Below, piece by piece: positions 1 through 64,000 of a stretch of 64,000 nucleotides of DNA. Origin of the DNA: Thalassospira xiamenensis M-5 = DSM 17429 (GTDB taxonomy: Bacteria; Pseudomonadota; Alphaproteobacteria; Rhodospirillales; Thalassospiraceae); contig NZ_CP004388.1 in assembly GCF_000300235.2 (NCBI RefSeq), positions 3,001,501 through 3,065,500 of the forward strand. Reading direction: 5' to 3'. The notes beneath the pieces were generated by a model. The model ran no database searches. It was given only the letters and a program-made list of their open reading frames with translations, and was not told the DNA's origin. Both the position numbers and the translations under genes were made by a program. Position 1 is the stretch's first letter. Every line of letters begins with the position of its first letter.

Positions 1-2
1 GG

Positions 3-3000
3 TCGGCTCCGGGACGGCTCATTCCCGAACGCATCGATCATGCCATTGCATCACGCCCCGGCGAAATCGCCCTGATCACGGAAGATGATCACGAAGTCAC
101 GTTTGCAACGCTGGGTCATATGGCCAATGCCGTCGCCCACCACCTGAAACAATGCGGCATTGCACCGGGCGATTTTGTCGGGATGAACATTTCCCCCAGT
201 GCGCAGCAAACGGCCGCTGTGATCGGTATCCTGAAATGCGGGGCAACCTGTGTGCAGCTTGATCCGTTGCAACCTGTCGCGCGCAATGCGTCGATGACCC
301 GCCATCTTGATTGCCGTCTGGTTCTGACTAACAGCACCGACACATGGCGCAAAATCGGCGACACCTCCATCACGGTAAACGATATCAATGCCTTAACCGG
401 CATTGACGGCAGCATCACCTTTGAAAATATCCATGACGATATTTGTGGCGACGATATTGCCTTTGTCTTCCATACATCGGGTTCGACCGGGCAGCCAAAA
501 CCGGTTCCCGTTCATCACCAATCCCTTGCCGATAAAATCGACGTCGCCATTGCGCAATTCGGTATCGGATCACATGAAAACGGCAACCCTGAAATAATGG
601 GTCTTTTCCCGTCGCTCGGATTTGATCCCTGGATGCTGCAATTCTGCGTCGGGCTGATCCGTGGCCATCGCATGTGGCTGATGACCCACGCGATACTCAG
701 TGACGGGCATAAATTCTGGAACGGTGTGGCACGACATCATGTCACCCACATCATGTCGGTCCCGTCATTTTATGAAAGCGTGATCGATGCCGTTCCGGCA
801 GATGGCGCTTTCAAATTGCGCCGTCTGATCACGGGCGGCGAAATCATGCAGCCAACACTCGTCCGCAGGCTTTATTCCGCGTTCGAAACCGTCGATATCT
901 GGAACTGCTATGGCCCGACCGAGGCGACAATTCATGCCGCCGTGTATCTGATACCAAGGGCCTCCCAAACCAAAAGCATCCCGCTCGGCCGCATCGACAA
1001 GGGTGGCTTTGTCCGGATACTTGACGAAGACGGAAAACGGGTACCGCTTGGCGTCCCGGGCGAGATTTACCTTGGCGGCGCAGGACTTAACCGCGGCTAT
1101 ATCAATATGCCTGACGTGACGGAGGAAAAATTCGTCACGGATCCGACGGGCGAGACCGATGAAACCTTTTATCGCACTGGTGATCTGGTTTCCTGGGGCG
1201 AAGACGGGTTGCTTTATTTTCACGGGCGCACGGACGAACAGGTCAAAATTCGCGGGCAACGCATCGAAATCGGGGAAATCGAATACCAGCTTTCGCGCCT
1301 GTCCGGCGTCGGACGGGCTGCGGTATTGCATGTCAAAACCAATCATGGTGGTGAACTGATCGGTTATCTTCTATCCAACGCAAGCCCGTCGAAACGCCCG
1401 GACGCAGCAACCGTGCGCGCAGAACTGGCGCGCCACCTGTCCGATGCGGCCGTTCCGACCCGCATTGAATGGGTGGAAACGCTACCCCTCTTGCCGTCGG
1501 GCAAAATCGACCGCAAGGCACTTGCCGAATTCGCCCGAAACCCGGATGGCAAGCAGCCTGTTGCGTCCAAAGCATCGCCCCCTGCATCCAGCAAACCCGA
1601 TCAGGCGCGCATCCATCAACTGGCCGGTAAAATTGCCAGGATATGGATGGAGCTGATCGAAACAGACGAAATTGAATTTGACACCAACCTGTTTGAAGCT
1701 GGCGCCCATTCATTGCTGGTACCGCGCGCCCAGTTTGCCCTGTCAAAACTCGCCGGGCGCAACATTGCATCGGTGGAAATATTCCAGCACCCGACCATCA
1801 ATTCCTTCGCACGTCACCTTTGTGCGGATGATGAACATGCCCCCGAAACCGCACAAGCCGAACCGGTAAAGCCCCAACGCAATGTGTCTGAAAATCACGA
1901 CATTGCGATTATTGGCATGGCGATGCGCCTGCCCGGCGCGAATGACCGCGACGCATTCTGGTCGATGCTTGAAAACGGTATCGATCAGATAAAGGACGTC
2001 GATATTTCCCGCCTGCGCGCAATGGGCGGCGATCCGTCGGTGCTCGAAGACGCCGATTTCATCGCCCGCCATGGGATTCTTGACGATCTCGATATGTTCG
2101 ATCCCGCACCGTTTGCCATGACCGCGGGCGAAACCATCGAAACCGATCCGCAACAACGCCTGCTGCTTGAAGTCGCCCTTAGCGCTCTGGAAGACGGGTC
2201 TTGCGATCCAGCGCGTGACGGCCCGGTCGGTGCCTATGTCGGCGTCGGTTTCCCGACCTATCTGGTCGACAGCCTGCGTGATCGCTTGCGCGACCGCCCC
2301 GATGCGATCCGGTATGGCATGACACTCGGCAATGACAAGGATTTTGCTGCAACACGGCTTGCCTACAAGCTGAACCTGACTGGCCCCGCCATCGCATCCT
2401 CGACCGCCTGTTCGACCGGGCTTGTCAATCTTGCCCTGGCCGTCAATGCCTTGCGATCCGGTCAATGCCGCGTCGCCCTTGCCGGTGGGGCGGCCCTTGG
2501 GCTTAGCCCGGCTGGCGGATATTATTTCACGCAGGGCGGCATTGGATCAAGAAGCGGCGTTTGCCGCCCGTTTGACAGCAAGGCAGACGGTGTTGTCGGC
2601 GGCAGCGGTGCGGCCATTGTCCTTTTGAAACGCCTTGATGATGCCATTGCCGACAGGGACACCATCCATGCGGTGATCAAGGGTGTCGGCATCAACAATG
2701 ACGGTTCAGCAAAGGCCGCCTTTACCGCGCCTTCTGTCGATGGTCAGGCAAAGGCCATTCAAACGGCCCTTGACGATGCCCAGATCGATCCATCGACCAT
2801 CCGCTTTGTCGAAGGCCATGGCACCGCAACCGCGCTTGGCGACCCGATAGAAATCGCTGCACTGAATAAAATTTACGCCCGAACCGATGCAACGCCAACG
2901 CATCCGGTCTGGCTTGGCTCGGTCAAGGGTAATATCGGCCATCTGGACAGTGCCGCCGGAATGGCCGGGCTGATCAAGGCCGTATTGGCAATCCGCCATC

Positions 3001-5012
3001 GGGTATTTCCGCCGACCTGCCATTTCAATCAACCGAATGAAAACCTTGGTCTGGATCAGGGACCATTTCAAATAAACAACACTGCTCAACCATTATCGAA
3101 TAATGATGATGAACCGCTGCGCACGGGCATCAGCAGCTTCGGGGTTGGCGGCACCAACGCGCATATCATCATCGAAGAAGCCCCCCGTTTCGATGAACCG
3201 GCATCACGCCAGACACAAAACGATATTCCCCGTATCCTGCCCTTCTCGGCGGCAAGCGAACCCGCCTTGCAAAAACTTCTGGAAAACACCGCAAGCTGGC
3301 TTGACCGCAACGGATCAGACATTGCGATATCCGATGTCGCAAACAGCCTGTCACGGCGTCACGCCTATCGTTTCAGGGCCGCCATCGTTGCCACGAACAT
3401 CAAGGCTGCGGTTTCAGCCCTGACCCATCCGAAATCGACCGCCCGCCATCAGGCCGTTGCCCAACGCAATGTCCCTTCCATCGCCTTCCTGTTCCCCGGT
3501 CAGGGATCGCAACGACCGGGCATGGCAAAAGGCCTTTATGAAGTGGATCAAACATCGACAAAGATCATCCGCGATGCCTGCAAGCATGTGGCACAGACGG
3601 GCGGCCCCGATGATCTTTTTGAATTGCTGACCGTTCCTGATGAAAGCCCGGCAACATCAAGCCGCATGGCACGCACCGAAATCGCCCAGCCCGCTCTGTT
3701 CATTTATGAATATGCGCTGGCAAACTGGCTGATCGAAAACGGCATTTTGCCCGCAGCATTGACCGGGCACAGCATTGGCGAATATGTCGCGGCCTGCATT
3801 GGCGGGGTCATGTCCTTTGAAGATGCGCTTCGCCTTGTGGTGATGCGCGGTCGCCTGATGGGGCAGACCGAACCGGGATCAATGTTTGCCCTGTCCATGA
3901 CCGAGGCCGAAGTCGGTGATCTTCTGTCGGCCTTTGGCCCCGATCTGTCGATGGCTGCAATCAACGGCCCGCGTCAATGCGTGGTGGCGGGCAGCACCGA
4001 ATGCATTGATGCGCTTGAAGAACACATCAAATCACAGGGTAAATCCGGTCGTCGGCTTGTGGTCTCCCATGCCTTCCATTCACGGATGATGGAACCGGTT
4101 CTGAATGAATTCCGCCATGTCGTCGCCAAAATCCGGTTGAACGCGCCAACCCTTCCGATCCAGTCCAACCTGACTGGCAACTGGCTGACACCCGAAGACG
4201 CCACCAATCCCGATTACTGGGTTCAACATCTGCGCAATGCGGTGCGCTTTGCCGATAACATCAAGGGACTTCTGGCCGAAATGCCCGAAACGATCATGGT
4301 CGAATGCGGCTTTGGCAACACGGCAAGCCGCCTTGCCATTGTCAATGGCACAGCGACCGGCAACAGCATTGCCCTGCAACCTGCCCCCGGCCCCGATGCC
4401 GCCCGAAAAACGGATGCCGCAATCACCGGGTCAAACGCACTGGCCGATGCGATTGCCCGGCTTTGGGTTATGGGAACATCGCCCGATTGGGATCGGGTGA
4501 ACCAAACCCGTGATGCCCATCGCATTCCGTTGCCGACCTACGCCTTTGACCGACGCCGCTTCTGGCCGGAGAAGGCAACCACCGTGAACGCCGATCCCAA
4601 ATCTATCGCCGTTGCCGCTGCCCCGGTGGAGGCCACATTGCCCCCGGCACAAAACCCGGCACAAAATACGTCCGATGCCCAAACCGAAACACAAGCGCAA
4701 TCCGCCATTCTTGCCGTCTGGCGCGATATGTTTGGCGATCCGGCAATCGGCCCCGATGATGATTTCTTTGAACTTGGCGGGGACTCCTTATTCGCCGTAC
4801 GGATCGCAACACGGCTTTCCGAAGTCCTGACTGCCGAAATTCCCGCCGCCGTAATGTTCGAAGGCCGCACCGTTTCAGGTGTTGCCAACCTGCTTGCATC
4901 CTTTGAGACAAACAGCCCGCCGACCAATGCCCGATCCGCGCCAACAGCAACGGCAACAGCAAAACCGGCCACAACAGCCCCCCGCCCGTCACGTGAACAG
5001 GGAGTTCTGTGA
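3..5012 (+). CDS. Hybrid NRPS-PKS, 5'-truncated by window edge: A-T-KS-AT-T
   Basis: The frame is open to the left edge and already reads as adenylation (A) domain at the first codon, so the ATG at 120 is internal and the gene starts outside the window. Counting from base 3: A domain about 6-512 (TSGSTG, NCYGPTEAT, YRTGDL, GKIDRK); carrier (T) with GAHSLL Ser near 569; ketosynthase 632-1057 with TACST Cys near 803 and both His motifs; acyltransferase 1157-1447 with GHSIGEY and HAFH, the malonyl-CoA pattern; ACP 1567-1633 with GGDSL. No ketoreductase lies between AT and ACP. The eye-read A-domain code DPLMIGCIHK matches none I know. The gene loads an amino acid and extends it with malonate. 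It is coupled to the next gene by a TGATG overlap. The family call is firm; assignment to a thalassospiramide-type line is inference. Confidence 0.93.
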   Translation, partial: SAPGRLIPERIDHAIASRPGEIALITEDDHEVTFATLGHMANAVAHHLKQCGIAPGDFVGMNISPSAQQTAAVIGILKCGATCVQLDPLQPVARNASMTRHLDCRLVLTNSTDTWRKIGDTSITVNDINALTGIDGSITFENIHDDICGDDIAFVFHTSGSTGQPKPVPVHHQSLADKIDVAIAQFGIGSHENGNPEIMGLFPSLGFDPWMLQFCVGLIRGHRMWLMTHAILSDGHKFWNGVARHHVTHIMSVPSFYESVIDAVPADGAFKLRRLITGGEIMQPTLVRRLYSAFETVDIWNCYGPTEATIHAAVYLIPRASQTKSIPLGRIDKGGFVRILDEDGKRVPLGVPGEIYLGGAGLNRGYINMPDVTEEKFVTDPTGETDETFYRTGDLVSWGEDGLLYFHGRTDEQVKIRGQRIEIGEIEYQLSRLSGVGRAAVLHVKTNHGGELIGYLLSNASPSKRPDAATVRAELARHLSDAAVPTRIEWVETLPLLPSGKIDRKALAEFARNPDGKQPVASKASPPASSKPDQARIHQLAGKIARIWMELIETDEIEFDTNLFEAGAHSLLVPRAQFALSKLAGRNIASVEIFQHPTINSFARHLCADDEHAPETAQAEPVKPQRNVSENHDIAIIGMAMRLPGANDRDAFWSMLENGIDQIKDVDISRLRAMGGDPSVLEDADFIARHGILDDLDMFDPAPFAMTAGETIETDPQQRLLLEVALSALEDGSCDPARDGPVGAYVGVGFPTYLVDSLRDRLRDRPDAIRYGMTLGNDKDFAATRLAYKLNLTGPAIASSTACSTGLVNLALAVNALRSGQCRVALAGGAALGLSPAGGYYFTQGGIGSRSGVCRPFDSKADGVVGGSGAAIVLLKRLDDAIADRDTIHAVIKGVGINNDGSAKAAFTAPSVDGQAKAIQTALDDAQIDPSTIRFVEGHGTATALGDPIEIAALNKIYARTDATPTHPVWLGSVKGNIGHLDSAAGMAGLIKAVLAIRHRVFPPTCHFNQPNENLGLDQGPFQINNTAQPLSNNDDEPLRTGISSFGVGGTNAHIIIEEAPRFDEPASRQTQNDIPRILPFSAASEPALQKLLENTASWLDRNGSDIAISDVANSLSRRHAYRFRAAIVATNIKAAVSALTHPKSTARHQAVAQRNVPSIAFLFPGQGSQRPGMAKGLYEVDQTSTKIIRDACKHVAQTGGPDDLFELLTVPDESPATSSRMARTEIAQPALFIYEYALANWLIENGILPAALTGHSIGEYVAACIGGVMSFEDALRLVVMRGRLMGQTEPGSMFALSMTEAEVGDLLSAFGPDLSMAAINGPRQCVVAGSTECIDALEEHIKSQGKSGRRLVVSHAFHSRMMEPVLNEFRHVVAKIRLNAPTLPIQSNLTGNWLTPEDATNPDYWVQHLRNAVRFADNIKGLLAEMPETIMVECGFGNTASRLAIVNGTATGNSIALQPAPGPDAARKTDAAITGSNALADAIARLWVMGTSPDWDRVNQTRDAHRIPLPTYAFDRRRFWPEKATTVNADPKSIAVAAAPVEATLPPAQNPAQNTSDAQTETQAQSAILAVWRDMFGDPAIGPDDDFFELGGDSLFAVRIATRLSEVLTAEIPAAVMFEGRTVSGVANLLASFETNSPPTNARSAPTATATAKPATTAPRPSREQGVL

Positions 5013-8000
5013 TGAATACCGATCAGCTGTCACGCCGCACACAAACCGCGCGCAACCTGCTCGACAAACTCCGTCAGCGCGACATTGTGCTAAGCCTGCA
5101 TGCCAACGGGCACGATCTTTGTTTTGATGCACCGACCGGTGCATTTGATGATGCCCTGAAATCCGAAACCCGTGACCTGAAGGCCGAAATCCTAAGCTTG
5201 CTGCGTGAACCTTCCGATGCCGAAAGTCATGACACCAAAGCAGGTCCGATCCTCAAATTCTTCCCGGCCCATCCCGCCATCGAAGGCCAATGGATTGCAA
5301 GACGTGACCAACCGGCAAGTGCAAATTACCATATCGTTACAGGCATCACCCTTCCCAAAGGAACCGGTTTCAATGCGGTCCGCGATGCGATTGCCGCCAT
5401 CGTCAAACGCCATGATGCCCTCCGGTCCACCTTTGTCGAACAGGACGGGCAGCTGATCCAGCGCGTGCATGCCGATATGCCGGTCACTGTGCGCAAAATC
5501 GACACCACCCGAGAAATCCGCCATGATCTTTTTGATCTCGCGACGGGTCCTCTGGCCCGGTTTGGCTATATCGAACATGACGACGGAAAAGCCCCACAAC
5601 TGGCCATGGCGATCGATCATCTGTGCTTTGATGGCCAATCGATCATGTTGCTGCAAAAAGAGCTTCTTGCCATACTTGCCGGAAACACGCCCGGAAACAT
5701 CCCTGATATCGAAAAACTTGTGCGCAATGCACATCGCAATCTGGATCGGGAACGCGGCGAAATCGCGCGGAAATTCTGGTCGGCACGAACCGATAAACTG
5801 TTATCTGCCGGGCTGCCTGACGACCCGGCAGCAGAACGGAATGGCGACGGCAAACGCCTTCTGATCAAACTGACCGGCAAAGACGCCGAGGCTTTCGCAA
5901 AGCTTGCCAGCCATACCCGCAAAACAACCCAGACCACTCTCTGGGCCGCCCTGACCATCGCTGTGATCGCGCGGCACAAGGAAAACGCCACAGCCGTGAT
6001 CGGGCTGCCTTTTGCCGGTCGCAGGGACAAGGAAACCATGCAGTCGATGGGCTGCTTTGTGAATGTCCTGCCCGTCGCGATCAAACCGGATATGGCAGAT
6101 AATCTTGATGCCCTGACCAGACAGGTCGGGCACGAAGTTCTTTCCATGCTTGACGTGCAGGATTACCCCCTGTCGCGCCTGATGCATGATCTGACACAGG
6201 CGGCACAGGGCCCGACCGGCCTGCCATTCGATGCCGTCCATGTGATGGAATCCAGCGACAGCCCCTTCGTGATCGAAGATCTCGACTTCGGGGCGGGCAA
6301 ATTCCCCCTGATGGTCGGCATGATGAAAAACGGCCCGGAAACATCTCTGGCTGTCGAATATCAAAGCCACGTCTTTGGCGAAGCATGGATCGAACGTTTT
6401 GCCAAACGTTTCCTGACCTTTGCGCGTGCGCTTGCCAAAAACCCGGAAATGCCGCTTGGCCTTGTTGATCTGCTGCCTGACGACGAACATGATCACCTGA
6501 CCGTAGCACTTAACGATACCGCATCGGATTACCCGCGCGACTGCGGCCTTGGCGAATTACTCGCCCGTCAGGTCACCAACCCGGCCAACGCGGATAAAAT
6601 TGCCCTGCAGGATCGCGACCGAAAAATCACCTATCGCACGTTGGGGCAACACGTTTCCGCCGTTTCTGCCGGTCTTGATGCCCTTGATGTTGCCCCCGGG
6701 TCGATTGTCGCCCTTGCCGCTGATCGTACCCTTGATGCGATTATCACGATACTTGGTATCGCATGGCATGGTGCGGCCTATCTGCCAATTGACAAATCTC
6801 TGCCTGCCGATGCCATTGCCGCCCTGATGGCAGAATGCGGTGCCCGTACTTTGCTGTGTGACAACGCCGAATTTGAACGCCTGTCGGGGCTGTCTGATCG
6901 CGTTCGCATTGCGCAACTGCCCGACGCCAACGCAACATCGGATGCGACCTTCGCCAAACGTGCAGGCGATGATCTGGCTTATGTCATGTTCACGTCCGGC
7001 TCCACCGGTGCGCCCAAGGGGGTGCTGATCCCCAACCGGGCTGTTGCACGACTGGTGTTGAACAATCGGGTGCTTGCGTTTGATGAAACCGATGTGATGG
7101 CACAGGCCGCATCACTTGGCTTTGATGCCGCAACCCTTGAAGTCTGGGCACCGCTTCTGAATGGCGGCAAACTGGTTCTGATTGATAACGAAACCCTGTT
7201 TGATCCAACCGCCCTGCAGAATGCCCTTAAAGGTGGCGGTGTGACCACCATGTGGCTGACCGCAAGCCTGTTTAACCGTATCGCCGATGACGCGCCAGGT
7301 TGCTTTTCCCCGCTCAAAAGACTGCTTTCCGGGGGCGAGGCACTAAGCCCCCCTCATCTGCAAAAAGTCATGGCCGCCTGCCCGGACCTTACCCTGATCA
7401 ACGGCTATGGCCCGACGGAAAACACGACCTTTACCTGTATCCATCCGATCACGCCACATGACGTAAATTCGGCAACCATCCCGATTGGCCGACCGATTGG
7501 CAATACGCGCACCTATATTCTTGATACTGGCGGGCAACCGGTTCCGACCGGGGTCTGGGGTGAACTTTACGCCGCGGGCGACGGGCTGGCGCTGGGATAT
7601 TCCGGCGTGCCCGAACGCACCGCCAAGGCATTCGTCACGTTCGATCATTTACCCGAAACCCGCCTTTACAAAACCGGCGACCGCGTGCGTTGGCGCTCAG
7701 ATGGGATGATTGAATTTGGCGGCCGCGGTGACGGGCAGGTCAAAATTCGCGGACACCGGATTGAAACCGCCGCCATTGAAAAACGACTGAGCCAGATTGA
7801 CGGCATCCGCAATGCCTGCGTGATGCCGGTTGGCGTCGGTGCCGATGCCTTCCTTGGTGCGGCCGTCGCCGCCGATCAGGATAACAGCAATGTCTGGATG
7901 CATATCCTTGGCCGCAATCTGCCCGATTACATGATCCCCGAACGGTTTGTGGTGCTGGATCATCTGCCGGTCAATGTGAATGGCAAAGTAGATCACAAAC

Positions 8001-11000
8001 AGCTCCTTGGTGCCCTGGCCAATACGGCACCGCTTGCTCCCCAAACCGGCAACGCCGCCACCAGCAACGAACTGGAACAGATCGTTGCCGAACAATTCAG
8101 GGCCCTGTTTGGCAACAGGGACATTACCGCATCGTCGGATTTCTTTGCCTTGGGTGGACACAGCCTTGTCGCCATGCGCCTTGCCGGATTGCTCGAAAAA
8201 TCCACCGGCGTCCGCCCGAAACTTCAGGATATCTTTGTCGCCCGAACAGTCGGCGGGATCGCAGCCCTGCTTGCCAACCATAAACAGAATGGCAAACAAT
8301 TCCTGATTCCAAAGGCAGATGGCCCGAAATTCCCGCTTTCAAGCGGACAGGCCCGCCTTTGGGTTCTGCAACGCATGCAGCCCGACATGGCGGTCTATTC
8401 CGTCCCGGCCGCGTTTGAAATCAATGGCCCGATTGATGCCGATGCATTGCAGACCGCCCTTCATAAACTTGAAGAACGGCAACATGCGCTGCGCCTGCGT
8501 TTCAAATCCGATCCCCATCATCCTGATGGCGTCAGCCAGTATCTGGCACCGGTCGGTTCATGGCTTATGGGCCGCCATCAAATGGACGAAGGTCCCGCCC
8601 GCCTGTTCATCGCACGCGAAACCGTCCGTCCGTTCGACCTTGAAAACAAACCATTGGCACGGGCCGATCTGATCACACTTGCCCCCGACCGTCACTGGAT
8701 GCTGGTTTCGCTGCATCATGCGATTTGTGATGGCTGGTCGATGCCGACATTACTACGCGATCTTGCCGCCCTTTATGCCGCCGAAACCGGCAGCCCCGCC
8801 GCGCCCTTGCCGGAGCTCGACCGGCATTACGAGGATTTTGCAAGCTGGCAACATGGCTATTTAAGCTCAACCGACGGCAAGGATCTATTGGCCCGCTGGC
8901 AAGAACGGCTGTTGCCCCTGCCTGAACCGCTGGCCCTGCCAACGGATCGCCGCCGGCCTAAGGCACGGCGTTTTGCGGGCGATTTCCATGAAATTACCTT
9001 TGGCGAACAAACCACGCGTCTGATCAATGATGCGGCGGATCGGCATGGCACAACCGCCTTTTCCATTCTGACCGCTTTGGTGCAAATCCTGATGTACCGC
9101 CAATGCGGGCAGACCGATATCCCGCTTGGCATGCTGGTGGCGGGCCGTGAACAGACCGCCCTTGATGATGTGGTCGGCTTCTTTGTCAACACCGTTGTCC
9201 TGCGTCAGAATGTCGATCCGAACGCCGGATTTGACGATCATCTGGCCCAAACCGGCAAAACCATCATCGATGCCCTGTCCGATCAGGCCGCCCCGTTCGA
9301 GGATGTTGTGGCCGCCGTCAATGCGCCACGCGATCCTGCGCGCAATCCGCTATTTGATGTTCTGGTCGCCTGGCAGGACAGCATCCCTAACCTTGGAAAA
9401 CTCGGCGATGCCGAACTCTCGCTGCTGAAAACAGAATTCCCGTTCTCGAAATTCGATCTTGCATTCTATTTCAGCAAACAGAACGACGCCCTGCTGTGTC
9501 AGATCGAATTTGATACCGACCTGTTTGACAAATCCACCATTCAGGCGATTTTCAACCGGCTTGAAATCCTTGCTGCTGCGGCCCTGTCCACGTCATCAAG
9601 CGCCAAAATCGCCGAATTGCCGATTTTGCCGGCCGACGAACGCGCCCGGATCGATCAATTCAATGCCACCGATCTTGACCTTGCGATTGAACGCAGCATT
9701 TCCGAACCGTTCACCGATCAGGTCCGTGCGACACCCGGCGCACCGGCGGTTATCGGAACATCTGCAACGCTAAGTTATGAACAATTCGCCCGTCGTGCAT
9801 CCGGGATTGCCGCAAAACTGCGTGCGACATCGGTCGGTCCGGGTGATGTCATCGGCGTTGCCGTGCGACGCTCAATCGATATGCTGGCCGCCATTCACGG
9901 GATTCTTCTATGCGGTGCGGCATATAGCCCCCTTGACCCCGATCATCCCGAACAGCGCCGCACGGATATGCTTGATGATCTTGGCTATCCGCGCGTCATC
10001 ACCACCGCCGATCTGGCCGATCTGTTTGACGCAGATAAAGTCCTGATCATCGATGGCAGCGAAGATGCCGATATCCCTGATGCAATCAACGCTCCCGATG
10101 ACCTTGCCTATGTGCTGTTCACATCCGGCTCGACCGGTCGTCCAAAGGGTGTCGAAATCGCCCATCGGGGTGTTCTGAACCGTATCCTCTGGATGCAGGA
10201 CGCCTTCCCGATTGGCCCCGAAGACGTCATTTTGCAAAAAACCCCGATCACATTCGATGTGTCGGTCTGGGAACTATTCTGGTGGTCATGGACGGGCGCG
10301 CGCGTTGTTCTGCCTGATCCGGGTGTTGAACGCGATCCGCAACAACTTGCCCAGGCCATTCGCGATCATGGCGTCACCACCATGCATTTCGTGCCTTCGA
10401 TGCTGGCAAGTTTCCTGTTCTCGGTCGAACACGGGCTGGTCGACATCGAACATCTTGGCAGCCTCAAACGCGTTTTCGCCAGTGGCGAGGCGCTCGACCC
10501 GGCACTGGTAAAGCGCTTCAACGATCTGCTGTTTGATCGCTTCGGAACCGAACTGCATAACCTTTACGGCCCGACCGAGGCGACGGTGGATGTCACCTGG
10601 CATGCCTGCTCGCCGCTTGAAAATCCCGATATCGTTCCGATTGGCAAACCGATTGCCAACACCACCATTCGCATCCTTGATGACAGGCTTGGCGACATGC
10701 CGATTGGCATTGCGGGTGAAATCGTGCTGGGTGGGCCGCAAATTGCACGCGGTTATCGCAACCGCCCGGAACTGACAGCCGAAAAATTCCCCGACGATCC
10801 CCGCAACCCGGGCCATAAACTGTATCGCACCGGCGATCTGGGGCGTTTCCTTGCCGACGGATCGGTCGAATATCTTGGCCGGATCGATCATCAGGTCAAA
10901 ATTCGCGGCTTCCGCATCGAATGCGGCGAAGTCGAAACCACGATTGAAAGCCACGATCTGGTTGAACGCGCCCTGGTCAAGGCGGTGCGCATCGGCGACC

Positions 11001-14000
11001 TTGATGAATTGCATGCCTTTGTGCTGGGCGATGGCGACCTGACCATTGGTGTCCTGCGCGATCATCTGCGCACCCGCCTGCCCGAATATATGATCCCTGC
11101 GCGTTTCTTTGCCCTTGATCATCTCCCGCTTACCAGCAGCGGCAAGGTCGACCGAAAGGCCCTTTCGGGCACACCGATGGCCGGTTCACCCAAAACCGCC
11201 CGCCGGAAATCAAAACCGGCTATCGCGGCAAAGCCCGATGCCGAAAATCATGATCTGGCAAATCTGGAACGCGTTCTGCAACGATTGTGGCAGGAAATCC
11301 TGCCCGGTGTGATGGCGGATCGCGAAGACGGTTTCTTTGATGTCGGCGGCAATTCGCTTTTGCTGCTGCGCCTGCATGAAAAGATCAATGCCCGCTGGCC
11401 CGGCAAGGTCAGCATTGCCGATCTGTTCGCCAGCGCCACCATCGCCCGACAGGCCGAACTTCTGGCCGGACTGGATATCGCAACCGATGATCTTGCACTG
11501 GCAAATAACGTCCAGCTCGCAACCGACGAACCGATTGCGGTGATCGGTATCGGACTTCAGCTTGCCGGGGCGGACGATATCGAAACATTCTGGGCCGATG
11601 TTGCTCGCGGGGCGGATCGCGTCCGTCCGCTTACGCCCGAACGCGATCATGAAACCCGCGACATGATGGCCGCCATTGGCCGTTCGGTTCCGGCCCGCTT
11701 CCGCGAAGCCGCCTATCTTGACCGCATCTTTGATTTCGATCCGGGCCGTTTCCGCATGGCACCTGCGGATGCCGCCCTGATTGACCCGGAACAACGCCTG
11801 TTTATCGAAACCGCCCTGATGGCGATGGAAAATGCCGGTTATGGCGGGCAGGCCCTGCGCGGGAAAAAGGTCGGGATTTTTGCCGGTGGCGGGGCAAACC
11901 CGGCATGGCGCGTTGCCATGGAACATGTCGCACGTGACAAGGCCGAACAGGTCTTTGCCCTTAACGTGCCGTCAAACATGGTCACACGCCTGTCCTTCCT
12001 AAAGGACTGGCACGGCCCGGCAAGTATCGTCGATACCGCCTGCTCGTCATCCTTGGTCGCGGTTCATCAGGCCTGCCAGAATTTGCGCAGCGGCACATGC
12101 ACCATCGCCCTTGCCGGTGGCGCAAAACTGATCCCCTGCCCGCCCGATGCGGACGGCGGCTTTACGATTGATTCTTCCACCGCCCGCACCCGCGCCTTTG
12201 ACGACAGCGCCGATGGTACCGGCATGGGCGAAGGCAGCGTTGTCTTTGTCCTCAAACCGCTTGGCAACGCCATCGCCGATGGTGATCCCGTCCATGCCAT
12301 CATCCGCGGCAGTGCCGTCAATCAGGATGGCGCCTCAAGCGGCGCGGCCGCCCCCAACCCGGCCATGCAGGCCGATGTCATCCGGCAGGCCGCGCAAACG
12401 GCGGACATCGAACTGGGTTCCATATCCTATATCGAAGCCCACGGTACCGGCACATCGCTTGGCGATCCGATTGAAATCGATGGCCTGACCCGTGCATTTG
12501 CCGGAAGCACGGATGAACATGGCTTTGCCCTGATCGGCTCGGCCAAGGGGAATTACGGCCATCTTGATGGGGCGGCGGGGGCCCTTGGTCTTGCGCGCGC
12601 CATCATGGTATTGCGCTTTGATCAGGCCCCGCCACAACCCTTCTTTGAAACCCCCAACAGCCGGATTGATTTCGCCCGGGCCCCGGTGCGCCCGACCAAT
12701 CGCCTTGAACCCTTGGCAGATCGCGGCGCGCCAAAACGCGCCGGTGTCAGCTCCTTCGGGCTAAGCGGCATCAACGCCCATGTGATCCTTGAAGCCGCCC
12801 CGAAACGCAGCGCAAATCCACAGGATGGAACACAGGATGAAACCGCGCAAAACGGGACCTTCATCCTTGCGCTGTCGGCTGCCAACGAGGCGGCATTAAC
12901 CGATTATGCAGCCAAACTGCATCGTGACATCGCCAGGGACACCACCCTTGATGTCCGTGACATCTGCCACACGCTTGCCACCGGGCGCGATCAGCTAAAG
13001 CATCGCTTCGCCGTTGCCGTGTCGGATCGCGACAGCGTTATTAACGCTCTTGCCGGGTTGATCGCCGGTGACACGACACATTGCGCGGCCCCCAAACCTG
13101 CCACTGGGGCATCATCGGTTTCTGCGGTTTCGACCAATCCTGCCGATGCAACCGCCAACGCTCGTGAATGGCTGGCCGGTGCGAACCTGATCTGGCCCGA
13201 CGACATGCGCGCGCGCCGCGTGTCCCTTCCCCATGCACCTTTTGCGAAAATCGTTTGCAAACCGGTCTTTGGCGACACCCGGGCCCCTGATACCGCCATC
13301 ATGACCGGCCCGGTCGAAACCGAAAGGGGCCGCTGCTTTGCCATTCCGGTTGCCGCCCCGTCCTTCTGGCCGACAAATGAACATCACCTGAACGGACAAC
13401 CGACACTGGTCGGCATGGCGGTTCCCGCCATGATCGCAACAGCGGCCCGAAACGGGACAGGCGACCAAACCGTTCATATTTCCGACCTTAAATGGCAAAA
13501 GGCCCTTCTTCCCAATGCCCTGCCCGATGGTACGGCAACGCTGCTGCTTGGAAATGACGGTCATGTAGAACTGGGTGGCCGTCTGAAAAACGGCAAATGG
13601 TCGATCTTTGCCACCGCGCGCTGGGCCAATGACGCACCGGAAAAGAACCGGACTGATAATTCGCTGTCACTTGATCATGTGCGGGCAAAATGCACCTTGC
13701 AGGCCCATGTTCTGCCCCATGCCCCCCAGATCGGCCCGATTTCGATCAGCGACCGCTGGGATTGCCGGATGTCCATGCATTACAGCGCGGACGAAACCAC
13801 GGCGATCACGCATCTGAAACTGAAACCGCAATATCATGCCGACCTGCGCGACTGGATCATTCATCCGGCCATGGCCGATATTGCCTGCAGCATGATTCTG
13901 ACGACCGAGGATAATGGCTCTCTCCCCGTCGGCATTGACGAAATCACGCTGCACGCCCCGTTTAGCGGCGATATCATTGTCTGTGCCGAACGTCGCCATC

Positions 14001-17000
14001 CGGGCCAGGCCGACTTCACCTTCTTTGATGCCGACAGCCAAAAACTGCTTCTGACCATACGCGGCATTCGTTTCTCGGGGGATGTTAACGGCAAAGCCGC
14101 ATCCGCCATACCGGAACTGCTCGAAATTGACTGGTTGCCGGGCACGGTTGAAATGCAACCGGTTCCCGAAAACACCATCATGATTGCCGATGGCGATTTC
14201 TGGCCGATCCCGCCTGCATGTCAACGCGTCCATCCCGATATGCTCGGCAAGGATATGCTGGCAAAGGCACAAAACGTCATTCTGGCGTTGCAGCCGGGCG
14301 AAGACATCGCCCTTCGCACCGCCCGATGCCTGCGCGATATCCTGCGCTCGATGCGCGGACGGATGCGGCTTGTCGTTGCCGGAAGCGGTGCCTATCAGAT
14401 CGACCGCGATACCGTTCCGGCCTCCCCGGATCAAAGTGCCGCTGCCGGTGTTGCCATCGCGGTGGCCGCCGAAGAACCGCGTCTTGCCCTTTCCTTTACT
14501 GATATCTCACCGGCTGATTTCATCGCGCATGTCGGTGGTGAACTGGCAGCCGATCCTGGCCGCGATCCGGTTTCGGTTTATCGCAATCAGGTCCGTTATC
14601 GCCGCAAACTGCGCCCGATTTCAGGGCACGATAACCTGCCGCAACCCAACTGGCCCGATCATGGCGTCTGTGTCGTGACCGGCGGCACCGGTGGCTTTGC
14701 CATGGCCCTTGCCGAAGAAATGGCTTTGGGCGGCAAAATCACGCTTGCCCTTCTTGCCCGTCGCGGTGAAGACGGTCTTGATGCCATTGTGCAGTCTAAA
14801 CTGGCCGACCTGCGCGCCAAGGGTATTAAAGTATCAATCCACACCTGCGACGTTGCCGATAAAAACGCCCTGTCCGATACCCTTGCCACGATCCGAAATA
14901 GTCTTGGCCCGATCACCGCCATCGCGCACGCCGCCGGGCTTGCCGATGGCGGGTTCCTTGCCGTGCGCGACATGGATGCGTTCGACGCCATCATGGCCGC
15001 CAAGATCAACGGAGCCCGTCATCTTGACGCCCTGACCCTTAACGACCCCGTGCAGGCCTTTGTCATGTTCGGCAGCCTGACGGCCATCGTCGGTGTACCC
15101 GGTCAGGCCGCCTATAGTGCGGCCAACGCCTTCCTTGACGGTTTTGCCCGTTACCGCAGGTCACAGGGCCGCCCGGCACTGACCATCGACTGGTGTGCCC
15201 TTGCCGATCAGGGCATGGCGGCGCGCCACAATGTACCGCTTCAGGACGGGGCCGCCATCACCCCGCAACAGGCCCCGGTCTTCTGGCGCGATGCCATGTA
15301 CAGCACGGCCGCGCAGCTTGTCGTGCTTGATCCGGCCCTTGCCGGTGAAACAGCCGCACAACCGGAAAAACCCGTGACCACACCGGCATCTGTATCCGTC
15401 ACGGCAACGGATATCTCGCAAAAGATCGCGGCCATCTGGGCCGAAACACTCGGCTATGATGCCATCGCACCGGATGATGATTTCTTTGCCCTTGGCGGCG
15501 ATTCCATTACCGGCATGCAGATCGTTGATCGCATGAATGCCGAACTGAAACTGTCGCTGGCGATTTCGGACCTGTTTGCCGCACCGACGGTATCCGATCT
15601 GACGGCCCAATTCGCCCCGTCACCGGCGGGCGATGTCAACATACCTGAAATATCCGATCATCGTGACGCGATATCGGACGAAAAGGCCACTCCTGCGGAA
15701 AAAATTGCAAAAATCTGGGCCGAAATCCTTGGTTATGACACCATCGACCCGGACGAGGATTTCTATGCCCTGGGCGGAGATTCCATCACCGGCATGCAGA
15801 TCGTTGATCGCATGAATGCCGAACTTGCCTGCAACATCGGTCTTGCCGATCTGTTTGAAACCCCAACGATCACCGCACTGGCCGCAAAAATATCACCATC
15901 CGTTGAAACGGCGGAACTTCCCCAGTCATCGGCAAATCCCCCAGCCGAAGAAACATCTCTGCCATCGGCATCAAAACCCGTAAAGGCAGCAACAGAAACC
16001 GGGATCGAAACCGATCCGCGCCGCGCGCCTGAAATGGAATTCTATCCGCTGGCCCCCGAACAGGTTTCCGTTCTGCATGCCGAACATAGCGGCAATATGG
16101 GTACGGCCTTCAACCTGCCGCATGCCTTCATGCTTGATGACAGTATCGATCTTGATCGCCTGCGCGATGCCATCTCCCGCCTGACGGAACGCCACGAAAT
16201 CCTGCGCACCCGGTTGATTGCCAATGGCGATGACTGGGCGATGAAAATTCTGCCACTTCATGAAGCCCTGCCCGATCTGACGCCAATTGAACTTGATGCT
16301 TCGCTATCACTTGAAGATGTCGGCGCGGACCTTGTCATGCCGTTCGATCTGGCAACGGAAATCCCCGCGCGCTGGCGTCTGATCTGCGCTGCCAACGGTC
16401 AAAAGGCACTGTTCTTTGATATCCATCACACGGTTTGCGATGGCTTTACCATTGAAATGCTGCTGGGGGATTTGCTGGCCCTTTATCGTGGGCAGGTCTT
16501 GGGCCCACTCCCCTATCAGCTTCGCGATTACGCGTATTGGAGCCAGCAACCCGAAAGCCTCAAGCGGCTTGAAACGGCACGTGATTACTGGCTTTCCCTC
16601 TATCAGGGGCCGCTTCCGAAACTGGATATGCCGTCTGATCGCAGACGCCCGGCCTTCCACAGCTTCAGGGGCGAAATCGTCGCGTTTGATATTGATCCGG
16701 CCTTGCTGAAATCGGCACGGAAATTCGCATCAGATCAACGCGTCACCATGTTCTCGCTCATGATGGCAACGTGGTTTGCCGTGCTTGGCAGGATCACCGC
16801 AACCGACGATCTGGTGATCAGCGTCCCGGTCAACCAGCGCGACGGGACGGGTTTCCGCAACGTGCCGGGCATGATGGTATCGCTTTTGCCGCTCCGCATG
16901 CAGATTGCTAATGATGAAACCTTCGCATCCCTACTGCACAAGGTGCAAAACCACCATATCGATGCGCTACGCCACCGGGCCTATTTCCTTGATCTGCTGC

Positions 17001-20000
17001 TCGATGATCTCTCGCCACCTGCCACCCCCGAACGCACCCTGCTGTCCGAAATATCCCTGTCTTACATGAACTATGCGCAGGGCGATTACGGACCGGATGA
17101 TCAGGCCAAATCCATGCTCCCCATCGGCCTTGGCCGGCAGCAATGCAAAAACGATCTGGCGATCTTTGTCCGCGATCTGCCCGAACGAATGTCCATCTCG
17201 TTTGACTATTATGCCGATATGTTCGATCAGGCGCGCATGATCGAACTCGGTCATATCTTCACAAAAACCCTGCAAAAACTGGTTACGACGGAAACTACCG
17301 CGAAAACCATACCGATTGCCGATCTTGATCTTCTGCCCGATGATCAGAAAACAAATATCGAAATCTGGGAACAGGGTCCGCAACCGGAAACCAGCCTTGA
17401 TGCGGACACGAATGCCGGAATCTTTGCGATATTCGCCAATCAGGCCTCTGTCACCCCCGATGCCCCTGCCATCCGCGATAACAACGGCACATGGACCTTT
17501 GGGGAACTGCATGCCGATGCGCGCGCCATTGCCCACTGCCTGCAAACCGCCGGGGTCAAACCGGGCGATCTGGTTGCGATGCATATTGAACGCGGTCGTC
17601 CGGCCATTGCGGCAATTCTTGGGATTACCGCCATCGGCGCGGGATATGTCCCGCTTGATCCGGCCTATCCGGCGGCGCGCAATCAATTCATCCTGTCAGA
17701 CAGCCGCGCCAAACTGGTTCTGGTCGATGACATCGGATATGACGCGCTTGATGCCTTGTCCGAAACCGGCGGTCCATGCCCGCAACGGATCAATATCGCG
17801 GGCATTGCCCCGGCACCGGCGGACTTCACCCTGCCCGAATTGACCAACCCGGACAGTTTGCCTGCCTATATCATGTATACCTCCGGCTCGACCGGAACGC
17901 CCAAGGGGGTTCTGATCGAACAGGGGGCCGTGCGTCGGCTGGCATTTGGGGCGGATTACGCCAAAATCGTCGCTGGTGATGTGGTGGCACAGGCGGGGCC
18001 GCTGGCATTTGATGCCTCGACCTTTGAAATCTGGGCGACCTTGCTGCGTGGGGCGGAAATCGCCGTAATTGACCGTAATGACCTGCTTGATCCGGCCAGA
18101 TTCGGCGATGCTCTGTCGCAATTTGGTGTCACGAAAATGTTCATGAGTGTCGGCCTGTTCAATCGTCAGGTCGATCATGATCCCCGCACCCTTGCCGGAC
18201 TTGATATCCTGATGATCGGCGGGGACGCGATCAGCAAACAGCATGTCCGCACCTTCATCGCCACCTGCCCCGATGTCACGGTTCTGAACGGCTATGGTCC
18301 GACCGAAAGCACCACCTTTGCCGTTGTCGGCCCGATCGCCGAAAATGATCTGGCGGGCGATACCGACGCCACCATCATCGGCAAACCGATCCCCTTCACC
18401 AAAACCCTGATCCTTGATCAGAACGGTCAACGCGCGCCCGTCGGCGTCTGGGGCGAATTGATGATTGGCGGGTCACGGCTGGCACGCGAATACTGGCAAC
18501 GCCCCGACCTGACCCGCGAACGGTTCATCGCTGATCCTGATCAACCTGGCGAACGGCTCTATCGCACAGGCGACCTTGCCCGCTGGACCCGCGATGGCAG
18601 GATCGAATTTGGCGGCCGCCATGACAATCAGATCAAATTGCGCGGTTTCCGCATCGAACTGGATGAAATCGAACAGCAGCTTCAATCCGCACCCGGCATC
18701 AAAAATGCCGTTGCCCTGTTTGACGCAACCGCCCCTGACGGCGGGGCAATCATCGGCTGTATTCAGACGGCACAGGGGCAGGATATCGATATCCCTGCCC
18801 TGATGACGTGGCTTGGCCAACATCTGCCTGGCTACATGATCCCGGCGAAATGGCATATCGTCGATACCATCCCGATCACCGCCAATGGCAAGGTGGATCG
18901 CAAGACATTGCTCGAAACGGTGCGCACGCAATCAAGTGCGCTGGCCCTTGATAACGGCACAGATACCCCGCCCGCCACCCCGGCAGAAGAACTGGTTGCC
19001 GATATCTTTACCGAGGTTTTCGCAAGCCCCATCCATAACCGCCACGCAAGCTTCACCCAGCTTGGCGGTCACAGCCTGATGGCAATCCGGATCGTGAACC
19101 GCATTGCGGACCGGACCGGCAAACGCATCAGCATGGCCGGCTTCTTTACCGATCCGACGGTTGCGGGACTAGCCCGCCATATCGAAAATGCCACCCTCGA
19201 TATCGCCGCCACCGGCAATGGCCAAATCCCGCGCGCACCGGCAATGGAACATTACCCGGCCAGCCACGCGCAAAAACGGCTTTATCTGCTCTCAAAGATG
19301 GACGGCAACAGCGATGCCTATGGCATGCTTTATGTCTTCCGCTGCACCGGTGATTTGCGGGCCGATATCCTGCAATCCGCCCTGACCCGTCTGGTGGACC
19401 GTCATGAAACATTGCGCACGGGCTTTGTCGAACAGGACGGCACGATCACACAGAAAATCCACGCCACCACGCCGCCTGGCGTCGCGTTTGATGATCTTTC
19501 CGGTCATGGCGATCCGGCCCGCGAAGCCCTTCGCCTGACACGGCTTGAAGCCGCAACACCGATGATCCTTGACCAGCCGCCCCTGATCCGCGGGCGTGTG
19601 ATCAAGGTGGCGGCAAATGAATGCCTGATGATCCTGATGACCCATCATATTGTCGGCGATGGCTGGTCTTCGCGCATCCTGATCAATGAACTTGGCGCGC
19701 TTTATGACGCCGTTGTCCATGAACGGAACGCTGCCCTGCCGCAACTTCCGATCACGTATAAGGATTTCGCCCATTGGCAATCCAAACAGAACTGGGCCGA
19801 TGCCGCCGATTACTGGCGTCAACAGCTTGCCAATGCCCCGGAACAGATCAATCTGCCAACGGATCGCCCTGTACCGGAAAAACAATCCTTCCGCGGCGCG
19901 CATGTGCATCTTGCCCTGCCCGATGATGTTTTATCGGGCCTGCATCGGCTTGCCAGCCTGAACAAAACAACCCTGTCATCGGTTGGTCTGTCTCTGTTTT

Positions 20001-20581
20001 CCGCCATGCTCTATCGCCTGACGCGCCAAACCGATATGGTCATCGGCATGGGCGTTGCCGGGCGCGAACGCATGGAAACCGAAGGCCTGATCGGCTTCTT
20101 CGTCAATGTCCTGCCGATCCGCATGCAGCTTGACGACGACACCGATCTTGGCGATCTGATCCGTACCACCCATATCAATATTGCCAATGCGCTGGACCGG
20201 CAGGATTTCCCGTTTGATGAACTGGTTCGCGCGGTTGCGCCAAAACGCAAATCCAACCGCCAGCCATTGGTCAATGTGGTGTTCGAATATCAGCGCTTCG
20301 AAGCCGTAAGCAACTTGGCACAAACCGACGGGACACAATCCGGCCTGCCGATGCTTGCCCCCGATGCCGACGGCATACTGCCATCCAACATGGATGCCTT
20401 TGTCGATAACACGACGGCCAAACATGACATCATTCTGTTCCTGACCGAAGAAGCCGGTCAGGCACGCTTCACCCTTGAATATGATACCGATCTGTTCGAT
20501 GCGGAAACCATGCAGCGCTGGTTGGCCTTCCTTGGCAAATTCGCTGCTGCCGCCGCACAAAATGCCCAAAGGGACGCATAA
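5012..20581 (+). CDS. Giant hybrid NRPS-PKS: TubC-C-A-T-C-A(Ser)-T-KS-DH-KR-T-T-C-A-T-C
   Basis: About 5,189 residues. The ATG at 5012 is preferred over a GTG three bases earlier because an AGGGAG ribosome site lies 7 bases upstream. Domains: TubC-like docking 8-65; C 80-500 with variant D202-H203-LCFDG; A 507-1007, code DALWLGGTFK, near known Val codes; T Ser near 1051; C with HHAICDG at 1235; A 1557-2055, code DVWHFSLVDK, the classic Ser code; T near 2114; KS 2174-2597 with Cys2344; AT-less linker 2615-2755; DH 2778-3025 with an HxxxG His; KR 3218-3408 with Ser3355 and Tyr3368; tandem ACPs with Ser3498 and Ser3591; C with HHTVCDG at 3805; A 4134-4638, code DAFFMGGTFK, aliphatic-like; T; C-terminal C with HHIVGDG at 4878. 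There is no AT in the PKS module. The terminal C domain must accept the aminoacyl unit loaded on the next protein, so that module is split across two polypeptides. Confidence 0.95.
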   Translation: MNTDQLSRRTQTARNLLDKLRQRDIVLSLHANGHDLCFDAPTGAFDDALKSETRDLKAEILSLLREPSDAESHDTKAGPILKFFPAHPAIEGQWIARRDQPASANYHIVTGITLPKGTGFNAVRDAIAAIVKRHDALRSTFVEQDGQLIQRVHADMPVTVRKIDTTREIRHDLFDLATGPLARFGYIEHDDGKAPQLAMAIDHLCFDGQSIMLLQKELLAILAGNTPGNIPDIEKLVRNAHRNLDRERGEIARKFWSARTDKLLSAGLPDDPAAERNGDGKRLLIKLTGKDAEAFAKLASHTRKTTQTTLWAALTIAVIARHKENATAVIGLPFAGRRDKETMQSMGCFVNVLPVAIKPDMADNLDALTRQVGHEVLSMLDVQDYPLSRLMHDLTQAAQGPTGLPFDAVHVMESSDSPFVIEDLDFGAGKFPLMVGMMKNGPETSLAVEYQSHVFGEAWIERFAKRFLTFARALAKNPEMPLGLVDLLPDDEHDHLTVALNDTASDYPRDCGLGELLARQVTNPANADKIALQDRDRKITYRTLGQHVSAVSAGLDALDVAPGSIVALAADRTLDAIITILGIAWHGAAYLPIDKSLPADAIAALMAECGARTLLCDNAEFERLSGLSDRVRIAQLPDANATSDATFAKRAGDDLAYVMFTSGSTGAPKGVLIPNRAVARLVLNNRVLAFDETDVMAQAASLGFDAATLEVWAPLLNGGKLVLIDNETLFDPTALQNALKGGGVTTMWLTASLFNRIADDAPGCFSPLKRLLSGGEALSPPHLQKVMAACPDLTLINGYGPTENTTFTCIHPITPHDVNSATIPIGRPIGNTRTYILDTGGQPVPTGVWGELYAAGDGLALGYSGVPERTAKAFVTFDHLPETRLYKTGDRVRWRSDGMIEFGGRGDGQVKIRGHRIETAAIEKRLSQIDGIRNACVMPVGVGADAFLGAAVAADQDNSNVWMHILGRNLPDYMIPERFVVLDHLPVNVNGKVDHKQLLGALANTAPLAPQTGNAATSNELEQIVAEQFRALFGNRDITASSDFFALGGHSLVAMRLAGLLEKSTGVRPKLQDIFVARTVGGIAALLANHKQNGKQFLIPKADGPKFPLSSGQARLWVLQRMQPDMAVYSVPAAFEINGPIDADALQTALHKLEERQHALRLRFKSDPHHPDGVSQYLAPVGSWLMGRHQMDEGPARLFIARETVRPFDLENKPLARADLITLAPDRHWMLVSLHHAICDGWSMPTLLRDLAALYAAETGSPAAPLPELDRHYEDFASWQHGYLSSTDGKDLLARWQERLLPLPEPLALPTDRRRPKARRFAGDFHEITFGEQTTRLINDAADRHGTTAFSILTALVQILMYRQCGQTDIPLGMLVAGREQTALDDVVGFFVNTVVLRQNVDPNAGFDDHLAQTGKTIIDALSDQAAPFEDVVAAVNAPRDPARNPLFDVLVAWQDSIPNLGKLGDAELSLLKTEFPFSKFDLAFYFSKQNDALLCQIEFDTDLFDKSTIQAIFNRLEILAAAALSTSSSAKIAELPILPADERARIDQFNATDLDLAIERSISEPFTDQVRATPGAPAVIGTSATLSYEQFARRASGIAAKLRATSVGPGDVIGVAVRRSIDMLAAIHGILLCGAAYSPLDPDHPEQRRTDMLDDLGYPRVITTADLADLFDADKVLIIDGSEDADIPDAINAPDDLAYVLFTSGSTGRPKGVEIAHRGVLNRILWMQDAFPIGPEDVILQKTPITFDVSVWELFWWSWTGARVVLPDPGVERDPQQLAQAIRDHGVTTMHFVPSMLASFLFSVEHGLVDIEHLGSLKRVFASGEALDPALVKRFNDLLFDRFGTELHNLYGPTEATVDVTWHACSPLENPDIVPIGKPIANTTIRILDDRLGDMPIGIAGEIVLGGPQIARGYRNRPELTAEKFPDDPRNPGHKLYRTGDLGRFLADGSVEYLGRIDHQVKIRGFRIECGEVETTIESHDLVERALVKAVRIGDLDELHAFVLGDGDLTIGVLRDHLRTRLPEYMIPARFFALDHLPLTSSGKVDRKALSGTPMAGSPKTARRKSKPAIAAKPDAENHDLANLERVLQRLWQEILPGVMADREDGFFDVGGNSLLLLRLHEKINARWPGKVSIADLFASATIARQAELLAGLDIATDDLALANNVQLATDEPIAVIGIGLQLAGADDIETFWADVARGADRVRPLTPERDHETRDMMAAIGRSVPARFREAAYLDRIFDFDPGRFRMAPADAALIDPEQRLFIETALMAMENAGYGGQALRGKKVGIFAGGGANPAWRVAMEHVARDKAEQVFALNVPSNMVTRLSFLKDWHGPASIVDTACSSSLVAVHQACQNLRSGTCTIALAGGAKLIPCPPDADGGFTIDSSTARTRAFDDSADGTGMGEGSVVFVLKPLGNAIADGDPVHAIIRGSAVNQDGASSGAAAPNPAMQADVIRQAAQTADIELGSISYIEAHGTGTSLGDPIEIDGLTRAFAGSTDEHGFALIGSAKGNYGHLDGAAGALGLARAIMVLRFDQAPPQPFFETPNSRIDFARAPVRPTNRLEPLADRGAPKRAGVSSFGLSGINAHVILEAAPKRSANPQDGTQDETAQNGTFILALSAANEAALTDYAAKLHRDIARDTTLDVRDICHTLATGRDQLKHRFAVAVSDRDSVINALAGLIAGDTTHCAAPKPATGASSVSAVSTNPADATANAREWLAGANLIWPDDMRARRVSLPHAPFAKIVCKPVFGDTRAPDTAIMTGPVETERGRCFAIPVAAPSFWPTNEHHLNGQPTLVGMAVPAMIATAARNGTGDQTVHISDLKWQKALLPNALPDGTATLLLGNDGHVELGGRLKNGKWSIFATARWANDAPEKNRTDNSLSLDHVRAKCTLQAHVLPHAPQIGPISISDRWDCRMSMHYSADETTAITHLKLKPQYHADLRDWIIHPAMADIACSMILTTEDNGSLPVGIDEITLHAPFSGDIIVCAERRHPGQADFTFFDADSQKLLLTIRGIRFSGDVNGKAASAIPELLEIDWLPGTVEMQPVPENTIMIADGDFWPIPPACQRVHPDMLGKDMLAKAQNVILALQPGEDIALRTARCLRDILRSMRGRMRLVVAGSGAYQIDRDTVPASPDQSAAAGVAIAVAAEEPRLALSFTDISPADFIAHVGGELAADPGRDPVSVYRNQVRYRRKLRPISGHDNLPQPNWPDHGVCVVTGGTGGFAMALAEEMALGGKITLALLARRGEDGLDAIVQSKLADLRAKGIKVSIHTCDVADKNALSDTLATIRNSLGPITAIAHAAGLADGGFLAVRDMDAFDAIMAAKINGARHLDALTLNDPVQAFVMFGSLTAIVGVPGQAAYSAANAFLDGFARYRRSQGRPALTIDWCALADQGMAARHNVPLQDGAAITPQQAPVFWRDAMYSTAAQLVVLDPALAGETAAQPEKPVTTPASVSVTATDISQKIAAIWAETLGYDAIAPDDDFFALGGDSITGMQIVDRMNAELKLSLAISDLFAAPTVSDLTAQFAPSPAGDVNIPEISDHRDAISDEKATPAEKIAKIWAEILGYDTIDPDEDFYALGGDSITGMQIVDRMNAELACNIGLADLFETPTITALAAKISPSVETAELPQSSANPPAEETSLPSASKPVKAATETGIETDPRRAPEMEFYPLAPEQVSVLHAEHSGNMGTAFNLPHAFMLDDSIDLDRLRDAISRLTERHEILRTRLIANGDDWAMKILPLHEALPDLTPIELDASLSLEDVGADLVMPFDLATEIPARWRLICAANGQKALFFDIHHTVCDGFTIEMLLGDLLALYRGQVLGPLPYQLRDYAYWSQQPESLKRLETARDYWLSLYQGPLPKLDMPSDRRRPAFHSFRGEIVAFDIDPALLKSARKFASDQRVTMFSLMMATWFAVLGRITATDDLVISVPVNQRDGTGFRNVPGMMVSLLPLRMQIANDETFASLLHKVQNHHIDALRHRAYFLDLLLDDLSPPATPERTLLSEISLSYMNYAQGDYGPDDQAKSMLPIGLGRQQCKNDLAIFVRDLPERMSISFDYYADMFDQARMIELGHIFTKTLQKLVTTETTAKTIPIADLDLLPDDQKTNIEIWEQGPQPETSLDADTNAGIFAIFANQASVTPDAPAIRDNNGTWTFGELHADARAIAHCLQTAGVKPGDLVAMHIERGRPAIAAILGITAIGAGYVPLDPAYPAARNQFILSDSRAKLVLVDDIGYDALDALSETGGPCPQRINIAGIAPAPADFTLPELTNPDSLPAYIMYTSGSTGTPKGVLIEQGAVRRLAFGADYAKIVAGDVVAQAGPLAFDASTFEIWATLLRGAEIAVIDRNDLLDPARFGDALSQFGVTKMFMSVGLFNRQVDHDPRTLAGLDILMIGGDAISKQHVRTFIATCPDVTVLNGYGPTESTTFAVVGPIAENDLAGDTDATIIGKPIPFTKTLILDQNGQRAPVGVWGELMIGGSRLAREYWQRPDLTRERFIADPDQPGERLYRTGDLARWTRDGRIEFGGRHDNQIKLRGFRIELDEIEQQLQSAPGIKNAVALFDATAPDGGAIIGCIQTAQGQDIDIPALMTWLGQHLPGYMIPAKWHIVDTIPITANGKVDRKTLLETVRTQSSALALDNGTDTPPATPAEELVADIFTEVFASPIHNRHASFTQLGGHSLMAIRIVNRIADRTGKRISMAGFFTDPTVAGLARHIENATLDIAATGNGQIPRAPAMEHYPASHAQKRLYLLSKMDGNSDAYGMLYVFRCTGDLRADILQSALTRLVDRHETLRTGFVEQDGTITQKIHATTPPGVAFDDLSGHGDPAREALRLTRLEAATPMILDQPPLIRGRVIKVAANECLMILMTHHIVGDGWSSRILINELGALYDAVVHERNAALPQLPITYKDFAHWQSKQNWADAADYWRQQLANAPEQINLPTDRPVPEKQSFRGAHVHLALPDDVLSGLHRLASLNKTTLSSVGLSLFSAMLYRLTRQTDMVIGMGVAGRERMETEGLIGFFVNVLPIRMQLDDDTDLGDLIRTTHINIANALDRQDFPFDELVRAVAPKRKSNRQPLVNVVFEYQRFEAVSNLAQTDGTQSGLPMLAPDADGILPSNMDAFVDNTTAKHDIILFLTEEAGQARFTLEYDTDLFDAETMQRWLAFLGKFAAAAAQNAQRDA
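15509..15825 (+). repeat. Direct repeat within the tandem ACP region
   Basis: A 38-base identical block occurs at 15509-15546 and again at 15788-15825. The copies are 279 bases (93 codons) apart, and similarity continues on both sides. The block encodes the phosphopantetheine-attachment helix after the serine (ITGMQIVDRMNAEL) in each of two successive ACPs. This indicates a recent duplication or gene conversion of one ACP. Confidence 0.85.
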
Positions 20582-23500
20582 TGAAAATCGCCGATTTCGA
20601 TTTCGAAACCCTCGATACACCACCCGGGGCAGACAACCAACCCGATCACCAGCCATTGGCAACAACCGGCAGCATCACCGATCGGTTTGCGAAGATTGCC
20701 GCGGCTCATCCGCATCGCATCGCAACCCGCGATGAAACCGGCGAAATCAGCTATGCCGGACTGGACCGCCAAAGCAATCGTATCGCGCATTTCATTGCCG
20801 GACTTAACCTGCCCGTCGGCTCGCTTGTCGGTGTGATGACCGGGCGCAACCGCCATTACATCGCAGCAACCCTTGGCGTCCTGAAAGCAGGCCTCGCCTT
20901 TGTGCCGCTTGATCCGAATGTGCCGCTGATCCGCCGCACCACACTGGTCCGCAATGCAGCGCTACCGCTGATCATATCCGAAGGCGCTCATATCGGCGAT
21001 CTGCACCAGTTGCAGTGGCGCTGCAAAACCGTCACCGATATTCTATGCCTTGACCATGACGATATCGATACCCTGACGGAAAATCACGGCTCCCTGATGT
21101 CGGTCGAACTGTGGGATCATCTGGCGGGTGACGATGCCGACAACATTCTGGCGGGTGGCTGGAAAAGCGCCTTTACCGGGCAACCAATTGCACAAAGTGC
21201 CATGGATGCCTTTGGCGCAAATGCGCGGAACAAGGTCGCCGGTCTGGTATCGCGCGATGCCCGTGTGCTTGAAATCGGCTGTGCGTCCGGCTTCACCATG
21301 AAACACGTTGCTCCTGTGGTCGGCACCTATGTCGCGACCGATCTGTCGCGCCGCAACGTCGAACGGACCGAGGCCCTGGCGATCAATCTTGGCATGACCC
21401 ATGTCATCGGTCGGCAGCTTGGCGCACATGATATCGATGTTTATGAACCGGGCTCGTTCGACCTGATCATCATGAACAGCGTCATCGAAAACTTCCCCGG
21501 CTACGGTTATCTGCGAACCGTCCTGGCAAAGGCAAAAACACTGCTCGCCCCCGGCGGGGCCATTTATCTTGGCAATGTCTGGGATGCGGATCGCCGCGAT
21601 GATTACCTTGCCGATCTGGCGCAGTTTGCCCGTGACACGGCGGGCAAAGGCTACAACACCCGTCTCGATTTCCTCGAAGACCTGTTTGTCCCTCAATGCT
21701 TCCTTGAAGACTGGGCACGCGAACAGGGCGGCTTTGCCGCCAAACGATCCGCAATCGATGCGGACGGGTTCGACCCGGCCCCCTACACATTCGATTTCGT
21801 CCTGACAACGGATGCGGCCCAACAGCCCGCCCCGTCGCAAAAGCGCCGCCACGATCTCGCCGCCCTGAATGCCGCAAGTGATGCGCACACTGCAAGCATC
21901 ACCAACGCAAACGATCTTGCCTATGTCCTGTTCACCAGCGGCACCACCGGCACGCCCAAAGGTGTTCAGATCGAACATGGCTCGGTTGTAAACCTGGCCC
22001 AGTCGGTTCTTGATACGCAGTTAAAACAGATCGGTGCCGATGATCCGGACCGCGTCCTGAACCTGACCTGTATCGCGCCCTTTGCCTTTGACGGCTCCAT
22101 CGTTCAGATTTTCGCCGCCATCCTGAACGGGCATTGCCTGAACATCACCGGATCGGCTACGCGAAGCGACCCCGAAGCCCTGCATAACCTGATGGTTGCC
22201 AACGCCATTGATCAGCTTGACGCAACGCCAAGCCTGTTTTCCCTGCTGCTTGACTACTGGGAAGAAAACAGGCTTTCCTGCCCTGCAAGGATGGTGGTTC
22301 TGGGCGGCGAAGCCGTGTCCACCCGAATGGTCGAACGTTTCTTTGCCCTGCCCGGTCAGACCGACCGCAAACTGGTCAATGCCTATGGCCCGACAGAATG
22401 CTGCGTTTCATCGGCGCAATATGTGATGACCGCGCACAACCATAAACAGATTCTGCCGCCCCCCATCGGCAAGGCCATTCAGGGCGTTCATATTGAAATC
22501 TGCGACGATATGGGCCGTCCGTTACCCGATGGGGTTCCGGGCGAAATCCGCATTGGCGGTGCCGGTGTCGCGCGCGGCTATCTGAACGACCCCGCCCTGA
22601 CCGCACAGAAATTTGTCACCGATCCCAACGGCAAACGGTTCTATCGCAGCGGCGATATGGGCCGACGGCGCAGTGACGGTGAAATCATTTTCCTTGGCCG
22701 TGAAGACGGTCAGATCAAGGTCCGCGGCAACCGCATCGAACTGGGCGAAGTCGAACATGCCCTGCTCGCCCATCCCCATATCCGCCGTGCGGCCGTGGTG
22801 GCCCATGACCGCCACCAGAACGGCAATGTTGTTCTGGTCGCCTATGTCGTCACCGATGACGATGCCCATGCCGATTTCGATGTCGCGGCATGCCGGGCAA
22901 AACTTGAACAGGCCCTGCCGAACTATATGGTGCCCAACCACCTGATCACGATGGATGACCTGCCGCTGACCGTAAATGGCAAGATCGATCTTTCACGCCT
23001 TCCCATCCCCGAAAATACCGATCATGCCACAAGCACCACCGCAAAGCCGCTTGGCAGCGACCATGAACGCACCGTTGCCCGCCTGATGGGCGAAGTCCTT
23101 GATTGCACTGTGGATGACGCCACCGCCGATTTCTTTGAACTCGGCGGTCACAGTGTTCTTGCGGTTCAGTTCCTGTCAAAAATCAACAAGGTTACCAACG
23201 TCAAAATCCCGCTCGGTGATCTGTTTACCTGTGCCTCGGTCGAAAAACTCGCCGCGCGCATTTCCGAACGCGAAAACGAAAGCGACGCCAAAAGCCCGAT
23301 TGTCACCGTCAATGCATCGGGCACCAAACCACCGATGATCTGCTTCCATCCGGTCGGCGGCAATGTGCTGTGCTATCAAAACCTTGCCCGTGAATTCGGC
23401 CCCGATCAGCCGCTTTACATGGTCGAAGCCCAAGGCCTCGAAGAAGGCCAGAATTTGCAGCCAACGGTCGAGGAAATGGTGGCTGCCTACATGCCCGCCA

Positions 23501-24102
23501 TCCGCGAAACCGTTCCCGACGGCCCGATCCATGTCATCGGCTGGAGCTTCGGCGGATTACTGGCGTTTGAGGCCGCCTTCCGCATGCAGCAGGCAGGGAT
23601 CGATGTGCGCAATATCATCCTGCTTGATGCGATTGCCGTGCCCGATGCGGTCCGCGCCATCCTGCGTAAGGGCGAGGCAGAATATCTTGCCGATATCTTT
23701 GCCGAGCTCGGCCTTGTCACGGTTGACGAATTGCGTCCGTTAACGCCTGAGGAACGCATCGACCTGTTGCTCGAACGCGGCAAGAATTGCGACCTTCTAC
23801 CCGACGAGGCAGATCGCGGCACCATGCGCCGCCTGCTCGCCGTGTTCCAGAATAACGCACTCGCCGCCGTCCATTATGTCCCGCCGAAAATTGACGGGAT
23901 TGATGTCCTGCTGCTGCGTCCGACAACCGGAACCCGCGCCGCACCCAGCATCGAAGGCGATCAATATAGCGGCTGGCAAAAGGTCGCGGGCGACAATCTG
24001 ACCCTTGAATGGGTCAGCGGCACCCACGGATCAATGATGTTCGATCCCCATGTGATCGAAGTCGCCGAACGCATCCGCCTTCATATTGAAAAAAAGCTCT
24101 AA
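20581..24102 (+). CDS. Terminal NRPS: adenylation domain interrupted by methyltransferase, then T and TE
   Basis: 1,173 residues, starting at an ATG that shares one base with the previous stop (TAATG). It has no condensation domain of its own; that is at the end of the preceding protein. Order: A-domain N part with core a2 (KAGLAFVPLDP) at 101-112; SAM-dependent methyltransferase about 160-400 with LEIGCASG at 230-237; A-domain remainder from core a3 (TSGTTGTPKG) near 450, through NAYGPTECC and YRSGDM, to GKIDLS; T with GGHSV Ser858; type I thioesterase about 905-1173 with GWSFGG Ser989 and a late His in GTHG. The methyltransferase therefore sits between a2 and a3, not at the usual a8-a9 site of backbone N-methylating modules. 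Eye-read code DGVDVGAVS gives no clear substrate. The TE should release the chain, probably by macrolactonisation. Confidence 0.94.
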   Translation: MKIADFDFETLDTPPGADNQPDHQPLATTGSITDRFAKIAAAHPHRIATRDETGEISYAGLDRQSNRIAHFIAGLNLPVGSLVGVMTGRNRHYIAATLGVLKAGLAFVPLDPNVPLIRRTTLVRNAALPLIISEGAHIGDLHQLQWRCKTVTDILCLDHDDIDTLTENHGSLMSVELWDHLAGDDADNILAGGWKSAFTGQPIAQSAMDAFGANARNKVAGLVSRDARVLEIGCASGFTMKHVAPVVGTYVATDLSRRNVERTEALAINLGMTHVIGRQLGAHDIDVYEPGSFDLIIMNSVIENFPGYGYLRTVLAKAKTLLAPGGAIYLGNVWDADRRDDYLADLAQFARDTAGKGYNTRLDFLEDLFVPQCFLEDWAREQGGFAAKRSAIDADGFDPAPYTFDFVLTTDAAQQPAPSQKRRHDLAALNAASDAHTASITNANDLAYVLFTSGTTGTPKGVQIEHGSVVNLAQSVLDTQLKQIGADDPDRVLNLTCIAPFAFDGSIVQIFAAILNGHCLNITGSATRSDPEALHNLMVANAIDQLDATPSLFSLLLDYWEENRLSCPARMVVLGGEAVSTRMVERFFALPGQTDRKLVNAYGPTECCVSSAQYVMTAHNHKQILPPPIGKAIQGVHIEICDDMGRPLPDGVPGEIRIGGAGVARGYLNDPALTAQKFVTDPNGKRFYRSGDMGRRRSDGEIIFLGREDGQIKVRGNRIELGEVEHALLAHPHIRRAAVVAHDRHQNGNVVLVAYVVTDDDAHADFDVAACRAKLEQALPNYMVPNHLITMDDLPLTVNGKIDLSRLPIPENTDHATSTTAKPLGSDHERTVARLMGEVLDCTVDDATADFFELGGHSVLAVQFLSKINKVTNVKIPLGDLFTCASVEKLAARISERENESDAKSPIVTVNASGTKPPMICFHPVGGNVLCYQNLAREFGPDQPLYMVEAQGLEEGQNLQPTVEEMVAAYMPAIRETVPDGPIHVIGWSFGGLLAFEAAFRMQQAGIDVRNIILLDAIAVPDAVRAILRKGEAEYLADIFAELGLVTVDELRPLTPEERIDLLLERGKNCDLLPDEADRGTMRRLLAVFQNNALAAVHYVPPKIDGIDVLLLRPTTGTRAAPSIEGDQYSGWQKVAGDNLTLEWVSGTHGSMMFDPHVIEVAERIRLHIEKKL

Positions 24103-24872
24103 CCCCAGAGCAGGCCTGAGAGCAAGCTTGCCGGATCGAACTCCGTTTGATCCGGCAATGTCAGGCCAAGCCACCCCTGCGCACCGGGCCAGATGAGGGT
24201 GCGATACTGGCCGAAATTGGCATATCGCACCTCAAAACAGGCCCCCTTGCGATCAATCGATGACGGCGCGTAAAGTTCAAGCGGCGTCATCATCCCCGTG
24301 GTAATGGTCTTGGCTAGGCTTTCGCGCGCCACCCAAAGCAGGCAGGCCGCCCCGTGGTCGTCAAGATCATGGGCACGGATCATGTCCCGCACGTCGGGGG
24401 CGATCCCGTCAAGAATTGCGGGCACATCCGTGATCGTCGGCAGATCGACATCAATGCCCAACGGATGGGCACGATGAAAAACAACGGCAACCGCAAACCG
24501 ATCCGAATGCGACAGCGAAACCGACATGCACTGCAAATCATCCCCGCCGCCAACAATGATCGGCTGATCAAAAACCCCCGATCCTATTTCAATCGATTGC
24601 GGATCAATCCCCGGAAAATACGCGCTCAACGCCGCCTTCGCCGCCAACCGTCCATGAATAAAACTTTTCCGGCGGCGGTCATGCCGGAACCCCGCCAATC
24701 GGGTCTTTTCGGCGTCGTTCAACTGGCTTTCTGCCAGTGCGGTGCACCTGACATCGTCAAGCCCCTCCAGATCAATAACCGCCAACACCGCGCGCAGGAT
24801 ATCGGACGGTGCAAATGTTCCCGTACCTTTCGGGCGCTGGAACATAAGGCGATGGGTTGTGATCGGGGACAT
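24099..24872 (-). CDS. Sfp-type 4'-phosphopantetheinyl transferase
   Basis: 257 residues. It transfers phosphopantetheine from CoA to the carrier-domain serines of NRPS and PKS proteins. Visible family motifs are SVSLSHSD, the magnesium-binding LGIDVDLP, and WVARESLAK, the WxxKExxxK helix with Arg in place of the first Lys. Length fits the Sfp/EntD class. Its 3' end overlaps the terminal NRPS gene by 4 bases in convergent orientation, so it is not in the same transcript. Adjacency makes it the likely activator of the ten-odd carrier domains to its left. A second, smaller enzyme of this superfamily lies at 39.4-40.0 kb, so the division of labour is uncertain. Confidence 0.9.
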   Translation of the reverse strand: MSPITTHRLMFQRPKGTGTFAPSDILRAVLAVIDLEGLDDVRCTALAESQLNDAEKTRLAGFRHDRRRKSFIHGRLAAKAALSAYFPGIDPQSIEIGSGVFDQPIIVGGGDDLQCMSVSLSHSDRFAVAVVFHRAHPLGIDVDLPTITDVPAILDGIAPDVRDMIRAHDLDDHGAACLLWVARESLAKTITTGMMTPLELYAPSSIDRKGACFEVRYANFGQYRTLIWPGAQGWLGLTLPDQTEFDPASLLSGLLWG

Positions 24873-24906
24873 CCGGGTGGCCTTTTATGCATCATCAACA
24901 ACAGAC

Positions 24907-24940
24907 AAAAAAGAATGCCCAAAGCATGCTTTGGGCATTC
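24907..24940 (-). terminator. Rho-independent terminator
   Basis: A perfect 28-base palindrome at 24913-24940 (half-site GAATGCCCAAAGCA) is followed on the minus strand by six T residues (24912-24907). It lies 32 bases past the stop of the leftward gene at 24972-25532 and just upstream of the phosphopantetheinyl transferase start, so it should isolate the two genes. Confidence 0.85.
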
Positions 24941-24971
24941 TCGAAATATGGTCTGAAAACCCGACGATCAA

Positions 24972-25532
24972 TCAGGCTTTGGCGGTCGTTGCACCCGCTG
25001 CCGGTTTGGCCGTGGTTTTGCCGCCTTTGACAAATTCGGACGCCTTGCGTTTGCCGTCTTCGAATTCGTCCTTGAAACGACCCTTCATTTCATCGGCATC
25101 GAAATCGTCAACCGTTCCGCCCTTGGCAAAGTGCCAGGCAAAAACACGCCCCAGCGCGTAGGTGCAGGCACCAGCAAAGGTCGGCATTGCGACAACGCCA
25201 AAGATCGTGCCAACAACCGGAACCTTGCGAACCAGTGCCGCCGTTGCATAACCGACACCGGTCATCGGCAGGACCGTTGCAACCAGGGTCGAAATCGAAC
25301 TCTTGATCGCGTTCTCAGAGAACGGAACACCGTAGATGTCGCAAAGCTTTGCAAGCATCCGCACCTGAATCGTGCTGCTGGTGGCCATTTCAAGGAACGG
25401 GATCGGGACAAGACCACCAACCGCAGCATAAACGCTATGACGATGGATGCAGTCACGGGACTGGGCACGCATTTCATCCGCTTTCGCGACGGCCAGTTCT
25501 TCAGTCTCTTCGATGGTTTCTGCTTCGCTCAT
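24972..25532 (-). CDS. DUF697-like small membrane-associated protein (paralogue 1)
   Basis: 186 residues. I chose the start at 25532 rather than the first Met of the open frame because an AAGAGGCG ribosome site lies just upstream and the extra 31 residues look non-coding. The protein has an acidic N-terminus, hydrophobic segments around AVGGLVPIPFLEMATSS and VVGTIFGVVAMPTFAGACTY, and a charged, Ala/Lys-rich C-terminal tail. The pattern GLVPIPF...LAKLCDIYGVPF resembles the DUF697 family of bacterial inner-membrane proteins. The same motifs (VYGVPF, TYALGRVF, GGT-x-x-DFDA) occur in the product of 27311-27817, so the two are paralogues. It is the last gene of a leftward set with the SPFH gene. 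Function unknown. Confidence 0.75.
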   Translation of the reverse strand: MSEAETIEETEELAVAKADEMRAQSRDCIHRHSVYAAVGGLVPIPFLEMATSSTIQVRMLAKLCDIYGVPFSENAIKSSISTLVATVLPMTGVGYATAALVRKVPVVGTIFGVVAMPTFAGACTYALGRVFAWHFAKGGTVDDFDADEMKGRFKDEFEDGKRKASEFVKGGKTTAKPAAGATTAKA

Positions 25533-25633
25533 TATCGCCTCTTGAATTTGTACCTGTAAGTTGATGTCCTGCACGCAAAATCTATTCTTCAACTTTACCT
25601 GAACTAACCTGAAGTAGCAACGCACAACACCCT

Positions 25634-27010
25634 TTATTTGCTACCGGTTTTTGAAATTTCAGGCTGCCCCGCACTCTCATGTTTCGCGGCAGGTTCCATG
25701 TCGCTCTGTTTGACAACACCACCCCCGTCACCACTGGTCGGATCAAACAGCGGGGCAATCGATTTCAGAACATCACCAGCCGTTTTACCCGTCGTTGAAA
25801 CATCCTCTGACGCCCCCGCTGTCGGGGCTGTCGGCTTCATCGACGGTGTTACCGGCGGTGTGGCCGAATTTGCCGCACCGGGGCGCGCACGTTTGTCCGA
25901 CGGATCGACCGGGGCACGAACGCCCGGCGAAATCGCATTTTGCGGCGCGATTTCCTGCGACCGTGCATTAAGCGCCCCGGAATTCGGCAGGCTTTCCGCC
26001 GTATCGTTCACAAGCTCCGCCCCCGAATCTGAATCCGGGGAGCTGGCCGTCGGCGAATCTGCGGTATTGAGGATCACGGGCAGGCCATCTTTGCCACCAA
26101 TGATGATCGTCTTGCTGTTTTTCGATGTCGCAAGCGTCATGGTGGCTTCGATACCGCGCAGGCGAAGATATTCCTCGGTAATCGTTTTGGCGACGATATC
26201 CTGGAATTCCCGAATACCTTCCGCCTCGATCTTCTTGCGTTCCTTTTCCTTTTCCTCGCGCGCCAGACGGAAATCATATTCCAGCATGGCCTGATATTGT
26301 TCAGCCTTGCGTTCAATCGCATCCGCAACGCGTTCGGGCAGGATCACGGAACGGATCAGAACGTCTTCAACCGTCACCAGCCGCCCCTGAAAACTCTGAT
26401 TGACCAGTGATGATCCAAGCTCGTTGACCATCCGTTCAAGGATTTCGGCCTGAATGAAGGCACGGGTTTCGGTATAAAGCTGTTCAGGCGTGTAACGCGA
26501 AATCAGTTCACGCGCATGCGATCCGATTTCCGGATACACAAGGATTTCCGCATAATTCGGCCCGACAAGCTTGTGCAGCATCCCGACCGCTTCGCGATTG
26601 ATCCGATACCGCACCGCAATATCGACTTCCATCGACAGGCCGTTCGATGAAATGGTGTCATAAACCCGCGCCTGATTTTGCAGACGCGCGTCATAGATAT
26701 ACATTTCATCCCACGGGAAGATCATGTGAATGCCCTCCCCATAGCTTCTGTCAACCACCGTCCCGCCAAAGAACCGGTACCACATCACCGCCACATGCCC
26801 GGCAGGCACGGTAATGAAAATCTGCGGTGCCAACGCGAAAATCGCGATCAGCAAAAACAGAATCCCGATCAGAAATGTCGTGCGCAACCGCCGCAGGCGT
26901 TCCCCCGCGCTAATGAAAAAGCGCCGCCAAAAGATCGACCACCGCCCTCTTTTGCGGGCGGTTCCGTTTTGGTCTGGTGCACCGGGTGCGACTGTCGCGC
27001 TATCAACCAT
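25634..27010 (-). CDS. SPFH/band-7 (prohibitin-like) membrane protein
   Basis: 458 residues. A cytoplasmic basic N-terminus (1-43) precedes one membrane helix (about 44-65, TTFLIGILFLLIAIFALAP). A band-7/SPFH domain follows at about 66-250 (ITVPAGHVAVMWYRFFGG, FPWDEMYIYDARLQ, DIAVRYRIN). A charged coiled coil comes next (about 250-300, AREEKEKERKKIEAEG), then a long low-complexity Pro/Ser/Ala/Gly tail to the end. SPFH proteins form large membrane-microdomain scaffolds and often regulate partner membrane proteins or proteases. Unlike HflK/HflC, no protease gene is adjacent; the neighbours are two DUF697-like proteins and a 65-residue membrane protein on the same strand. It probably scaffolds that set, which is inference from context only. 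Confidence 0.85.
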   Translation of the reverse strand: MVDSATVAPGAPDQNGTARKRGRWSIFWRRFFISAGERLRRLRTTFLIGILFLLIAIFALAPQIFITVPAGHVAVMWYRFFGGTVVDRSYGEGIHMIFPWDEMYIYDARLQNQARVYDTISSNGLSMEVDIAVRYRINREAVGMLHKLVGPNYAEILVYPEIGSHARELISRYTPEQLYTETRAFIQAEILERMVNELGSSLVNQSFQGRLVTVEDVLIRSVILPERVADAIERKAEQYQAMLEYDFRLAREEKEKERKKIEAEGIREFQDIVAKTITEEYLRLRGIEATMTLATSKNSKTIIIGGKDGLPVILNTADSPTASSPDSDSGAELVNDTAESLPNSGALNARSQEIAPQNAISPGVRAPVDPSDKRARPGAANSATPPVTPSMKPTAPTAGASEDVSTTGKTAGDVLKSIAPLFDPTSGDGGGVVKQSDMEPAAKHESAGQPEISKTGSK

Positions 27011-27068
27011 TCATCATCTCGTCGTCGGATTTATCGTGACGCATGCTGATCGCCCGTCAGTCATCATC

Positions 27069-27266
27069 TTATTCATAATCAAGGTCTTTAAGCTTTTCAC
27101 GAAGCTCCCGCGACGGGCGCGCAACAATCTGAACCAGAAAATCACCAATCGGGGTAATCGCAATCGCCAGCAGGAAATGCCCCAGAAATCCGAACGACGT
27201 CCGGCGGCCAAGCATGCCGCAAACAATGCAGGCCAACAGATAAATTACAATCAAAATCAAATGCAT
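27069..27266 (-). CDS. Small two-helix membrane protein
   Basis: 65 residues with two predicted membrane segments (about 3-19, LILIVIYLLACIVCGML, and 26-48, FLGHFLLAIAITPIGDFLVQIVA) and a short charged tail. It lies between the SPFH gene (58 bases downstream) and a DUF697-like gene (44 bases upstream) on the same strand, consistent with one transcript. It resembles small membrane proteins that accompany channels or scaffolds, but I recognise no named family. Coding status is supported by the helix pattern and tight packing. Confidence 0.6.
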   Translation of the reverse strand: MHLILIVIYLLACIVCGMLGRRTSFGFLGHFLLAIAITPIGDFLVQIVARPSRELREKLKDLDYE

Positions 27267-27310
27267 CGTTTCGCCACCCGAATTCCTGTTATTGCGCGAT
27301 TACGCGTTCT

Positions 27311-27817
27311 TCACGCCGTTTTCTCGTCCTGATCGAATTTCAGGCCTTCCTTGAATTTCCGGCGAAAATCGGCCTCTGCCTTTTGGGCGTCAAAATCCGC
27401 CATCGTCCCGCCCGCGGCGTAATGCTGCTGAAAAACCCGACCAAGCGCATAGGTAAATGCCGCATTGAAACCTGGCATGGTCACGATGCTCAGTGTCGAT
27501 CCGACAACCGGCATCACCTTGGCAATATTGGAAAATATCCCCGTCCCCAAAAGAGCCCGCCCCAAAACGCCGCTGGTAATGCACGCGGTTAAGGCCGCAA
27601 TCACGGATTTGCCACTGCTTTTATTGAACGGAACACCGTAAACATCGCTCAGTTCCGCCAGCATTTTAAGCTGCACGGCAACCGTCGCTGCAGAATCGAG
27701 AACAGGAATCGGAACAAAACCGGTCCCCGCGGCCCAAAGGGCATTGCGTTGCACAACACCACTTGCAAGCCGGTGCTGTTTGCGCCGTTTCAGCACTTCA
27801 AGCGTTTCAGCCCCCAT
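27311..27817 (-). CDS. DUF697-like small membrane-associated protein (paralogue 2)
   Basis: 168 residues from the start at 27817, which has a GGGGGAC ribosome site; the longer frame to 27925 has no good start. The protein shares with the product of 24972-25532 the blocks GFVPIPVLDSAATVAVQLKMLAELSD (there GLVPIPFLEMATSSTI), VYGVPF, PVVGSTLSIVTMPGF and TYALGRVF-x-x-HYAAGGTMADFDA. It lacks the long basic tail of the paralogue. It is the first gene of the leftward four-gene set and is divergent from the sensor-MFS operon, with 206 bases between the start codons. Function unknown. Confidence 0.75.
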   Translation of the reverse strand: MGAETLEVLKRRKQHRLASGVVQRNALWAAGTGFVPIPVLDSAATVAVQLKMLAELSDVYGVPFNKSSGKSVIAALTACITSGVLGRALLGTGIFSNIAKVMPVVGSTLSIVTMPGFNAAFTYALGRVFQQHYAAGGTMADFDAQKAEADFRRKFKEGLKFDQDEKTA

Positions 27818-28023
27818 AACGTCCCCCGGTTTATTGTCCCGCGCCAAATCATAATCGCTAACTATCAGCACTGCAAACCGAATCAAGGTTTTATACAGCC
27901 TTGACCTCAACCCCGACGCAATCAACCATATGGTTTGTGAAAGCCGCTTTCTGAGGATATAACCGGCTTAACAGGATCATGTTTTGAAAATACTTTGAAA
28001 ATATATCTCGCCGGAGACACGTT

Positions 28024-28818
28024 TTGAAGCTGTCTACCAAGATCGGGCTGGCCCTTTTCCTCGTGCTTGCAAGCGCACTAAGCATGACCACGGCCCTGAA
28101 TTATCTGCGATTCGACCAGACCCTGCACACCCTTCTGGCCCAGCGCATGACCGTGATCCTCAATGAAACCAGTCAGGATGTCCTTGCCGGGATCGATCTG
28201 GGTTTGCGGCTGGAAAACATGGAAAATCTGCAATCGGTCCTGAACCGGCGTCTGGATATGGCCAACGATATCCGCAATGTCGCCGTTCTGGACTGCAACG
28301 GCACCCCAATCAGCAACGCCACCCGGTCCCCAGACAGCCCCCCGAATGATCAGGCGCTCGCTGGCGCGGCAATATCGCAACAGACACGTGATCATTGGAT
28401 CGATTTCACACCTGGAATCGCCACCGCCGGACAGGTCCTGCGCGACAGCCTTGGCCAATGCGCGGGTCTGGTCGTCATCACCGCAAACTCGCAGGCCTCC
28501 GAAGCCAAACTTGCCAATGCCTTCTCTGAAATGTGGAAATCGGCGGCCTTCGGCATGGGCATGATTGTGCCCATCCTTGGCGTCCTGTTCATTCTGATGC
28601 GCCGTCGCCATCGCGTTTTCGAAGAACTGCACGAAGATCTGGCGCGCGCTGTTGCGGGCAAGGCCCCCAATACCCGCCCCCATGATGGCGATGTCCTGAC
28701 CCAAAGCGAAATCGAACTGATTTCCCTGTACCGCGAAATCCGCGATCAGTTGCCCCACGACACCCAAGAGGACGGCACCGAACGCACATCGAAAACCCCG
28801 GCGGAGCCCCTGAAATGA
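28024..28818 (+). CDS. Membrane sensor-like protein without an output kinase
   Basis: 264 residues from a TTG start, with GGAG seven bases upstream. One N-terminal membrane helix (about 5-25) is followed by a periplasmic region of about 150 residues, a second helix (about 179-198, GMGMIVPILGVLFILM) and a hydrophilic cytoplasmic tail of about 65 residues. This is the topology of the sensory half of a histidine kinase or chemoreceptor, but no kinase, cyclase or receptor signalling domain follows. The next gene overlaps by ATGA and encodes a transporter with a similar sensory N-terminus, so the two probably act together in the membrane. I recognise no named family. Confidence 0.7.
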   Translation: MKLSTKIGLALFLVLASALSMTTALNYLRFDQTLHTLLAQRMTVILNETSQDVLAGIDLGLRLENMENLQSVLNRRLDMANDIRNVAVLDCNGTPISNATRSPDSPPNDQALAGAAISQQTRDHWIDFTPGIATAGQVLRDSLGQCAGLVVITANSQASEAKLANAFSEMWKSAAFGMGMIVPILGVLFILMRRRHRVFEELHEDLARAVAGKAPNTRPHDGDVLTQSEIELISLYREIRDQLPHDTQEDGTERTSKTPAEPLK

Positions 28819-30845
28819 CCCCCTCTGCCAATCCGAAAACCAAACCCGATACCCCCGCATCCCCTCATGGCGGCAATATCCGAAGCCGTCTTTTCCCCAA
28901 GGGCACGATCTGGATTCTGCTGCTGTTCAGCACGATCTCGCTTTGCATTGCCTTGGTCGGGATTTCTTGGCGGGCCGCCGAACTGGCGCGTGCTGATCTG
29001 CAAACCGAAATCCGCGAAAAGGCCGAAATCGAAGCCCGGGTTCTTGGCGAAAAAATCGAAAATGCCCTGCGGCTCGGCATTCCGCTCCGCGAGATTGTCG
29101 GCTTCGAAGCCGTCGTCTATCAGCTTCGCGATGGCGACCCCGATCTGGTTTTTGCCGCCATCACCGACATGGGGGGCGACATCCTGCATGCGGGCGGCCT
29201 GCCATCGGATGAAATCGCCACCGCCTTAACGGCCCCGTCGGGCAACGATACCGCCTATATCGTGACCCGCCTCAACCTGCCCCGCGCCGAAGAGCATGAC
29301 GATATCGAGGTGGTCCTTGGTCATGCCCGTGCCGCCCTGATGCGCCCGGTTACTGATAACCTTTATGACATTGCGATCATTTTCATCATAACCCTCGCCT
29401 TATCATTTGAACTGATGTTGCTGGTGTTAACCGTCAATGTCGCCCTGCCAGTAAGGGTTGCGCGCAAGGTTCTCGGCAATGTGCGCGACCGCAAATTCAC
29501 CCTGCTGCATGGCCAAAGCACCCATGACGAAATCGGCCAGTTCATGGAACGCATCAATTCCCTGATCAACACCACTGCCAAAAAGGTCGGCACACATCCC
29601 CAACGCGAACGGGAGGTAAAGCTGATCGGGGTTCGCATGCTGGCCTTCATGTTTGTCCTGGCCGAAGAACTGGCCCGTCCGATCATGCCGGCCTTCTTTA
29701 GCCAAGTGACATCCCACAGCATCGACGGGCAGCTTGGCGCAGGCGTGGTCATGGCGGTGCATCTTCTGATGGTTGCCCTTGCCATGCCGATCTGCAGCCT
29801 GTTTCAGGAACAGGTCGGGTCACTGCGCATGTATCTGTGTGGCGCATTTCTGGCGACACTTGGTCTGATCGGTACCGCCTTTGCCGTTGGCATCTGGGAT
29901 CTTGTACTGTGGCGCGCATTATCGGGGATCGGTTACGCCACCACCTTTGTCGCCTGTCAATCCTATGTCCTTGATGCCACCAATGACAGCAACCGCACAC
30001 AGGGAACCGCCATGATGGTCAGCGGCATCATGCTGGCTGATATCTGCGGCCCGGCGATTGGCGGGATTGTTGCTGGCCATTTCGGGCCGGACATGACCTT
30101 TATCGCCGGTGCGACCATTGCGTTTCTGGCCGTCCTTCTGGCCTTCTTCCTGATGGATAATATGGTGCGTGGCAAAACCCCACCGCCGGTCCCGACCAGG
30201 GCCGCCCTTCGTGCCATGCTCGGCAATCGCCGTTTGCAGGTGCTGATCCTGTTTGCCGCCATTCCCGCCAAACTGATCCTCAGCGGCTTTTTATATTACC
30301 TGACCCCGATGATCTTGCTGCAATCGGGTGCGACCACGGCTGAAACCGGGCGGGTGATCATGCTTTACGGGCTGGTCGCGATCCTGACCGGCTGGGCCGC
30401 GGCAAAATGGACCGACAAAAGCCAGAACGAAACCCGCGCGGTCGGCATTGGCGGTGGCTTGACCGCCGCCGGACTGTTGCTGGCGGGCTGGCTTCCCGAA
30501 TATGCCCTGTTTGCGGTTGCCGTCGCCTTGCTAGGCCTCGCACAGGCAACCTCAATCCCGGCACAGCTTTCCGCCAGCCTGAAACTCAGCAAGGATTTCA
30601 CCAAGGATCACGGCACCGGCCCGGTCCTTGCGGTCCTGCGTCTGGCAGAACGTCTGGGCGGGGCGGCAGGTCCGCTGCTGGCCGCCGGTCTGACCCTTCT
30701 GGTCGGAACAACGCAGGCCGTCCTGATTTTCGGGGTTTTTGCCGCCGTTTCGGTTCTGTGCTTTGAACTTCTGATCGGTCATGTGCCGCCAGAACAAAAG
30801 GGCGAACAAAAAAGCGAACAAAAAGCACAAGGAGGGACGAAATGA
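28815..30845 (+). CDS. Sensor-HAMP-MFS fusion transporter
   Basis: 676 residues. The N-terminus looks like a signalling receptor: helix about 31-52, periplasmic domain about 53-180, second helix about 184-208. A HAMP-like cytoplasmic linker follows at about 209-262 (LPVRVARKVLG, THDEIGQFMERINSLI). A complete major facilitator superfamily domain of about 12 helices then runs from about 275 to 655; its features include ALSGIGYATTFVACQSYVLD and, in the sixth segment region, DICGPAIGGIVAGHFGP. The fusion implies that periplasmic ligand binding or signalling gates a secondary transporter. Start overlaps the upstream stop by ATGA and its own stop overlaps a periplasmic binding protein gene in the same way, so all are translationally coupled. 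Substrate unknown. Confidence 0.8.
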   Translation: MTPSANPKTKPDTPASPHGGNIRSRLFPKGTIWILLLFSTISLCIALVGISWRAAELARADLQTEIREKAEIEARVLGEKIENALRLGIPLREIVGFEAVVYQLRDGDPDLVFAAITDMGGDILHAGGLPSDEIATALTAPSGNDTAYIVTRLNLPRAEEHDDIEVVLGHARAALMRPVTDNLYDIAIIFIITLALSFELMLLVLTVNVALPVRVARKVLGNVRDRKFTLLHGQSTHDEIGQFMERINSLINTTAKKVGTHPQREREVKLIGVRMLAFMFVLAEELARPIMPAFFSQVTSHSIDGQLGAGVVMAVHLLMVALAMPICSLFQEQVGSLRMYLCGAFLATLGLIGTAFAVGIWDLVLWRALSGIGYATTFVACQSYVLDATNDSNRTQGTAMMVSGIMLADICGPAIGGIVAGHFGPDMTFIAGATIAFLAVLLAFFLMDNMVRGKTPPPVPTRAALRAMLGNRRLQVLILFAAIPAKLILSGFLYYLTPMILLQSGATTAETGRVIMLYGLVAILTGWAAAKWTDKSQNETRAVGIGGGLTAAGLLLAGWLPEYALFAVAVALLGLAQATSIPAQLSASLKLSKDFTKDHGTGPVLAVLRLAERLGGAAGPLLAAGLTLLVGTTQAVLIFGVFAAVSVLCFELLIGHVPPEQKGEQKSEQKAQGGTK

Positions 30846-31867
30846 CATTCCCCCGTCCCCCGGCTTTTCGTCTGCTTGGCATTCTTGCGGTCTTGATCGT
30901 CGCACTCAGCGCGACGTTATTGCCAACGGCATATGCGCAATCATCAAAGGCCCCGCTTAAAATCGCCATGATCCTTTGGCGGGGTGAAACCAATGTCGAA
31001 CAGGGATTTCGCGCCTATTTCGACGAAAACAACATCCCCGTCGATCTGACCATTCATGACGTTGCGCGTGATCTGTCGCGCGTGCCCGCCATCATCGATC
31101 AGATCCGTAAAGACCCGCCCGATCTGGTTTACACATGGGGCACCGGGATCACATCTTCTGTCGTCGGCAAATATGATGCCGTCGATCCGGCGAAAAACAT
31201 CACCGATCTTCCGGTGGTCTATGTGATGGTTTCATCGCCGTGGAAAACCGGTATTGCCGCGCCGGCGGGCCAAAGCCGCCCCAATGTCACCGGGGCAACC
31301 CACATCGCCCCGCTTGCCGCCCAGATCAATGCCATCCGCGCCTATCGCCCGATGGATAAACTCGGCGTGGTCTATAACAGCCGCGAAGACAATTCCGTTT
31401 CCAACGTCGCCGATCTGACCGAACTGGGCCGCGAAATGGGGTTTGACGTTCTGGCCGCCCCCCTTGGCACCGACGACGAACCATCACCCGATGACATCGC
31501 CCCCGCCGTTGCCGAACTGGCACGCAAGGGGGCCGATATCCTGTATATCGGGCCGGATAACTTCATCGGCAATTATCGCGATACCCTGACCGATGCCGGT
31601 TTTGCCAACGGGCTTGCCGCCTTTAGCGCGACCGAACTTGAAGTCCGCGATGGTCACGCCATGCTGGGCCTTGTCAGCCGCTATGAACTTGTCGGCCGTC
31701 TCGCCGCCAGCAAGGTCGAACAAATTCTGATCGGTGGCATATCACCCGCCGATATCCCGGTCGAAACGCTTGACCGGTTTTCCTATCTGATCCGGCTGTC
31801 ATCGGCGCGCAAACTGAAACTCTATCCGCCGCTGTCGCTGCTGGATTACGCGGAGGTCATCGAATGA
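30842..31867 (+). CDS. ABC-type periplasmic substrate-binding protein (ABC_sub_bind/DUF534 family)
   Basis: 341 residues with an N-terminal hydrophobic signal segment (about 10-30, ending ATLLPTAYAQ). The mature part resembles the periplasmic binding family that includes TrpX-like proteins: KIAMILWRGETNVEQGF, a DLVYTWGTG block, PVVYVMVSSP, and GVVYNSREDNSVSNVADL in the hinge region. No ABC permease or ATPase gene is near; the partners by ATGA overlap are the kinase-less sensor and the sensor-HAMP-MFS fusion upstream and an acetyltransferase downstream. It may deliver a ligand to those periplasmic sensory domains rather than to an ABC importer, which is inference. Confidence 0.82.
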   Translation: MTFPRPPAFRLLGILAVLIVALSATLLPTAYAQSSKAPLKIAMILWRGETNVEQGFRAYFDENNIPVDLTIHDVARDLSRVPAIIDQIRKDPPDLVYTWGTGITSSVVGKYDAVDPAKNITDLPVVYVMVSSPWKTGIAAPAGQSRPNVTGATHIAPLAAQINAIRAYRPMDKLGVVYNSREDNSVSNVADLTELGREMGFDVLAAPLGTDDEPSPDDIAPAVAELARKGADILYIGPDNFIGNYRDTLTDAGFANGLAAFSATELEVRDGHAMLGLVSRYELVGRLAASKVEQILIGGISPADIPVETLDRFSYLIRLSSARKLKLYPPLSLLDYAEVIE

Positions 31868-32535
31868 CCCAACTGACCCGGCTTGATCCATCCCATCTTC
31901 CGGCTATCATCACCCTGCATCACAGGGTAATTGCGGACCTTCCGCCGGGCAATGCCGCCAGCGAAACCGATCAGTTCTTTGCCGATCATCTGGATGCCTG
32001 CGGGCAGATTTTTGGGGCCTTTGACGGGGACCGTCTGATGGCCTATTGCGTGCTGGGGTTACCGCGCGAAACCGATCCGAATTTCGGCACCGACCATCAC
32101 CTTCCCCCCGATCAGCTGGGCAAGGTCGCCCATATCGACGGGGTCGCGGTTGATCCGCAATGGCGCGGACAGGGGTGGCAACGCCGGATGGTCGAACACC
32201 GCATCGAAATCGCCCGGAAATGCGGGCGCACCATCGCGCTAAGCACCGTCGCCCCAACCAATTTCCCAAGCCTGATCAGCACGGTCTCAACCGGCCATGC
32301 CATTCATGGATTGATCGCGAAATTTGGCGGGAACCGTTTTCTGCTGCGCCGGGATATCGGCCCCGATCAGGATGCAAAATTCCCGTCCGCACCCGATCGC
32401 GCAATCTGGTGCGCCAGTGACGATCTTGCGACCTGCCGGAAATTGCTCGATGACGGGTTGATCGGCCTGTTTTGCCAATCATCACCCCATGGCACGGCAC
32501 CGCGCATCGGCTGGGTTCCGGCCATACCCGCTTAA
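31864..32535 (+). CDS. GNAT-family N-acetyltransferase
   Basis: 223 residues. The acetyl-CoA-binding motif of GNAT enzymes is seen as VDPQWRGQGWQRRMVEHRI at about 96-114, preceded by the beta-strand HIDGVAV. Start overlaps the binding-protein gene by ATGA, making this the last gene of a four-gene operon; it ends 9 bases from the convergent TAXI-receptor gene. The acceptor substrate cannot be told. Being coupled to a sensor-transporter set, it may modify the transported compound, for example as a detoxification step. Confidence 0.8.
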   Translation: MTQLTRLDPSHLPAIITLHHRVIADLPPGNAASETDQFFADHLDACGQIFGAFDGDRLMAYCVLGLPRETDPNFGTDHHLPPDQLGKVAHIDGVAVDPQWRGQGWQRRMVEHRIEIARKCGRTIALSTVAPTNFPSLISTVSTGHAIHGLIAKFGGNRFLLRRDIGPDQDAKFPSAPDRAIWCASDDLATCRKLLDDGLIGLFCQSSPHGTAPRIGWVPAIPA

Positions 32536-32544
32536 TAACGCGGC

Positions 32545-33810
32545 TTATTGCTGATAACTGTAATTCCACTTGCTCGGCCCTTTCGGGTCGGCCTGCTGAT
32601 AATAGGGTTGCCAGTCGCAGGCATGCGCATCGGTTTCCCAATAACATGCCGCCCCCTTATGGAACGGCAGGAAATTGCCCTTTTCATACATATCGTCGGC
32701 AACCACGCTTCGGAATGTCGGATACATTTCCTTCATCCGGTCGATATTTTCATGAACGATCCGCGTGATCCAGTACACCACATACGGATCGGCCGGTTCA
32801 TAGGCGATAAGGGATGCCTTGAACCCATAGGATGCAATCGCTTCTTCCTGCGCACTATATGTCTTTGCTGGCAAAACCTGATTAAAGAAATACTGGTTTG
32901 CCCGCACCATCTCATCGGTCAAGGGGCCGCCCATGCCGACAACCCGCGCCCCGCAGCCAAGCGTATCTTCAATCAGCGTCGCCGGATGCCCGATCCACAG
33001 ACCGAACGCATCAATATAATTCTCGCAGATGCCAAGTTCGTTATAATCCTGCGCAACATTGTAAACGGTATCAAGATCCTCAAGCGTGATATCGTACCGC
33101 GACAGAAGCTCAAGCCACAATTCCCGCGATGCCGACCCTTCCGGCCCGATATTGATGCGTTTGCCGCGCAGATCGCCAACCGATTCAATGCCGGAATCAT
33201 TGCGCACCACCAGCAACCCCATTTCATCATGCAGCGACATCACCGACCGCGCACCGGGGATCGGCGCAATGCCTTTCTGCGCCTCCCAGTTATTGTTCGA
33301 CTGCACAATGGCAAGCTGCACCCGTCCTTCCTTCATCAGACGGATATTGCTGCCGACACCCTGGGATCGCAACGGCACGCAATGCACGCGATGGCGCTCA
33401 AAGGTACGGCTCATCATCTCGCAAATCTGGGCTGCAACCTTGAAATACACGCCACTCGTGCTGCCGCTGTAAATCGCCGCGTAATAGGATCGTTCGGTCT
33501 GGCCATCACCGGCAATCACATCGGTGTTGCTCAACACCGCCAGACTTTCCGGGTCGGTTGTCCGGCGACGATATTGCGACAACGGAATGGCATCGGGCTT
33601 GTAAATCAGGCCATCAATCAGGTCCGGGTTGGATTTTGCCGGGTCGATGATTGCATCGTCATATGTGTCGACATCGATATCAGGCAGGACGTCAACCGGC
33701 GACATATCGGCACTTGCATCCTCGGCAACGGTGCCACTTTGCTGCGCATACGCACCCGCCGCCCCCGCCGACAGCAGAACTGCCAGCATACCGGTCGCAA
33801 TCATTCTCAT
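32545..33810 (-). CDS. TAXI-family TRAP solute receptor (orphan)
   Basis: 421 residues from the start at 33810, chosen because it places a normal signal peptide (MRMIATGMLAVLLSAG, cut near AYA) at the N-terminus; the open frame runs 63 bases further upstream. An acidic segment of about 85 residues (rich in Asp, Pro and Ser) precedes the receptor fold, which carries the TAXI hallmarks YSGSTSGVYFKVA and LRSQGVGSNIRLMKEGRVQLAIVQSN, then GKRINIGPEGSASR. TAXI receptors bind small carboxylates or similar solutes and hand them to a fused DctQM permease. No permease gene is present on either side, so the partner must be elsewhere or the protein is a sensor component. Confidence 0.85.
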   Translation of the reverse strand: MRMIATGMLAVLLSAGAAGAYAQQSGTVAEDASADMSPVDVLPDIDVDTYDDAIIDPAKSNPDLIDGLIYKPDAIPLSQYRRRTTDPESLAVLSNTDVIAGDGQTERSYYAAIYSGSTSGVYFKVAAQICEMMSRTFERHRVHCVPLRSQGVGSNIRLMKEGRVQLAIVQSNNNWEAQKGIAPIPGARSVMSLHDEMGLLVVRNDSGIESVGDLRGKRINIGPEGSASRELWLELLSRYDITLEDLDTVYNVAQDYNELGICENYIDAFGLWIGHPATLIEDTLGCGARVVGMGGPLTDEMVRANQYFFNQVLPAKTYSAQEEAIASYGFKASLIAYEPADPYVVYWITRIVHENIDRMKEMYPTFRSVVADDMYEKGNFLPFHKGAACYWETDAHACDWQPYYQQADPKGPSKWNYSYQQ

Positions 33811-33946
33811 GCCGATCTCAAAACGCAAAACCGTCCACTCATCGTTTGTGATGAACCAATCCTCGCATCCCAACGGCCATCCTAAAGGATCGCCCGGAAG
33901 CCCGTCGAGAGCGAAGATGAATTAATACCCTTATTCTCAGCGATTT

Positions 33947-34000
33947 AACACAATCGTCTTCACCACGATCCTCACCGATCGTCGATATTCAGATTGTGTT
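33947..34000. promoter_or_regulatory. Co-centred nested inverted repeat between divergent genes
   Basis: Outer arms AACACAATC (33947-33955) and GATTGTGTT (33992-34000) are a perfect 9-base inverted repeat. Inner arms ACGATC (33965-33970) and GATCGT (33977-33982) are a perfect 6-base repeat. Both share the same centre at 33973.5. The element lies 82 bases upstream of the ammonia-lyase gene and 137 bases upstream of the TAXI-receptor gene. It could be an operator for a dimeric or tetrameric regulator of one or both, or a hairpin in a leader RNA. Confidence 0.5.
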
Positions 34001-34081
34001 TGACGCAACATCATACGCCCCTCATAAACCAGAAGACCATATAACAGAAAACCGGACCACGGCCAGATTTCGGAGAAGACG

Positions 34082-35164
34082 ATGACGTCCATCATCGCCC
34101 TTGATCCCGGGCGCAACGATATTTATCAGGCGTTCGACCTGATATCCTCCTGGCCGGAATACCGCCAAAGCCCCCTGATCCGCGCCACCGGTCTTGCCCG
34201 CGAACTCGGTCTTGGCACTGTCTGGATCAAGGATGAAAGCAAACGGTTCGGTCTGGGCGGGGTCAAGGCACTTGGCGCTCCCTATGGCCTGAAACAGCAG
34301 CTTTTGAAACGCGGCCTCATCCCCGGAAGCCCCCAATGTGCGGACTATACCGCCGTTGCCGCAACCGATGGCAATCACGGCCTTGCCGTGGCATGGGCGG
34401 CCCAAAAATTCGGCTGTCATGCGCGGATCTATGTCGGAACCGAGGTCGATCAGGCCCGCATTGCCCGCATCACCGATAACGGGGCTGAAATCGTCCGGGT
34501 GGATGGCACCTATGACGATGCGGTCCTTGCCGCCGAAAATGCCGCACAATCGCCCGACGTGCTTCTGATCACCGATACCGATTATGGCCATGCACTCGAC
34601 GTTACCCGCGACATCATGGCGGGTTATGCGGTTCTCGGCATCGAATGCGCCCGCCAGCTTCGGGCTGAAAACATCACCCCCGATCATGTTTTCCTGCAAT
34701 GCGGCGTTGGCGGCATGGCAGCAGGTTGCGCCATCGGGCTCTGGCATGAAAGCGGTCAAAAACCGAATGTCTGCACGGTGGAGGCAACAAACGCCGCCTG
34801 CCTTCAGGCAAGCCTTTCAACCGGCGAACTGACATCGGTTCCGGGCAAGCTCCTGACCCGCATGATCGGACTGTCCTGTGGCAAACCGAGTCTCCCGGCG
34901 TTTGAAATCCTGCGCGAAGTATCCACCCACAGCATCGCGATTGATGATGACGTAGCGCTTCTGGTCCAAAACACGCTTTCCGCCGGGATCAATGGCGACG
35001 CCCCGCTTGAAACATGGGATACCGGCATTGCAGGCATCGCCGGGCTTTGGCATGTCGCCAAAAACCACGACCTTCGCGCCCGTTTTGGCCTGAATGCCCA
35101 AAGCAACGTGCTTGTGATCAACAGCGAAGGCCCCATTCCATTGCCATACCGCGCAAATATCTGA
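34082..35164 (+). CDS. dpaL: Diaminopropionate ammonia-lyase-like PLP enzyme
   Basis: 360 residues, fold type II PLP enzyme. The cofactor lysine is expected in FGLGGVKALGAPYG (about 57-70), and the phosphate-binding block is ATDGNHGLAVAWAA (about 97-110). Later blocks are QCGVGGMAAG (about 204-213) and INGDAPLETWDTGIAG. These follow the diaminopropionate ammonia-lyase (DpaL/YgeX) pattern; that enzyme splits 2,3-diaminopropionate to pyruvate and two ammonia. Length is slightly shorter than the roughly 400 residues of the enteric enzyme. It stands 133 bases before two peptide-exporter genes on the same strand. It could degrade a non-protein amino acid or, less likely, serve peptide precursor supply. 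Serine/threonine ammonia-lyase activity is the main alternative. Confidence 0.75.
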   Translation: MTSIIALDPGRNDIYQAFDLISSWPEYRQSPLIRATGLARELGLGTVWIKDESKRFGLGGVKALGAPYGLKQQLLKRGLIPGSPQCADYTAVAATDGNHGLAVAWAAQKFGCHARIYVGTEVDQARIARITDNGAEIVRVDGTYDDAVLAAENAAQSPDVLLITDTDYGHALDVTRDIMAGYAVLGIECARQLRAENITPDHVFLQCGVGGMAAGCAIGLWHESGQKPNVCTVEATNAACLQASLSTGELTSVPGKLLTRMIGLSCGKPSLPAFEILREVSTHSIAIDDDVALLVQNTLSAGINGDAPLETWDTGIAGIAGLWHVAKNHDLRARFGLNAQSNVLVINSEGPIPLPYRANI

Positions 35165-35297
35165 ATTCTTTCGACGCGAAAAAGGCTTTCCGTTATGCCA
35201 CCAACTGGACAGCGACTGGACAGCCCTGCCGGGCATCGGTACAGTCGCGCCAGACCGTGCAAATGCCCACGTCGGGTTCTATGGGGACTGCAAACAG

Positions 35298-36947
35298 ATG
35301 AAATTGCTCGAACTGTTGTCTTGGGGGGATAACAGACTGATGGCCCGGCTTGCCTTTGCCGGTGCGCTATCGGGTGCGGGCAGTGCGGTCCTGCTGGGTC
35401 TGGTCAATACCGCCGCCGAAGGCATTGCCGATAACGGTGTCGATCAGGTCGACTGGCTTCTGGCCGGCGGCTTCATCGCCCTTGCCGTGGTCTATTTCCT
35501 GGCCGAGGTTTTCCTTCTTGCCAACATCTCGACCCAGATCGAACAGGGCATCGACAAGGTCCGGCGAAAACTGCTGGGTCAGATCGCCCATGCCGACTTT
35601 TCCCGGCTAGAAACCTTTGGTCAGGCCCGCCTGTTTGACAGCATCACCCAAAGCACTCAGGTCATTTCGCAAAACTCGCACATGATCGGCATGTCGTTCC
35701 GATCCCTTCTGCTGGTCGTTGCGGTGATGATCTATGTCTTCTGGCTGTCCACGCTGGCCTTTTTCCTGATCGTGATGGTGATCGGGGCCGGAATTATCAT
35801 TTACCTGCAGATGGGCAAACAGCTCGGCATGTGGTTTGGCAAACTCCATCTCGCCGAAACCAGCCTGTTTGGCAAGGTCGCCGATCTGTTTTCGGGTATC
35901 CGCGAAGTTCGCATGTGGTCATCGCGCAGCAGCACCCTTTTCAATGCCTTTTCGGAAAACTCGCTGACAAAGGAACAGATAACGGCAGAAACCCACAGCC
36001 TGATGTTCCGTCAGATGATCATGGGCATGACCGCCTTTTATGTCCTGCTTGCGGTGATCGTCTTTATCGTGCCGGTCTATACCGATAATTTCGGCTCCAC
36101 GGTTTCCAAGGTCAGCACCGCCGTCCTGTTCATGATCGGCCCGATCAGCACCGTGGTGCAGGCAATGGCGGTTCTGGGGGCGGCCGAACAGGCCGCCGCG
36201 CGCATGGTAACCCTGTCACAGGATCTGGACGAAATTGCCGAACCGATTGACGAAAACGGCACAAAGCTGCCCGATACATTTTCAAACATCGCGTTTGATG
36301 ATGTTTGCTTTACCTATCCCAACCGCGACCCGCGCCACGGCTTTGTTCTTGGCCCGATCAGCCTTTCGGTAAAAAAGGGCGAACTGATTTTCATCACCGG
36401 CGGCAACGGGGCGGGCAAATCCACCCTGATCAAGCTTCTGACAGCCCTTTATCGCCCGGTATCGGGTGCCATCCGGTTTGACGATATCCAGCTTGGCGCG
36501 CAAAATATCGCGTCCTTCCGCGATAAAATCGCCACCGTGTTTTCCGATTTCCACCTGTTTTCCGAACTGCACGGATCGGCCGAAATTGCCCCCGAAGAAG
36601 CAGATTACTGGCTCAACCTGTTTGAACTGTCCCATGTGACGGGTATTCGCGACGGCAAATTTGTTTCCATCGCCCTGTCTGCCGGGCAACGCAAACGTCT
36701 TGGCCTGATCACCGCCATTCTCGAACATCGCCCGATCCTTGTTCTTGATGAATGGGCCGCTGATCAGGACCCCTATTTCCGTAAAAAATTCTATTACGAA
36801 ATCCTGCCACAGATCAAAGCACGCGGCATAACCATCATCGCGGTCACCCATGACGATCATTATTTCGATGCTGCCGACCGCCGCCTGCATCTCGAAGCCG
36901 GCACCCTGCACGAACTTGACCGCAACGACCCGCGTGGAAGGATCTGA
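35298..36947 (+). CDS. SyrD/PvdE-type cyclic peptide ABC exporter, half-transporter 1
   Basis: 549 residues. Membrane domain of about six helices (1-300), then an ATP-binding domain with Walker A GGNGAGKST (about 370-378), signature LSAGQRKRLGL, Walker B ILVLDEWAADQDP, and the switch His in VTHDD. The sequence DEWAADQDPYFRKKFYYE is typical of the cyclic-peptide exporter family (SyrD, PvdE), which move NRPS products or precursors across the inner membrane. The stop is followed after 2 bases by a second gene of the same family, so a heterodimer is likely. Candidate cargo is the lipopeptide made by the 0-24 kb genes. Before the start an 11-base tandem repeat (ACTGGACAGC units at 35204 and 35215) lies in the spacer. 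Confidence 0.9.
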   Translation: MKLLELLSWGDNRLMARLAFAGALSGAGSAVLLGLVNTAAEGIADNGVDQVDWLLAGGFIALAVVYFLAEVFLLANISTQIEQGIDKVRRKLLGQIAHADFSRLETFGQARLFDSITQSTQVISQNSHMIGMSFRSLLLVVAVMIYVFWLSTLAFFLIVMVIGAGIIIYLQMGKQLGMWFGKLHLAETSLFGKVADLFSGIREVRMWSSRSSTLFNAFSENSLTKEQITAETHSLMFRQMIMGMTAFYVLLAVIVFIVPVYTDNFGSTVSKVSTAVLFMIGPISTVVQAMAVLGAAEQAAARMVTLSQDLDEIAEPIDENGTKLPDTFSNIAFDDVCFTYPNRDPRHGFVLGPISLSVKKGELIFITGGNGAGKSTLIKLLTALYRPVSGAIRFDDIQLGAQNIASFRDKIATVFSDFHLFSELHGSAEIAPEEADYWLNLFELSHVTGIRDGKFVSIALSAGQRKRLGLITAILEHRPILVLDEWAADQDPYFRKKFYYEILPQIKARGITIIAVTHDDHYFDAADRRLHLEAGTLHELDRNDPRGRI

Positions 36948-36949
36948 TC

Positions 36950-38623
36950 ATGCTGCTTGTTGATCTTCTGCGATCCCGAACCCGCATCGATCTGCGCCAT
37001 GCCGTGGGCCTGCTGTCACTGGCATCGATTGCCACCACCATGGTGCTGATCATCGTCAATCTGGCCGCCGAACAGGCCGAAGACGGTGTGGCCAGCATGC
37101 GCTATCTCGGCATGATGGCGCTGTCGCTGATCGGCTATATCTGGGCCCAGAAAAAATCCAGCGACATGATCGCCGCCGAGGTGGAACACATCCTCCATCA
37201 ACTCCGCCTCAGCCTGTTTGATCGCGTGCGAAAAGCCGCCCCCGATACGCTGGCCAAGGTCGGACAGGGTGCGGTTCAAACCGCCCTCACCCAGGAAATG
37301 CAAACCGTATCGGCCGCCCTGCCCCTGATGCTGAATGGTGTGCAGCAGGTGGTCCTGATCATCTGTGTCGCGGCCTATCTCGCATGGCTGTCGACCTTCG
37401 CCTTCGTGATGATTTCCGTTCTGGCCGTTGTGGTTTCAACCATCCATCTGCAACGCATGCGCAAAATCAACGCCGCCACCCGTGACGCGATTGACGATGA
37501 AAACCTGCTTTTTGGCGGCCTGACCGATCTGTTGCATGGCTTCAAGGAAGTCAAAATGAACAGTCGGCGTCGCGACGCGCTGCTCGGCGCACTCAATGAC
37601 CGCTCCATCCGGGCACGCGACACCAAATCCGTGGTCAAGGCCCAATGGTCGCGCGAATTCGCCCTGATCCAGCTGGCCTTCTACGGGATGATGGCGGCAA
37701 TGGTATTCATCGTTCCGATCTTCACATCGGATTATCATGACGTTGCCGTGCAAACCACGACCGCGGCCCTGTTCATGATCGGCCCGATCGGGGCTGTGGT
37801 TGCCTCTGTCCCCAGCTTCACCGATTCCGATGTGGCGCTCCGCAAGATCAACGATATCGATCACCAGCTCGAAGACGCCCTTGACGCCCAACATGCGAAC
37901 GAGGCCGCGAACGGCACGTCATCGCCCGAAACCCTTGATAAATTGCGCGGTGCACTTGGCAATATCGCCGAAATCAGCCTGCGCGACGTTCGTTTCGCCT
38001 ATCCCGGAACGACGGATAGCCCCGGCTTTGCCGTCGGTCCGATCAATGCCACCTTCAAAAAGGGTGAAATCACCTTTATCACCGGCGGCAATGGCGCAGG
38101 CAAATCGACGATCATCGCCGTCCTGACCGGCCTTCGCCCGGCGGCAGGTGGTTCGATCATGGTCAATGATTGCCCGCTCCCTTCCGACGCCTTGCAGCTT
38201 TATCGCGATCATTTCGCGACTGTCCTCTCGGACTATCATCTGTTTCGCGAACTTTACGGCATTGATGAGATCGACCCGAAACGGGTTGAAACGCTGCTCA
38301 AACAGATGGAAATCGATGACAAGGTCGAAATTGATGACAACGCCTTTTCAACGACATCGCTGTCACAGGGGCAACGCAAACGCCTTGCCCTGATCGCGGC
38401 CCTGCTCGAAGAAAAGCCGGTTCTTGTCCTTGATGAATGGGCCGCCGATCAGGACCCGCATTTCCGCTTGGTCTTCTATGAAAAAATCCTGCCATCCTTA
38501 CGCAAACAGGGCAAGATCATCATCTGTGTCACCCATGATGACCGCTGGTTTGACGCGGCCGATACGATCTATCACGTCCGCGACGGCGAATTTGTCGACG
38601 GGCGCAAAACCATTACCGCCTGA
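36950..38623 (+). CDS. SyrD/PvdE-type cyclic peptide ABC exporter, half-transporter 2
   Basis: 557 residues, same architecture as its upstream neighbour: six-helix membrane domain then ATP-binding domain with GGNGAGKST, LSQGQRKRLAL, VLVLDEWAADQDP and VTHDDRWFD. All catalytic motifs are intact in both proteins, so neither is a degenerate partner. It starts two bases after the first gene, which implies coupled translation and a heterodimer. It ends 4 bases from the convergent type II thioesterase gene. The family is known for exporting or maturing nonribosomal peptides; the cargo here is inferred from context. Confidence 0.9.
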   Translation: MLLVDLLRSRTRIDLRHAVGLLSLASIATTMVLIIVNLAAEQAEDGVASMRYLGMMALSLIGYIWAQKKSSDMIAAEVEHILHQLRLSLFDRVRKAAPDTLAKVGQGAVQTALTQEMQTVSAALPLMLNGVQQVVLIICVAAYLAWLSTFAFVMISVLAVVVSTIHLQRMRKINAATRDAIDDENLLFGGLTDLLHGFKEVKMNSRRRDALLGALNDRSIRARDTKSVVKAQWSREFALIQLAFYGMMAAMVFIVPIFTSDYHDVAVQTTTAALFMIGPIGAVVASVPSFTDSDVALRKINDIDHQLEDALDAQHANEAANGTSSPETLDKLRGALGNIAEISLRDVRFAYPGTTDSPGFAVGPINATFKKGEITFITGGNGAGKSTIIAVLTGLRPAAGGSIMVNDCPLPSDALQLYRDHFATVLSDYHLFRELYGIDEIDPKRVETLLKQMEIDDKVEIDDNAFSTTSLSQGQRKRLALIAALLEEKPVLVLDEWAADQDPHFRLVFYEKILPSLRKQGKIIICVTHDDRWFDAADTIYHVRDGEFVDGRKTITA

Positions 38624-38627
38624 TCCG

Positions 38628-39395
38628 TCACACTACCGTCAGCGCATCCCTGACCACGCGAACGATCTCATCCCCGCCATCGCGCAGGAAAAAATGCCCG
38701 CCGGGCAAAACATACTTGGCAAAATCACCCGTGGTCGCCGCCGCCCAGTCATCCAGTTCATCCGGCACCGGGTTCGGATCATCCGCCCCGCCAAAGGCGG
38801 TAATCGGGCAGGACAGTCTGGGCAATCCGGTCGAAACCGCGGTTTCCGACAATCTGAAATCCGCCCGAAGCCCCGGCTCGAACAGGGCGCGATATTCCGC
38901 ATTTTCCAGAATTTCGGTGGGCGTCCCGCCATAATTGGCAATCCCCTGCCAGAACTCATCTGATGACAGATGATGCAACGGTGCACGATGCCCCGCCATA
39001 TTCGACCCGCGCCGTGCCGCAACAAACAGATGAACCGGCACTGCCATCCCCGCCTGTTGCAGATGGCACGCCAGATGATGGGAAATCAGCGCCCCCATCG
39101 AATAACCGAAAAACGCAAATGGCCGATCCATAACCGGCTTTAACCCATCGGCCACCGCCGCAACCATCGCCGAAAGATCATCAATCACCGGATCGCCAAA
39201 CCGCTGCTCACGCCCCGGCAGATTGACCGGCACCACATCAATGTCATCGGGGAATTGTGTCAGCCACGGCCGATAGGCCAACGCCCCGCCCCCGGCAAAC
39301 GGGAAACAGAACAGCCGCATCCGCGCCCCCGCCGTGATATTCTGACCGACCCAGACATTTTGCGTCATGTTTCTTTCTGCCCCAATTGCCGACAT
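38628..39395 (-). CDS. Type II thioesterase
   Basis: 255 residues, alpha/beta hydrolase. The N-terminal block LFCFPFAGGGALAYRPW, the nucleophile GYSMGALISHHLA (Ser near 115), ITAFGGADDPNPVP with the acidic residue, and the late PGGHFFL His are the standard features of editing thioesterases of NRPS/PKS lines. They remove stalled or wrong acyl groups from carrier proteins. The first Met has an AGG seven bases upstream; a second Met at 39368 is possible. It lies 31 bases downstream of the small phosphopantetheinyl transferase on the same strand, so the two are probably co-transcribed as a carrier-protein maintenance pair. Confidence 0.9.
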   Translation of the reverse strand: MSAIGAERNMTQNVWVGQNITAGARMRLFCFPFAGGGALAYRPWLTQFPDDIDVVPVNLPGREQRFGDPVIDDLSAMVAAVADGLKPVMDRPFAFFGYSMGALISHHLACHLQQAGMAVPVHLFVAARRGSNMAGHRAPLHHLSSDEFWQGIANYGGTPTEILENAEYRALFEPGLRADFRLSETAVSTGLPRLSCPITAFGGADDPNPVPDELDDWAAATTGDFAKYVLPGGHFFLRDGGDEIVRVVRDALTVV

Positions 39396-39426
39396 GCTTT
39401 ACCTGTCGCAATAATATCGCGCAAAT

Positions 39427-40011
39427 TCAAGCCGCTAAACGCGCCAGCGCGCCAGAAAACCCATCCATCGTTTCAATCGCGATCAATGTGGCCCGTGACT
39501 GCATCACCGGGTCGGTTTCGCCCGTCGCCTTGAAGGCTGCCTCGTAATCGCACCAACCCTGATAAAAATCCCGGCCATCCGCATCCCCGTCAAACAGCCA
39601 GCGTGACAGGGCGTCGATATCACGGCTCGGGTCACGATACTCGATATCAATGCCGATCATGGCATCCGGGTCTTTGGCAATCGCCACCGCCACAAGATCG
39701 CGGCTGTGGCTGATACTCGCACAATAGATCACACCATCGATGATCAGGCCCGGCTGCCCCGAGCCTTGCCGCACGGTTTCATATGTCCCATCCCCGGCGA
39801 TATCCGGCCAGATATAATGTCCAAAATCGCCCAGCATCTGCCACGCTTGGGCCGAACTTTGGCGGCGTTTTTCCGTGCGGTCGCCCTTCAGATCATCGAC
39901 CCGCTGCCAGCACCATAAAACGCTGCCCCCAAACGCGGTCTTGACATCGATGATTGCGTTTTTTTTCATGTATCTGGCAAGTTTTGGTTGTTTTGTTGTC
40001 GACGGGTTCAT
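39427..40011 (-). CDS. Small phosphopantetheinyl transferase-superfamily protein
   Basis: 194 residues. Family motifs are ASISHSRD, the metal-binding IGIDIEYRDPSRD and WCDYEAAFKATG, matching the W-x-x-x-E-A-x-x-K helix. It is shorter than typical Sfp enzymes. Start is uncertain between 40011 and an internal Met at 39969; neither has a strong ribosome site. It is divergent from the aryl polyene operon and upstream of the type II thioesterase. Aryl polyene clusters commonly carry such an enzyme to activate their ACPs, so this is its likeliest client; service to the NRPS is the alternative. Confidence 0.82.
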   Translation of the reverse strand: MNPSTTKQPKLARYMKKNAIIDVKTAFGGSVLWCWQRVDDLKGDRTEKRRQSSAQAWQMLGDFGHYIWPDIAGDGTYETVRQGSGQPGLIIDGVIYCASISHSRDLVAVAIAKDPDAMIGIDIEYRDPSRDIDALSRWLFDGDADGRDFYQGWCDYEAAFKATGETDPVMQSRATLIAIETMDGFSGALARLAA

Positions 40012-40056
40012 TAAATCAGGGACGTCTGCCCGGCTCGGGCAATAAAAAACGCGATA

Positions 40057-40080
40057 ATTGATCCGATCAACCGGATCAAT
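40057..40080. promoter_or_regulatory. Inverted repeat in divergent PPTase-2/aryl polyene promoter region
   Basis: Perfect 9-base arms ATTGATCCG (40057-40065) and CGGATCAAT (40072-40080) around a 6-base centre. A second small palindrome, TGATA-A-TATCA, follows at 40082-40092. The pair sits 20-54 bases before the first aryl polyene gene and 45 bases from the divergent phosphopantetheinyl transferase start, where an operator would act on both. No regulator gene is visible in the window. Confidence 0.45.
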
Positions 40081-40110
40081 CTGATAATATCAATAAAAGG
40101 CAGGTTGGAT

Positions 40111-40512
40111 ATGCGCAGTTTGAAATTTGCAGTCGTCGGTTTGCTGGCACTTGTTGTTGCCGCGTGCCGCACCGCCCCCGTTCAGAATGTCAGCAGTCAG
40201 CCCTTCCCGGCTGATGCGTCAAAACTCAGCATGGCACAGATCGAAGAAAGCATCATCAAGGCCGCAGGCGAACGTGAATGGATCGTTCAACGCAAAGCCG
40301 AAGGTGAACTGATCGCCACCTATTCCCCACGCAACCATCTGGCCAAAGTCGAAATCGATTTTGACCAGTCCGAATTTTCCATTTCCTATGTCGACAGCAC
40401 CAATCTGAACTATGATGGCACGTCGATCCATTATAATTACAATCGCTGGGTCAATAATCTGCGACAGGATATCTTGCGCGAAGTCTCGGCAAAGGCCGTA
40501 CTCGCGAACTAG
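40111..40512 (+). CDS. Small lipoprotein, first gene of aryl polyene operon
   Basis: 133 residues. I prefer the ATG at 40111, preceded by AGG, over the TTG six bases earlier. The N-terminus is a lipoprotein signal (LKFAVVGLLALVVAAC, Cys at about 19). The remainder is a small hydrophilic domain rich in Asp, Asn and Tyr (EIDFDQSEFSISYVDSTN). It should be exported and lipidated. Small lipoproteins of unknown role often begin aryl polyene operons, and its co-direction and 8-base gap to the next gene support that. Specific function unknown. Confidence 0.75.
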   Translation: MRSLKFAVVGLLALVVAACRTAPVQNVSSQPFPADASKLSMAQIEESIIKAAGEREWIVQRKAEGELIATYSPRNHLAKVEIDFDQSEFSISYVDSTNLNYDGTSIHYNYNRWVNNLRQDILREVSAKAVLAN

Positions 40513-40520
40513 GTTTGGAT

Positions 40521-41279
40521 ATGAGTTTGCTGCACGCCAGAATTTCGCACTGGGCGTTCTGGGAAGACCGCGATGATCGCGCGGTCCTGAAATCCGGAAC
40601 AGCCGGGCATACCGAAATCCCGCATACCGCAATCCCGATTGACAATATGACCGGTGCCAATCTGGCGCGCAGCCTCAAACTCGCCTGGCGGCGGCGTCTG
40701 GACCTCTATGGCCGGGCCGCCGCCGAGGTGCTCGACCATACCATCCGTGATGGCGATAATCCGCATATCGTTTTTGCCTCCCGCCACGGCAATATTGATC
40801 GCACGCTGAAACTCCTCCATCAGGTCGCGACAAACGAAACCCTCTCCCCTGCGGATTTCAGCATGTCGGTGCATAACGCGCTGGTCGGGGTTGCCTCGAT
40901 CAACTGGTCGATCACCCAAAGCCACACCGCGATTTCGGCTGGCAATGACAGCCTGATCGCCGCCCTCACCGAAACATTATGCCAGCTCACAAGCGAAGAT
41001 GGCCCGGTCATCCTGTGCTATGTCGATCTGCCACTGCCCGATATCTACCATGACGAGGACCCGGACGACATTTCCGGCACCGCCCTTGCCATCCGCTTTG
41101 ACCAGCCAACGAAACCGGACGGCAAAATGTTCTGGTTCGATCCGATCCCCGATCATGATCCCGCCCCCATGCCACACCGCCAGGCACGCGCCATCGCCGC
41201 CTGTCTGGGGGCATCGTCAAAAACCGGGTTGAACCTGCCGGGGAAATCCGGCGGCTGGGCCATGCAACCGCATGGCTGA
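40521..41279 (+). CDS. apeC: Beta-ketoacyl synthase N-terminal-like protein (chain length factor type)
   Basis: 252 residues. It resembles the short ketosynthase-like proteins of aryl polyene clusters (Ketoacyl-synt_2 family): IVFASRHGNIDRTLKLL, SMSVHNALVGVASI and SLIAALTETLC. The normal Cys-containing active-site motif is absent: where a nucleophile is expected the protein has SVHNA and SITQSHTAISAG. In the aryl polyene system ApeC is reported to pair with the full ketosynthase ApeO as a chain length factor. The same reading is likely here, with ApeO encoded at 53365-54582. The ATG is preceded by TTGGAT, as for the upstream gene. It overlaps the acyltransferase gene by 8 bases. Confidence 0.78.
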   Translation: MSLLHARISHWAFWEDRDDRAVLKSGTAGHTEIPHTAIPIDNMTGANLARSLKLAWRRRLDLYGRAAAEVLDHTIRDGDNPHIVFASRHGNIDRTLKLLHQVATNETLSPADFSMSVHNALVGVASINWSITQSHTAISAGNDSLIAALTETLCQLTSEDGPVILCYVDLPLPDIYHDEDPDDISGTALAIRFDQPTKPDGKMFWFDPIPDHDPAPMPHRQARAIAACLGASSKTGLNLPGKSGGWAMQPHG

Positions 41280-42099
41280 TAAACACGGCAGGCCGATACG
41301 GTCGTCAAAGGGCTTTAACTGGTATTGGCGGCTGCTGGCGACCGGCTTTGCCTTTTCATCCTTTGGTCTTGGCGGGCTTTTGCTGGCCATCACCATTTTC
41401 CCCGCCATGATGATCATCCTGCGCGACCGCGCCAAACGGCGCAAATACGCCCAGTTTGTCATCTGTCGCGGTTTTCGCCTTTTCACATGGATGCTTGATG
41501 TCACCGGTGTGGCCGTCGCCCAGACCGAAAATATTGAACGCCTGCGATCCGCACGTGGTGCGCTGATCATCGCCAATCATCCGACATTGCTCGATGTCGT
41601 GATGATCCTGGCCCAGATGGATCGCTGCCAGTGTGTCGTCAAACACGAACTGTTTCGCAATCCGTTCATGGCCGGTGTGGTAAGTGCGGCTGGTTTCATT
41701 CGCAATAATGATGACCCGAAAAACCTGATTTCGCAGGCGCGCGATCATCTGGCAACCGGTGCCTGTATCCTGATTTTCCCCGAAGGCACGCGCACGCCCA
41801 GCCGCCGCAAACTGGGCCAATTGCAACGCGGGGTAGCGAATATCGCGATAGAAACACAAGTCGACTTGATTCCTGTGGTTGTGCACTGTAATCACGATAC
41901 CCTGAAAAAGGGGGTACCGTGGTATCGCATTCCGCCGTCGAAAATCCGTTTTCGCCTCGTGGTCGATGCACCGCTATCATTTGGGGACATTGCTGATCCG
42001 ACATTAAGCCGTGCTAAACAGGCCCGTTTGCTGACCCGGATCATCAAGGATTATTATCTGGACAGACTCACGCATGACTTCGCTGGAAACAGAACTTAA
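41272..42099 (+). CDS. apeD: 1-acyl-glycerol-phosphate acyltransferase-like (LPLAT) protein
   Basis: 275 residues. A hydrophobic N-terminal region (about 18-50) precedes the acyltransferase motifs NHPTLLD (HX4D, about 98-104) and FPEGTRTPS (about 165-173). Such PlsC-type enzymes in aryl polyene clusters are thought to help attach the polyene or a fatty acid to a lipid anchor. It overlaps the upstream gene by 8 bases and the downstream ACP gene by 26 bases, so expression is tightly coupled. Lysophospholipid acyltransferase in general metabolism is the alternative but the operon position argues against it. Confidence 0.85.
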   Translation: MADKHGRPIRSSKGFNWYWRLLATGFAFSSFGLGGLLLAITIFPAMMIILRDRAKRRKYAQFVICRGFRLFTWMLDVTGVAVAQTENIERLRSARGALIIANHPTLLDVVMILAQMDRCQCVVKHELFRNPFMAGVVSAAGFIRNNDDPKNLISQARDHLATGACILIFPEGTRTPSRRKLGQLQRGVANIAIETQVDLIPVVVHCNHDTLKKGVPWYRIPPSKIRFRLVVDAPLSFGDIADPTLSRAKQARLLTRIIKDYYLDRLTHDFAGNRT

Positions 42100-42337
42100 A
42101 GCCTTCATTATCGAGACGCTCAATCTCGAAGACATAAGTGTCGAGGATATCGACAGCGAAGAAGCCCTATTTGTCGATGGGCTCGGCCTTGATTCCATCG
42201 ATGCCCTTGAACTTGGCGTTGCGATCCAGAAAAAATATGATGTCCGGATCGATGCCAAGAACGAAGATGTCAAAACCCATTTTGCATCCGTGCGCAATCT
42301 GGCGAAATTCATTCAGGCTTCGGGCAAGGAGGGGTAA
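42074..42337 (+). CDS. apeE: Acyl carrier protein 1 of aryl polyene pathway
   Basis: 87 residues. The attachment motif is GLGLDSIDALEL, with the phosphopantetheine Ser in DSID. The rest is an acidic four-helix ACP sequence. It carries growing polyene or starter intermediates in the discrete type II system. Its start lies inside the end of the acyltransferase gene and it is followed after 2 bases by a second ACP; paired ACPs are typical of aryl polyene clusters. Confidence 0.93.
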   Translation: MTSLETELKAFIIETLNLEDISVEDIDSEEALFVDGLGLDSIDALELGVAIQKKYDVRIDAKNEDVKTHFASVRNLAKFIQASGKEG

Positions 42338-42339
42338 TC

Positions 42340-42588
42340 ATGCACAGTCGCCAGGACGTTTATCAGCAGCTTCACGATTACCTTGTCGAACTTTTCGAAG
42401 TCCCGTCCGAGGATATCACCCCTGACGCCCGCCTGTTCGAAGACCTTGACCTCGACAGCATTGATGCCGTCGACCTGATCGTCAAATTCCAGGAAATCAC
42501 CGGCAAGAAAATCCCGGCCATGGAATTCCGGTCTGTCCGCACCGTCGATGACGTCGTCGAGAAGATCCATGTCCTGGTCAGTTCCTAA
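42340..42588 (+). CDS. apeF: Acyl carrier protein 2 of aryl polyene pathway
   Basis: 82 residues. Attachment motif DLDLDSIDAVDLIVKF; acidic ACP. It differs clearly from the neighbouring ACP outside the motif, which suggests a distinct role, for example elongation versus starter or glycolipid loading. An AAGGAGG ribosome site precedes it. It overlaps the start of the membrane protein gene downstream by 20 bases. Confidence 0.93.
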   Translation: MHSRQDVYQQLHDYLVELFEVPSEDITPDARLFEDLDLDSIDAVDLIVKFQEITGKKIPAMEFRSVRTVDDVVEKIHVLVSS

Positions 42589-43168
42589 ACGGGTCGCGAC
42601 CATTCTGCTTGCCGCACTGGGTGTCGCCTATCCGGTTCTGGTCTATTTCGGGCTGTCGGTATTTTCCCCGCAGATCATCCTGATCGGGCTTCTGATCGTG
42701 GTGCTTTTGCGCGCCGTGACATTTGTTTTCGCAAAACGCTATGCCGCTGCCGGTCTTGCGGTTCTGGTTGCCGTTATTGTTGCCATCGGCGGGATCGCAA
42801 GCGAACTTCTTGCCATCCGGTTCTATCCGGTGGTCGTCAGCCTGACGATGGGATCGGTCTTTACCGTCACGCTTTTTACCGACCAACCGATGGTCGAACG
42901 CCTCGCCCGGATCAAAATACCCGATCTTGACGCCTATTCGATTGCCTATACCCGCAAACTGACCAAGGTCTGGATCGGGTTCTTTGCCGCCAATGCAATC
43001 ATCGCGGGCTGGACGGCACAATATGCCAGTATGGAAATCTGGACGCTGTATAACGGCCTTATTTCCTACATCCTGATGGGCCTATTGTTCGTTGGCGAAT
43101 GGCCGGTCCGCCGCATCCTGCGCGCCCGCCATGACCGCAAAACCCGAAACGGCACGGAAACCCCATGA
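42569..43168 (+). CDS. apeG: COG4648-type membrane protein of aryl polyene clusters
   Basis: 199 residues from the start at 42569, chosen for its GAGAAG ribosome site; an upstream Met at 42548 is possible. About six hydrophobic helices span the sequence (VATILLAALGVAYPVLVYFGL, IILIGLLIVVLL, AVLVAVIVAIGGI, ISYILMGLLFVGEWPVRRIL). Proteins of this type recur between the ACP and ligase genes of aryl polyene clusters; their biochemical role is unknown, though a membrane platform for the pathway is plausible. It overlaps the ligase gene by ATGA. Confidence 0.82.
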   Translation: MSWSVPKRVATILLAALGVAYPVLVYFGLSVFSPQIILIGLLIVVLLRAVTFVFAKRYAAAGLAVLVAVIVAIGGIASELLAIRFYPVVVSLTMGSVFTVTLFTDQPMVERLARIKIPDLDAYSIAYTRKLTKVWIGFFAANAIIAGWTAQYASMEIWTLYNGLISYILMGLLFVGEWPVRRILRARHDRKTRNGTETP

Positions 43169-44847
43169 CCGGCTTTATCGAAAAACTGCATGATCCGCAA
43201 AACGCCGATACCGCCCTTTGCATCGAAGGCGACCGGGTGTTTTGCGCAGGCGATCTGCGTTCCGATATCGACCGGCTTTGCCCCGCCCTGTCCGCATCTT
43301 CGCGCATCGCCATCCATTGCCAGTCGGCCCGCTTGTTCCTGATTGCCATCACCGCCGCATGGCGTGCGGGTGCCACCGTGATTTTACCCGCGACCGACCG
43401 ACCGGCCTATCTTGACGGCATTGCCGATCAGTTCGATCTCTATCTCGACGATACTGCAATCCTTGCAAAGCTCGCCAAAGGCAATGACGCGACGCTGTCA
43501 ACCACACTGCCCGCCGCATCCGATTGCAGGGCGGTGTTCTTTACCTCCGGCTCGACCGGGGATGCCAAACCCATCGCCAAGACCCTCGCCCTGATCGAAG
43601 CCGAAATCACCATACAGGAACCACTTTGGCAGCCGCACATCCCCAAAGGCGCACGCATTGTCGGACTGGTATCCCATCAGCATATCTATGGCCTGATTTT
43701 CCGCATCGTCTGGCCGGTGATCACGAGCCGTGTCTTTACCGCCGATCCCGCCCCCTATTGGGAAATGATGCAGGGCGATATCAATAATGGCGATGTCCTG
43801 ATCACAAGCCCCGCACACCTTAAAAACCTGCATCCCGATCTGGCAGATGTGCCGCGCCCGTCGCTGATCTTCTCATCGGGTGGCCCGCTTGACCTTGCCG
43901 CTGCACGTGAAACCACCACCATGCTCGGCACCTGCCCGACCGAAATTTACGGCAGCACCGAAACCGGCGGCATCGCCCATCGTCAGCAGACCGGCGACAA
44001 CTGCCCGTGGCATCCCCTGCCGGGGGTTGCAGTCGCCCTGAACGATGCCGGATGCCTGCGCGTGCGTGCCGCCCATATCGCGGGCGATGACTGGTATCAG
44101 ACCGAAGACATCGCAAAGATCGATAACACAACCGGCACCTTCACCCTGCATGGCCGGGCCGACCGGGTGGTCAAGGTCGAAGGCAAACGCATTTCGCTGG
44201 GTGCTGTTGAACGCCATCTGCGCCAAAGCGATATGATCGAAGACGCCATTGCGCTCATCCCCGATGAAAATGACCGCCGCCTTGGCGTGGTGGCCGTGCT
44301 GTCGCCTGCGGGTCGCGATATGCTGGCCGATATCGGGCGGTTTCGCATGGGCCGGCAATTGCGGCGTGAAATCGCCAAATTCGAAGACGACGCTGCTTTG
44401 CCGCAACGTTGGCGCTTTGTCGATCGGTTACCATCCGACAGTCAGGGCAAACGCCCGCTTCATTTGCTGCGTGCGCTTTTTGCCGATATGGAACCTGTGA
44501 CACCTGAAATCGTTATACAAAATCGCGATGATGACCGCGTCAATCTGGCGCTGCGCCTGCCAACGGACCTGCTTTATTTCCGGGGCCATTTCCCCGGCAT
44601 GCCGATCCTGCCCGGCGTGGTGCAACTGCATTGGGCGGTGGATCAGGCCGCAACGCTTTTTGACGTACCGGTCACCATCGGCGAGGTGACACAACTGAAA
44701 TATCGCAAACCGATTGCACCGGGGTCAAAACTGATGCTTGAACTTGATTGCGACCGGGAAAACAGAAAAATCAAATTCCGCTATCATTCCGACGCCGAAG
44801 GCGATCACAGCTCCGGTATTCTGAAATGGCGCGAGGCCCCCTCATGA
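43165..44847 (+). CDS. Acyl-activating AMP ligase fused to a hotdog dehydratase
   Basis: 560 residues, two domains. The N-terminal part (about 1-440) is an AMP-forming ligase: FFTSGSTGDAKPIAKT, IYGSTETGG and HGRADRVVKVEGKRISL. It should activate an aryl carboxylate and load it on an ACP or CoA. The C-terminal part (about 450-558) is a FabZ/FabA-type hotdog dehydratase, with YFRGHFPGMPILPGVVQLHW holding the catalytic His. In other aryl polyene clusters the equivalents (ApeH and ApeI) are separate proteins, so this is a fusion of starter activation and beta-hydroxyacyl dehydration. It overlaps the next gene by ATGA. Confidence 0.88.
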   Translation: MTGFIEKLHDPQNADTALCIEGDRVFCAGDLRSDIDRLCPALSASSRIAIHCQSARLFLIAITAAWRAGATVILPATDRPAYLDGIADQFDLYLDDTAILAKLAKGNDATLSTTLPAASDCRAVFFTSGSTGDAKPIAKTLALIEAEITIQEPLWQPHIPKGARIVGLVSHQHIYGLIFRIVWPVITSRVFTADPAPYWEMMQGDINNGDVLITSPAHLKNLHPDLADVPRPSLIFSSGGPLDLAAARETTTMLGTCPTEIYGSTETGGIAHRQQTGDNCPWHPLPGVAVALNDAGCLRVRAAHIAGDDWYQTEDIAKIDNTTGTFTLHGRADRVVKVEGKRISLGAVERHLRQSDMIEDAIALIPDENDRRLGVVAVLSPAGRDMLADIGRFRMGRQLRREIAKFEDDAALPQRWRFVDRLPSDSQGKRPLHLLRALFADMEPVTPEIVIQNRDDDRVNLALRLPTDLLYFRGHFPGMPILPGVVQLHWAVDQAATLFDVPVTIGEVTQLKYRKPIAPGSKLMLELDCDRENRKIKFRYHSDAEGDHSSGILKWREAPS

Positions 44848-46565
44848 AAATCTGTGCCGTCATCCCGACCCATAACCATCATGATGTACTTGGCGATGTG
44901 GTGGCGCGTCTGCGCGAATATGACCTTCCGGTGATCATTATTGATGACGGGTCAAACACGCAAACACACGATGTTGTCGCCGCCCTGCACGATCCCGAAA
45001 ACGACATCACTTGCCTGCATCTGGACGAAAATGGCGGCAAGGGTGTGGCGGTAATGACCGGCCTTGCCATGGCCGAACGCGCCGGTTTCACCCACGCCAT
45101 TCAGGTCGATGCCGATGGGCAGCATAACCTTGACCGGATCAAGGAAATGATCCGCATCGCACAAGAAGACCCAACGGCGCTTGTCACCGGCCTTCCGGTC
45201 TATGATGACAGCATCCCGCAAAAACGCCGTATCGGGCGCTGGATTTCCCATGTCTGGGTCTGGATCGAAACATTGTCGACCCACATCCGCGACAGCATGT
45301 GCGGCTTTCGCGTGTACCCGGTTTCCGAAAGCCTTGCCGTCTGGCGCGAAGAAGGCTGCGGCCATAAAATGGATTTCGACACCGAACTGATGGTACGCCT
45401 TTACTGGCGCGGTGTCCCCGTCCATCACGTCCCGACCGAAGTCACCTACCCCGAAAACAACACGTCTAACTTCCGCATGTGGAAGGACAATGTCCTGATA
45501 AGCTGGATGCACACCCGGCTGTTCTTTGGCATGCTGGCCCGCCTGCCGGGATTTATTGCGCGTGGTGGCCATTTCGGGCAGAAACACCGCACTGGTATTG
45601 ATCCCGAAAAACATCCCGAAACCATCGGAGCCCCCGCCAAACACTGGTCGGAAATTGACGAACGCGGCATTTACTGGGGCATCCGGTTCCTCGGCGCGGT
45701 TTATCGTTATGGCAGACGTCGGCTGTGTCTGGTGGTGATGTTTCCGGTCATCACTTATTTCTTTGCCACCGGCCGGGTCGCGCGCCGCGCCTCACAGGAT
45801 TTCCTGTCGCGCGTTGCCGCCATCACCGGTCAACCCAAACCGGGCCTGCGTGACAGTTTCCGCCATTTCATGAATTTCGGCGAAAGTGCTCTGGATAAAA
45901 TCGCCGCATGGTCGGGCGAAATGAAGATTGATGATCTTGATCTGCCCAACCACGCCGACAGCCTGTTTTCCTATATCCCGCGCGATCAGGCCGTCATCCT
46001 GTTCGTCTCGCATTTTGGCAATATCGAACTGGTGCGTGCGATTGCCAGCCGCGACCGCGATTTTCGCGTCAATGTGCTGCTGCATCAAAAAAACGCCGCC
46101 CGCTTTGGCCGCGTCTTGCAAAAATTCGCCCCGCAAAGCCAGGTCGATCTGATCGAAGTCACCGATATCGGCCCCGATACCGCGATGCTGCTGCGTGAAA
46201 AGGTCGAACGCGGCGAATGGGTCGTCATTGCAGCGGACCGCGTTGCCATTGGCGCACGCGATAAATCGGTGCGCGTCCCGTTTCTGGGCGATCCGGCTCC
46301 GTTCCCGCAGGGGCCGTTTGTTCTGGCCCATCTGCTGCAATGCCCGGTCTATATGGTTGCGGCATGGCGCAATGGGAAACGCTTTGAAATCGTCTGGGAA
46401 AAACTGGCCGATCAAATCACCCTGCCGCGCGCCAACCGCATCGGTAAAATCACCGAATATGCCGGGCAATATGCCAACTGGCTTGAAAAGCTTGTTGTTA
46501 CAAAACCGCTGCAATGGTTCAATTTCTATGACTTCTGGGCGAAGAAAAAGGACGAGAATGAATAA
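44844..46565 (+). CDS. apeJ: Bifunctional glycosyltransferase family 2 / LpxL-like acyltransferase
   Basis: 573 residues; the start at 44844 overlaps the upstream stop (ATGA). The open frame upstream of it is a shadow of the ligase gene. The N-terminal part (about 1-245) is a GT2 fold: VIPTHNHHDVLG, the metal-binding QVDADGQHN, and DSMCGFRVYP. After a hydrophobic stretch near 290-310 comes an LpxL/HtrB-type acyltransferase (about 330-560) with SHFGNIELVRA (HX4E) and ERGEWVVIAADRV. The GT-acyltransferase fusion is characteristic of aryl polyene clusters and is thought to build the lipid or sugar anchor of the pigment at the inner membrane. Confidence 0.9.
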   Translation: MKICAVIPTHNHHDVLGDVVARLREYDLPVIIIDDGSNTQTHDVVAALHDPENDITCLHLDENGGKGVAVMTGLAMAERAGFTHAIQVDADGQHNLDRIKEMIRIAQEDPTALVTGLPVYDDSIPQKRRIGRWISHVWVWIETLSTHIRDSMCGFRVYPVSESLAVWREEGCGHKMDFDTELMVRLYWRGVPVHHVPTEVTYPENNTSNFRMWKDNVLISWMHTRLFFGMLARLPGFIARGGHFGQKHRTGIDPEKHPETIGAPAKHWSEIDERGIYWGIRFLGAVYRYGRRRLCLVVMFPVITYFFATGRVARRASQDFLSRVAAITGQPKPGLRDSFRHFMNFGESALDKIAAWSGEMKIDDLDLPNHADSLFSYIPRDQAVILFVSHFGNIELVRAIASRDRDFRVNVLLHQKNAARFGRVLQKFAPQSQVDLIEVTDIGPDTAMLLREKVERGEWVVIAADRVAIGARDKSVRVPFLGDPAPFPQGPFVLAHLLQCPVYMVAAWRNGKRFEIVWEKLADQITLPRANRIGKITEYAGQYANWLEKLVVTKPLQWFNFYDFWAKKKDENE

Positions 46566-48120
46566 CAGCCGCACCACTGTGCAGTTTGGCGATGAAAACC
46601 TGCGCATCGAAGATATCGTTGCCCTTGCCGAACAGCGTGCCCTGCCCGTCCTGTCATCCGACCCGGAATTCACCACCCGCATTAAGGCCGGGGCCGATTT
46701 CCTTGATCGGGAATTGCGCGATCACGGCCATATTTACGGGGTCACCACCGGCTATGGCGATTCCGTATCGCGCCGCGTGCCGCCCGAACTGGTCGCCGAA
46801 CTGCCGCTTCATCTCAGCCGTTTTCACGGTTGCGGCCTTGGCGATATCCTACCCTCCGATCAGGCGCGCGCTGTCCTTGCCGTCCGGCTTGCATCCCTTT
46901 GCACCGGCTATTCCGGTGTCAGCCTTGATCTTCTGCGCCAGCTTGCAGGTCTTCTCGAACACGACATCACACCCCTGATCCCCGAAGAAGGATCGGTCGG
47001 CGCCAGCGGCGATCTCACCCCGCTTTCCTACGTGGCCGCCGCCCTGATCGGCGAACGCGACGTGCTGTATCGCGGCCAGAAAATGACCGCATTGGATGCC
47101 CTTGCCACGTCCGGGTTAACGCCGTTAACGCTCCGCCCCAAGGAAGCCCTGGCGATCATGAATGGCACATCGGTCATGACCGCCATGATGTGTCAGGCAT
47201 TCGTGCGTGCGGATTACCTCTGCCGATTGACAGCACGCATCACGTCGCTCGCCTCTATCGGGTTGCTCGGCAATCCCGCCCATTTTGACAAACGCCTGTT
47301 TGCCGCCAAACCCCATCCGGGGCAGGCCCGCATTGCCGCCTTTATCGAGGATGACCTTGCCGATCTGGGAGCGAATTATACCCCGGCCCGGTTGCAGGAT
47401 CGTTATTCGCTGCGCTGTGCGCCGCATGTCATCGGCGTTCTCGCCGACATGATGCCGACCTTCCGCGCAACGCTTGAAACCGAGCTCAACAGTGCGAATG
47501 ACAACCCGCTGATAGATGTCGAAGGCGAAACCATCCTGCATGGTGGTCATTTCTATGGCGGCCATGTTGCCTTTGTCGCCGATGGCATGAAAACCCTGAT
47601 CGCCAATCTGGCCGATCTGATGGATCGGCAGATGGCGCTTCTGGTCGATACCAAATTCAATCATGGCCTGCCATCCAACCTGTCGGGATCTGATGCGGAT
47701 CGCGCTTCGATCAATCATGGGCTGAAGGCCGTGCAGATCGGCGTTTCCGCCTGGACGGCAGAGGCATTGAAAAACACCATGCCCGCCAGCGTCTTTTCGC
47801 GCTCGACCGAATGCCACAATCAGGACAAGGTCAGCATGGGAACGATTGCCGCGCGTGATTGCCTGCGCATCCTGCAACTGACCGAACAGGTCGCGGCTGC
47901 CAACCTGATTGCCGTCAAACAGGCGATCACGCTGCGTCTTAAAAACGGTGACATCAAACCCGAACAACTTGGCAGTGATATCACCGCCTTCCTTGATGCG
48001 CTTGGCAACGACATCCCCTTCATCGCCGAAGATCAGCCGCTCGAAGCAACCCTTCGCCTTCTGATCGACCGCATTCAATCGCGCCACTGGGCGCTTTATG
48101 GCGGGGATCTGGCATCATGA
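46558..48120 (+). CDS. MIO-type aromatic amino acid / histidine ammonia-lyase
   Basis: 520 residues from the start at 46558 (AAGGACGAGA upstream); a longer frame from 46195 is an artefact of overlap with the acyltransferase. The self-forming MIO cofactor motif is Ala149-Ser150-Gly151 in GSVGASGDLTPLSYVA. IYGVTTGYGDSV and NDNPL are the other hallmarks. The substrate-selecting pair is in LSRFHGCG, where bacterial tyrosine lyases often have His-Leu; here it reads Phe-His, so Phe, Tyr or His cannot be decided by eye. Its place inside the aryl polyene operon argues for making a cinnamate or coumarate starter from Phe or Tyr, not for histidine degradation. No other hut gene is nearby. Confidence 0.88.
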   Translation: MNNSRTTVQFGDENLRIEDIVALAEQRALPVLSSDPEFTTRIKAGADFLDRELRDHGHIYGVTTGYGDSVSRRVPPELVAELPLHLSRFHGCGLGDILPSDQARAVLAVRLASLCTGYSGVSLDLLRQLAGLLEHDITPLIPEEGSVGASGDLTPLSYVAAALIGERDVLYRGQKMTALDALATSGLTPLTLRPKEALAIMNGTSVMTAMMCQAFVRADYLCRLTARITSLASIGLLGNPAHFDKRLFAAKPHPGQARIAAFIEDDLADLGANYTPARLQDRYSLRCAPHVIGVLADMMPTFRATLETELNSANDNPLIDVEGETILHGGHFYGGHVAFVADGMKTLIANLADLMDRQMALLVDTKFNHGLPSNLSGSDADRASINHGLKAVQIGVSAWTAEALKNTMPASVFSRSTECHNQDKVSMGTIAARDCLRILQLTEQVAAANLIAVKQAITLRLKNGDIKPEQLGSDITAFLDALGNDIPFIAEDQPLEATLRLLIDRIQSRHWALYGGDLAS

Positions 48121-48524
48121 TCAGCGCATCGGTCAGTGAAACCATCCAGTTCTATCACCTTGATCCGATGAATGTCGTCTGGCACGGCAATTACGTGCAG
48201 TTCTTTGAAAATGCCCGCTGCGCGCTGCTGGATCAGATCGACTACAATTATCCGCAAATGGATGCGTCGGGCTATGTCTGGCCGGTGGTGGATATGCGGG
48301 TCAAATATGTCCGTCCCTGCACCTTCGGGCAAAACATCACGATCACCGCGACGCTCCGCGAATATGAAAACCGGCTTAAAATCGACTATCTCGTCAGCGA
48401 CAGCAAAACCGGTGAAAAACTGACCAAGGGCTTCACCATTCAGGTCGCGGTCGAAAAATCCAGCGGCGAAATGCTTTATCGCAGCCCCGATTTCTTCATC
48501 GAAAAGATGGAGGCCCTTGTTTGA
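48117..48524 (+). CDS. apeK: 4HBT-type hotdog thioesterase
   Basis: 135 residues. HLDPMNVVWHGNYVQFFE carries the Asp of 4-hydroxybenzoyl-CoA-type thioesterases, and VDMRVKYVRPCTFGQ is the matching strand. It overlaps both neighbours (ATGA with the ammonia-lyase, TTGA with the LolA-like gene). Aryl polyene clusters carry such a thioesterase, probably for off-loading or editing intermediates from ACP or CoA. Confidence 0.85.
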   Translation: MISASVSETIQFYHLDPMNVVWHGNYVQFFENARCALLDQIDYNYPQMDASGYVWPVVDMRVKYVRPCTFGQNITITATLREYENRLKIDYLVSDSKTGEKLTKGFTIQVAVEKSSGEMLYRSPDFFIEKMEALV

Positions 48525-49156
48525 TTCCGATCCGCCGCCTGATCGCATCCGTCGCAACCGCCATCCTGCTGACTGCCAGCATGATCGGCACCGCACGGGC
48601 GGATGACATTCCGGCCCCGGCGACCATCGGTACCGAACAATATCTTGGCGGCAGTTTCACCATGGACCGCCATCTTGACGGCTTTGAAAAACCGCTCACC
48701 TCGAACGGCGATTTCGTCCTGTCCCCGGCACGCGGGCTGGTCTGGCGCACGTTGCAACCCTTCCCCGGCACCACAATCCTTGATGATCACGGCATCACCC
48801 GGATCGATGATCAGGGCAACCGCGACGAACTGGCCCGCGGTGATCAGTTCCGCCAGTTTGTTGAACTGATTTCGGCTGTGCTTGCCGGAAACTGGCAACC
48901 GCTGGAACAGCGTTTTGACATCACCAGGGACACAACCGAACAGGGCGCATGGCAGGTCATCCTGACGCCAAAGGATGGCAGCACCATCCAAAACCAGATC
49001 AGCAAAATCACCGCCACCGGCACCGATTTTGTTGAAAATGTCCGACTGGAAAAACCGACCGGCGACCATGATGCCATCACCCTTTCGGATCAGGCATTGC
49101 AAAGCCTGCCGCTGCCGCCCGAATTTGCCGCCCTTCTGACCGGAACAGGTCAGTAA
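48521..49156 (+). CDS. apeL: LolA-like outer-membrane carrier protein
   Basis: 211 residues from a TTG start that overlaps the previous stop. A signal peptide (about 1-28, ASVATAILLTASMIGTARA) is followed by a LolA-type domain: GSFTMDRHLDGFEKPL, NGDFVLSPARGLVWRTLQPF and TTILDDHGITRIDDQG. LolA proteins ferry lipid-anchored cargo across the periplasm. In aryl polyene clusters this dedicated homologue, with the MMPL exporter downstream, is thought to carry the lipidated pigment to the outer membrane. Confidence 0.88.
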   Translation: MIPIRRLIASVATAILLTASMIGTARADDIPAPATIGTEQYLGGSFTMDRHLDGFEKPLTSNGDFVLSPARGLVWRTLQPFPGTTILDDHGITRIDDQGNRDELARGDQFRQFVELISAVLAGNWQPLEQRFDITRDTTEQGAWQVILTPKDGSTIQNQISKITATGTDFVENVRLEKPTGDHDAITLSDQALQSLPLPPEFAALLTGTGQ

Positions 49157-51483
49157 TGGCATTGCGCGCAACCCTCTGGGCCCTGTGCCTGATCACAATG
49201 GCGGTTTTTGCCACTTGGCAATTGCGCGGCGGCCATACCGGGATCGATGCCGATATCCTGTCCCTGATCGGGCAGGAAAATGCCGCCCCAAACGGCCCGC
49301 AAACTGACATCGCCACCGTCCGTCATCTGCTGGCAAATGATGGTCAGCAGGCGATCTTCATGCTCTCGCATTCTGACCGCGACACACTTGAAACCGCCGC
49401 CACTGATTTCGCGGGCCGGATCGCGGCCCTTGATGGCACGCAAACCATCACCCTTCCCCGTCACAACGACAATCGCTTCGCCGACCTGATGGCGCTTTAT
49501 GGCCCGCACGCCAACAGCCTGCTGTCACCCTCTGATCGCGAAAAACTGGCAAATGGCGACGCCGAAACCCTTTATCGCCGCGCCATTCAGAACCTCTATT
49601 CCCCGGCCACAACGCTCAGCAGCCAGTCGCTAAAACAGGACCCGTTTGCCCTGCTGCCCGCCTTCCTGTCCGACCTTGGCGCAAAGCTTGGCACCGGCAA
49701 TGACGTGATCGCGCGCGATGGGCAATTTTACCTGCCGGTGATGGCAAGCCTGTCACCCGATCTGCGAAGCTCCGGCAACGATCAGAAATGGGTCGCAGAT
49801 GCCAACACCGCCCTGCAATCCGTCACCGATGCCACCCCCGGCCTAAGCGTTGCCAAAACCGGCCAAATCTTCTTTGCCGTAGCAGAAGCCACCCGCGCGC
49901 AATCCGATGTGCAACGCATCGCCATCATCGCGACCATCGGCATCCTTGTGATGATCGGGCTGGTGTTCTACTCGCCCATCCCGCTTTTCGGTGCCCTTCT
50001 GGTCGTCGGCAGCGGCCTTTTGGCGGGGCTCGCCGCCGTGGTCGCAATCTTCCCGGCGATCCATGCGATTGCGCTGGTGTTCGGCGCGACCATGATCGGC
50101 ATTTCGGTCGATTATGCCCTGCATTACCTTGTGCTGTGCTCTGCCGCTGGATCACCCACGGACCGGCTGCACAAAATCCGACCGGGGCTAAGCCTTGGCC
50201 TTCTGACATCCGTGATCGGCTTTGGCGCGCTATCGCTCAGCCCCACCCAATTGCTGTCCCAGATCGCGGTTTATTCCATCGCCGGTCTGATCGCGGCCTA
50301 TTGTTCGGTGCTGTTCCTGCTGCCCCTGATCCCGGCCCGCGATGTCCGGCCATCCTCGCCGATCCGCAAACTGCATGACGGCTTGCAAGCTATCCTTGGC
50401 AAAACATTTGCCCCGATCCGCGTTCGCCTGATCGCAAGTGCCGCAATCATCATCACCCTTGCCCTTGCGGCGTTCCTGATCCCCGGCAATAACGATATCC
50501 GCCAGTTCGGTCACGGCAATGATGCGCTGATATCAGACGCCGGTAAAATCGCCGATATCCTTGGCCTTGGCGGCAGTCCGGTCTTCATCCGCATTGATGG
50601 CGATGATCCGCAAAACCGCCTTGAAACCGGCAAAGCGGTGCGGCATGCCCTGACACCGCTGATCGCCGATAACCGGCTTGGCGGCATGATCGGCCTGTCC
50701 GATCTGATCCCCTCGATCACCCGGCAAACCGAAAACCGGGGACTTGTCACAACCGGCCTTTATGATCGCTTTGGCGCGGCCCTGTCCAATCAGTTACCGG
50801 TCAATATCACCGCGCCGGACATGGATGCCGGTTACCTTGTCCCCGATGAAGACGCGGCAAAGACATTACCCGAAATCACCCTCCTGCATTCCGGCGGTTC
50901 GGACATCATCCGGCTTCGCAACGCCACCGATATCGATGCAATTCGTTTGGCCCTTGCCGATATCCAGAACGTCACCCTGATCAACCCGCCGACCGCGATC
51001 AGTGATCAGTTTGCCGCCTATCGCCTGTGGGCATGGATTGCCTTGGGCAGTGCGCTTGGTGTCGCCGCGATCCTCGCGGTGCTGCGTTACGGGTTTCGCA
51101 CCGGCATCTTCGTTTTTGCCGCCCCCGCCGGGGCCATCCTGTTTGCGGTGCTGGGCGGTTATGTCTTTGGCATCGACCAAAGTTTCTTTACCACCATGGC
51201 GCTGTTTCTGGTCTTTGCCATCGGGGCGGATTACGTGCTGTTTTTGGCCGAAAGCCGCAACAGCCCCCATGATGACGACACGCGCCTTGCGGTGTTGCTG
51301 TCGCTGATCAGTAGCGTCTTGGCCTTTGGCCTTCTCGCCACATCATCCGTGCCGCTGGTGCGCGATATCGGATCGGTGATTGCCATCGGCCTGATCGGGG
51401 CGTGGTTCCTGGCCTTCTGGATGACCGCACCGACAGAAACCAATCATAACACCCAAACCCAAAACCAGCGGGGACAGGAATAG
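49156..51483 (+). CDS. apeM: MMPL/RND-family exporter
   Basis: 775 residues. Two repeats, each with one helix, a large periplasmic domain and a cluster of five helices: near 255-385 (IAIIATIGILVMIGLVFYSP, FGATMIGISVDYALHYLV) and 625-765 (LWAWIALGSALGVAAILAVL, MALFLVFAIGADYVLFLAESR). The GISVDY and AIGADY acidic residues fit proton-driven RND transport. Start overlaps the LolA-like gene by TAATG. Role: export of the aryl polyene lipid from the inner membrane, inferred from the conserved cluster position. Confidence 0.9.
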   Translation: MALRATLWALCLITMAVFATWQLRGGHTGIDADILSLIGQENAAPNGPQTDIATVRHLLANDGQQAIFMLSHSDRDTLETAATDFAGRIAALDGTQTITLPRHNDNRFADLMALYGPHANSLLSPSDREKLANGDAETLYRRAIQNLYSPATTLSSQSLKQDPFALLPAFLSDLGAKLGTGNDVIARDGQFYLPVMASLSPDLRSSGNDQKWVADANTALQSVTDATPGLSVAKTGQIFFAVAEATRAQSDVQRIAIIATIGILVMIGLVFYSPIPLFGALLVVGSGLLAGLAAVVAIFPAIHAIALVFGATMIGISVDYALHYLVLCSAAGSPTDRLHKIRPGLSLGLLTSVIGFGALSLSPTQLLSQIAVYSIAGLIAAYCSVLFLLPLIPARDVRPSSPIRKLHDGLQAILGKTFAPIRVRLIASAAIIITLALAAFLIPGNNDIRQFGHGNDALISDAGKIADILGLGGSPVFIRIDGDDPQNRLETGKAVRHALTPLIADNRLGGMIGLSDLIPSITRQTENRGLVTTGLYDRFGAALSNQLPVNITAPDMDAGYLVPDEDAAKTLPEITLLHSGGSDIIRLRNATDIDAIRLALADIQNVTLINPPTAISDQFAAYRLWAWIALGSALGVAAILAVLRYGFRTGIFVFAAPAGAILFAVLGGYVFGIDQSFFTTMALFLVFAIGADYVLFLAESRNSPHDDDTRLAVLLSLISSVLAFGLLATSSVPLVRDIGSVIAIGLIGAWFLAFWMTAPTETNHNTQTQNQRGQE

Positions 51484-52721
51484 TGAGACCCGATTGCGAT
51501 ATCGCCATCATCGGTGCCGGGCCTGCCGGATCGGTCATTGCCAAATTCCTGCATGATGCCGGCATGGCCGTTACCGTGCTCGAAGCCGAAACCTTCCCGC
51601 GCTTCGTGATCGGCGAAAGCCTGCTGCCCAACTGCATGAATGTGCTGGAACGCGCGGGTCTTCTGGATGCCGTGACCGATGCCGGGTTCCAGTTTAAAAA
51701 CGGTGCCGTCTTCGAATGCGGCCCCCAATATATGTCGATTGATTTCCGCCAGAATTTCGAACCATCCGCTTGCTGGGGCACCACGTTTCAGGTTAAGCGC
51801 GCACGCTTTGATCAGATTCTCGCAGCCGAAACCGCCCGCGCCGGGGTCGATATCCGCTTTGGCCACCGCGTCACATCCGCACAACTTGCCGATGGCGATT
51901 GCCGCCTTGGCTTCACCGATGAAAATGGCAATCCGGGTGAACTGCGCGCCGGGTTCGTGGTCGACGCCAGCGGCTATGGCCGGGTTCTGCCCCGGATGCT
52001 CGGCCTTGCCCGGCCCGGCAAGTCGATTGAACGCCGTGCCCTCTTCACCCATATGCGCGATCACATCACCGATCCCGGCTATGACCGCGAAAAAATCCTG
52101 ATCACGATGCATCCGACCCGTCATGAAATCTGGTACTGGCTGATCCCGTTTTCCGATGGCACCTCGTCCGTCGGCGCGATCTATCCCGATAATGACCCGG
52201 CCTTTGTCGGCATGTCGGATCAGGAAATTTTCAATCAACTGATCAACGATACACGCCTTGGTTCGCTGCTTGCCAAGGCAGAACCGATCCGTGACCTCAA
52301 TTCCATCGCCGGATATAGCGCGCAGTCGGAAAACCTTTTTGGCGATGGTTATGTCCTGCTCGGCAATTCGGCGGGCTTCCTTGATCCGGTCTTTTCATCG
52401 GGGGTCACCATTGCCCTGCATTCCGCCGAACTGGCCGCCAAGGCCTTGATCGCGCGTCATAATCGCAAGTCTGTTGACTGGAACCTGGATTTCGCCGACC
52501 CGCTATCAAAGGGGGTCGATACGTTCCGGGCTTACGTCGATGCATGGTATGATGGACGGTTACAGACGATTATTTTCAATCAGCCCGATGACGATTCACA
52601 ACTGAAACGTATGGTCGTTTCGATCCTTGCAGGTTATGCATGGAACATGGAAAACCCGCTGGTCGCCAAAACCGAACGCTATCTTGAGATGTTGCACGAT
52701 CTATGCGCTCCGTCGTCGTAA
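51483..52721 (+). CDS. FAD-dependent halogenase-like oxidoreductase
   Basis: 412 residues from a GTG start with AGGA upstream. FAD-binding GAGPAG at 10-15; GESLLP near 41; Lys72 in GFQFKNGAVF, where phenol/pyrrole halogenases have their catalytic lysine; and Trp217-Tyr-Trp219-Leu-Ile221-Pro222, a clean WxWxIP motif. That motif separates flavin halogenases from ordinary monooxygenases. It should act on an aryl or carrier-bound aryl group, using reduced FAD made by a reductase encoded elsewhere. Related genes occur in flexirubin- and aryl polyene-type clusters and are often annotated only as tryptophan 7-halogenase or oxidoreductase. Activity could also be hydroxylation or dehydrogenation. Confidence 0.82.
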   Translation: MRPDCDIAIIGAGPAGSVIAKFLHDAGMAVTVLEAETFPRFVIGESLLPNCMNVLERAGLLDAVTDAGFQFKNGAVFECGPQYMSIDFRQNFEPSACWGTTFQVKRARFDQILAAETARAGVDIRFGHRVTSAQLADGDCRLGFTDENGNPGELRAGFVVDASGYGRVLPRMLGLARPGKSIERRALFTHMRDHITDPGYDREKILITMHPTRHEIWYWLIPFSDGTSSVGAIYPDNDPAFVGMSDQEIFNQLINDTRLGSLLAKAEPIRDLNSIAGYSAQSENLFGDGYVLLGNSAGFLDPVFSSGVTIALHSAELAAKALIARHNRKSVDWNLDFADPLSKGVDTFRAYVDAWYDGRLQTIIFNQPDDDSQLKRMVVSILAGYAWNMENPLVAKTERYLEMLHDLCAPSS

Positions 52722-53368
52722 AAACCCTTGTCGCTGGCATGCTTGCCACGGGCCTGAGCGCCTGTGAGACAATGAACATGCCCGATCTGACAATGCCCGA
52801 CTTTTCCATGCCCGATGTCTTCACATCAACACCGGCGCAAACCGTGATGCTTGACGAGGGCTATGAATTCACCCTGCCCGAACAGCCATGGACCGATGAT
52901 GACACCATCGACGTCACCCAGCAGGTCACCGCAAACTGGAAAAACACCAGCAGCAACGAAACCGAAACCGGCACCTTTCAGGCCCGCATATCGCTTGAAC
53001 GCGATCACGCCCGCATCGTCATGATCGATGATCTGGGCCGTCGCGCGATTGATATCGACTGGTCGACCGATGCCCTGTCGGTCCAAACCGCCGACTGGCT
53101 GCCCGCAACACTTGATGCCAAACGCATGCTTGCCGATATCGTCATGGTCTATTGGCCGCTCGATGTCGTGCGCGATGCCCTGCCCCGCGATCTGTCGATC
53201 CGCGAAACCATGGGTGAGCGCACGCTTCGCATCGATAGCAACGGACGCTTCTATGCCCGGATCGAACGCCCGGTACGCGATGTCTGGCAGGGTTTTGCCA
53301 AAATCCGCAACGAACGTTTCGGCTATGTCATCACGATCCAGTCAAAACACACTGGATCGTCGTCATGA
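52703..53368 (+). CDS. apeN: DUF3261 outer-membrane lipoprotein
   Basis: 221 residues. Lipoprotein signal with lipobox TGLSAC (Cys near 21), then a short triplicate MPDxTMPD-like repeat (about 25-38). The folded domain has LERDHARIVMIDDLGRRAIDIDW and DIVMVYWPLDVVRDALP, the latter recalling DUF3261 proteins of aryl polyene clusters. Probably an outer-membrane LolB-like acceptor for the exported pigment. It overlaps the halogenase gene by 19 bases and the ketosynthase gene by ATGA. Confidence 0.82.
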   Translation: MRSVVVKTLVAGMLATGLSACETMNMPDLTMPDFSMPDVFTSTPAQTVMLDEGYEFTLPEQPWTDDDTIDVTQQVTANWKNTSSNETETGTFQARISLERDHARIVMIDDLGRRAIDIDWSTDALSVQTADWLPATLDAKRMLADIVMVYWPLDVVRDALPRDLSIRETMGERTLRIDSNGRFYARIERPVRDVWQGFAKIRNERFGYVITIQSKHTGSSS

Positions 53369-54582
53369 CGCCGGGCACGCTCTATCTTTCCGCCCTTGGC
53401 ATCGTATCGGCCCTTGGCACCGGGATCGATGAAACCCGCGCAACCCTGTTTGGCGACCGCCCGGCGGATATGATCGCGCGCGATGGCTTCCTGCCCGACC
53501 GCGCCACGATCCTTGGCACTGTCGTCACCGATCCGGCCCCTCTGCCCGAAAACCTTGCCCGTCACGATACCCGCAACAACCGCCTGCTTTGGGCCGCAAC
53601 GCAGCAGATCGAAACCGACATCACCGATCTGATTGCCGATATTGGCCGCGACCGCATTGGCGTCATCATCGGCACCAGCACATCGGGCATCGAAGAAGGC
53701 ACAACCGATTACGAAGCCACCCTTGATGGCGGGGCCTTCCCTGAAACGTTCCTGTATAGCCATCAGGAAATCGGATCACCCGCTGATTTCCTGCGCGACG
53801 CCTTTGATCTTGGCGGGCCGTCTTACGCGATTTCAACCGCCTGCTCATCCAGTGCCAAGGGTTTTGCCGCCGGGGCGCGCCTGATCAATACCGGGCTGTG
53901 TGATGCGGTTCTGGTCGGCGGCGTCGATAGCCTCTGCCGTCTGACCGTGCGCGGCTTTGATGCCCTGCAATCGGTATCAAACGGCATTTGTAATCCCATG
54001 AGCATCAATCGCGACGGTATCAATATCGGCGAAGGGGCCGCGATCTTCATCCTCCGCCGTAATGCGGGCGACATCGAATTGCTCGGTGTCGGTGAAAGCT
54101 CCGACGCCCATCACCCCAACGCCCCGCATCCCGATGGCCGGGGGGCGGCAATAGCCATGCAAAACGCGCTGGCCAATGCCAAACTCAAACCATCCGACAT
54201 CGACTATATCAATCTGCATGGCACCGCGACCCCGCTTAATGACGGGATGGAGGCACGTGCGGTTTGCGATGTCTTGGGGGCCAATGCCCAGGCAAGCTCC
54301 ACCAAACCCATAACCGGCCATACGCTGGGCGCTGCGGGTGCCATCGAAGCCGCGATGCTCTGGCTCTCGCTTTGCGATGCCGCCGATGGCGCGCCCCTGC
54401 CGCGCCATATCTGGGATGGTGCATCTGATCCCGAAATTCCCGACATCAATCTGGTGACCGAACCGGGCACGAGATTGGCGCCAGCGGATCGCCTCGCGAT
54501 GATGAGCAACTCTTTTGCCTTTGGCGGCAGCAACGTCTCGGTCATTCTGGGCCGTGGCTGGAACCGGGGGAACCGCGCATGA
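53365..54582 (+). CDS. apeO: Beta-ketoacyl-ACP synthase (polyene elongation)
   Basis: 405 residues. Full ketosynthase triad: Cys in STACSSSAKG (about 156), His in LHGTATPLNDG, His in KPITGHTLGAAGA. FabB/FabF-type fold. It should condense malonyl-ACP with the growing aryl polyene; in the known pathway it pairs with the Cys-less ApeC-like protein, here encoded at 40521-41279. It overlaps neighbours on both sides by ATGA. Confidence 0.9.
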   Translation: MTPGTLYLSALGIVSALGTGIDETRATLFGDRPADMIARDGFLPDRATILGTVVTDPAPLPENLARHDTRNNRLLWAATQQIETDITDLIADIGRDRIGVIIGTSTSGIEEGTTDYEATLDGGAFPETFLYSHQEIGSPADFLRDAFDLGGPSYAISTACSSSAKGFAAGARLINTGLCDAVLVGGVDSLCRLTVRGFDALQSVSNGICNPMSINRDGINIGEGAAIFILRRNAGDIELLGVGESSDAHHPNAPHPDGRGAAIAMQNALANAKLKPSDIDYINLHGTATPLNDGMEARAVCDVLGANAQASSTKPITGHTLGAAGAIEAAMLWLSLCDAADGAPLPRHIWDGASDPEIPDINLVTEPGTRLAPADRLAMMSNSFAFGGSNVSVILGRGWNRGNRA

Positions 54583-55076
54583 ATGCGTCTGTAAAACCGG
54601 CCTTCCCACCGGTCGAAACACTGGTGCCGCACGCGGCCCCCATGCTTCTGATCGACCGCATTCTCGCTGCCGACGCCGAAAGCCTGACGGCCGAAGTCCG
54701 CATCACCAAAAACAGCCTGTTCTTCACCCCCATGCACGGCGTCCCCGTCTATGTCGGGATTGAATATATCGCCCAGTCGGTGGCGGCCTATAGCGGCTGG
54801 CGCGCCCAGTCTGCTGCCCCCGGCACAGCACCCAAAATCGGTTATCTGCTCGGCACGCGCAAAATGACCATGGCATGCGATGGCTTTGCCGATGGCGATG
54901 TACTTGTCATCCATGTGCAGAACATTTTCGAAGACGGCGAAATGGGTGTGTTTGACGGTGAAGTTCGCAAAGGCGATGAAATCCTTGTGAGTGCGCGCAT
55001 CAATGTCTATCAGCCCGACGACGCAGCAACCCCATCCGAAACCCCAACCAGCAACCAAGAAACGACAAAGCCATGA
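54579..55076 (+). CDS. apeP: 3-hydroxyacyl-ACP dehydratase (hotdog fold)
   Basis: 165 residues. VPHAAPMLLIDRILA and FFTPMHGVPVYVGIEYIAQSVAAYSGW are the two blocks of ApeP/FabA-like dehydratases; the second holds the usual place of the catalytic His (MHGVP). It creates the double bonds of the polyene with the ketoreductase that follows. A second dehydratase domain sits on the ligase fusion at 43165-44847. ATGA overlaps on both sides. Confidence 0.86.
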   Translation: MNASVKPAFPPVETLVPHAAPMLLIDRILAADAESLTAEVRITKNSLFFTPMHGVPVYVGIEYIAQSVAAYSGWRAQSAAPGTAPKIGYLLGTRKMTMACDGFADGDVLVIHVQNIFEDGEMGVFDGEVRKGDEILVSARINVYQPDDAATPSETPTSNQETTKP

Positions 55077-55798
55077 CAGAAACCATTCTGGTAACAGGTG
55101 CAAGCAAGGGGATCGGTGCCGCAACCGCGCGCCGTCTTGCAAGGGACGGTTTTGATATCGTCGTCCATTATCATTCCGATCAGGACGGGGCCGAAACCGT
55201 CCGCGATGACATCATTGCCCTTGGCCGTACCGCACGTCTGATCCGGTTCGATATCGCCGACCGCGACGCGACGCGCGCGGCACTTGAGGCCGACATTGCC
55301 GATCATGGCGCGCCTTACGGTGTGATCCTCAATGCCGGGCTGACCCGCGATGGACCTTTCCCGGCCCTTGAAGACGACGATTGGGACCGGGTTCTGCACA
55401 CCAATCTCGATGGCTTTTATAATGTGATCAAACCGCTGATCATGCCGATCATTCAACGGCGCAAGGGCGGGCGTATCGTGGCGCTCACCTCCATCGCCGG
55501 GATTGCTGGCAATCGCGGGCAGGTCAATTACGCGGCGTCAAAGGCCGGGATCATCGGGGCGGTCAAATCGCTTGCCCTTGAACTCGCCAAACGCAAAATC
55601 ACCGTCAATGCCGTCGCGCCCGGCGTGATCGAAACCCAGATGACCGGCGACCTGCCCGCGGACGAGGTCAAGGCGATGATCCCGATGCGTCGCTACGGCA
55701 CAACGGATGAAGTCGCCGCCACCATCGCGTTTCTGTGCAGCCCCGATGCGTCCTACATCACGCGTCAGGTCATCAGTGTGAATGGGGGCATGTTATGA
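55073..55798 (+). CDS. apeQ: 3-oxoacyl-ACP reductase (FabG-like)
   Basis: 241 residues, short-chain dehydrogenase. NADPH motif TGASKGIGAA at 7-16, NAGLTRDG, catalytic Ser in LTSIAGIAG, and YAASKAG with Tyr and Lys. Length and motifs fit FabG. It reduces beta-keto intermediates before dehydration. ATGA overlap with the final ketosynthase gene. Confidence 0.93.
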   Translation: MTETILVTGASKGIGAATARRLARDGFDIVVHYHSDQDGAETVRDDIIALGRTARLIRFDIADRDATRAALEADIADHGAPYGVILNAGLTRDGPFPALEDDDWDRVLHTNLDGFYNVIKPLIMPIIQRRKGGRIVALTSIAGIAGNRGQVNYAASKAGIIGAVKSLALELAKRKITVNAVAPGVIETQMTGDLPADEVKAMIPMRRYGTTDEVAATIAFLCSPDASYITRQVISVNGGML

Positions 55799-57042
55799 GC
55801 AAAGGCACATCCTCCACCCGCCGCGTGGTCATCACCGGCATGGCGGGCATCACCGCCCTTGGTGATAATTGGGAAACCATTTCATCGCGCATGGCAGCGG
55901 GCGAAACCGGCATCCGGCGCATGGATGACTGGGACGGCAAATATGATCTGCGCACCCGCCTTGCCGCCCCCGTGCAGGATTTCACGCTCAAGGGCAAATT
56001 CAGCCGCAAACAGCTCCGCAGTATGGGCCGTGTCGCCCAGATGTCGGTCGATGCCACCGACAAGGCACTCGAAATGGCGGGGCTTCGTGATGATACCGCC
56101 ATCTTGCAAGGCGGGCGTCTTGGCATTGCCTATGGCTCGTCATTTGGCAGCACCCCGCCCGTTCTCGGCTTCACCCGCCTGATGGAACATGGCGACAGCA
56201 ACGCCATCACCGCCACCAGCTATATCCAAATGATGAGCCACACGGCAGCCGTCAATATCGGCGTGCTCTATGGCATTTCCGGGCGCATCATCCCGACCTC
56301 GACCGCCTGCACATCGGGCAGCATGGGGATCGGTTATGCCTACGAGGCGATCAAATTCGGCATGCAGGATCTGATGATCGCAGGCGGGGCCGAAGAACTC
56401 TGCCCCACCATGGTCGCCGTGTTCGATACCCTCTTTGCCACCAGTACCAGTAACGATACCCCGGAACTCTCCCCGCGCCCCTATGATGCAAGGCGCGATG
56501 GTCTGGTAATCGGCGAAGGGGCCGGAACGCTTATTCTGGAAGAATACGAACACGCCAAGGCCCGCGGGGCGACCATTTACGGTGAAATCGTCGGCTTCGC
56601 CAGCAATTCCGACGGCGCACACATCACCCAACCCGCCGCCGATAAAATGGAAGTCGCCCTTCGTAAATCGCTTGAAACGGCTGGCCTATCCCCCTCCGAT
56701 ATCGATATCGTCAATGGCCACGGCACCGCGACGGATCATGGCGACCTCGCCGAAAGCAGGGCGACCCGTGCGGTGTTTGACCGCGCCATTCCGATGCACA
56801 CGCTCAAGGGCCATTTCGGCCATAGCCTCGGCGCATGTGGTGCCATCGAGGCATGGCTTGGCCTTGAAATGATGCGCGAAGGCAAATTTGTCGCCACCGC
56901 CAATCTTGAACAGGTCGACCCGGAATGCGCCGAACTTGATTACATCTTTGGCGACGCCAGACGCCTCTCGGCGGAACATATGATGAGCAACAATTTCGCC
57001 TTTGGCGGCATCAACACATCCCTGATCTTACGGCAAATCTAG
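55795..57042 (+). CDS. apeR: Second beta-ketoacyl-ACP synthase, last gene of aryl polyene operon
   Basis: 415 residues from the ATG at 55795 that overlaps the reductase stop; the open frame 60 bases further upstream is a shadow. Triad: Cys in STACTSGSMGIG, His in NGHGTATDHGD, His in LKGHFGHSLGACGA. A FabF-like ketosynthase, probably for starter-unit condensation or a priming step distinct from ApeO. A strong terminator follows 18 bases after the stop. Confidence 0.92.
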   Translation: MSKGTSSTRRVVITGMAGITALGDNWETISSRMAAGETGIRRMDDWDGKYDLRTRLAAPVQDFTLKGKFSRKQLRSMGRVAQMSVDATDKALEMAGLRDDTAILQGGRLGIAYGSSFGSTPPVLGFTRLMEHGDSNAITATSYIQMMSHTAAVNIGVLYGISGRIIPTSTACTSGSMGIGYAYEAIKFGMQDLMIAGGAEELCPTMVAVFDTLFATSTSNDTPELSPRPYDARRDGLVIGEGAGTLILEEYEHAKARGATIYGEIVGFASNSDGAHITQPAADKMEVALRKSLETAGLSPSDIDIVNGHGTATDHGDLAESRATRAVFDRAIPMHTLKGHFGHSLGACGAIEAWLGLEMMREGKFVATANLEQVDPECAELDYIFGDARRLSAEHMMSNNFAFGGINTSLILRQI

Positions 57043-57059
57043 GGTCGCCCATCCCAACA

Positions 57060-57085
57060 AAAACCCCGGCATCTGCCGGGGTTTT
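57060..57085. terminator. Bidirectional Rho-independent terminator
   Basis: Perfect 12-base arms AAAACCCCGGCA (57060-57071) and TGCCGGGGTTTT (57074-57085) with a 2-base loop. It lies between the convergent last aryl polyene gene and the RidA-family gene and has T runs on both strands, so it can end both operons. Confidence 0.9.
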
Positions 57086-57090
57086 GCGTT

Positions 57091-57501
57091 TCAGGCCGCA
57101 TTTATATCCGCCGGGATCGATGCCGTCGCCTCGATCTCGATCAGGGCTTCGTCTTCGACAAGGGCGCTTACCACCACCATCGTCATCGCCGGGAAATTCT
57201 TGCCAAGCACGCGGCGATAGGCCTCGCCGACCTCGCGCTGTTTCGCAAGATATTCCTTCTTGTCGACCACGTACCATGTCAGCCGCGTCAAATGTTCCGG
57301 CCCGCCACCGGCGGCCTCCAGCACATCGACAATATTGCGCAGCGCCTGTTCCATCTGACCGACGAAATCCTTGGCGACAAAGACCTGATCGGCCGTCCAG
57401 CCGATCTGCCCGCCGATATAAAGCGGTACCCCGTCGGCCAGCACGCCATTTGCGTAACCCTTGGGCGGTTTCCATCCGTCTGGCTGAATGATTTTATGCA
57501 T
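57091..57501 (-). CDS. RidA/YjgF-family protein lacking the canonical arginine
   Basis: 136 residues. Family blocks: ANGVLADGVPLYIGGQIG, MEQALRNIVDVLEAAGG and LIEIEATASIPA. In archetypal RidA imine deaminases an arginine occurs in the block FPARTxVxV; here it reads FPAMTMVVV, so the key Arg is Met. This points to another Rid subfamily, such as those linked to amino-aromatic catabolism (2-aminomuconate-type deaminases or 2-aminobenzoyl-CoA clusters). It overlaps the upstream thioesterase gene by 8 bases and is the last gene of the leftward operon with kynureninase and tryptophan dioxygenase at the head. Confidence 0.85.
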   Translation of the reverse strand: MHKIIQPDGWKPPKGYANGVLADGVPLYIGGQIGWTADQVFVAKDFVGQMEQALRNIVDVLEAAGGGPEHLTRLTWYVVDKKEYLAKQREVGEAYRRVLGKNFPAMTMVVVSALVEDEALIEIEATASIPADINAA

Positions 57502-57925
57502 CTTTTTCTACCATTTCATTGATTTCGTTGTCGATTTTGGCACGCAAATCATCGGGCCACGGCACCGATTTCCCGGCACCTCTTCTGGTAAACACCAGCG
57601 TCGCTGTCATCGAAAGGCGTTGCTCATCACCACAGACAGCCGTGATTTCAAGATCAAGGCTTGATCGCCCCAACCGTTTCGGCACCAGCCGAAATTCAAG
57701 CATCTCGCCAAGGCGGCTTGGCGCGGTAAAACTGATCTGAAGCCCTGCGGTCGGCACCGCCACCTCGTCAACCCCATGCATCTGCGCAAAGCTGAACCCG
57801 ATCCGGGCCTCGAACCATTCTTCGACCGTCGCATTGATCATTTCGAAATAGCGCGGATAAAAAACGATCCCCGCCGGGTCGCAATGCTGAAACAGCACTT
57901 TCTGGGCATAGGTAAACATTGTCAT
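57494..57925 (-). CDS. 4HBT/YbgC-like acyl-CoA thioesterase
   Basis: 143 residues from the start at 57925, which has a GGGGGTG ribosome site; the frame is open 36 bases further upstream, inside the ABC ATPase gene. FQHCDPAGIVFYPRYFEMIN has the catalytic Asp of the 4-hydroxybenzoyl-CoA thioesterase family. It likely hydrolyses an aromatic or short acyl-CoA. Position next to RidA and a branched-chain-type transporter in a kynurenine operon suggests an aminobenzoyl-CoA-related substrate, which is inference. Confidence 0.85.
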   Translation of the reverse strand: MTMFTYAQKVLFQHCDPAGIVFYPRYFEMINATVEEWFEARIGFSFAQMHGVDEVAVPTAGLQISFTAPSRLGEMLEFRLVPKRLGRSSLDLEITAVCGDEQRLSMTATLVFTRRGAGKSVPWPDDLRAKIDNEINEMVEKDA

Positions 57926-57926
57926 C

Positions 57927-58616
57927 TCACACCCCCAGATACCGGTCGGCAAGCTCGTCACTCAGATCACCGACCGCCCCGGTCCATGCGGTAACGCCCT
58001 TTTCGACCACCACATAACGGTCCGCAACGCCGGATAATTCTTTAAGCGACTTATCGACGACAAGGATCGAAAGACCCGATTGCTTCAACCGGTTGATCGC
58101 AGCCCAAATCTCTTGGCGCACCACCGGTGCCAGGCCTTCTGTTGCTTCGTCAAGGATCAAAAGCCGTGGGTTGGTCATCAATGCCCGCCCGATGGCCAGC
58201 ATCTGCTGCTCCCCACCCGAAAGCGTCATCGCTTTCTGATCGCGCCGCTCGGCAAGCCGTGGGAAAAGGTCCGCCACCCGGTCAAAATCCCATTCACCGG
58301 CCCGCGCTGCCGCCATCAGGTTTTCCATCACGCTTAACCGGGCAAAGCACCGCCGCCCTTCGGGGACAAGCCCGATGCCAAGCCGTGCGGCCTTGTGCGA
58401 TGGCAGTTTCGCAAGGTCGGTATCAGCAAAGCGGACCTCCCCATCCCGGTGGCTCATCATCCGGCAGATGGTCTTGATCGTCGTGGTCTTGCCCATGCCG
58501 TTGCGCCCCATAAGCGCAACCGCCTCACCCTCATTCACGATCAGATCGACGCCAAACAGCGCCTGCGACGCACCATAAAATGCGGTGATGCCTGATACTT
58601 CCAGAAGTGCGCTCAT
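57927..58616 (-). CDS. Branched-chain amino acid-type ABC transporter, ATPase 2 (LivF-like)
   Basis: 229 residues. Walker A GRNGMGKTT, Q-loop in GLVPEGRRCF, signature LSGGEQQMLAIGRAL, Walker B LLILDEATEGLAP, and VVDKSL where the switch His is usually found; that position here is Asp-Lys-Ser, a variation seen in some LivF proteins. It pairs with the LivG-like ATPase two bases upstream. Energises the importer encoded by this operon. Confidence 0.92.
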   Translation of the reverse strand: MSALLEVSGITAFYGASQALFGVDLIVNEGEAVALMGRNGMGKTTTIKTICRMMSHRDGEVRFADTDLAKLPSHKAARLGIGLVPEGRRCFARLSVMENLMAAARAGEWDFDRVADLFPRLAERRDQKAMTLSGGEQQMLAIGRALMTNPRLLILDEATEGLAPVVRQEIWAAINRLKQSGLSILVVDKSLKELSGVADRYVVVEKGVTAWTGAVGDLSDELADRYLGV

Positions 58617-58618
58617 GA

Positions 58619-59368
58619 TCAGGCTTCCTCCCCCAGATACGCCCGCTTGACGTCCTCGTTGCCACGAATATCGTCAACCGTGCCGGTCGCAATCACCCGG
58701 CCATAGACCAGAACCGAAATCCGGTCGGCCAGCGCAAAAACCGCGTCCATATCGTGCTCCACCAGCAGGATCGGTGCCTCTGCCCGCAATCCGTCAAGGA
58801 ACCCGGTCAAACGTTTGGACCCTTCCGGCCCCATGCCCGCCATCGGCTCGTCGAGCAGGAAGGCACGCGGCTTAAGTGCTAACGCAACCGCCATTTCAAG
58901 CTGCCTGCGTTCGCCGTGCGATATGTCGGCGGCCCGCATCTGGGCCCGGTCGGCAAGGCCAACCCGCTCCAATTGCGCCATCGCAGGTTCGATCAACGAC
59001 GCATCGCTCAGAACCGGCTTGAAAAACCGGAAGATTTTCCCGCTGACCGATTGCTGCGCCAGAACGACGTTCTGAAGCACAGAGAATTCCGGCATCAGGG
59101 ACGACACCTGAAATGTCCGCGCCAACCCCATTCGGGACCGTTCCACCGCATCCAGATCGCCGATATCACGCCCGGCAAAGCGGATGTCGCCGCTGTCAGA
59201 TTTGATCTCGCCCGCGATCTGCTTGATCAGGGTGGATTTCCCCGCCCCGTTCGGCCCGATCAGGGCATGGATTTCACCGGGCAAAAGGTCCAGCGACACA
59301 TTGTCACTTGCGCGCAACGCCCCGAACTGCTTGGTGACATTGGCTAAGGAAAGAATGGCTTCAGGCAT
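58619..59368 (-). CDS. Branched-chain amino acid-type ABC transporter, ATPase 1 (LivG-like)
   Basis: 249 residues. Walker A GPNGAGKST, signature SHGERRQLEMAVAL, Walker B AFLLDEPMAGMGP, switch His in LVEHDMD. LivG pattern with RTFQVSSLMPEFSVLQNV. It overlaps the permease gene upstream by 8 bases and is followed after 2 bases by the LivF-like gene. Confidence 0.93.
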   Translation of the reverse strand: MPEAILSLANVTKQFGALRASDNVSLDLLPGEIHALIGPNGAGKSTLIKQIAGEIKSDSGDIRFAGRDIGDLDAVERSRMGLARTFQVSSLMPEFSVLQNVVLAQQSVSGKIFRFFKPVLSDASLIEPAMAQLERVGLADRAQMRAADISHGERRQLEMAVALALKPRAFLLDEPMAGMGPEGSKRLTGFLDGLRAEAPILLVEHDMDAVFALADRISVLVYGRVIATGTVDDIRGNEDVKRAYLGEEA

Positions 59369-60347
59369 GTTTGCGCTCCCCCGCCAGAAGGCCGATCAGG
59401 CCACCGCGTGCAAACAGCACCACCACCAGCAACAGAATACCCAGTGGCAATTGCCAGTATTCAAACATGCCGCCCAGAAGATGTTCCAGAATGATGTAAA
59501 GTGCCGCCCCCGCGACCGGACCAAACAGCCGCCCGACCCCGCCAAGAATGACAAACACCATGATTTCACCCGACATATGCCATGACAGCATCGACGGGCT
59601 GACAAACCGGTTCAGATCGGCATAAAGCGCACCGGCCCATGCGGTAATCATCGCTGAAATCACAAACGCCACCAGACGCACCCGAAACGGCGCAATGCCA
59701 ATCGCCATCATCCGCTGGCTGTTTTGCCGCGCCCCATGCAGGGCCAAACCAAACCGCGACCGGATCAGCACGGCTGAAAACGCAATCGCAACGCCCAGCA
59801 TCGCGGCACACAGCGCAAAGAAGCTGATCGGGTCAAGCGTGTTCAGACCCGGGAAGCTGTTGCGCACATAAATCGAAAGCCCGTCTTCCCCGCCATAGGC
59901 CGGCCAGGAAATCGCGAAATAATAGATCATCTGCGCAAAGGCCAGCGTGATCATGATGAAATAGACACCACTGGTCCGAAGCGTGATCGCCCCGATCAGA
60001 AGCGCCACCAAAGCCGATGCGATCAATGCCACGATCCAGATGACAATCATCTGTGTCGTACCGTTGATTTCAAAGGGTGCCGTCATGATCGGCTCGTAAT
60101 TCAGTGCGTGGCTGGCAAGGATCCCGGCGGCATAGCCCCCGATCCCGAAAAATGCCGCATGACCAAATGACACAAGCCCGCCAAAGCCAAGCGCGATGTT
60201 AAGCCCGACCCCTGCCATGCCAAGGATCGCAACCTTGGTTGCAAGGGTAATGATAAACGGCTCGCCCATGATCTGTGCGATCACCGGCACCGCAATCAGC
60301 AACGCGGCGAGAACGATATTAAGGATGGTTTCGCGGTTCATGCTCAT
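59361..60347 (-). CDS. Branched-chain amino acid-type ABC transporter permease (LivM-like)
   Basis: 328 residues, about nine hydrophobic helices. LivM hallmarks: GVGLNIALGFGGLVSFGHAAFFGIGGY near 45-70, TLRTSGVYFIMITLAFAQMIYY, and the ATPase-coupling loop SRFGLALHGARQNSQRMMAIGI (EAA-like) near 207-228. It forms the membrane pore with the LivH-like protein encoded one base upstream. Confidence 0.93.
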   Translation of the reverse strand: MSMNRETILNIVLAALLIAVPVIAQIMGEPFIITLATKVAILGMAGVGLNIALGFGGLVSFGHAAFFGIGGYAAGILASHALNYEPIMTAPFEINGTTQMIVIWIVALIASALVALLIGAITLRTSGVYFIMITLAFAQMIYYFAISWPAYGGEDGLSIYVRNSFPGLNTLDPISFFALCAAMLGVAIAFSAVLIRSRFGLALHGARQNSQRMMAIGIAPFRVRLVAFVISAMITAWAGALYADLNRFVSPSMLSWHMSGEIMVFVILGGVGRLFGPVAGAALYIILEHLLGGMFEYWQLPLGILLLVVVLFARGGLIGLLAGERKHA

Positions 60348-60348
60348 A

Positions 60349-61266
60349 TCAGGCTTCCGTCCCGAACAAACCGCTTGGCCGCAGGAAAAGCACCAGCGCC
60401 ATAACGATATAAATCAGCATCGATGCAAGGGCCGACCCAATCGCCGTCGCACTTGCCGGATCGAAAAACGCCTCGAACCCGATGGGCAACAAAAACCGCC
60501 CCATCGTGTCGGTAAAGCCGACCAGTAACGACCCGACAAGCGCGCCTTTGATCGACCCGATCCCGCCAATCACGATGACGACAAACGCCAAAATCAGAAC
60601 CGGTTCGCCCATGCCGACCTGAACCGATTGCGTGGTTCCGACAAACGCTCCGGCCAACCCGGCCAATGCCGCACCAAGGGCGAAAACAACCGTGTAAAGC
60701 CGGTCGATATTGATCCCCAATGCGGCGATCATCTCACGGTCGGCTTCACCGGCGCGGATGCGCGTACCAAGCCGCGTCTTGCCAATCAGCAGGAACAGCC
60801 CGCCCGCCACCATCAGACCAGCCACAATAATCGCCAGCCGAAAAATCGGATATTGCGATCCACCAGGGATAGTTACCGTGCCCGAAAGGGCTTCGGGGAC
60901 ATTTAAAAACAGCGGGAAGGAGCCGAAAATCCACCGGGTTCCTTCGGAAAAAATAAGAATAAGCGCAAATGTCGCCAGCACCTGATCAAGGTGATCGCGT
61001 TTATAAAGCCTGCGGATCACCAGCATCTCAACCAGCGCGCCTGCAAGGGCGGCCGCCATCAAACTCGCGACAAGGCCAAGCCAGAATGAACCGGTCCACG
61101 CCGCAACGGCCGCGCACGCAAACGCGCCCACCATATAAAGCGACCCGTGCGCCAGATTGATCAGCCCCATGACACCAAAAACAAGCGTCAGACCCGATGC
61201 CATCAGAAACAGCATGACCCCCGACTGAAGGCCGTTCAGAAGCTGCTCCAGAAATAAAGAAAACAT
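60349..61266 (-). CDS. Branched-chain amino acid-type ABC transporter permease (LivH-like)
   Basis: 305 residues from the start at 61266 with GGAG upstream; the 54 extra bases of open frame look non-coding. LivH hallmarks: LNGLQSGVMLFLMASGLTLVFGVMGLINLAHG at the N-terminus and the coupling loop KTRLGTRIRAGEADREMIAALGI. About eight helices. It lies 95 bases downstream of the binding-protein gene, a common spacing where the binding protein is made in excess. Confidence 0.92.
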   Translation of the reverse strand: MFSLFLEQLLNGLQSGVMLFLMASGLTLVFGVMGLINLAHGSLYMVGAFACAAVAAWTGSFWLGLVASLMAAALAGALVEMLVIRRLYKRDHLDQVLATFALILIFSEGTRWIFGSFPLFLNVPEALSGTVTIPGGSQYPIFRLAIIVAGLMVAGGLFLLIGKTRLGTRIRAGEADREMIAALGINIDRLYTVVFALGAALAGLAGAFVGTTQSVQVGMGEPVLILAFVVIVIGGIGSIKGALVGSLLVGFTDTMGRFLLPIGFEAFFDPASATAIGSALASMLIYIVMALVLFLRPSGLFGTEA

Positions 61267-61361
61267 AAAGGAAAACTCCGTCGCAAGATGGCGGGCATCA
61301 GCCCCGGAAACCGGGCACAAATGCCCGCCGAACTTGCCAGTCTATGAAACAGACTTCGTCG

Positions 61362-62504
61362 TTACATCGCACATTCCGATGCATAGGCATCGGCATGATC
61401 GATAAGGGCTGTGCCAATGATCTTGTTGGTCAGAACGTCGCCTTCCTTCACCACTTCACGGACATAGATGTCCTGAATCGGATGCTGGTTCGGACCAAAG
61501 ATGAACTTGCCACGGACGGAATTGAAGTCCGCTGCACGCAGCGCATCACGGAAGGCGTCCTTGTCATTGACGTCTGCCTTGCCCATTGCCGACAGCAACA
61601 GGTTGGCGGTATCAAAGCCATATGACGCATAGATCGACGGCAGGCGGCCATATTCCGCCTGGAAGGTTTCGACAAACGCCTTGTTGGTGTCGTTGTCGAT
61701 ATCCTTGGACCAGTTGGCGGTGTTCTTGATGCCAATCGCCGCATCGCCAATCGCGCCAAGAATCCCCTGATCAAGCGAGAATGCCGGCCCGATCAACGGA
61801 ATATCCACACCCGACTGGGCATGCTGTTTCATGAACGCAATGCCCATGCCGCCCGGCAGGAAGAAGAACACGCTATCCGCACCCGATGCACGGATCTGCG
61901 CGATTTCGGCCGCATAGTCGGTCTGGCCAAGCTTGGTGTAAACCTCGCCCGATACATCCCCCAGATAGAAACGCTTGAAACCGGCGATGGAATCCTTGCC
62001 CGCCGGATAGTTCGGCGCCATCACAAAGGTTTTCTCGTAACCGGCACTGGTCGCATAACCGCCTGCGGCTTCATGCAAATTGTCGTTCTGGTACGAAACG
62101 CTGAAGTAATTCTTGTTGCAGCCCTTGCCCGCCAATTGCGACGGTGCGGCATTGACCGAAAGATAAAACTTGTCCTGCGCCACCGCCGACGGCACCACCG
62201 CCATCGCCAGGTTCGACCAGATGATACCGGTCAGGACATCGACCTTCTCGCTCTGGATCATTTTATCGGCAAGCTGAACCGCGATATCGGGTTTCTGCTG
62301 ATCGTCTTCGATCACAACCGTCAGGTCCGGGTTGTTCGCCTGCTTGACGGCGAGCATGAAACCATCGCGCGCATCGATGCCAAGCCCCGCACCGCCCCCC
62401 GAAAGGGTCGTGATCATGCCAACCTTGACCGGCTCGGCCTGTGCCGCCCCTGCCATCAAAAGCGCAGCCAAAGCTGCAATTGTCGTCTTAGTGCCCTTCA
62501 TCAA
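61362..62504 (-). CDS. Periplasmic binding protein of branched-chain amino acid type (LivK-like)
   Basis: 380 residues. Signal peptide about 1-23 (IAALAALLMAGAAQA). Type I periplasmic binding fold: VKVGMITTLSGGGAGLGIDARDGF, VDVLTGIIWSNLAMAV, and PLIGPAFSLDQG. Ligand cannot be read from sequence; relatives bind branched-chain amino acids, benzoate-like aromatics or amides. A ribosome site CGGAGGC precedes the start. Position between tryptophan dioxygenase and the permeases suggests a tryptophan breakdown product such as kynurenine or anthranilate. The 135-base gap upstream could hold an internal promoter. Confidence 0.92.
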   Translation of the reverse strand: MMKGTKTTIAALAALLMAGAAQAEPVKVGMITTLSGGGAGLGIDARDGFMLAVKQANNPDLTVVIEDDQQKPDIAVQLADKMIQSEKVDVLTGIIWSNLAMAVVPSAVAQDKFYLSVNAAPSQLAGKGCNKNYFSVSYQNDNLHEAAGGYATSAGYEKTFVMAPNYPAGKDSIAGFKRFYLGDVSGEVYTKLGQTDYAAEIAQIRASGADSVFFFLPGGMGIAFMKQHAQSGVDIPLIGPAFSLDQGILGAIGDAAIGIKNTANWSKDIDNDTNKAFVETFQAEYGRLPSIYASYGFDTANLLLSAMGKADVNDKDAFRDALRAADFNSVRGKFIFGPNQHPIQDIYVREVVKEGDVLTNKIIGTALIDHADAYASECAM

Positions 62505-62639
62505 AGCCTCCGTGTTTATATGTTTTTATCTACTCAGCAACACGTTGATCCCGCGACTTTTTCTATCTTCTGTCGTCGCAGTTTTGTGAACCTGATGCCT
62601 GCCCCTGATTTTGCAGTGTTCCATCAGGCCCGTCCATCC

Positions 62640-63509
62640 TCAAAGCGTGGTTCGCACCCGCCAGAGTTCCGGAAACAGTTCAACTTCCAGCATTTTTTTA
62701 AGGTAACTCACCCCGCCGGTCCCCCCGGTCCCGCGTTTGAAGCCAATGACCCGCTCCACCGTGGTCACATGGTTGAACCGCCAACGCCGGAAATAATCCT
62801 CAAAATCCACAAGCTTCTCGGCCAGCTCATAAAGCGGCCAATGCTTTTCGGGCGCGCTGTAAACCCGATGCCACGCCGCAATCACCTCGTCATGTGCCAC
62901 GTATGGCGCGCTGACATCACGCGATAACACCGCATCGGGCACCGCAATCCCCTCGCGCGCCAAAAGCGCCAGCGCCTCGTCATAAAGGCTGGGCGTTGCC
63001 AGTTCGCCCTTCAGCATTTCGGTAATGTCATCGCGGTGCGCATGCGGGCGCAACATCGCATGGTTACGATTGCCTAACATAAACTCGATCTGGCGATACT
63101 GGTATGACTGGAAGCCCGACGACGGACCCAGCGCATCGCGAAACGTCGTATAGTCGCTTGGCGTCATGGTCCGCAAAACGTCCCATGCATTGTTCAATTG
63201 CTCGAATATCCGCGATACCCGTGCGAGCATCTTGAATGCCGGTTGCAGGCGACCTTCGCGGATGGCATCACGTGCGGCGGTAATTTCCCGGATCGCAAGC
63301 TTCATCCACAATTCGGATGTCTGATGCTGAATGATAAACAGCAATTCATCCTGCGCATCGGTCAATGGATGCTGCGCGGTCAATACCGCATCAAGCGCCA
63401 GATAATCACCATACGACATCTGATCGGAAAAATCGGTTTTGGCCCCTTCGGTGCTGGGATCATAGGGCTGGTTCATCGGGCAGCCGGTATTTTTGGTTTT
63501 ATCACTCAT
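62640..63509 (-). CDS. kynA: Tryptophan 2,3-dioxygenase
   Basis: 289 residues, the usual bacterial length. [27 protein letters not shown] (substrate-pocket His), [14 protein letters not shown], and [23 protein letters not shown] with the haem-ligand His. It opens the indole ring of L-tryptophan to N-formylkynurenine in the cytoplasm. Its start overlaps the kynureninase stop (ATGA). No formamidase gene is visible in the window. Confidence 0.97.
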
Positions 63510-64000
63510 GTCACGGCATTCCTTTTGTGGAATTCCGGCTTGTCCCAGGCACGCGTTTCCATGATCTCCGCCAGAATCTTCACCGCGCCATCGACATCGT
63601 TGTTGTCGATATAAAGCGGGGTAAAGCCGAACCGGATGATATCGGGTGCCCTGAAATCACCAATCACGCCACGCGCAATCAAGGCCTGCATCACCGCATA
63701 ACCATTTTCAAACCTGAACGATACCTGCGATCCCCGCTTGTTCGCATCACGCGGGCTTGCCAGTTCCAGCATCGGGCAGCTTGCCTCGACCCCGGCAATG
63801 AACTGCTCGCAAAGCTCAATGCTGCGTTTGCGGATATCGGCCATCTCGACCCCATCCCACGCCTTCATCGCTTCTTCCAGAACCGTCATCTGAATGACCG
63901 GCGGGGTTCCGACCCGCATCCGCGAAACATCCGGTGCCGGGCTGTATTCAAGGTCAAAGGCAAACGGGGCCGCATGACCAAGCCATCCCGACAATGCCGG
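63506..64000 (-). CDS. kynU: Kynureninase, C-terminal part (5' end beyond window)
   Basis: 164 codons are in the window and the frame runs off the right edge, so the N-terminal part with the PLP lysine is missing. The visible part has the kynureninase C-terminal pattern: [45 protein letters not shown]. It cleaves kynurenine or hydroxykynurenine to anthranilate or hydroxyanthranilate and alanine. It heads, or is upstream in, the leftward operon with tryptophan dioxygenase and the importer genes. Confidence 0.95.

Follow-up and report, generated by a model that had tools for sequence, protein, structure and literature searches.

HAMP relays are known to drive enzymes and chemoreceptors. A transporter fold may itself act as a receptor, as in UhpC/UhpT and in yeast Snf3/Rgt2, with degenerate copies beside active ones; to our knowledge, these systems have neither an sCache-HAMP fusion nor a solute-binding protein (SBP). 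In E. coli the secondary transporter DctA and the sensor kinase DcuS with its periplasmic domain form one unit, according to PMC8307970 and PMC4280142. PMC9602780 counts 13 or more families of SBPs that bind to domains of receptors, and the receptors named in its excerpt are chemoreceptors, kinases and cyclases/phosphodiesterases. The SiaABC system, which PMC7647112 addresses, comprises a SpoIIE/PP2C phosphatase, a kinase and a STAS-like protein.

A four-gene cassette from Thalassospira can be compared with each of these systems. As in DctA/DcuS, a transporter and a periplasmic-domain sensor appear as a unit; in DctA/DcuS, however, they are separate chains and the transporter modulates the kinase, whereas in the cassette sensor and HAMP-like segment are fused ahead of the transporter, a kinase is absent and an SBP is a constant partner. 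With the SBP-activated receptors it shares a free SBP whose gene adjoins that of a receptor with a periplasmic domain, on which the SBP would dock, but here the output is an MFS transporter and none of the classes named in the excerpt of PMC9602780. The likeness to SiaABC lies in locus L055, which contains a phosphatase with HATPase_c_2 and STAS genes. This phosphatase matches the SiaA model with 1.6e-22, far under the cut-off (79.8 vs 700 bits). We know of no MFS or SBP in SiaABC. The likeness to UhpC/UhpT and Snf3/Rgt2 would consist in a transporter-like receptor with a degenerate copy next to the active one. A search of the open PMC literature, with subscription papers outside its scope, revealed no description of this gene set or of a HAMP-MFS or sensor-MFS fusion; two papers that it returned look unrelated, judged from title and abstract. 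The original prediction knew of no named system of this kind.

The DNA under study was a window of 64,000 nt from Thalassospira xiamenensis M-5 = DSM 17429 (NZ_CP004388.1, 3,001,501-3,065,500), and all positions below are those of the window. The cassette is located on the plus strand and starts with S1 (28024..28818; 264 aa, TTG start). In S1 a putative sCache-like periplasmic domain lies between two transmembrane helices (residues 7-25 and 174-192), and only a short cytoplasmic tail without output domain follows. The sensor-MFS (28815..30845; 676 aa) contains a transmembrane helix at 32-50, a putative sCache-like domain, a second helix (TM2) at 186-204, a HAMP-like segment at 207-264 and a 12-helix MFS from about residue 270. 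The third gene (30842..31867) encodes a periplasmic SBP of 341 aa and the fourth (31864..32535) a GNAT acetyltransferase of 223 aa. Pfam scans identified MFS_1 at residues 276-591 of the sensor-MFS (7e-37), ABC_sub_bind (PF04392, TrpX-like superfamily) in the SBP (2.9e-20) and Acetyltransf_1 in the GNAT protein (8.9e-10); the scan of S1 gave nothing significant. An ATGA overlap is present at all three junctions, as originally predicted, and the description of the first gene as a sensor of the same topology lacking an output domain, and of the third as a binding protein without an ABC permease in the cassette, proved correct as well. Comparison with two relatives yielded dN/dS values of 0.05-0.23 across the four genes, which indicates purifying selection on all of them. 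The surrounding region of the Thalassospira genome carries nonribosomal-peptide (NRPS) genes.

To define the conserved partners we used 39 distant loci, which were retrieved via the MFS or the sensor alone; S1 and SBP did not serve as query. Dropped before counting were L069 (MFS without sensor) and L126-L129, L132, L134 and L135 (sensor match, but no MFS model on the same protein); a contig-end fragment (G407) and the weaker genomes from G721 down also remained outside, and we kept separate counts for the plasmid loci L090-L092 and for the 14 window-type loci of Thalassospira. S1 is linked to the sensor-MFS in 39/39 loci, either fused with it (9 loci) or on the same strand at a distance of at most 311 bases (30 loci). 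The SBP is likewise present in all 39, on the same strand and within 160 bases of the MFS in 35 and 0.8-1.8 kb off in 4, where S1 lies between (L060, L075) or the SBP gene is divergent and about 1.8 kb away (L067, L068). On the tree, the fused S1-MFS state needs four changes, and the starred branches force four; L164 and L166 form long branches. S1, sensor-MFS and SBP are a constant core partnership, and the conservation of the operon in relatives that the original prediction had asked for was found. A chance overlap of genes was rejected, as the grouping is kept in all 39 distant loci. The GNAT gene, detected with a local model in 13 of them, is an optional partner. The four-gene cassette with its sensor-HAMP-MFS fusion is confirmed, on stronger grounds than were visible from the window alone, and the interpretation built on it in the original prediction is partly supported.

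Within the predicted sensor-HAMP-MFS architecture, the sensor and the MFS stood; the HAMP part failed with Pfam on the window protein alone and held at the family level. The Pfam scan did not detect PF00672 in the window sensor-MFS, and none of the 41 matches of a genome-wide HAMP search is located in the cassette. We attribute this to a sequence too diverged for Pfam alone. Among 21 aligned sensor-MFS members, the negative window protein included, 9 match PF00672 at E <=0.05 (best 1.4e-10), and 7 of the 21 rows, the window protein not among them, match sCache_3_2. A HAMP model from 15 non-window-type rows matches residues 207-264 of the window protein (29433..29606, plus strand) with E 2.9e-6 and the corresponding sensor model residues 33-204 with E 1.4e-24, both at a nominal database size of 1000 and with columns taken from an alignment in which the window was present. 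Shuffled controls (n=200) reached at best E 3.2 with the HAMP model and 3.5 with the sensor model. The HAMP model without the window clade matches all 6/6 window-type rows (E 4e-9 to 2.1e-4). In an hhalign comparison, the window-type rows aligned in register with eight HAMPs from the same genome, but the match was weak (probability 4.8%, E 0.0083). Judged from the sequences, residues 207-264 are homologous to HAMP at the family level, by way of relatives that match HAMP. In addition, E199 in TM2 is invariant in 21/21 aligned rows. Against the PDB, the sensor profile matched 9trk (histidine kinase, 5e-5) and 4gn0 (HAMP, 0.0028), the latter amid chance coiled-coil matches, which gives weak support. 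Influenza haemagglutinin HA2 chains, which made up most of the best 60 PDB rows at E >=2e-4 over the helical HAMP/linker stretch, were rejected as coiled-coil chance.

The periplasmic domain of S1 is tentatively assigned. Of 18 S1 rows, two match sCache_3_2 and four dCache_1, the window protein matching neither. A HAMP match was found in 0/18 S1 proteins at E <=0.5, so that a HAMP heterodimer is hypothetical. The AlphaFold model of S1, based on a 5-row alignment, was poor (pLDDT 49.6) and showed at low confidence the helix-strand order of sCache-like domains. The S1 profile matched a designed membrane protein in the PDB with 9e-6; the remaining matches, some of them Cache-type sensors, had E >=0.24.

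The SBP starts with a hydrophobic, signal-peptide-like stretch, as judged by eye. It belongs to the PF04392 superfamily and missed the equivalog cut-off of TrpX (NF041285; 87.2 vs 390 bits). An ABC importer was rejected because neither permease nor ATPase is encoded in the cassette; a nearby ABC pair is of the exporter type TIGR01194. Seven proteins match the sensor model without an MFS on the same chain, and in four cases an SBP of the PF04392 superfamily adjoins an sCache-HAMP histidine kinase of this kind (L126, L127, L129, L132). The kinases were identified by Pfam in L126, L127 and L132 and PF04392 by Pfam in L127 only; L129 rests on a local model. No SBP is present beside L134, L135 or L128, the last of these being truncated by a contig end. 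The MFS relative L069, which has no sensor, lies near two weak SBP matches. In Azospirillum lipoferum a relative lacking the sensor is located next to FeoAB, and this and the NRPS region raised a link to iron; we saw no other support and rejected the link.

The family-averaged hydropathy of the sensor-MFS shows 15 peaks, consisting of the two sensor helices, a shoulder at 202-220 that directly follows TM2, and a further 12 peaks from residue 277. With its MFS_1 match the window protein is an MFS member, and the helix number, set beforehand as a test, is 12. The closest solved structures are those of VMAT2, NorA and EmrB, which are antiporters. The MFS is DHA1-like and probably proton-coupled, a putative drug or substrate/H+ antiporter, and export appears more likely than import. 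Residues E285, D534, R609, E612 and R613 are kept in 21/21 aligned rows, window included. In five degenerate copies (MFS'), D534 and E612 are changed in 5/5, R609 and R613 lost in 4/5 and E285 in 3/5. Judged by eye, motif A, located between helices 2 and 3, has degenerated in the window clade, with loss of its acid, and is kept in several other rows. An AlphaFold model of the MFS was unusable (pLDDT 33.3; shallow alignment of 5 rows).

We propose that the core is a receptor with a transporter as output, in which an SBP-fed S1/sensor pair gates the MFS through the HAMP-like segment; we regard this as evenly poised between right and wrong. In the periplasm the SBP would bind a small ligand and dock on the sCache-like domain pair formed by S1 and sensor-MFS. 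The MFS fold normally works as a monomer. Having no output, S1 would contribute the second protomer of a heterodimeric sensor, so that one MFS carries a two-protomer sensor. The signal may run through TM2 with its invariant glutamate and then through the HAMP-like segment to the antiporter-like MFS, whose shift between conformations would open or close transport. A SpoIIE phosphatase or a cyclase may in many genomes receive input from this sensing state as well; the Thalassospira form lacks such an arm nearby.

These enzymes support a different weighting of the same parts. A SpoIIE phosphatase or cyclase is encoded in 17 of the 39 loci (including cyclase in L062 and L066), HATPase_c_2, an anti-sigma-type ATPase, in 11, and STAS genes adjoin the module in 6 of 9 tested genomes, each of which was picked for SpoIIE beside the module. 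Local models underlie the partner counts, and Pfam agreed with them on SpoIIE in L054 and L060, on the cyclase in L062 and on HATPase_c_2 in seven loci. The order S1-MFS-SpoIIE occurs in L060 and L075 and S1-MFS-SBP-SpoIIE in L061, and in seven loci (L059, L062, L064, L065, L066, L133, L165) an S1'-MFS' pair with a degenerate MFS directly precedes SpoIIE or cyclase. That SpoIIE is so often a neighbour suggests that the main role may instead be signalling, and in the genomes bearing these enzymes the module may act as a signalling device as well, or even primarily. The MFS would then be a transceptor, in which cargo binding or transport and the SBP-fed sensor set SpoIIE/cyclase activity and thereby a STAS/anti-sigma partner switch, window-type loci being cut down or signalling in trans. 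We consider this rather unlikely, though a serious competitor. The enzyme is absent from the fetched stretch in 22/39 loci, but several of these are cut by contig ends, so that partner absences are weak evidence. The window genome has no phosphatase near the cassette; its single SpoIIE lies about 1.87 Mb away and resembles the module phosphatases over the catalytic part only. A HAMP normally relays its signal to the domain that follows on its C-terminal side, here the MFS.

The lost motif A acid and diverged HAMP of the window clade, together with the sensor-less relatives L069 and L091, would also fit a conventional exporter or importer whose N-terminal sensor is vestigial, S1 and SBP being carried along and acting elsewhere, such as with a kinase or with an ABC permease encoded at an unlinked site. 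We judge this improbable, as the three genes stay together in every distant locus, nine times with a fusion, all four cassette genes are under purifying selection and E199 does not vary. Still less probable is a transport-dead window MFS whose sole task is to anchor a receptor in the membrane or to help it oligomerise; degenerate copies do exist and motif A is impaired, but the window protein keeps the five charged residues mostly lost in those copies, and the dN/dS of its MFS is low. Extending the gated-transporter model to the whole family, we tentatively suggest a new transmembrane class of SBP-fed sCache/HAMP receptors with secondary-transporter output, in which S1 would give a single MFS its heterodimeric sensor, and duplicated MFS' copies without transport residues would have become receptors driving SpoIIE or cyclase; somewhat more speaks for the core mechanism than for this class as a whole.

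If this model is true, HAMP relays can also control which state a secondary transporter adopts, and SBPs without ABC permeases gain a new class of partner. The MFS, which keeps its residues, and the paired MFS', which has lost them and lies next to SpoIIE or cyclase, would form a natural series from transporter to receptor. Taken together, the gene set shared by a number of bacteria suggests transport that is switched by an outside signal.

The four genes of the cassette lie on the plus strand of the window. The first (28024-28818) encodes S1, a protein consisting of a helix, a periplasmic domain, a second helix and a short tail, for which Pfam gave no significant match; as originally noted, its topology is that of the sensor front of the second protein and an output domain is absent, and the periplasmic domains of the two match. 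The second gene (28815-30845) encodes this sensor-MFS protein (Pfam MFS_1 at residues 276-591), the third (30842-31867) a solute-binding protein (SBP, PF04392) with, as expected, no ABC permease in the cassette, and the fourth (31864-32535) a GNAT acetyltransferase. The predicted ATGA overlap is present at all three junctions, and inspection by eye revealed GGAG or AGGAGG shortly upstream of every one of the four starts. Comparison with two relatives resulted in dN/dS values of 0.05-0.23 for the four genes; all of them thus appear to be genuine genes maintained by purifying selection. The MFS proteins of the window and of the named Thalassospira loci are 83-97% identical.

A HAMP domain had also been claimed for the second protein. 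Neither a Pfam scan of this protein nor a HAMP search of the whole genome, which returned 41 other places, detected it there, but at the level of the family the claim held. HAMP matches at E up to 0.05 were obtained for 9 of 21 aligned members (best 1.4e-10), and sCache_3_2 matches for 7 of 21. Models built from 15 rows, excluding the close Thalassospira (window-type) forms, recognized the HAMP segment at window residues 207-264 (E 2.9e-6) and the sensor at residues 33-204 (E 1.4e-24), with best values of 3.2 and 3.5, respectively, among 200 shuffled controls; all six window-type rows were matched by models made without them. Direct alignment of profiles against eight HAMPs encoded in this genome gave a weak match, but in register. 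In the averaged hydropathy profile, the pair of sensor helices is followed by a single shoulder behind TM2 and by 12 MFS helices, in agreement with the minimum of 12 that had been anticipated. Judged by sequence, the HAMP is real at family level, though Pfam-negative in the window protein. None of 18 S1 proteins matched HAMP.

A window-type MFS with at least 65% identity occurs in 15 of 29 Thalassospira genomes, including the genome of the window, and a distant version in two further ones. DUF697, S1, MFS, SBP, GNAT, TAXI, lyase and ABC genes were found together in all 14 fetched window-type neighbours; in one of them, L085, the ABC genes are turned and a further DUF697-like gene is present. 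Ten of these 14 stretches show NRPS. Outside this group we collected 39 distant loci (27 plus 12) from other genomes of the window's class and other classes of the phylum, with L060 and L075 representing the distant version in Thalassospira. These loci were retrieved solely by the MFS protein or by the sensor model, which extends into the first MFS helix. The suggested search for relatives with conserved neighbours showed S1 adjoining or fused in 39 of 39: in 30 it is separate, on the same strand and at most 311 bases from the MFS, and in 9 (L130, L131, L133, L157, L158, L162-L165) S1 and sensor-MFS form a single chain of about 730-960 aa in the order S1 helix pair, sensor helix pair, MFS. On the 44-row MFS tree, in which L164 and L166 are long branches of unsure placement, the fused state changes four times, the number forced by the starred branches. 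Repeated fusion of neighbours is a classic sign of acting as one complex. The SBP is on the same strand and at most 160 bases from the MFS in 35 of 39 loci; S1 stands between both in L060 and L075, the SBP is divergent and about 1.8 kb away in L067 and L068, and in L070 it is truncated by the contig end. The order is S1-MFS-SBP in Vibrio sp. THAF190c and S1-MFS-SBP-GNAT-ATP-grasp in Azospirillum brasilense Sp7; cassette-type GNAT genes occur in 13 of 39 loci. Two MFS relatives, L069 and L091, have no sensor, and the latter (6548-8254, on a plasmid of Azospirillum lipoferum 4B) adjoins FeoA/FeoB and MntR.

The surrounding stretches of the window (120-24102 and 35298-38623) contain long ORFs of 1630, 5190 and 1173 aa, the last NRPS-like by eye, a gene whose product resembles a phosphopantetheinyl transferase but scores far under the cut-off, and a pair of cyclic-peptide-export ABC proteins (TIGR01194), both over cut-off. 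At 24972-27925 an SPFH/Band_7 protein is located between two DUF697 proteins. In L071, from another family, the cassette is ringed by relatives of this trio and by TAXI, lyase and ABC genes, and two ORFs of the window's NRPS region had no tblastn relative there within 19 kb on either side. An orphan TAXI-type SBP (32545-33873, over cut-off) is convergent with the cassette. Because a TAXI gene overlaps the cassette SBP gene in L058, a single module may work with SBPs of two types.

A dCache-HAMP-type phosphatase or cyclase, called with local models and confirmed by a Pfam check in L054, L060 and L062, accompanies 17 of 39 loci (15 with SpoIIE; L062 and L066 with a cyclase), and an anti-sigma-type HATPase_c_2 occurs in 11 of 39 (seven Pfam-checked). 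Among nine genomes, all picked for having SpoIIE, STAS genes adjoin the module in six (G217, G305, G170, G109, G180, G334) and none was found beside it in G331; in two Thalassospira genomes with the distant version, STAS genes (G007:C11:36390-36698, G008:C6:180571-180882) are separated by about 30 kb from the cassette, which in both includes SpoIIE. Directly upstream of SpoIIE or cyclase, seven loci contain a second pair, S1'-MFS', in which the MFS is degenerate (L062:10098-14947, L066:226-5063, L065:9312-14252, L064:10211-14624, L059:698-5450, L133:1539-6428, L165:4637-9457). In the five aligned MFS' proteins D534 and E612 (window numbering) are altered throughout, with Asp at 612 in two; R609 and R613 are lost in four and E285 in three. 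The single SpoIIE of the window genome lies about 1.87 Mb from the cassette, and its likeness to the module phosphatases is confined to the catalytic part. A TPR-S and guanylate cyclase protein is encoded near the cassette at L055:8629-10782.

A HAMP domain transmits the signal of the sensor that precedes it to the domain that follows; here the recipient would be the MFS. S1 would most simply complete a paired sensor around a single MFS, since its periplasmic domain matches, it has no output and it is sometimes fused to the MFS. The SBP would present the ligand to the sensor, because the cassette has no permease, the SBP is its third constant part and related SBPs adjoin sCache-HAMP kinases with a related sensor. 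An SBP is located beside the sensor in four of seven sensor matches without MFS. In L126, L127 and L132 an SBP gene of the PF04392-type superfamily adjoins sCache_3_2-HAMP hybrid histidine kinases, possibly a family of SBP-activated kinases. SBP-activated receptors are an accepted class, and the receptor types named in passages that describe it (PMC9602780) include no transporter. The nearest functional analogue is DctA/DcuS, in which information flows from transporter to kinase, and the likeness to SiaABC is limited to the phosphatase arm. Searches of the open PMC literature turned up no account of a system with a HAMP- or sensor-MFS protein, which does not disprove that one exists.

The nearest solved MFS structures (VMAT2, NorA, EmrB) suggest an antiporter, with export favoured. 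Among solved SBPs, 6hni, 3lkv and 3lft come closest; these bind aromatic amino acids. Of the 39 loci, 3 have alanine racemase and 4 have ATP-grasp ligase genes (DdaF-like in L066, D-Ala ligase-like in L067, both below model cut-offs), and of three models for diaminopropionate ammonia-lyase, one accepts the window lyase. Like the GNAT, these optional neighbours use amino acids or small peptides as substrates. That the ligand resembles an amino acid is plausible, but only a guess. Two D-Ala-D-Ala-ligase-like genes were seen in L067 (3521-6664) and L068 (9771-12912), one per divergent unit (S1 unit and SBP unit).

Whether the sensors gate transport by the MFS we regard as an even call. The loss of MFS motif A in the window clade, the HAMP-negative S1 proteins, an unusable predicted structure of the MFS, the sensor-less relatives and a possibly predominant signalling role count against gating and hold our confidence at this level. 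For the same reasons we give some weight, clearly less, to the tentative alternative that the MFS is mainly a receptor driving SpoIIE/cyclase signalling; signalling may have been the module's earlier function, or may be its chief one.
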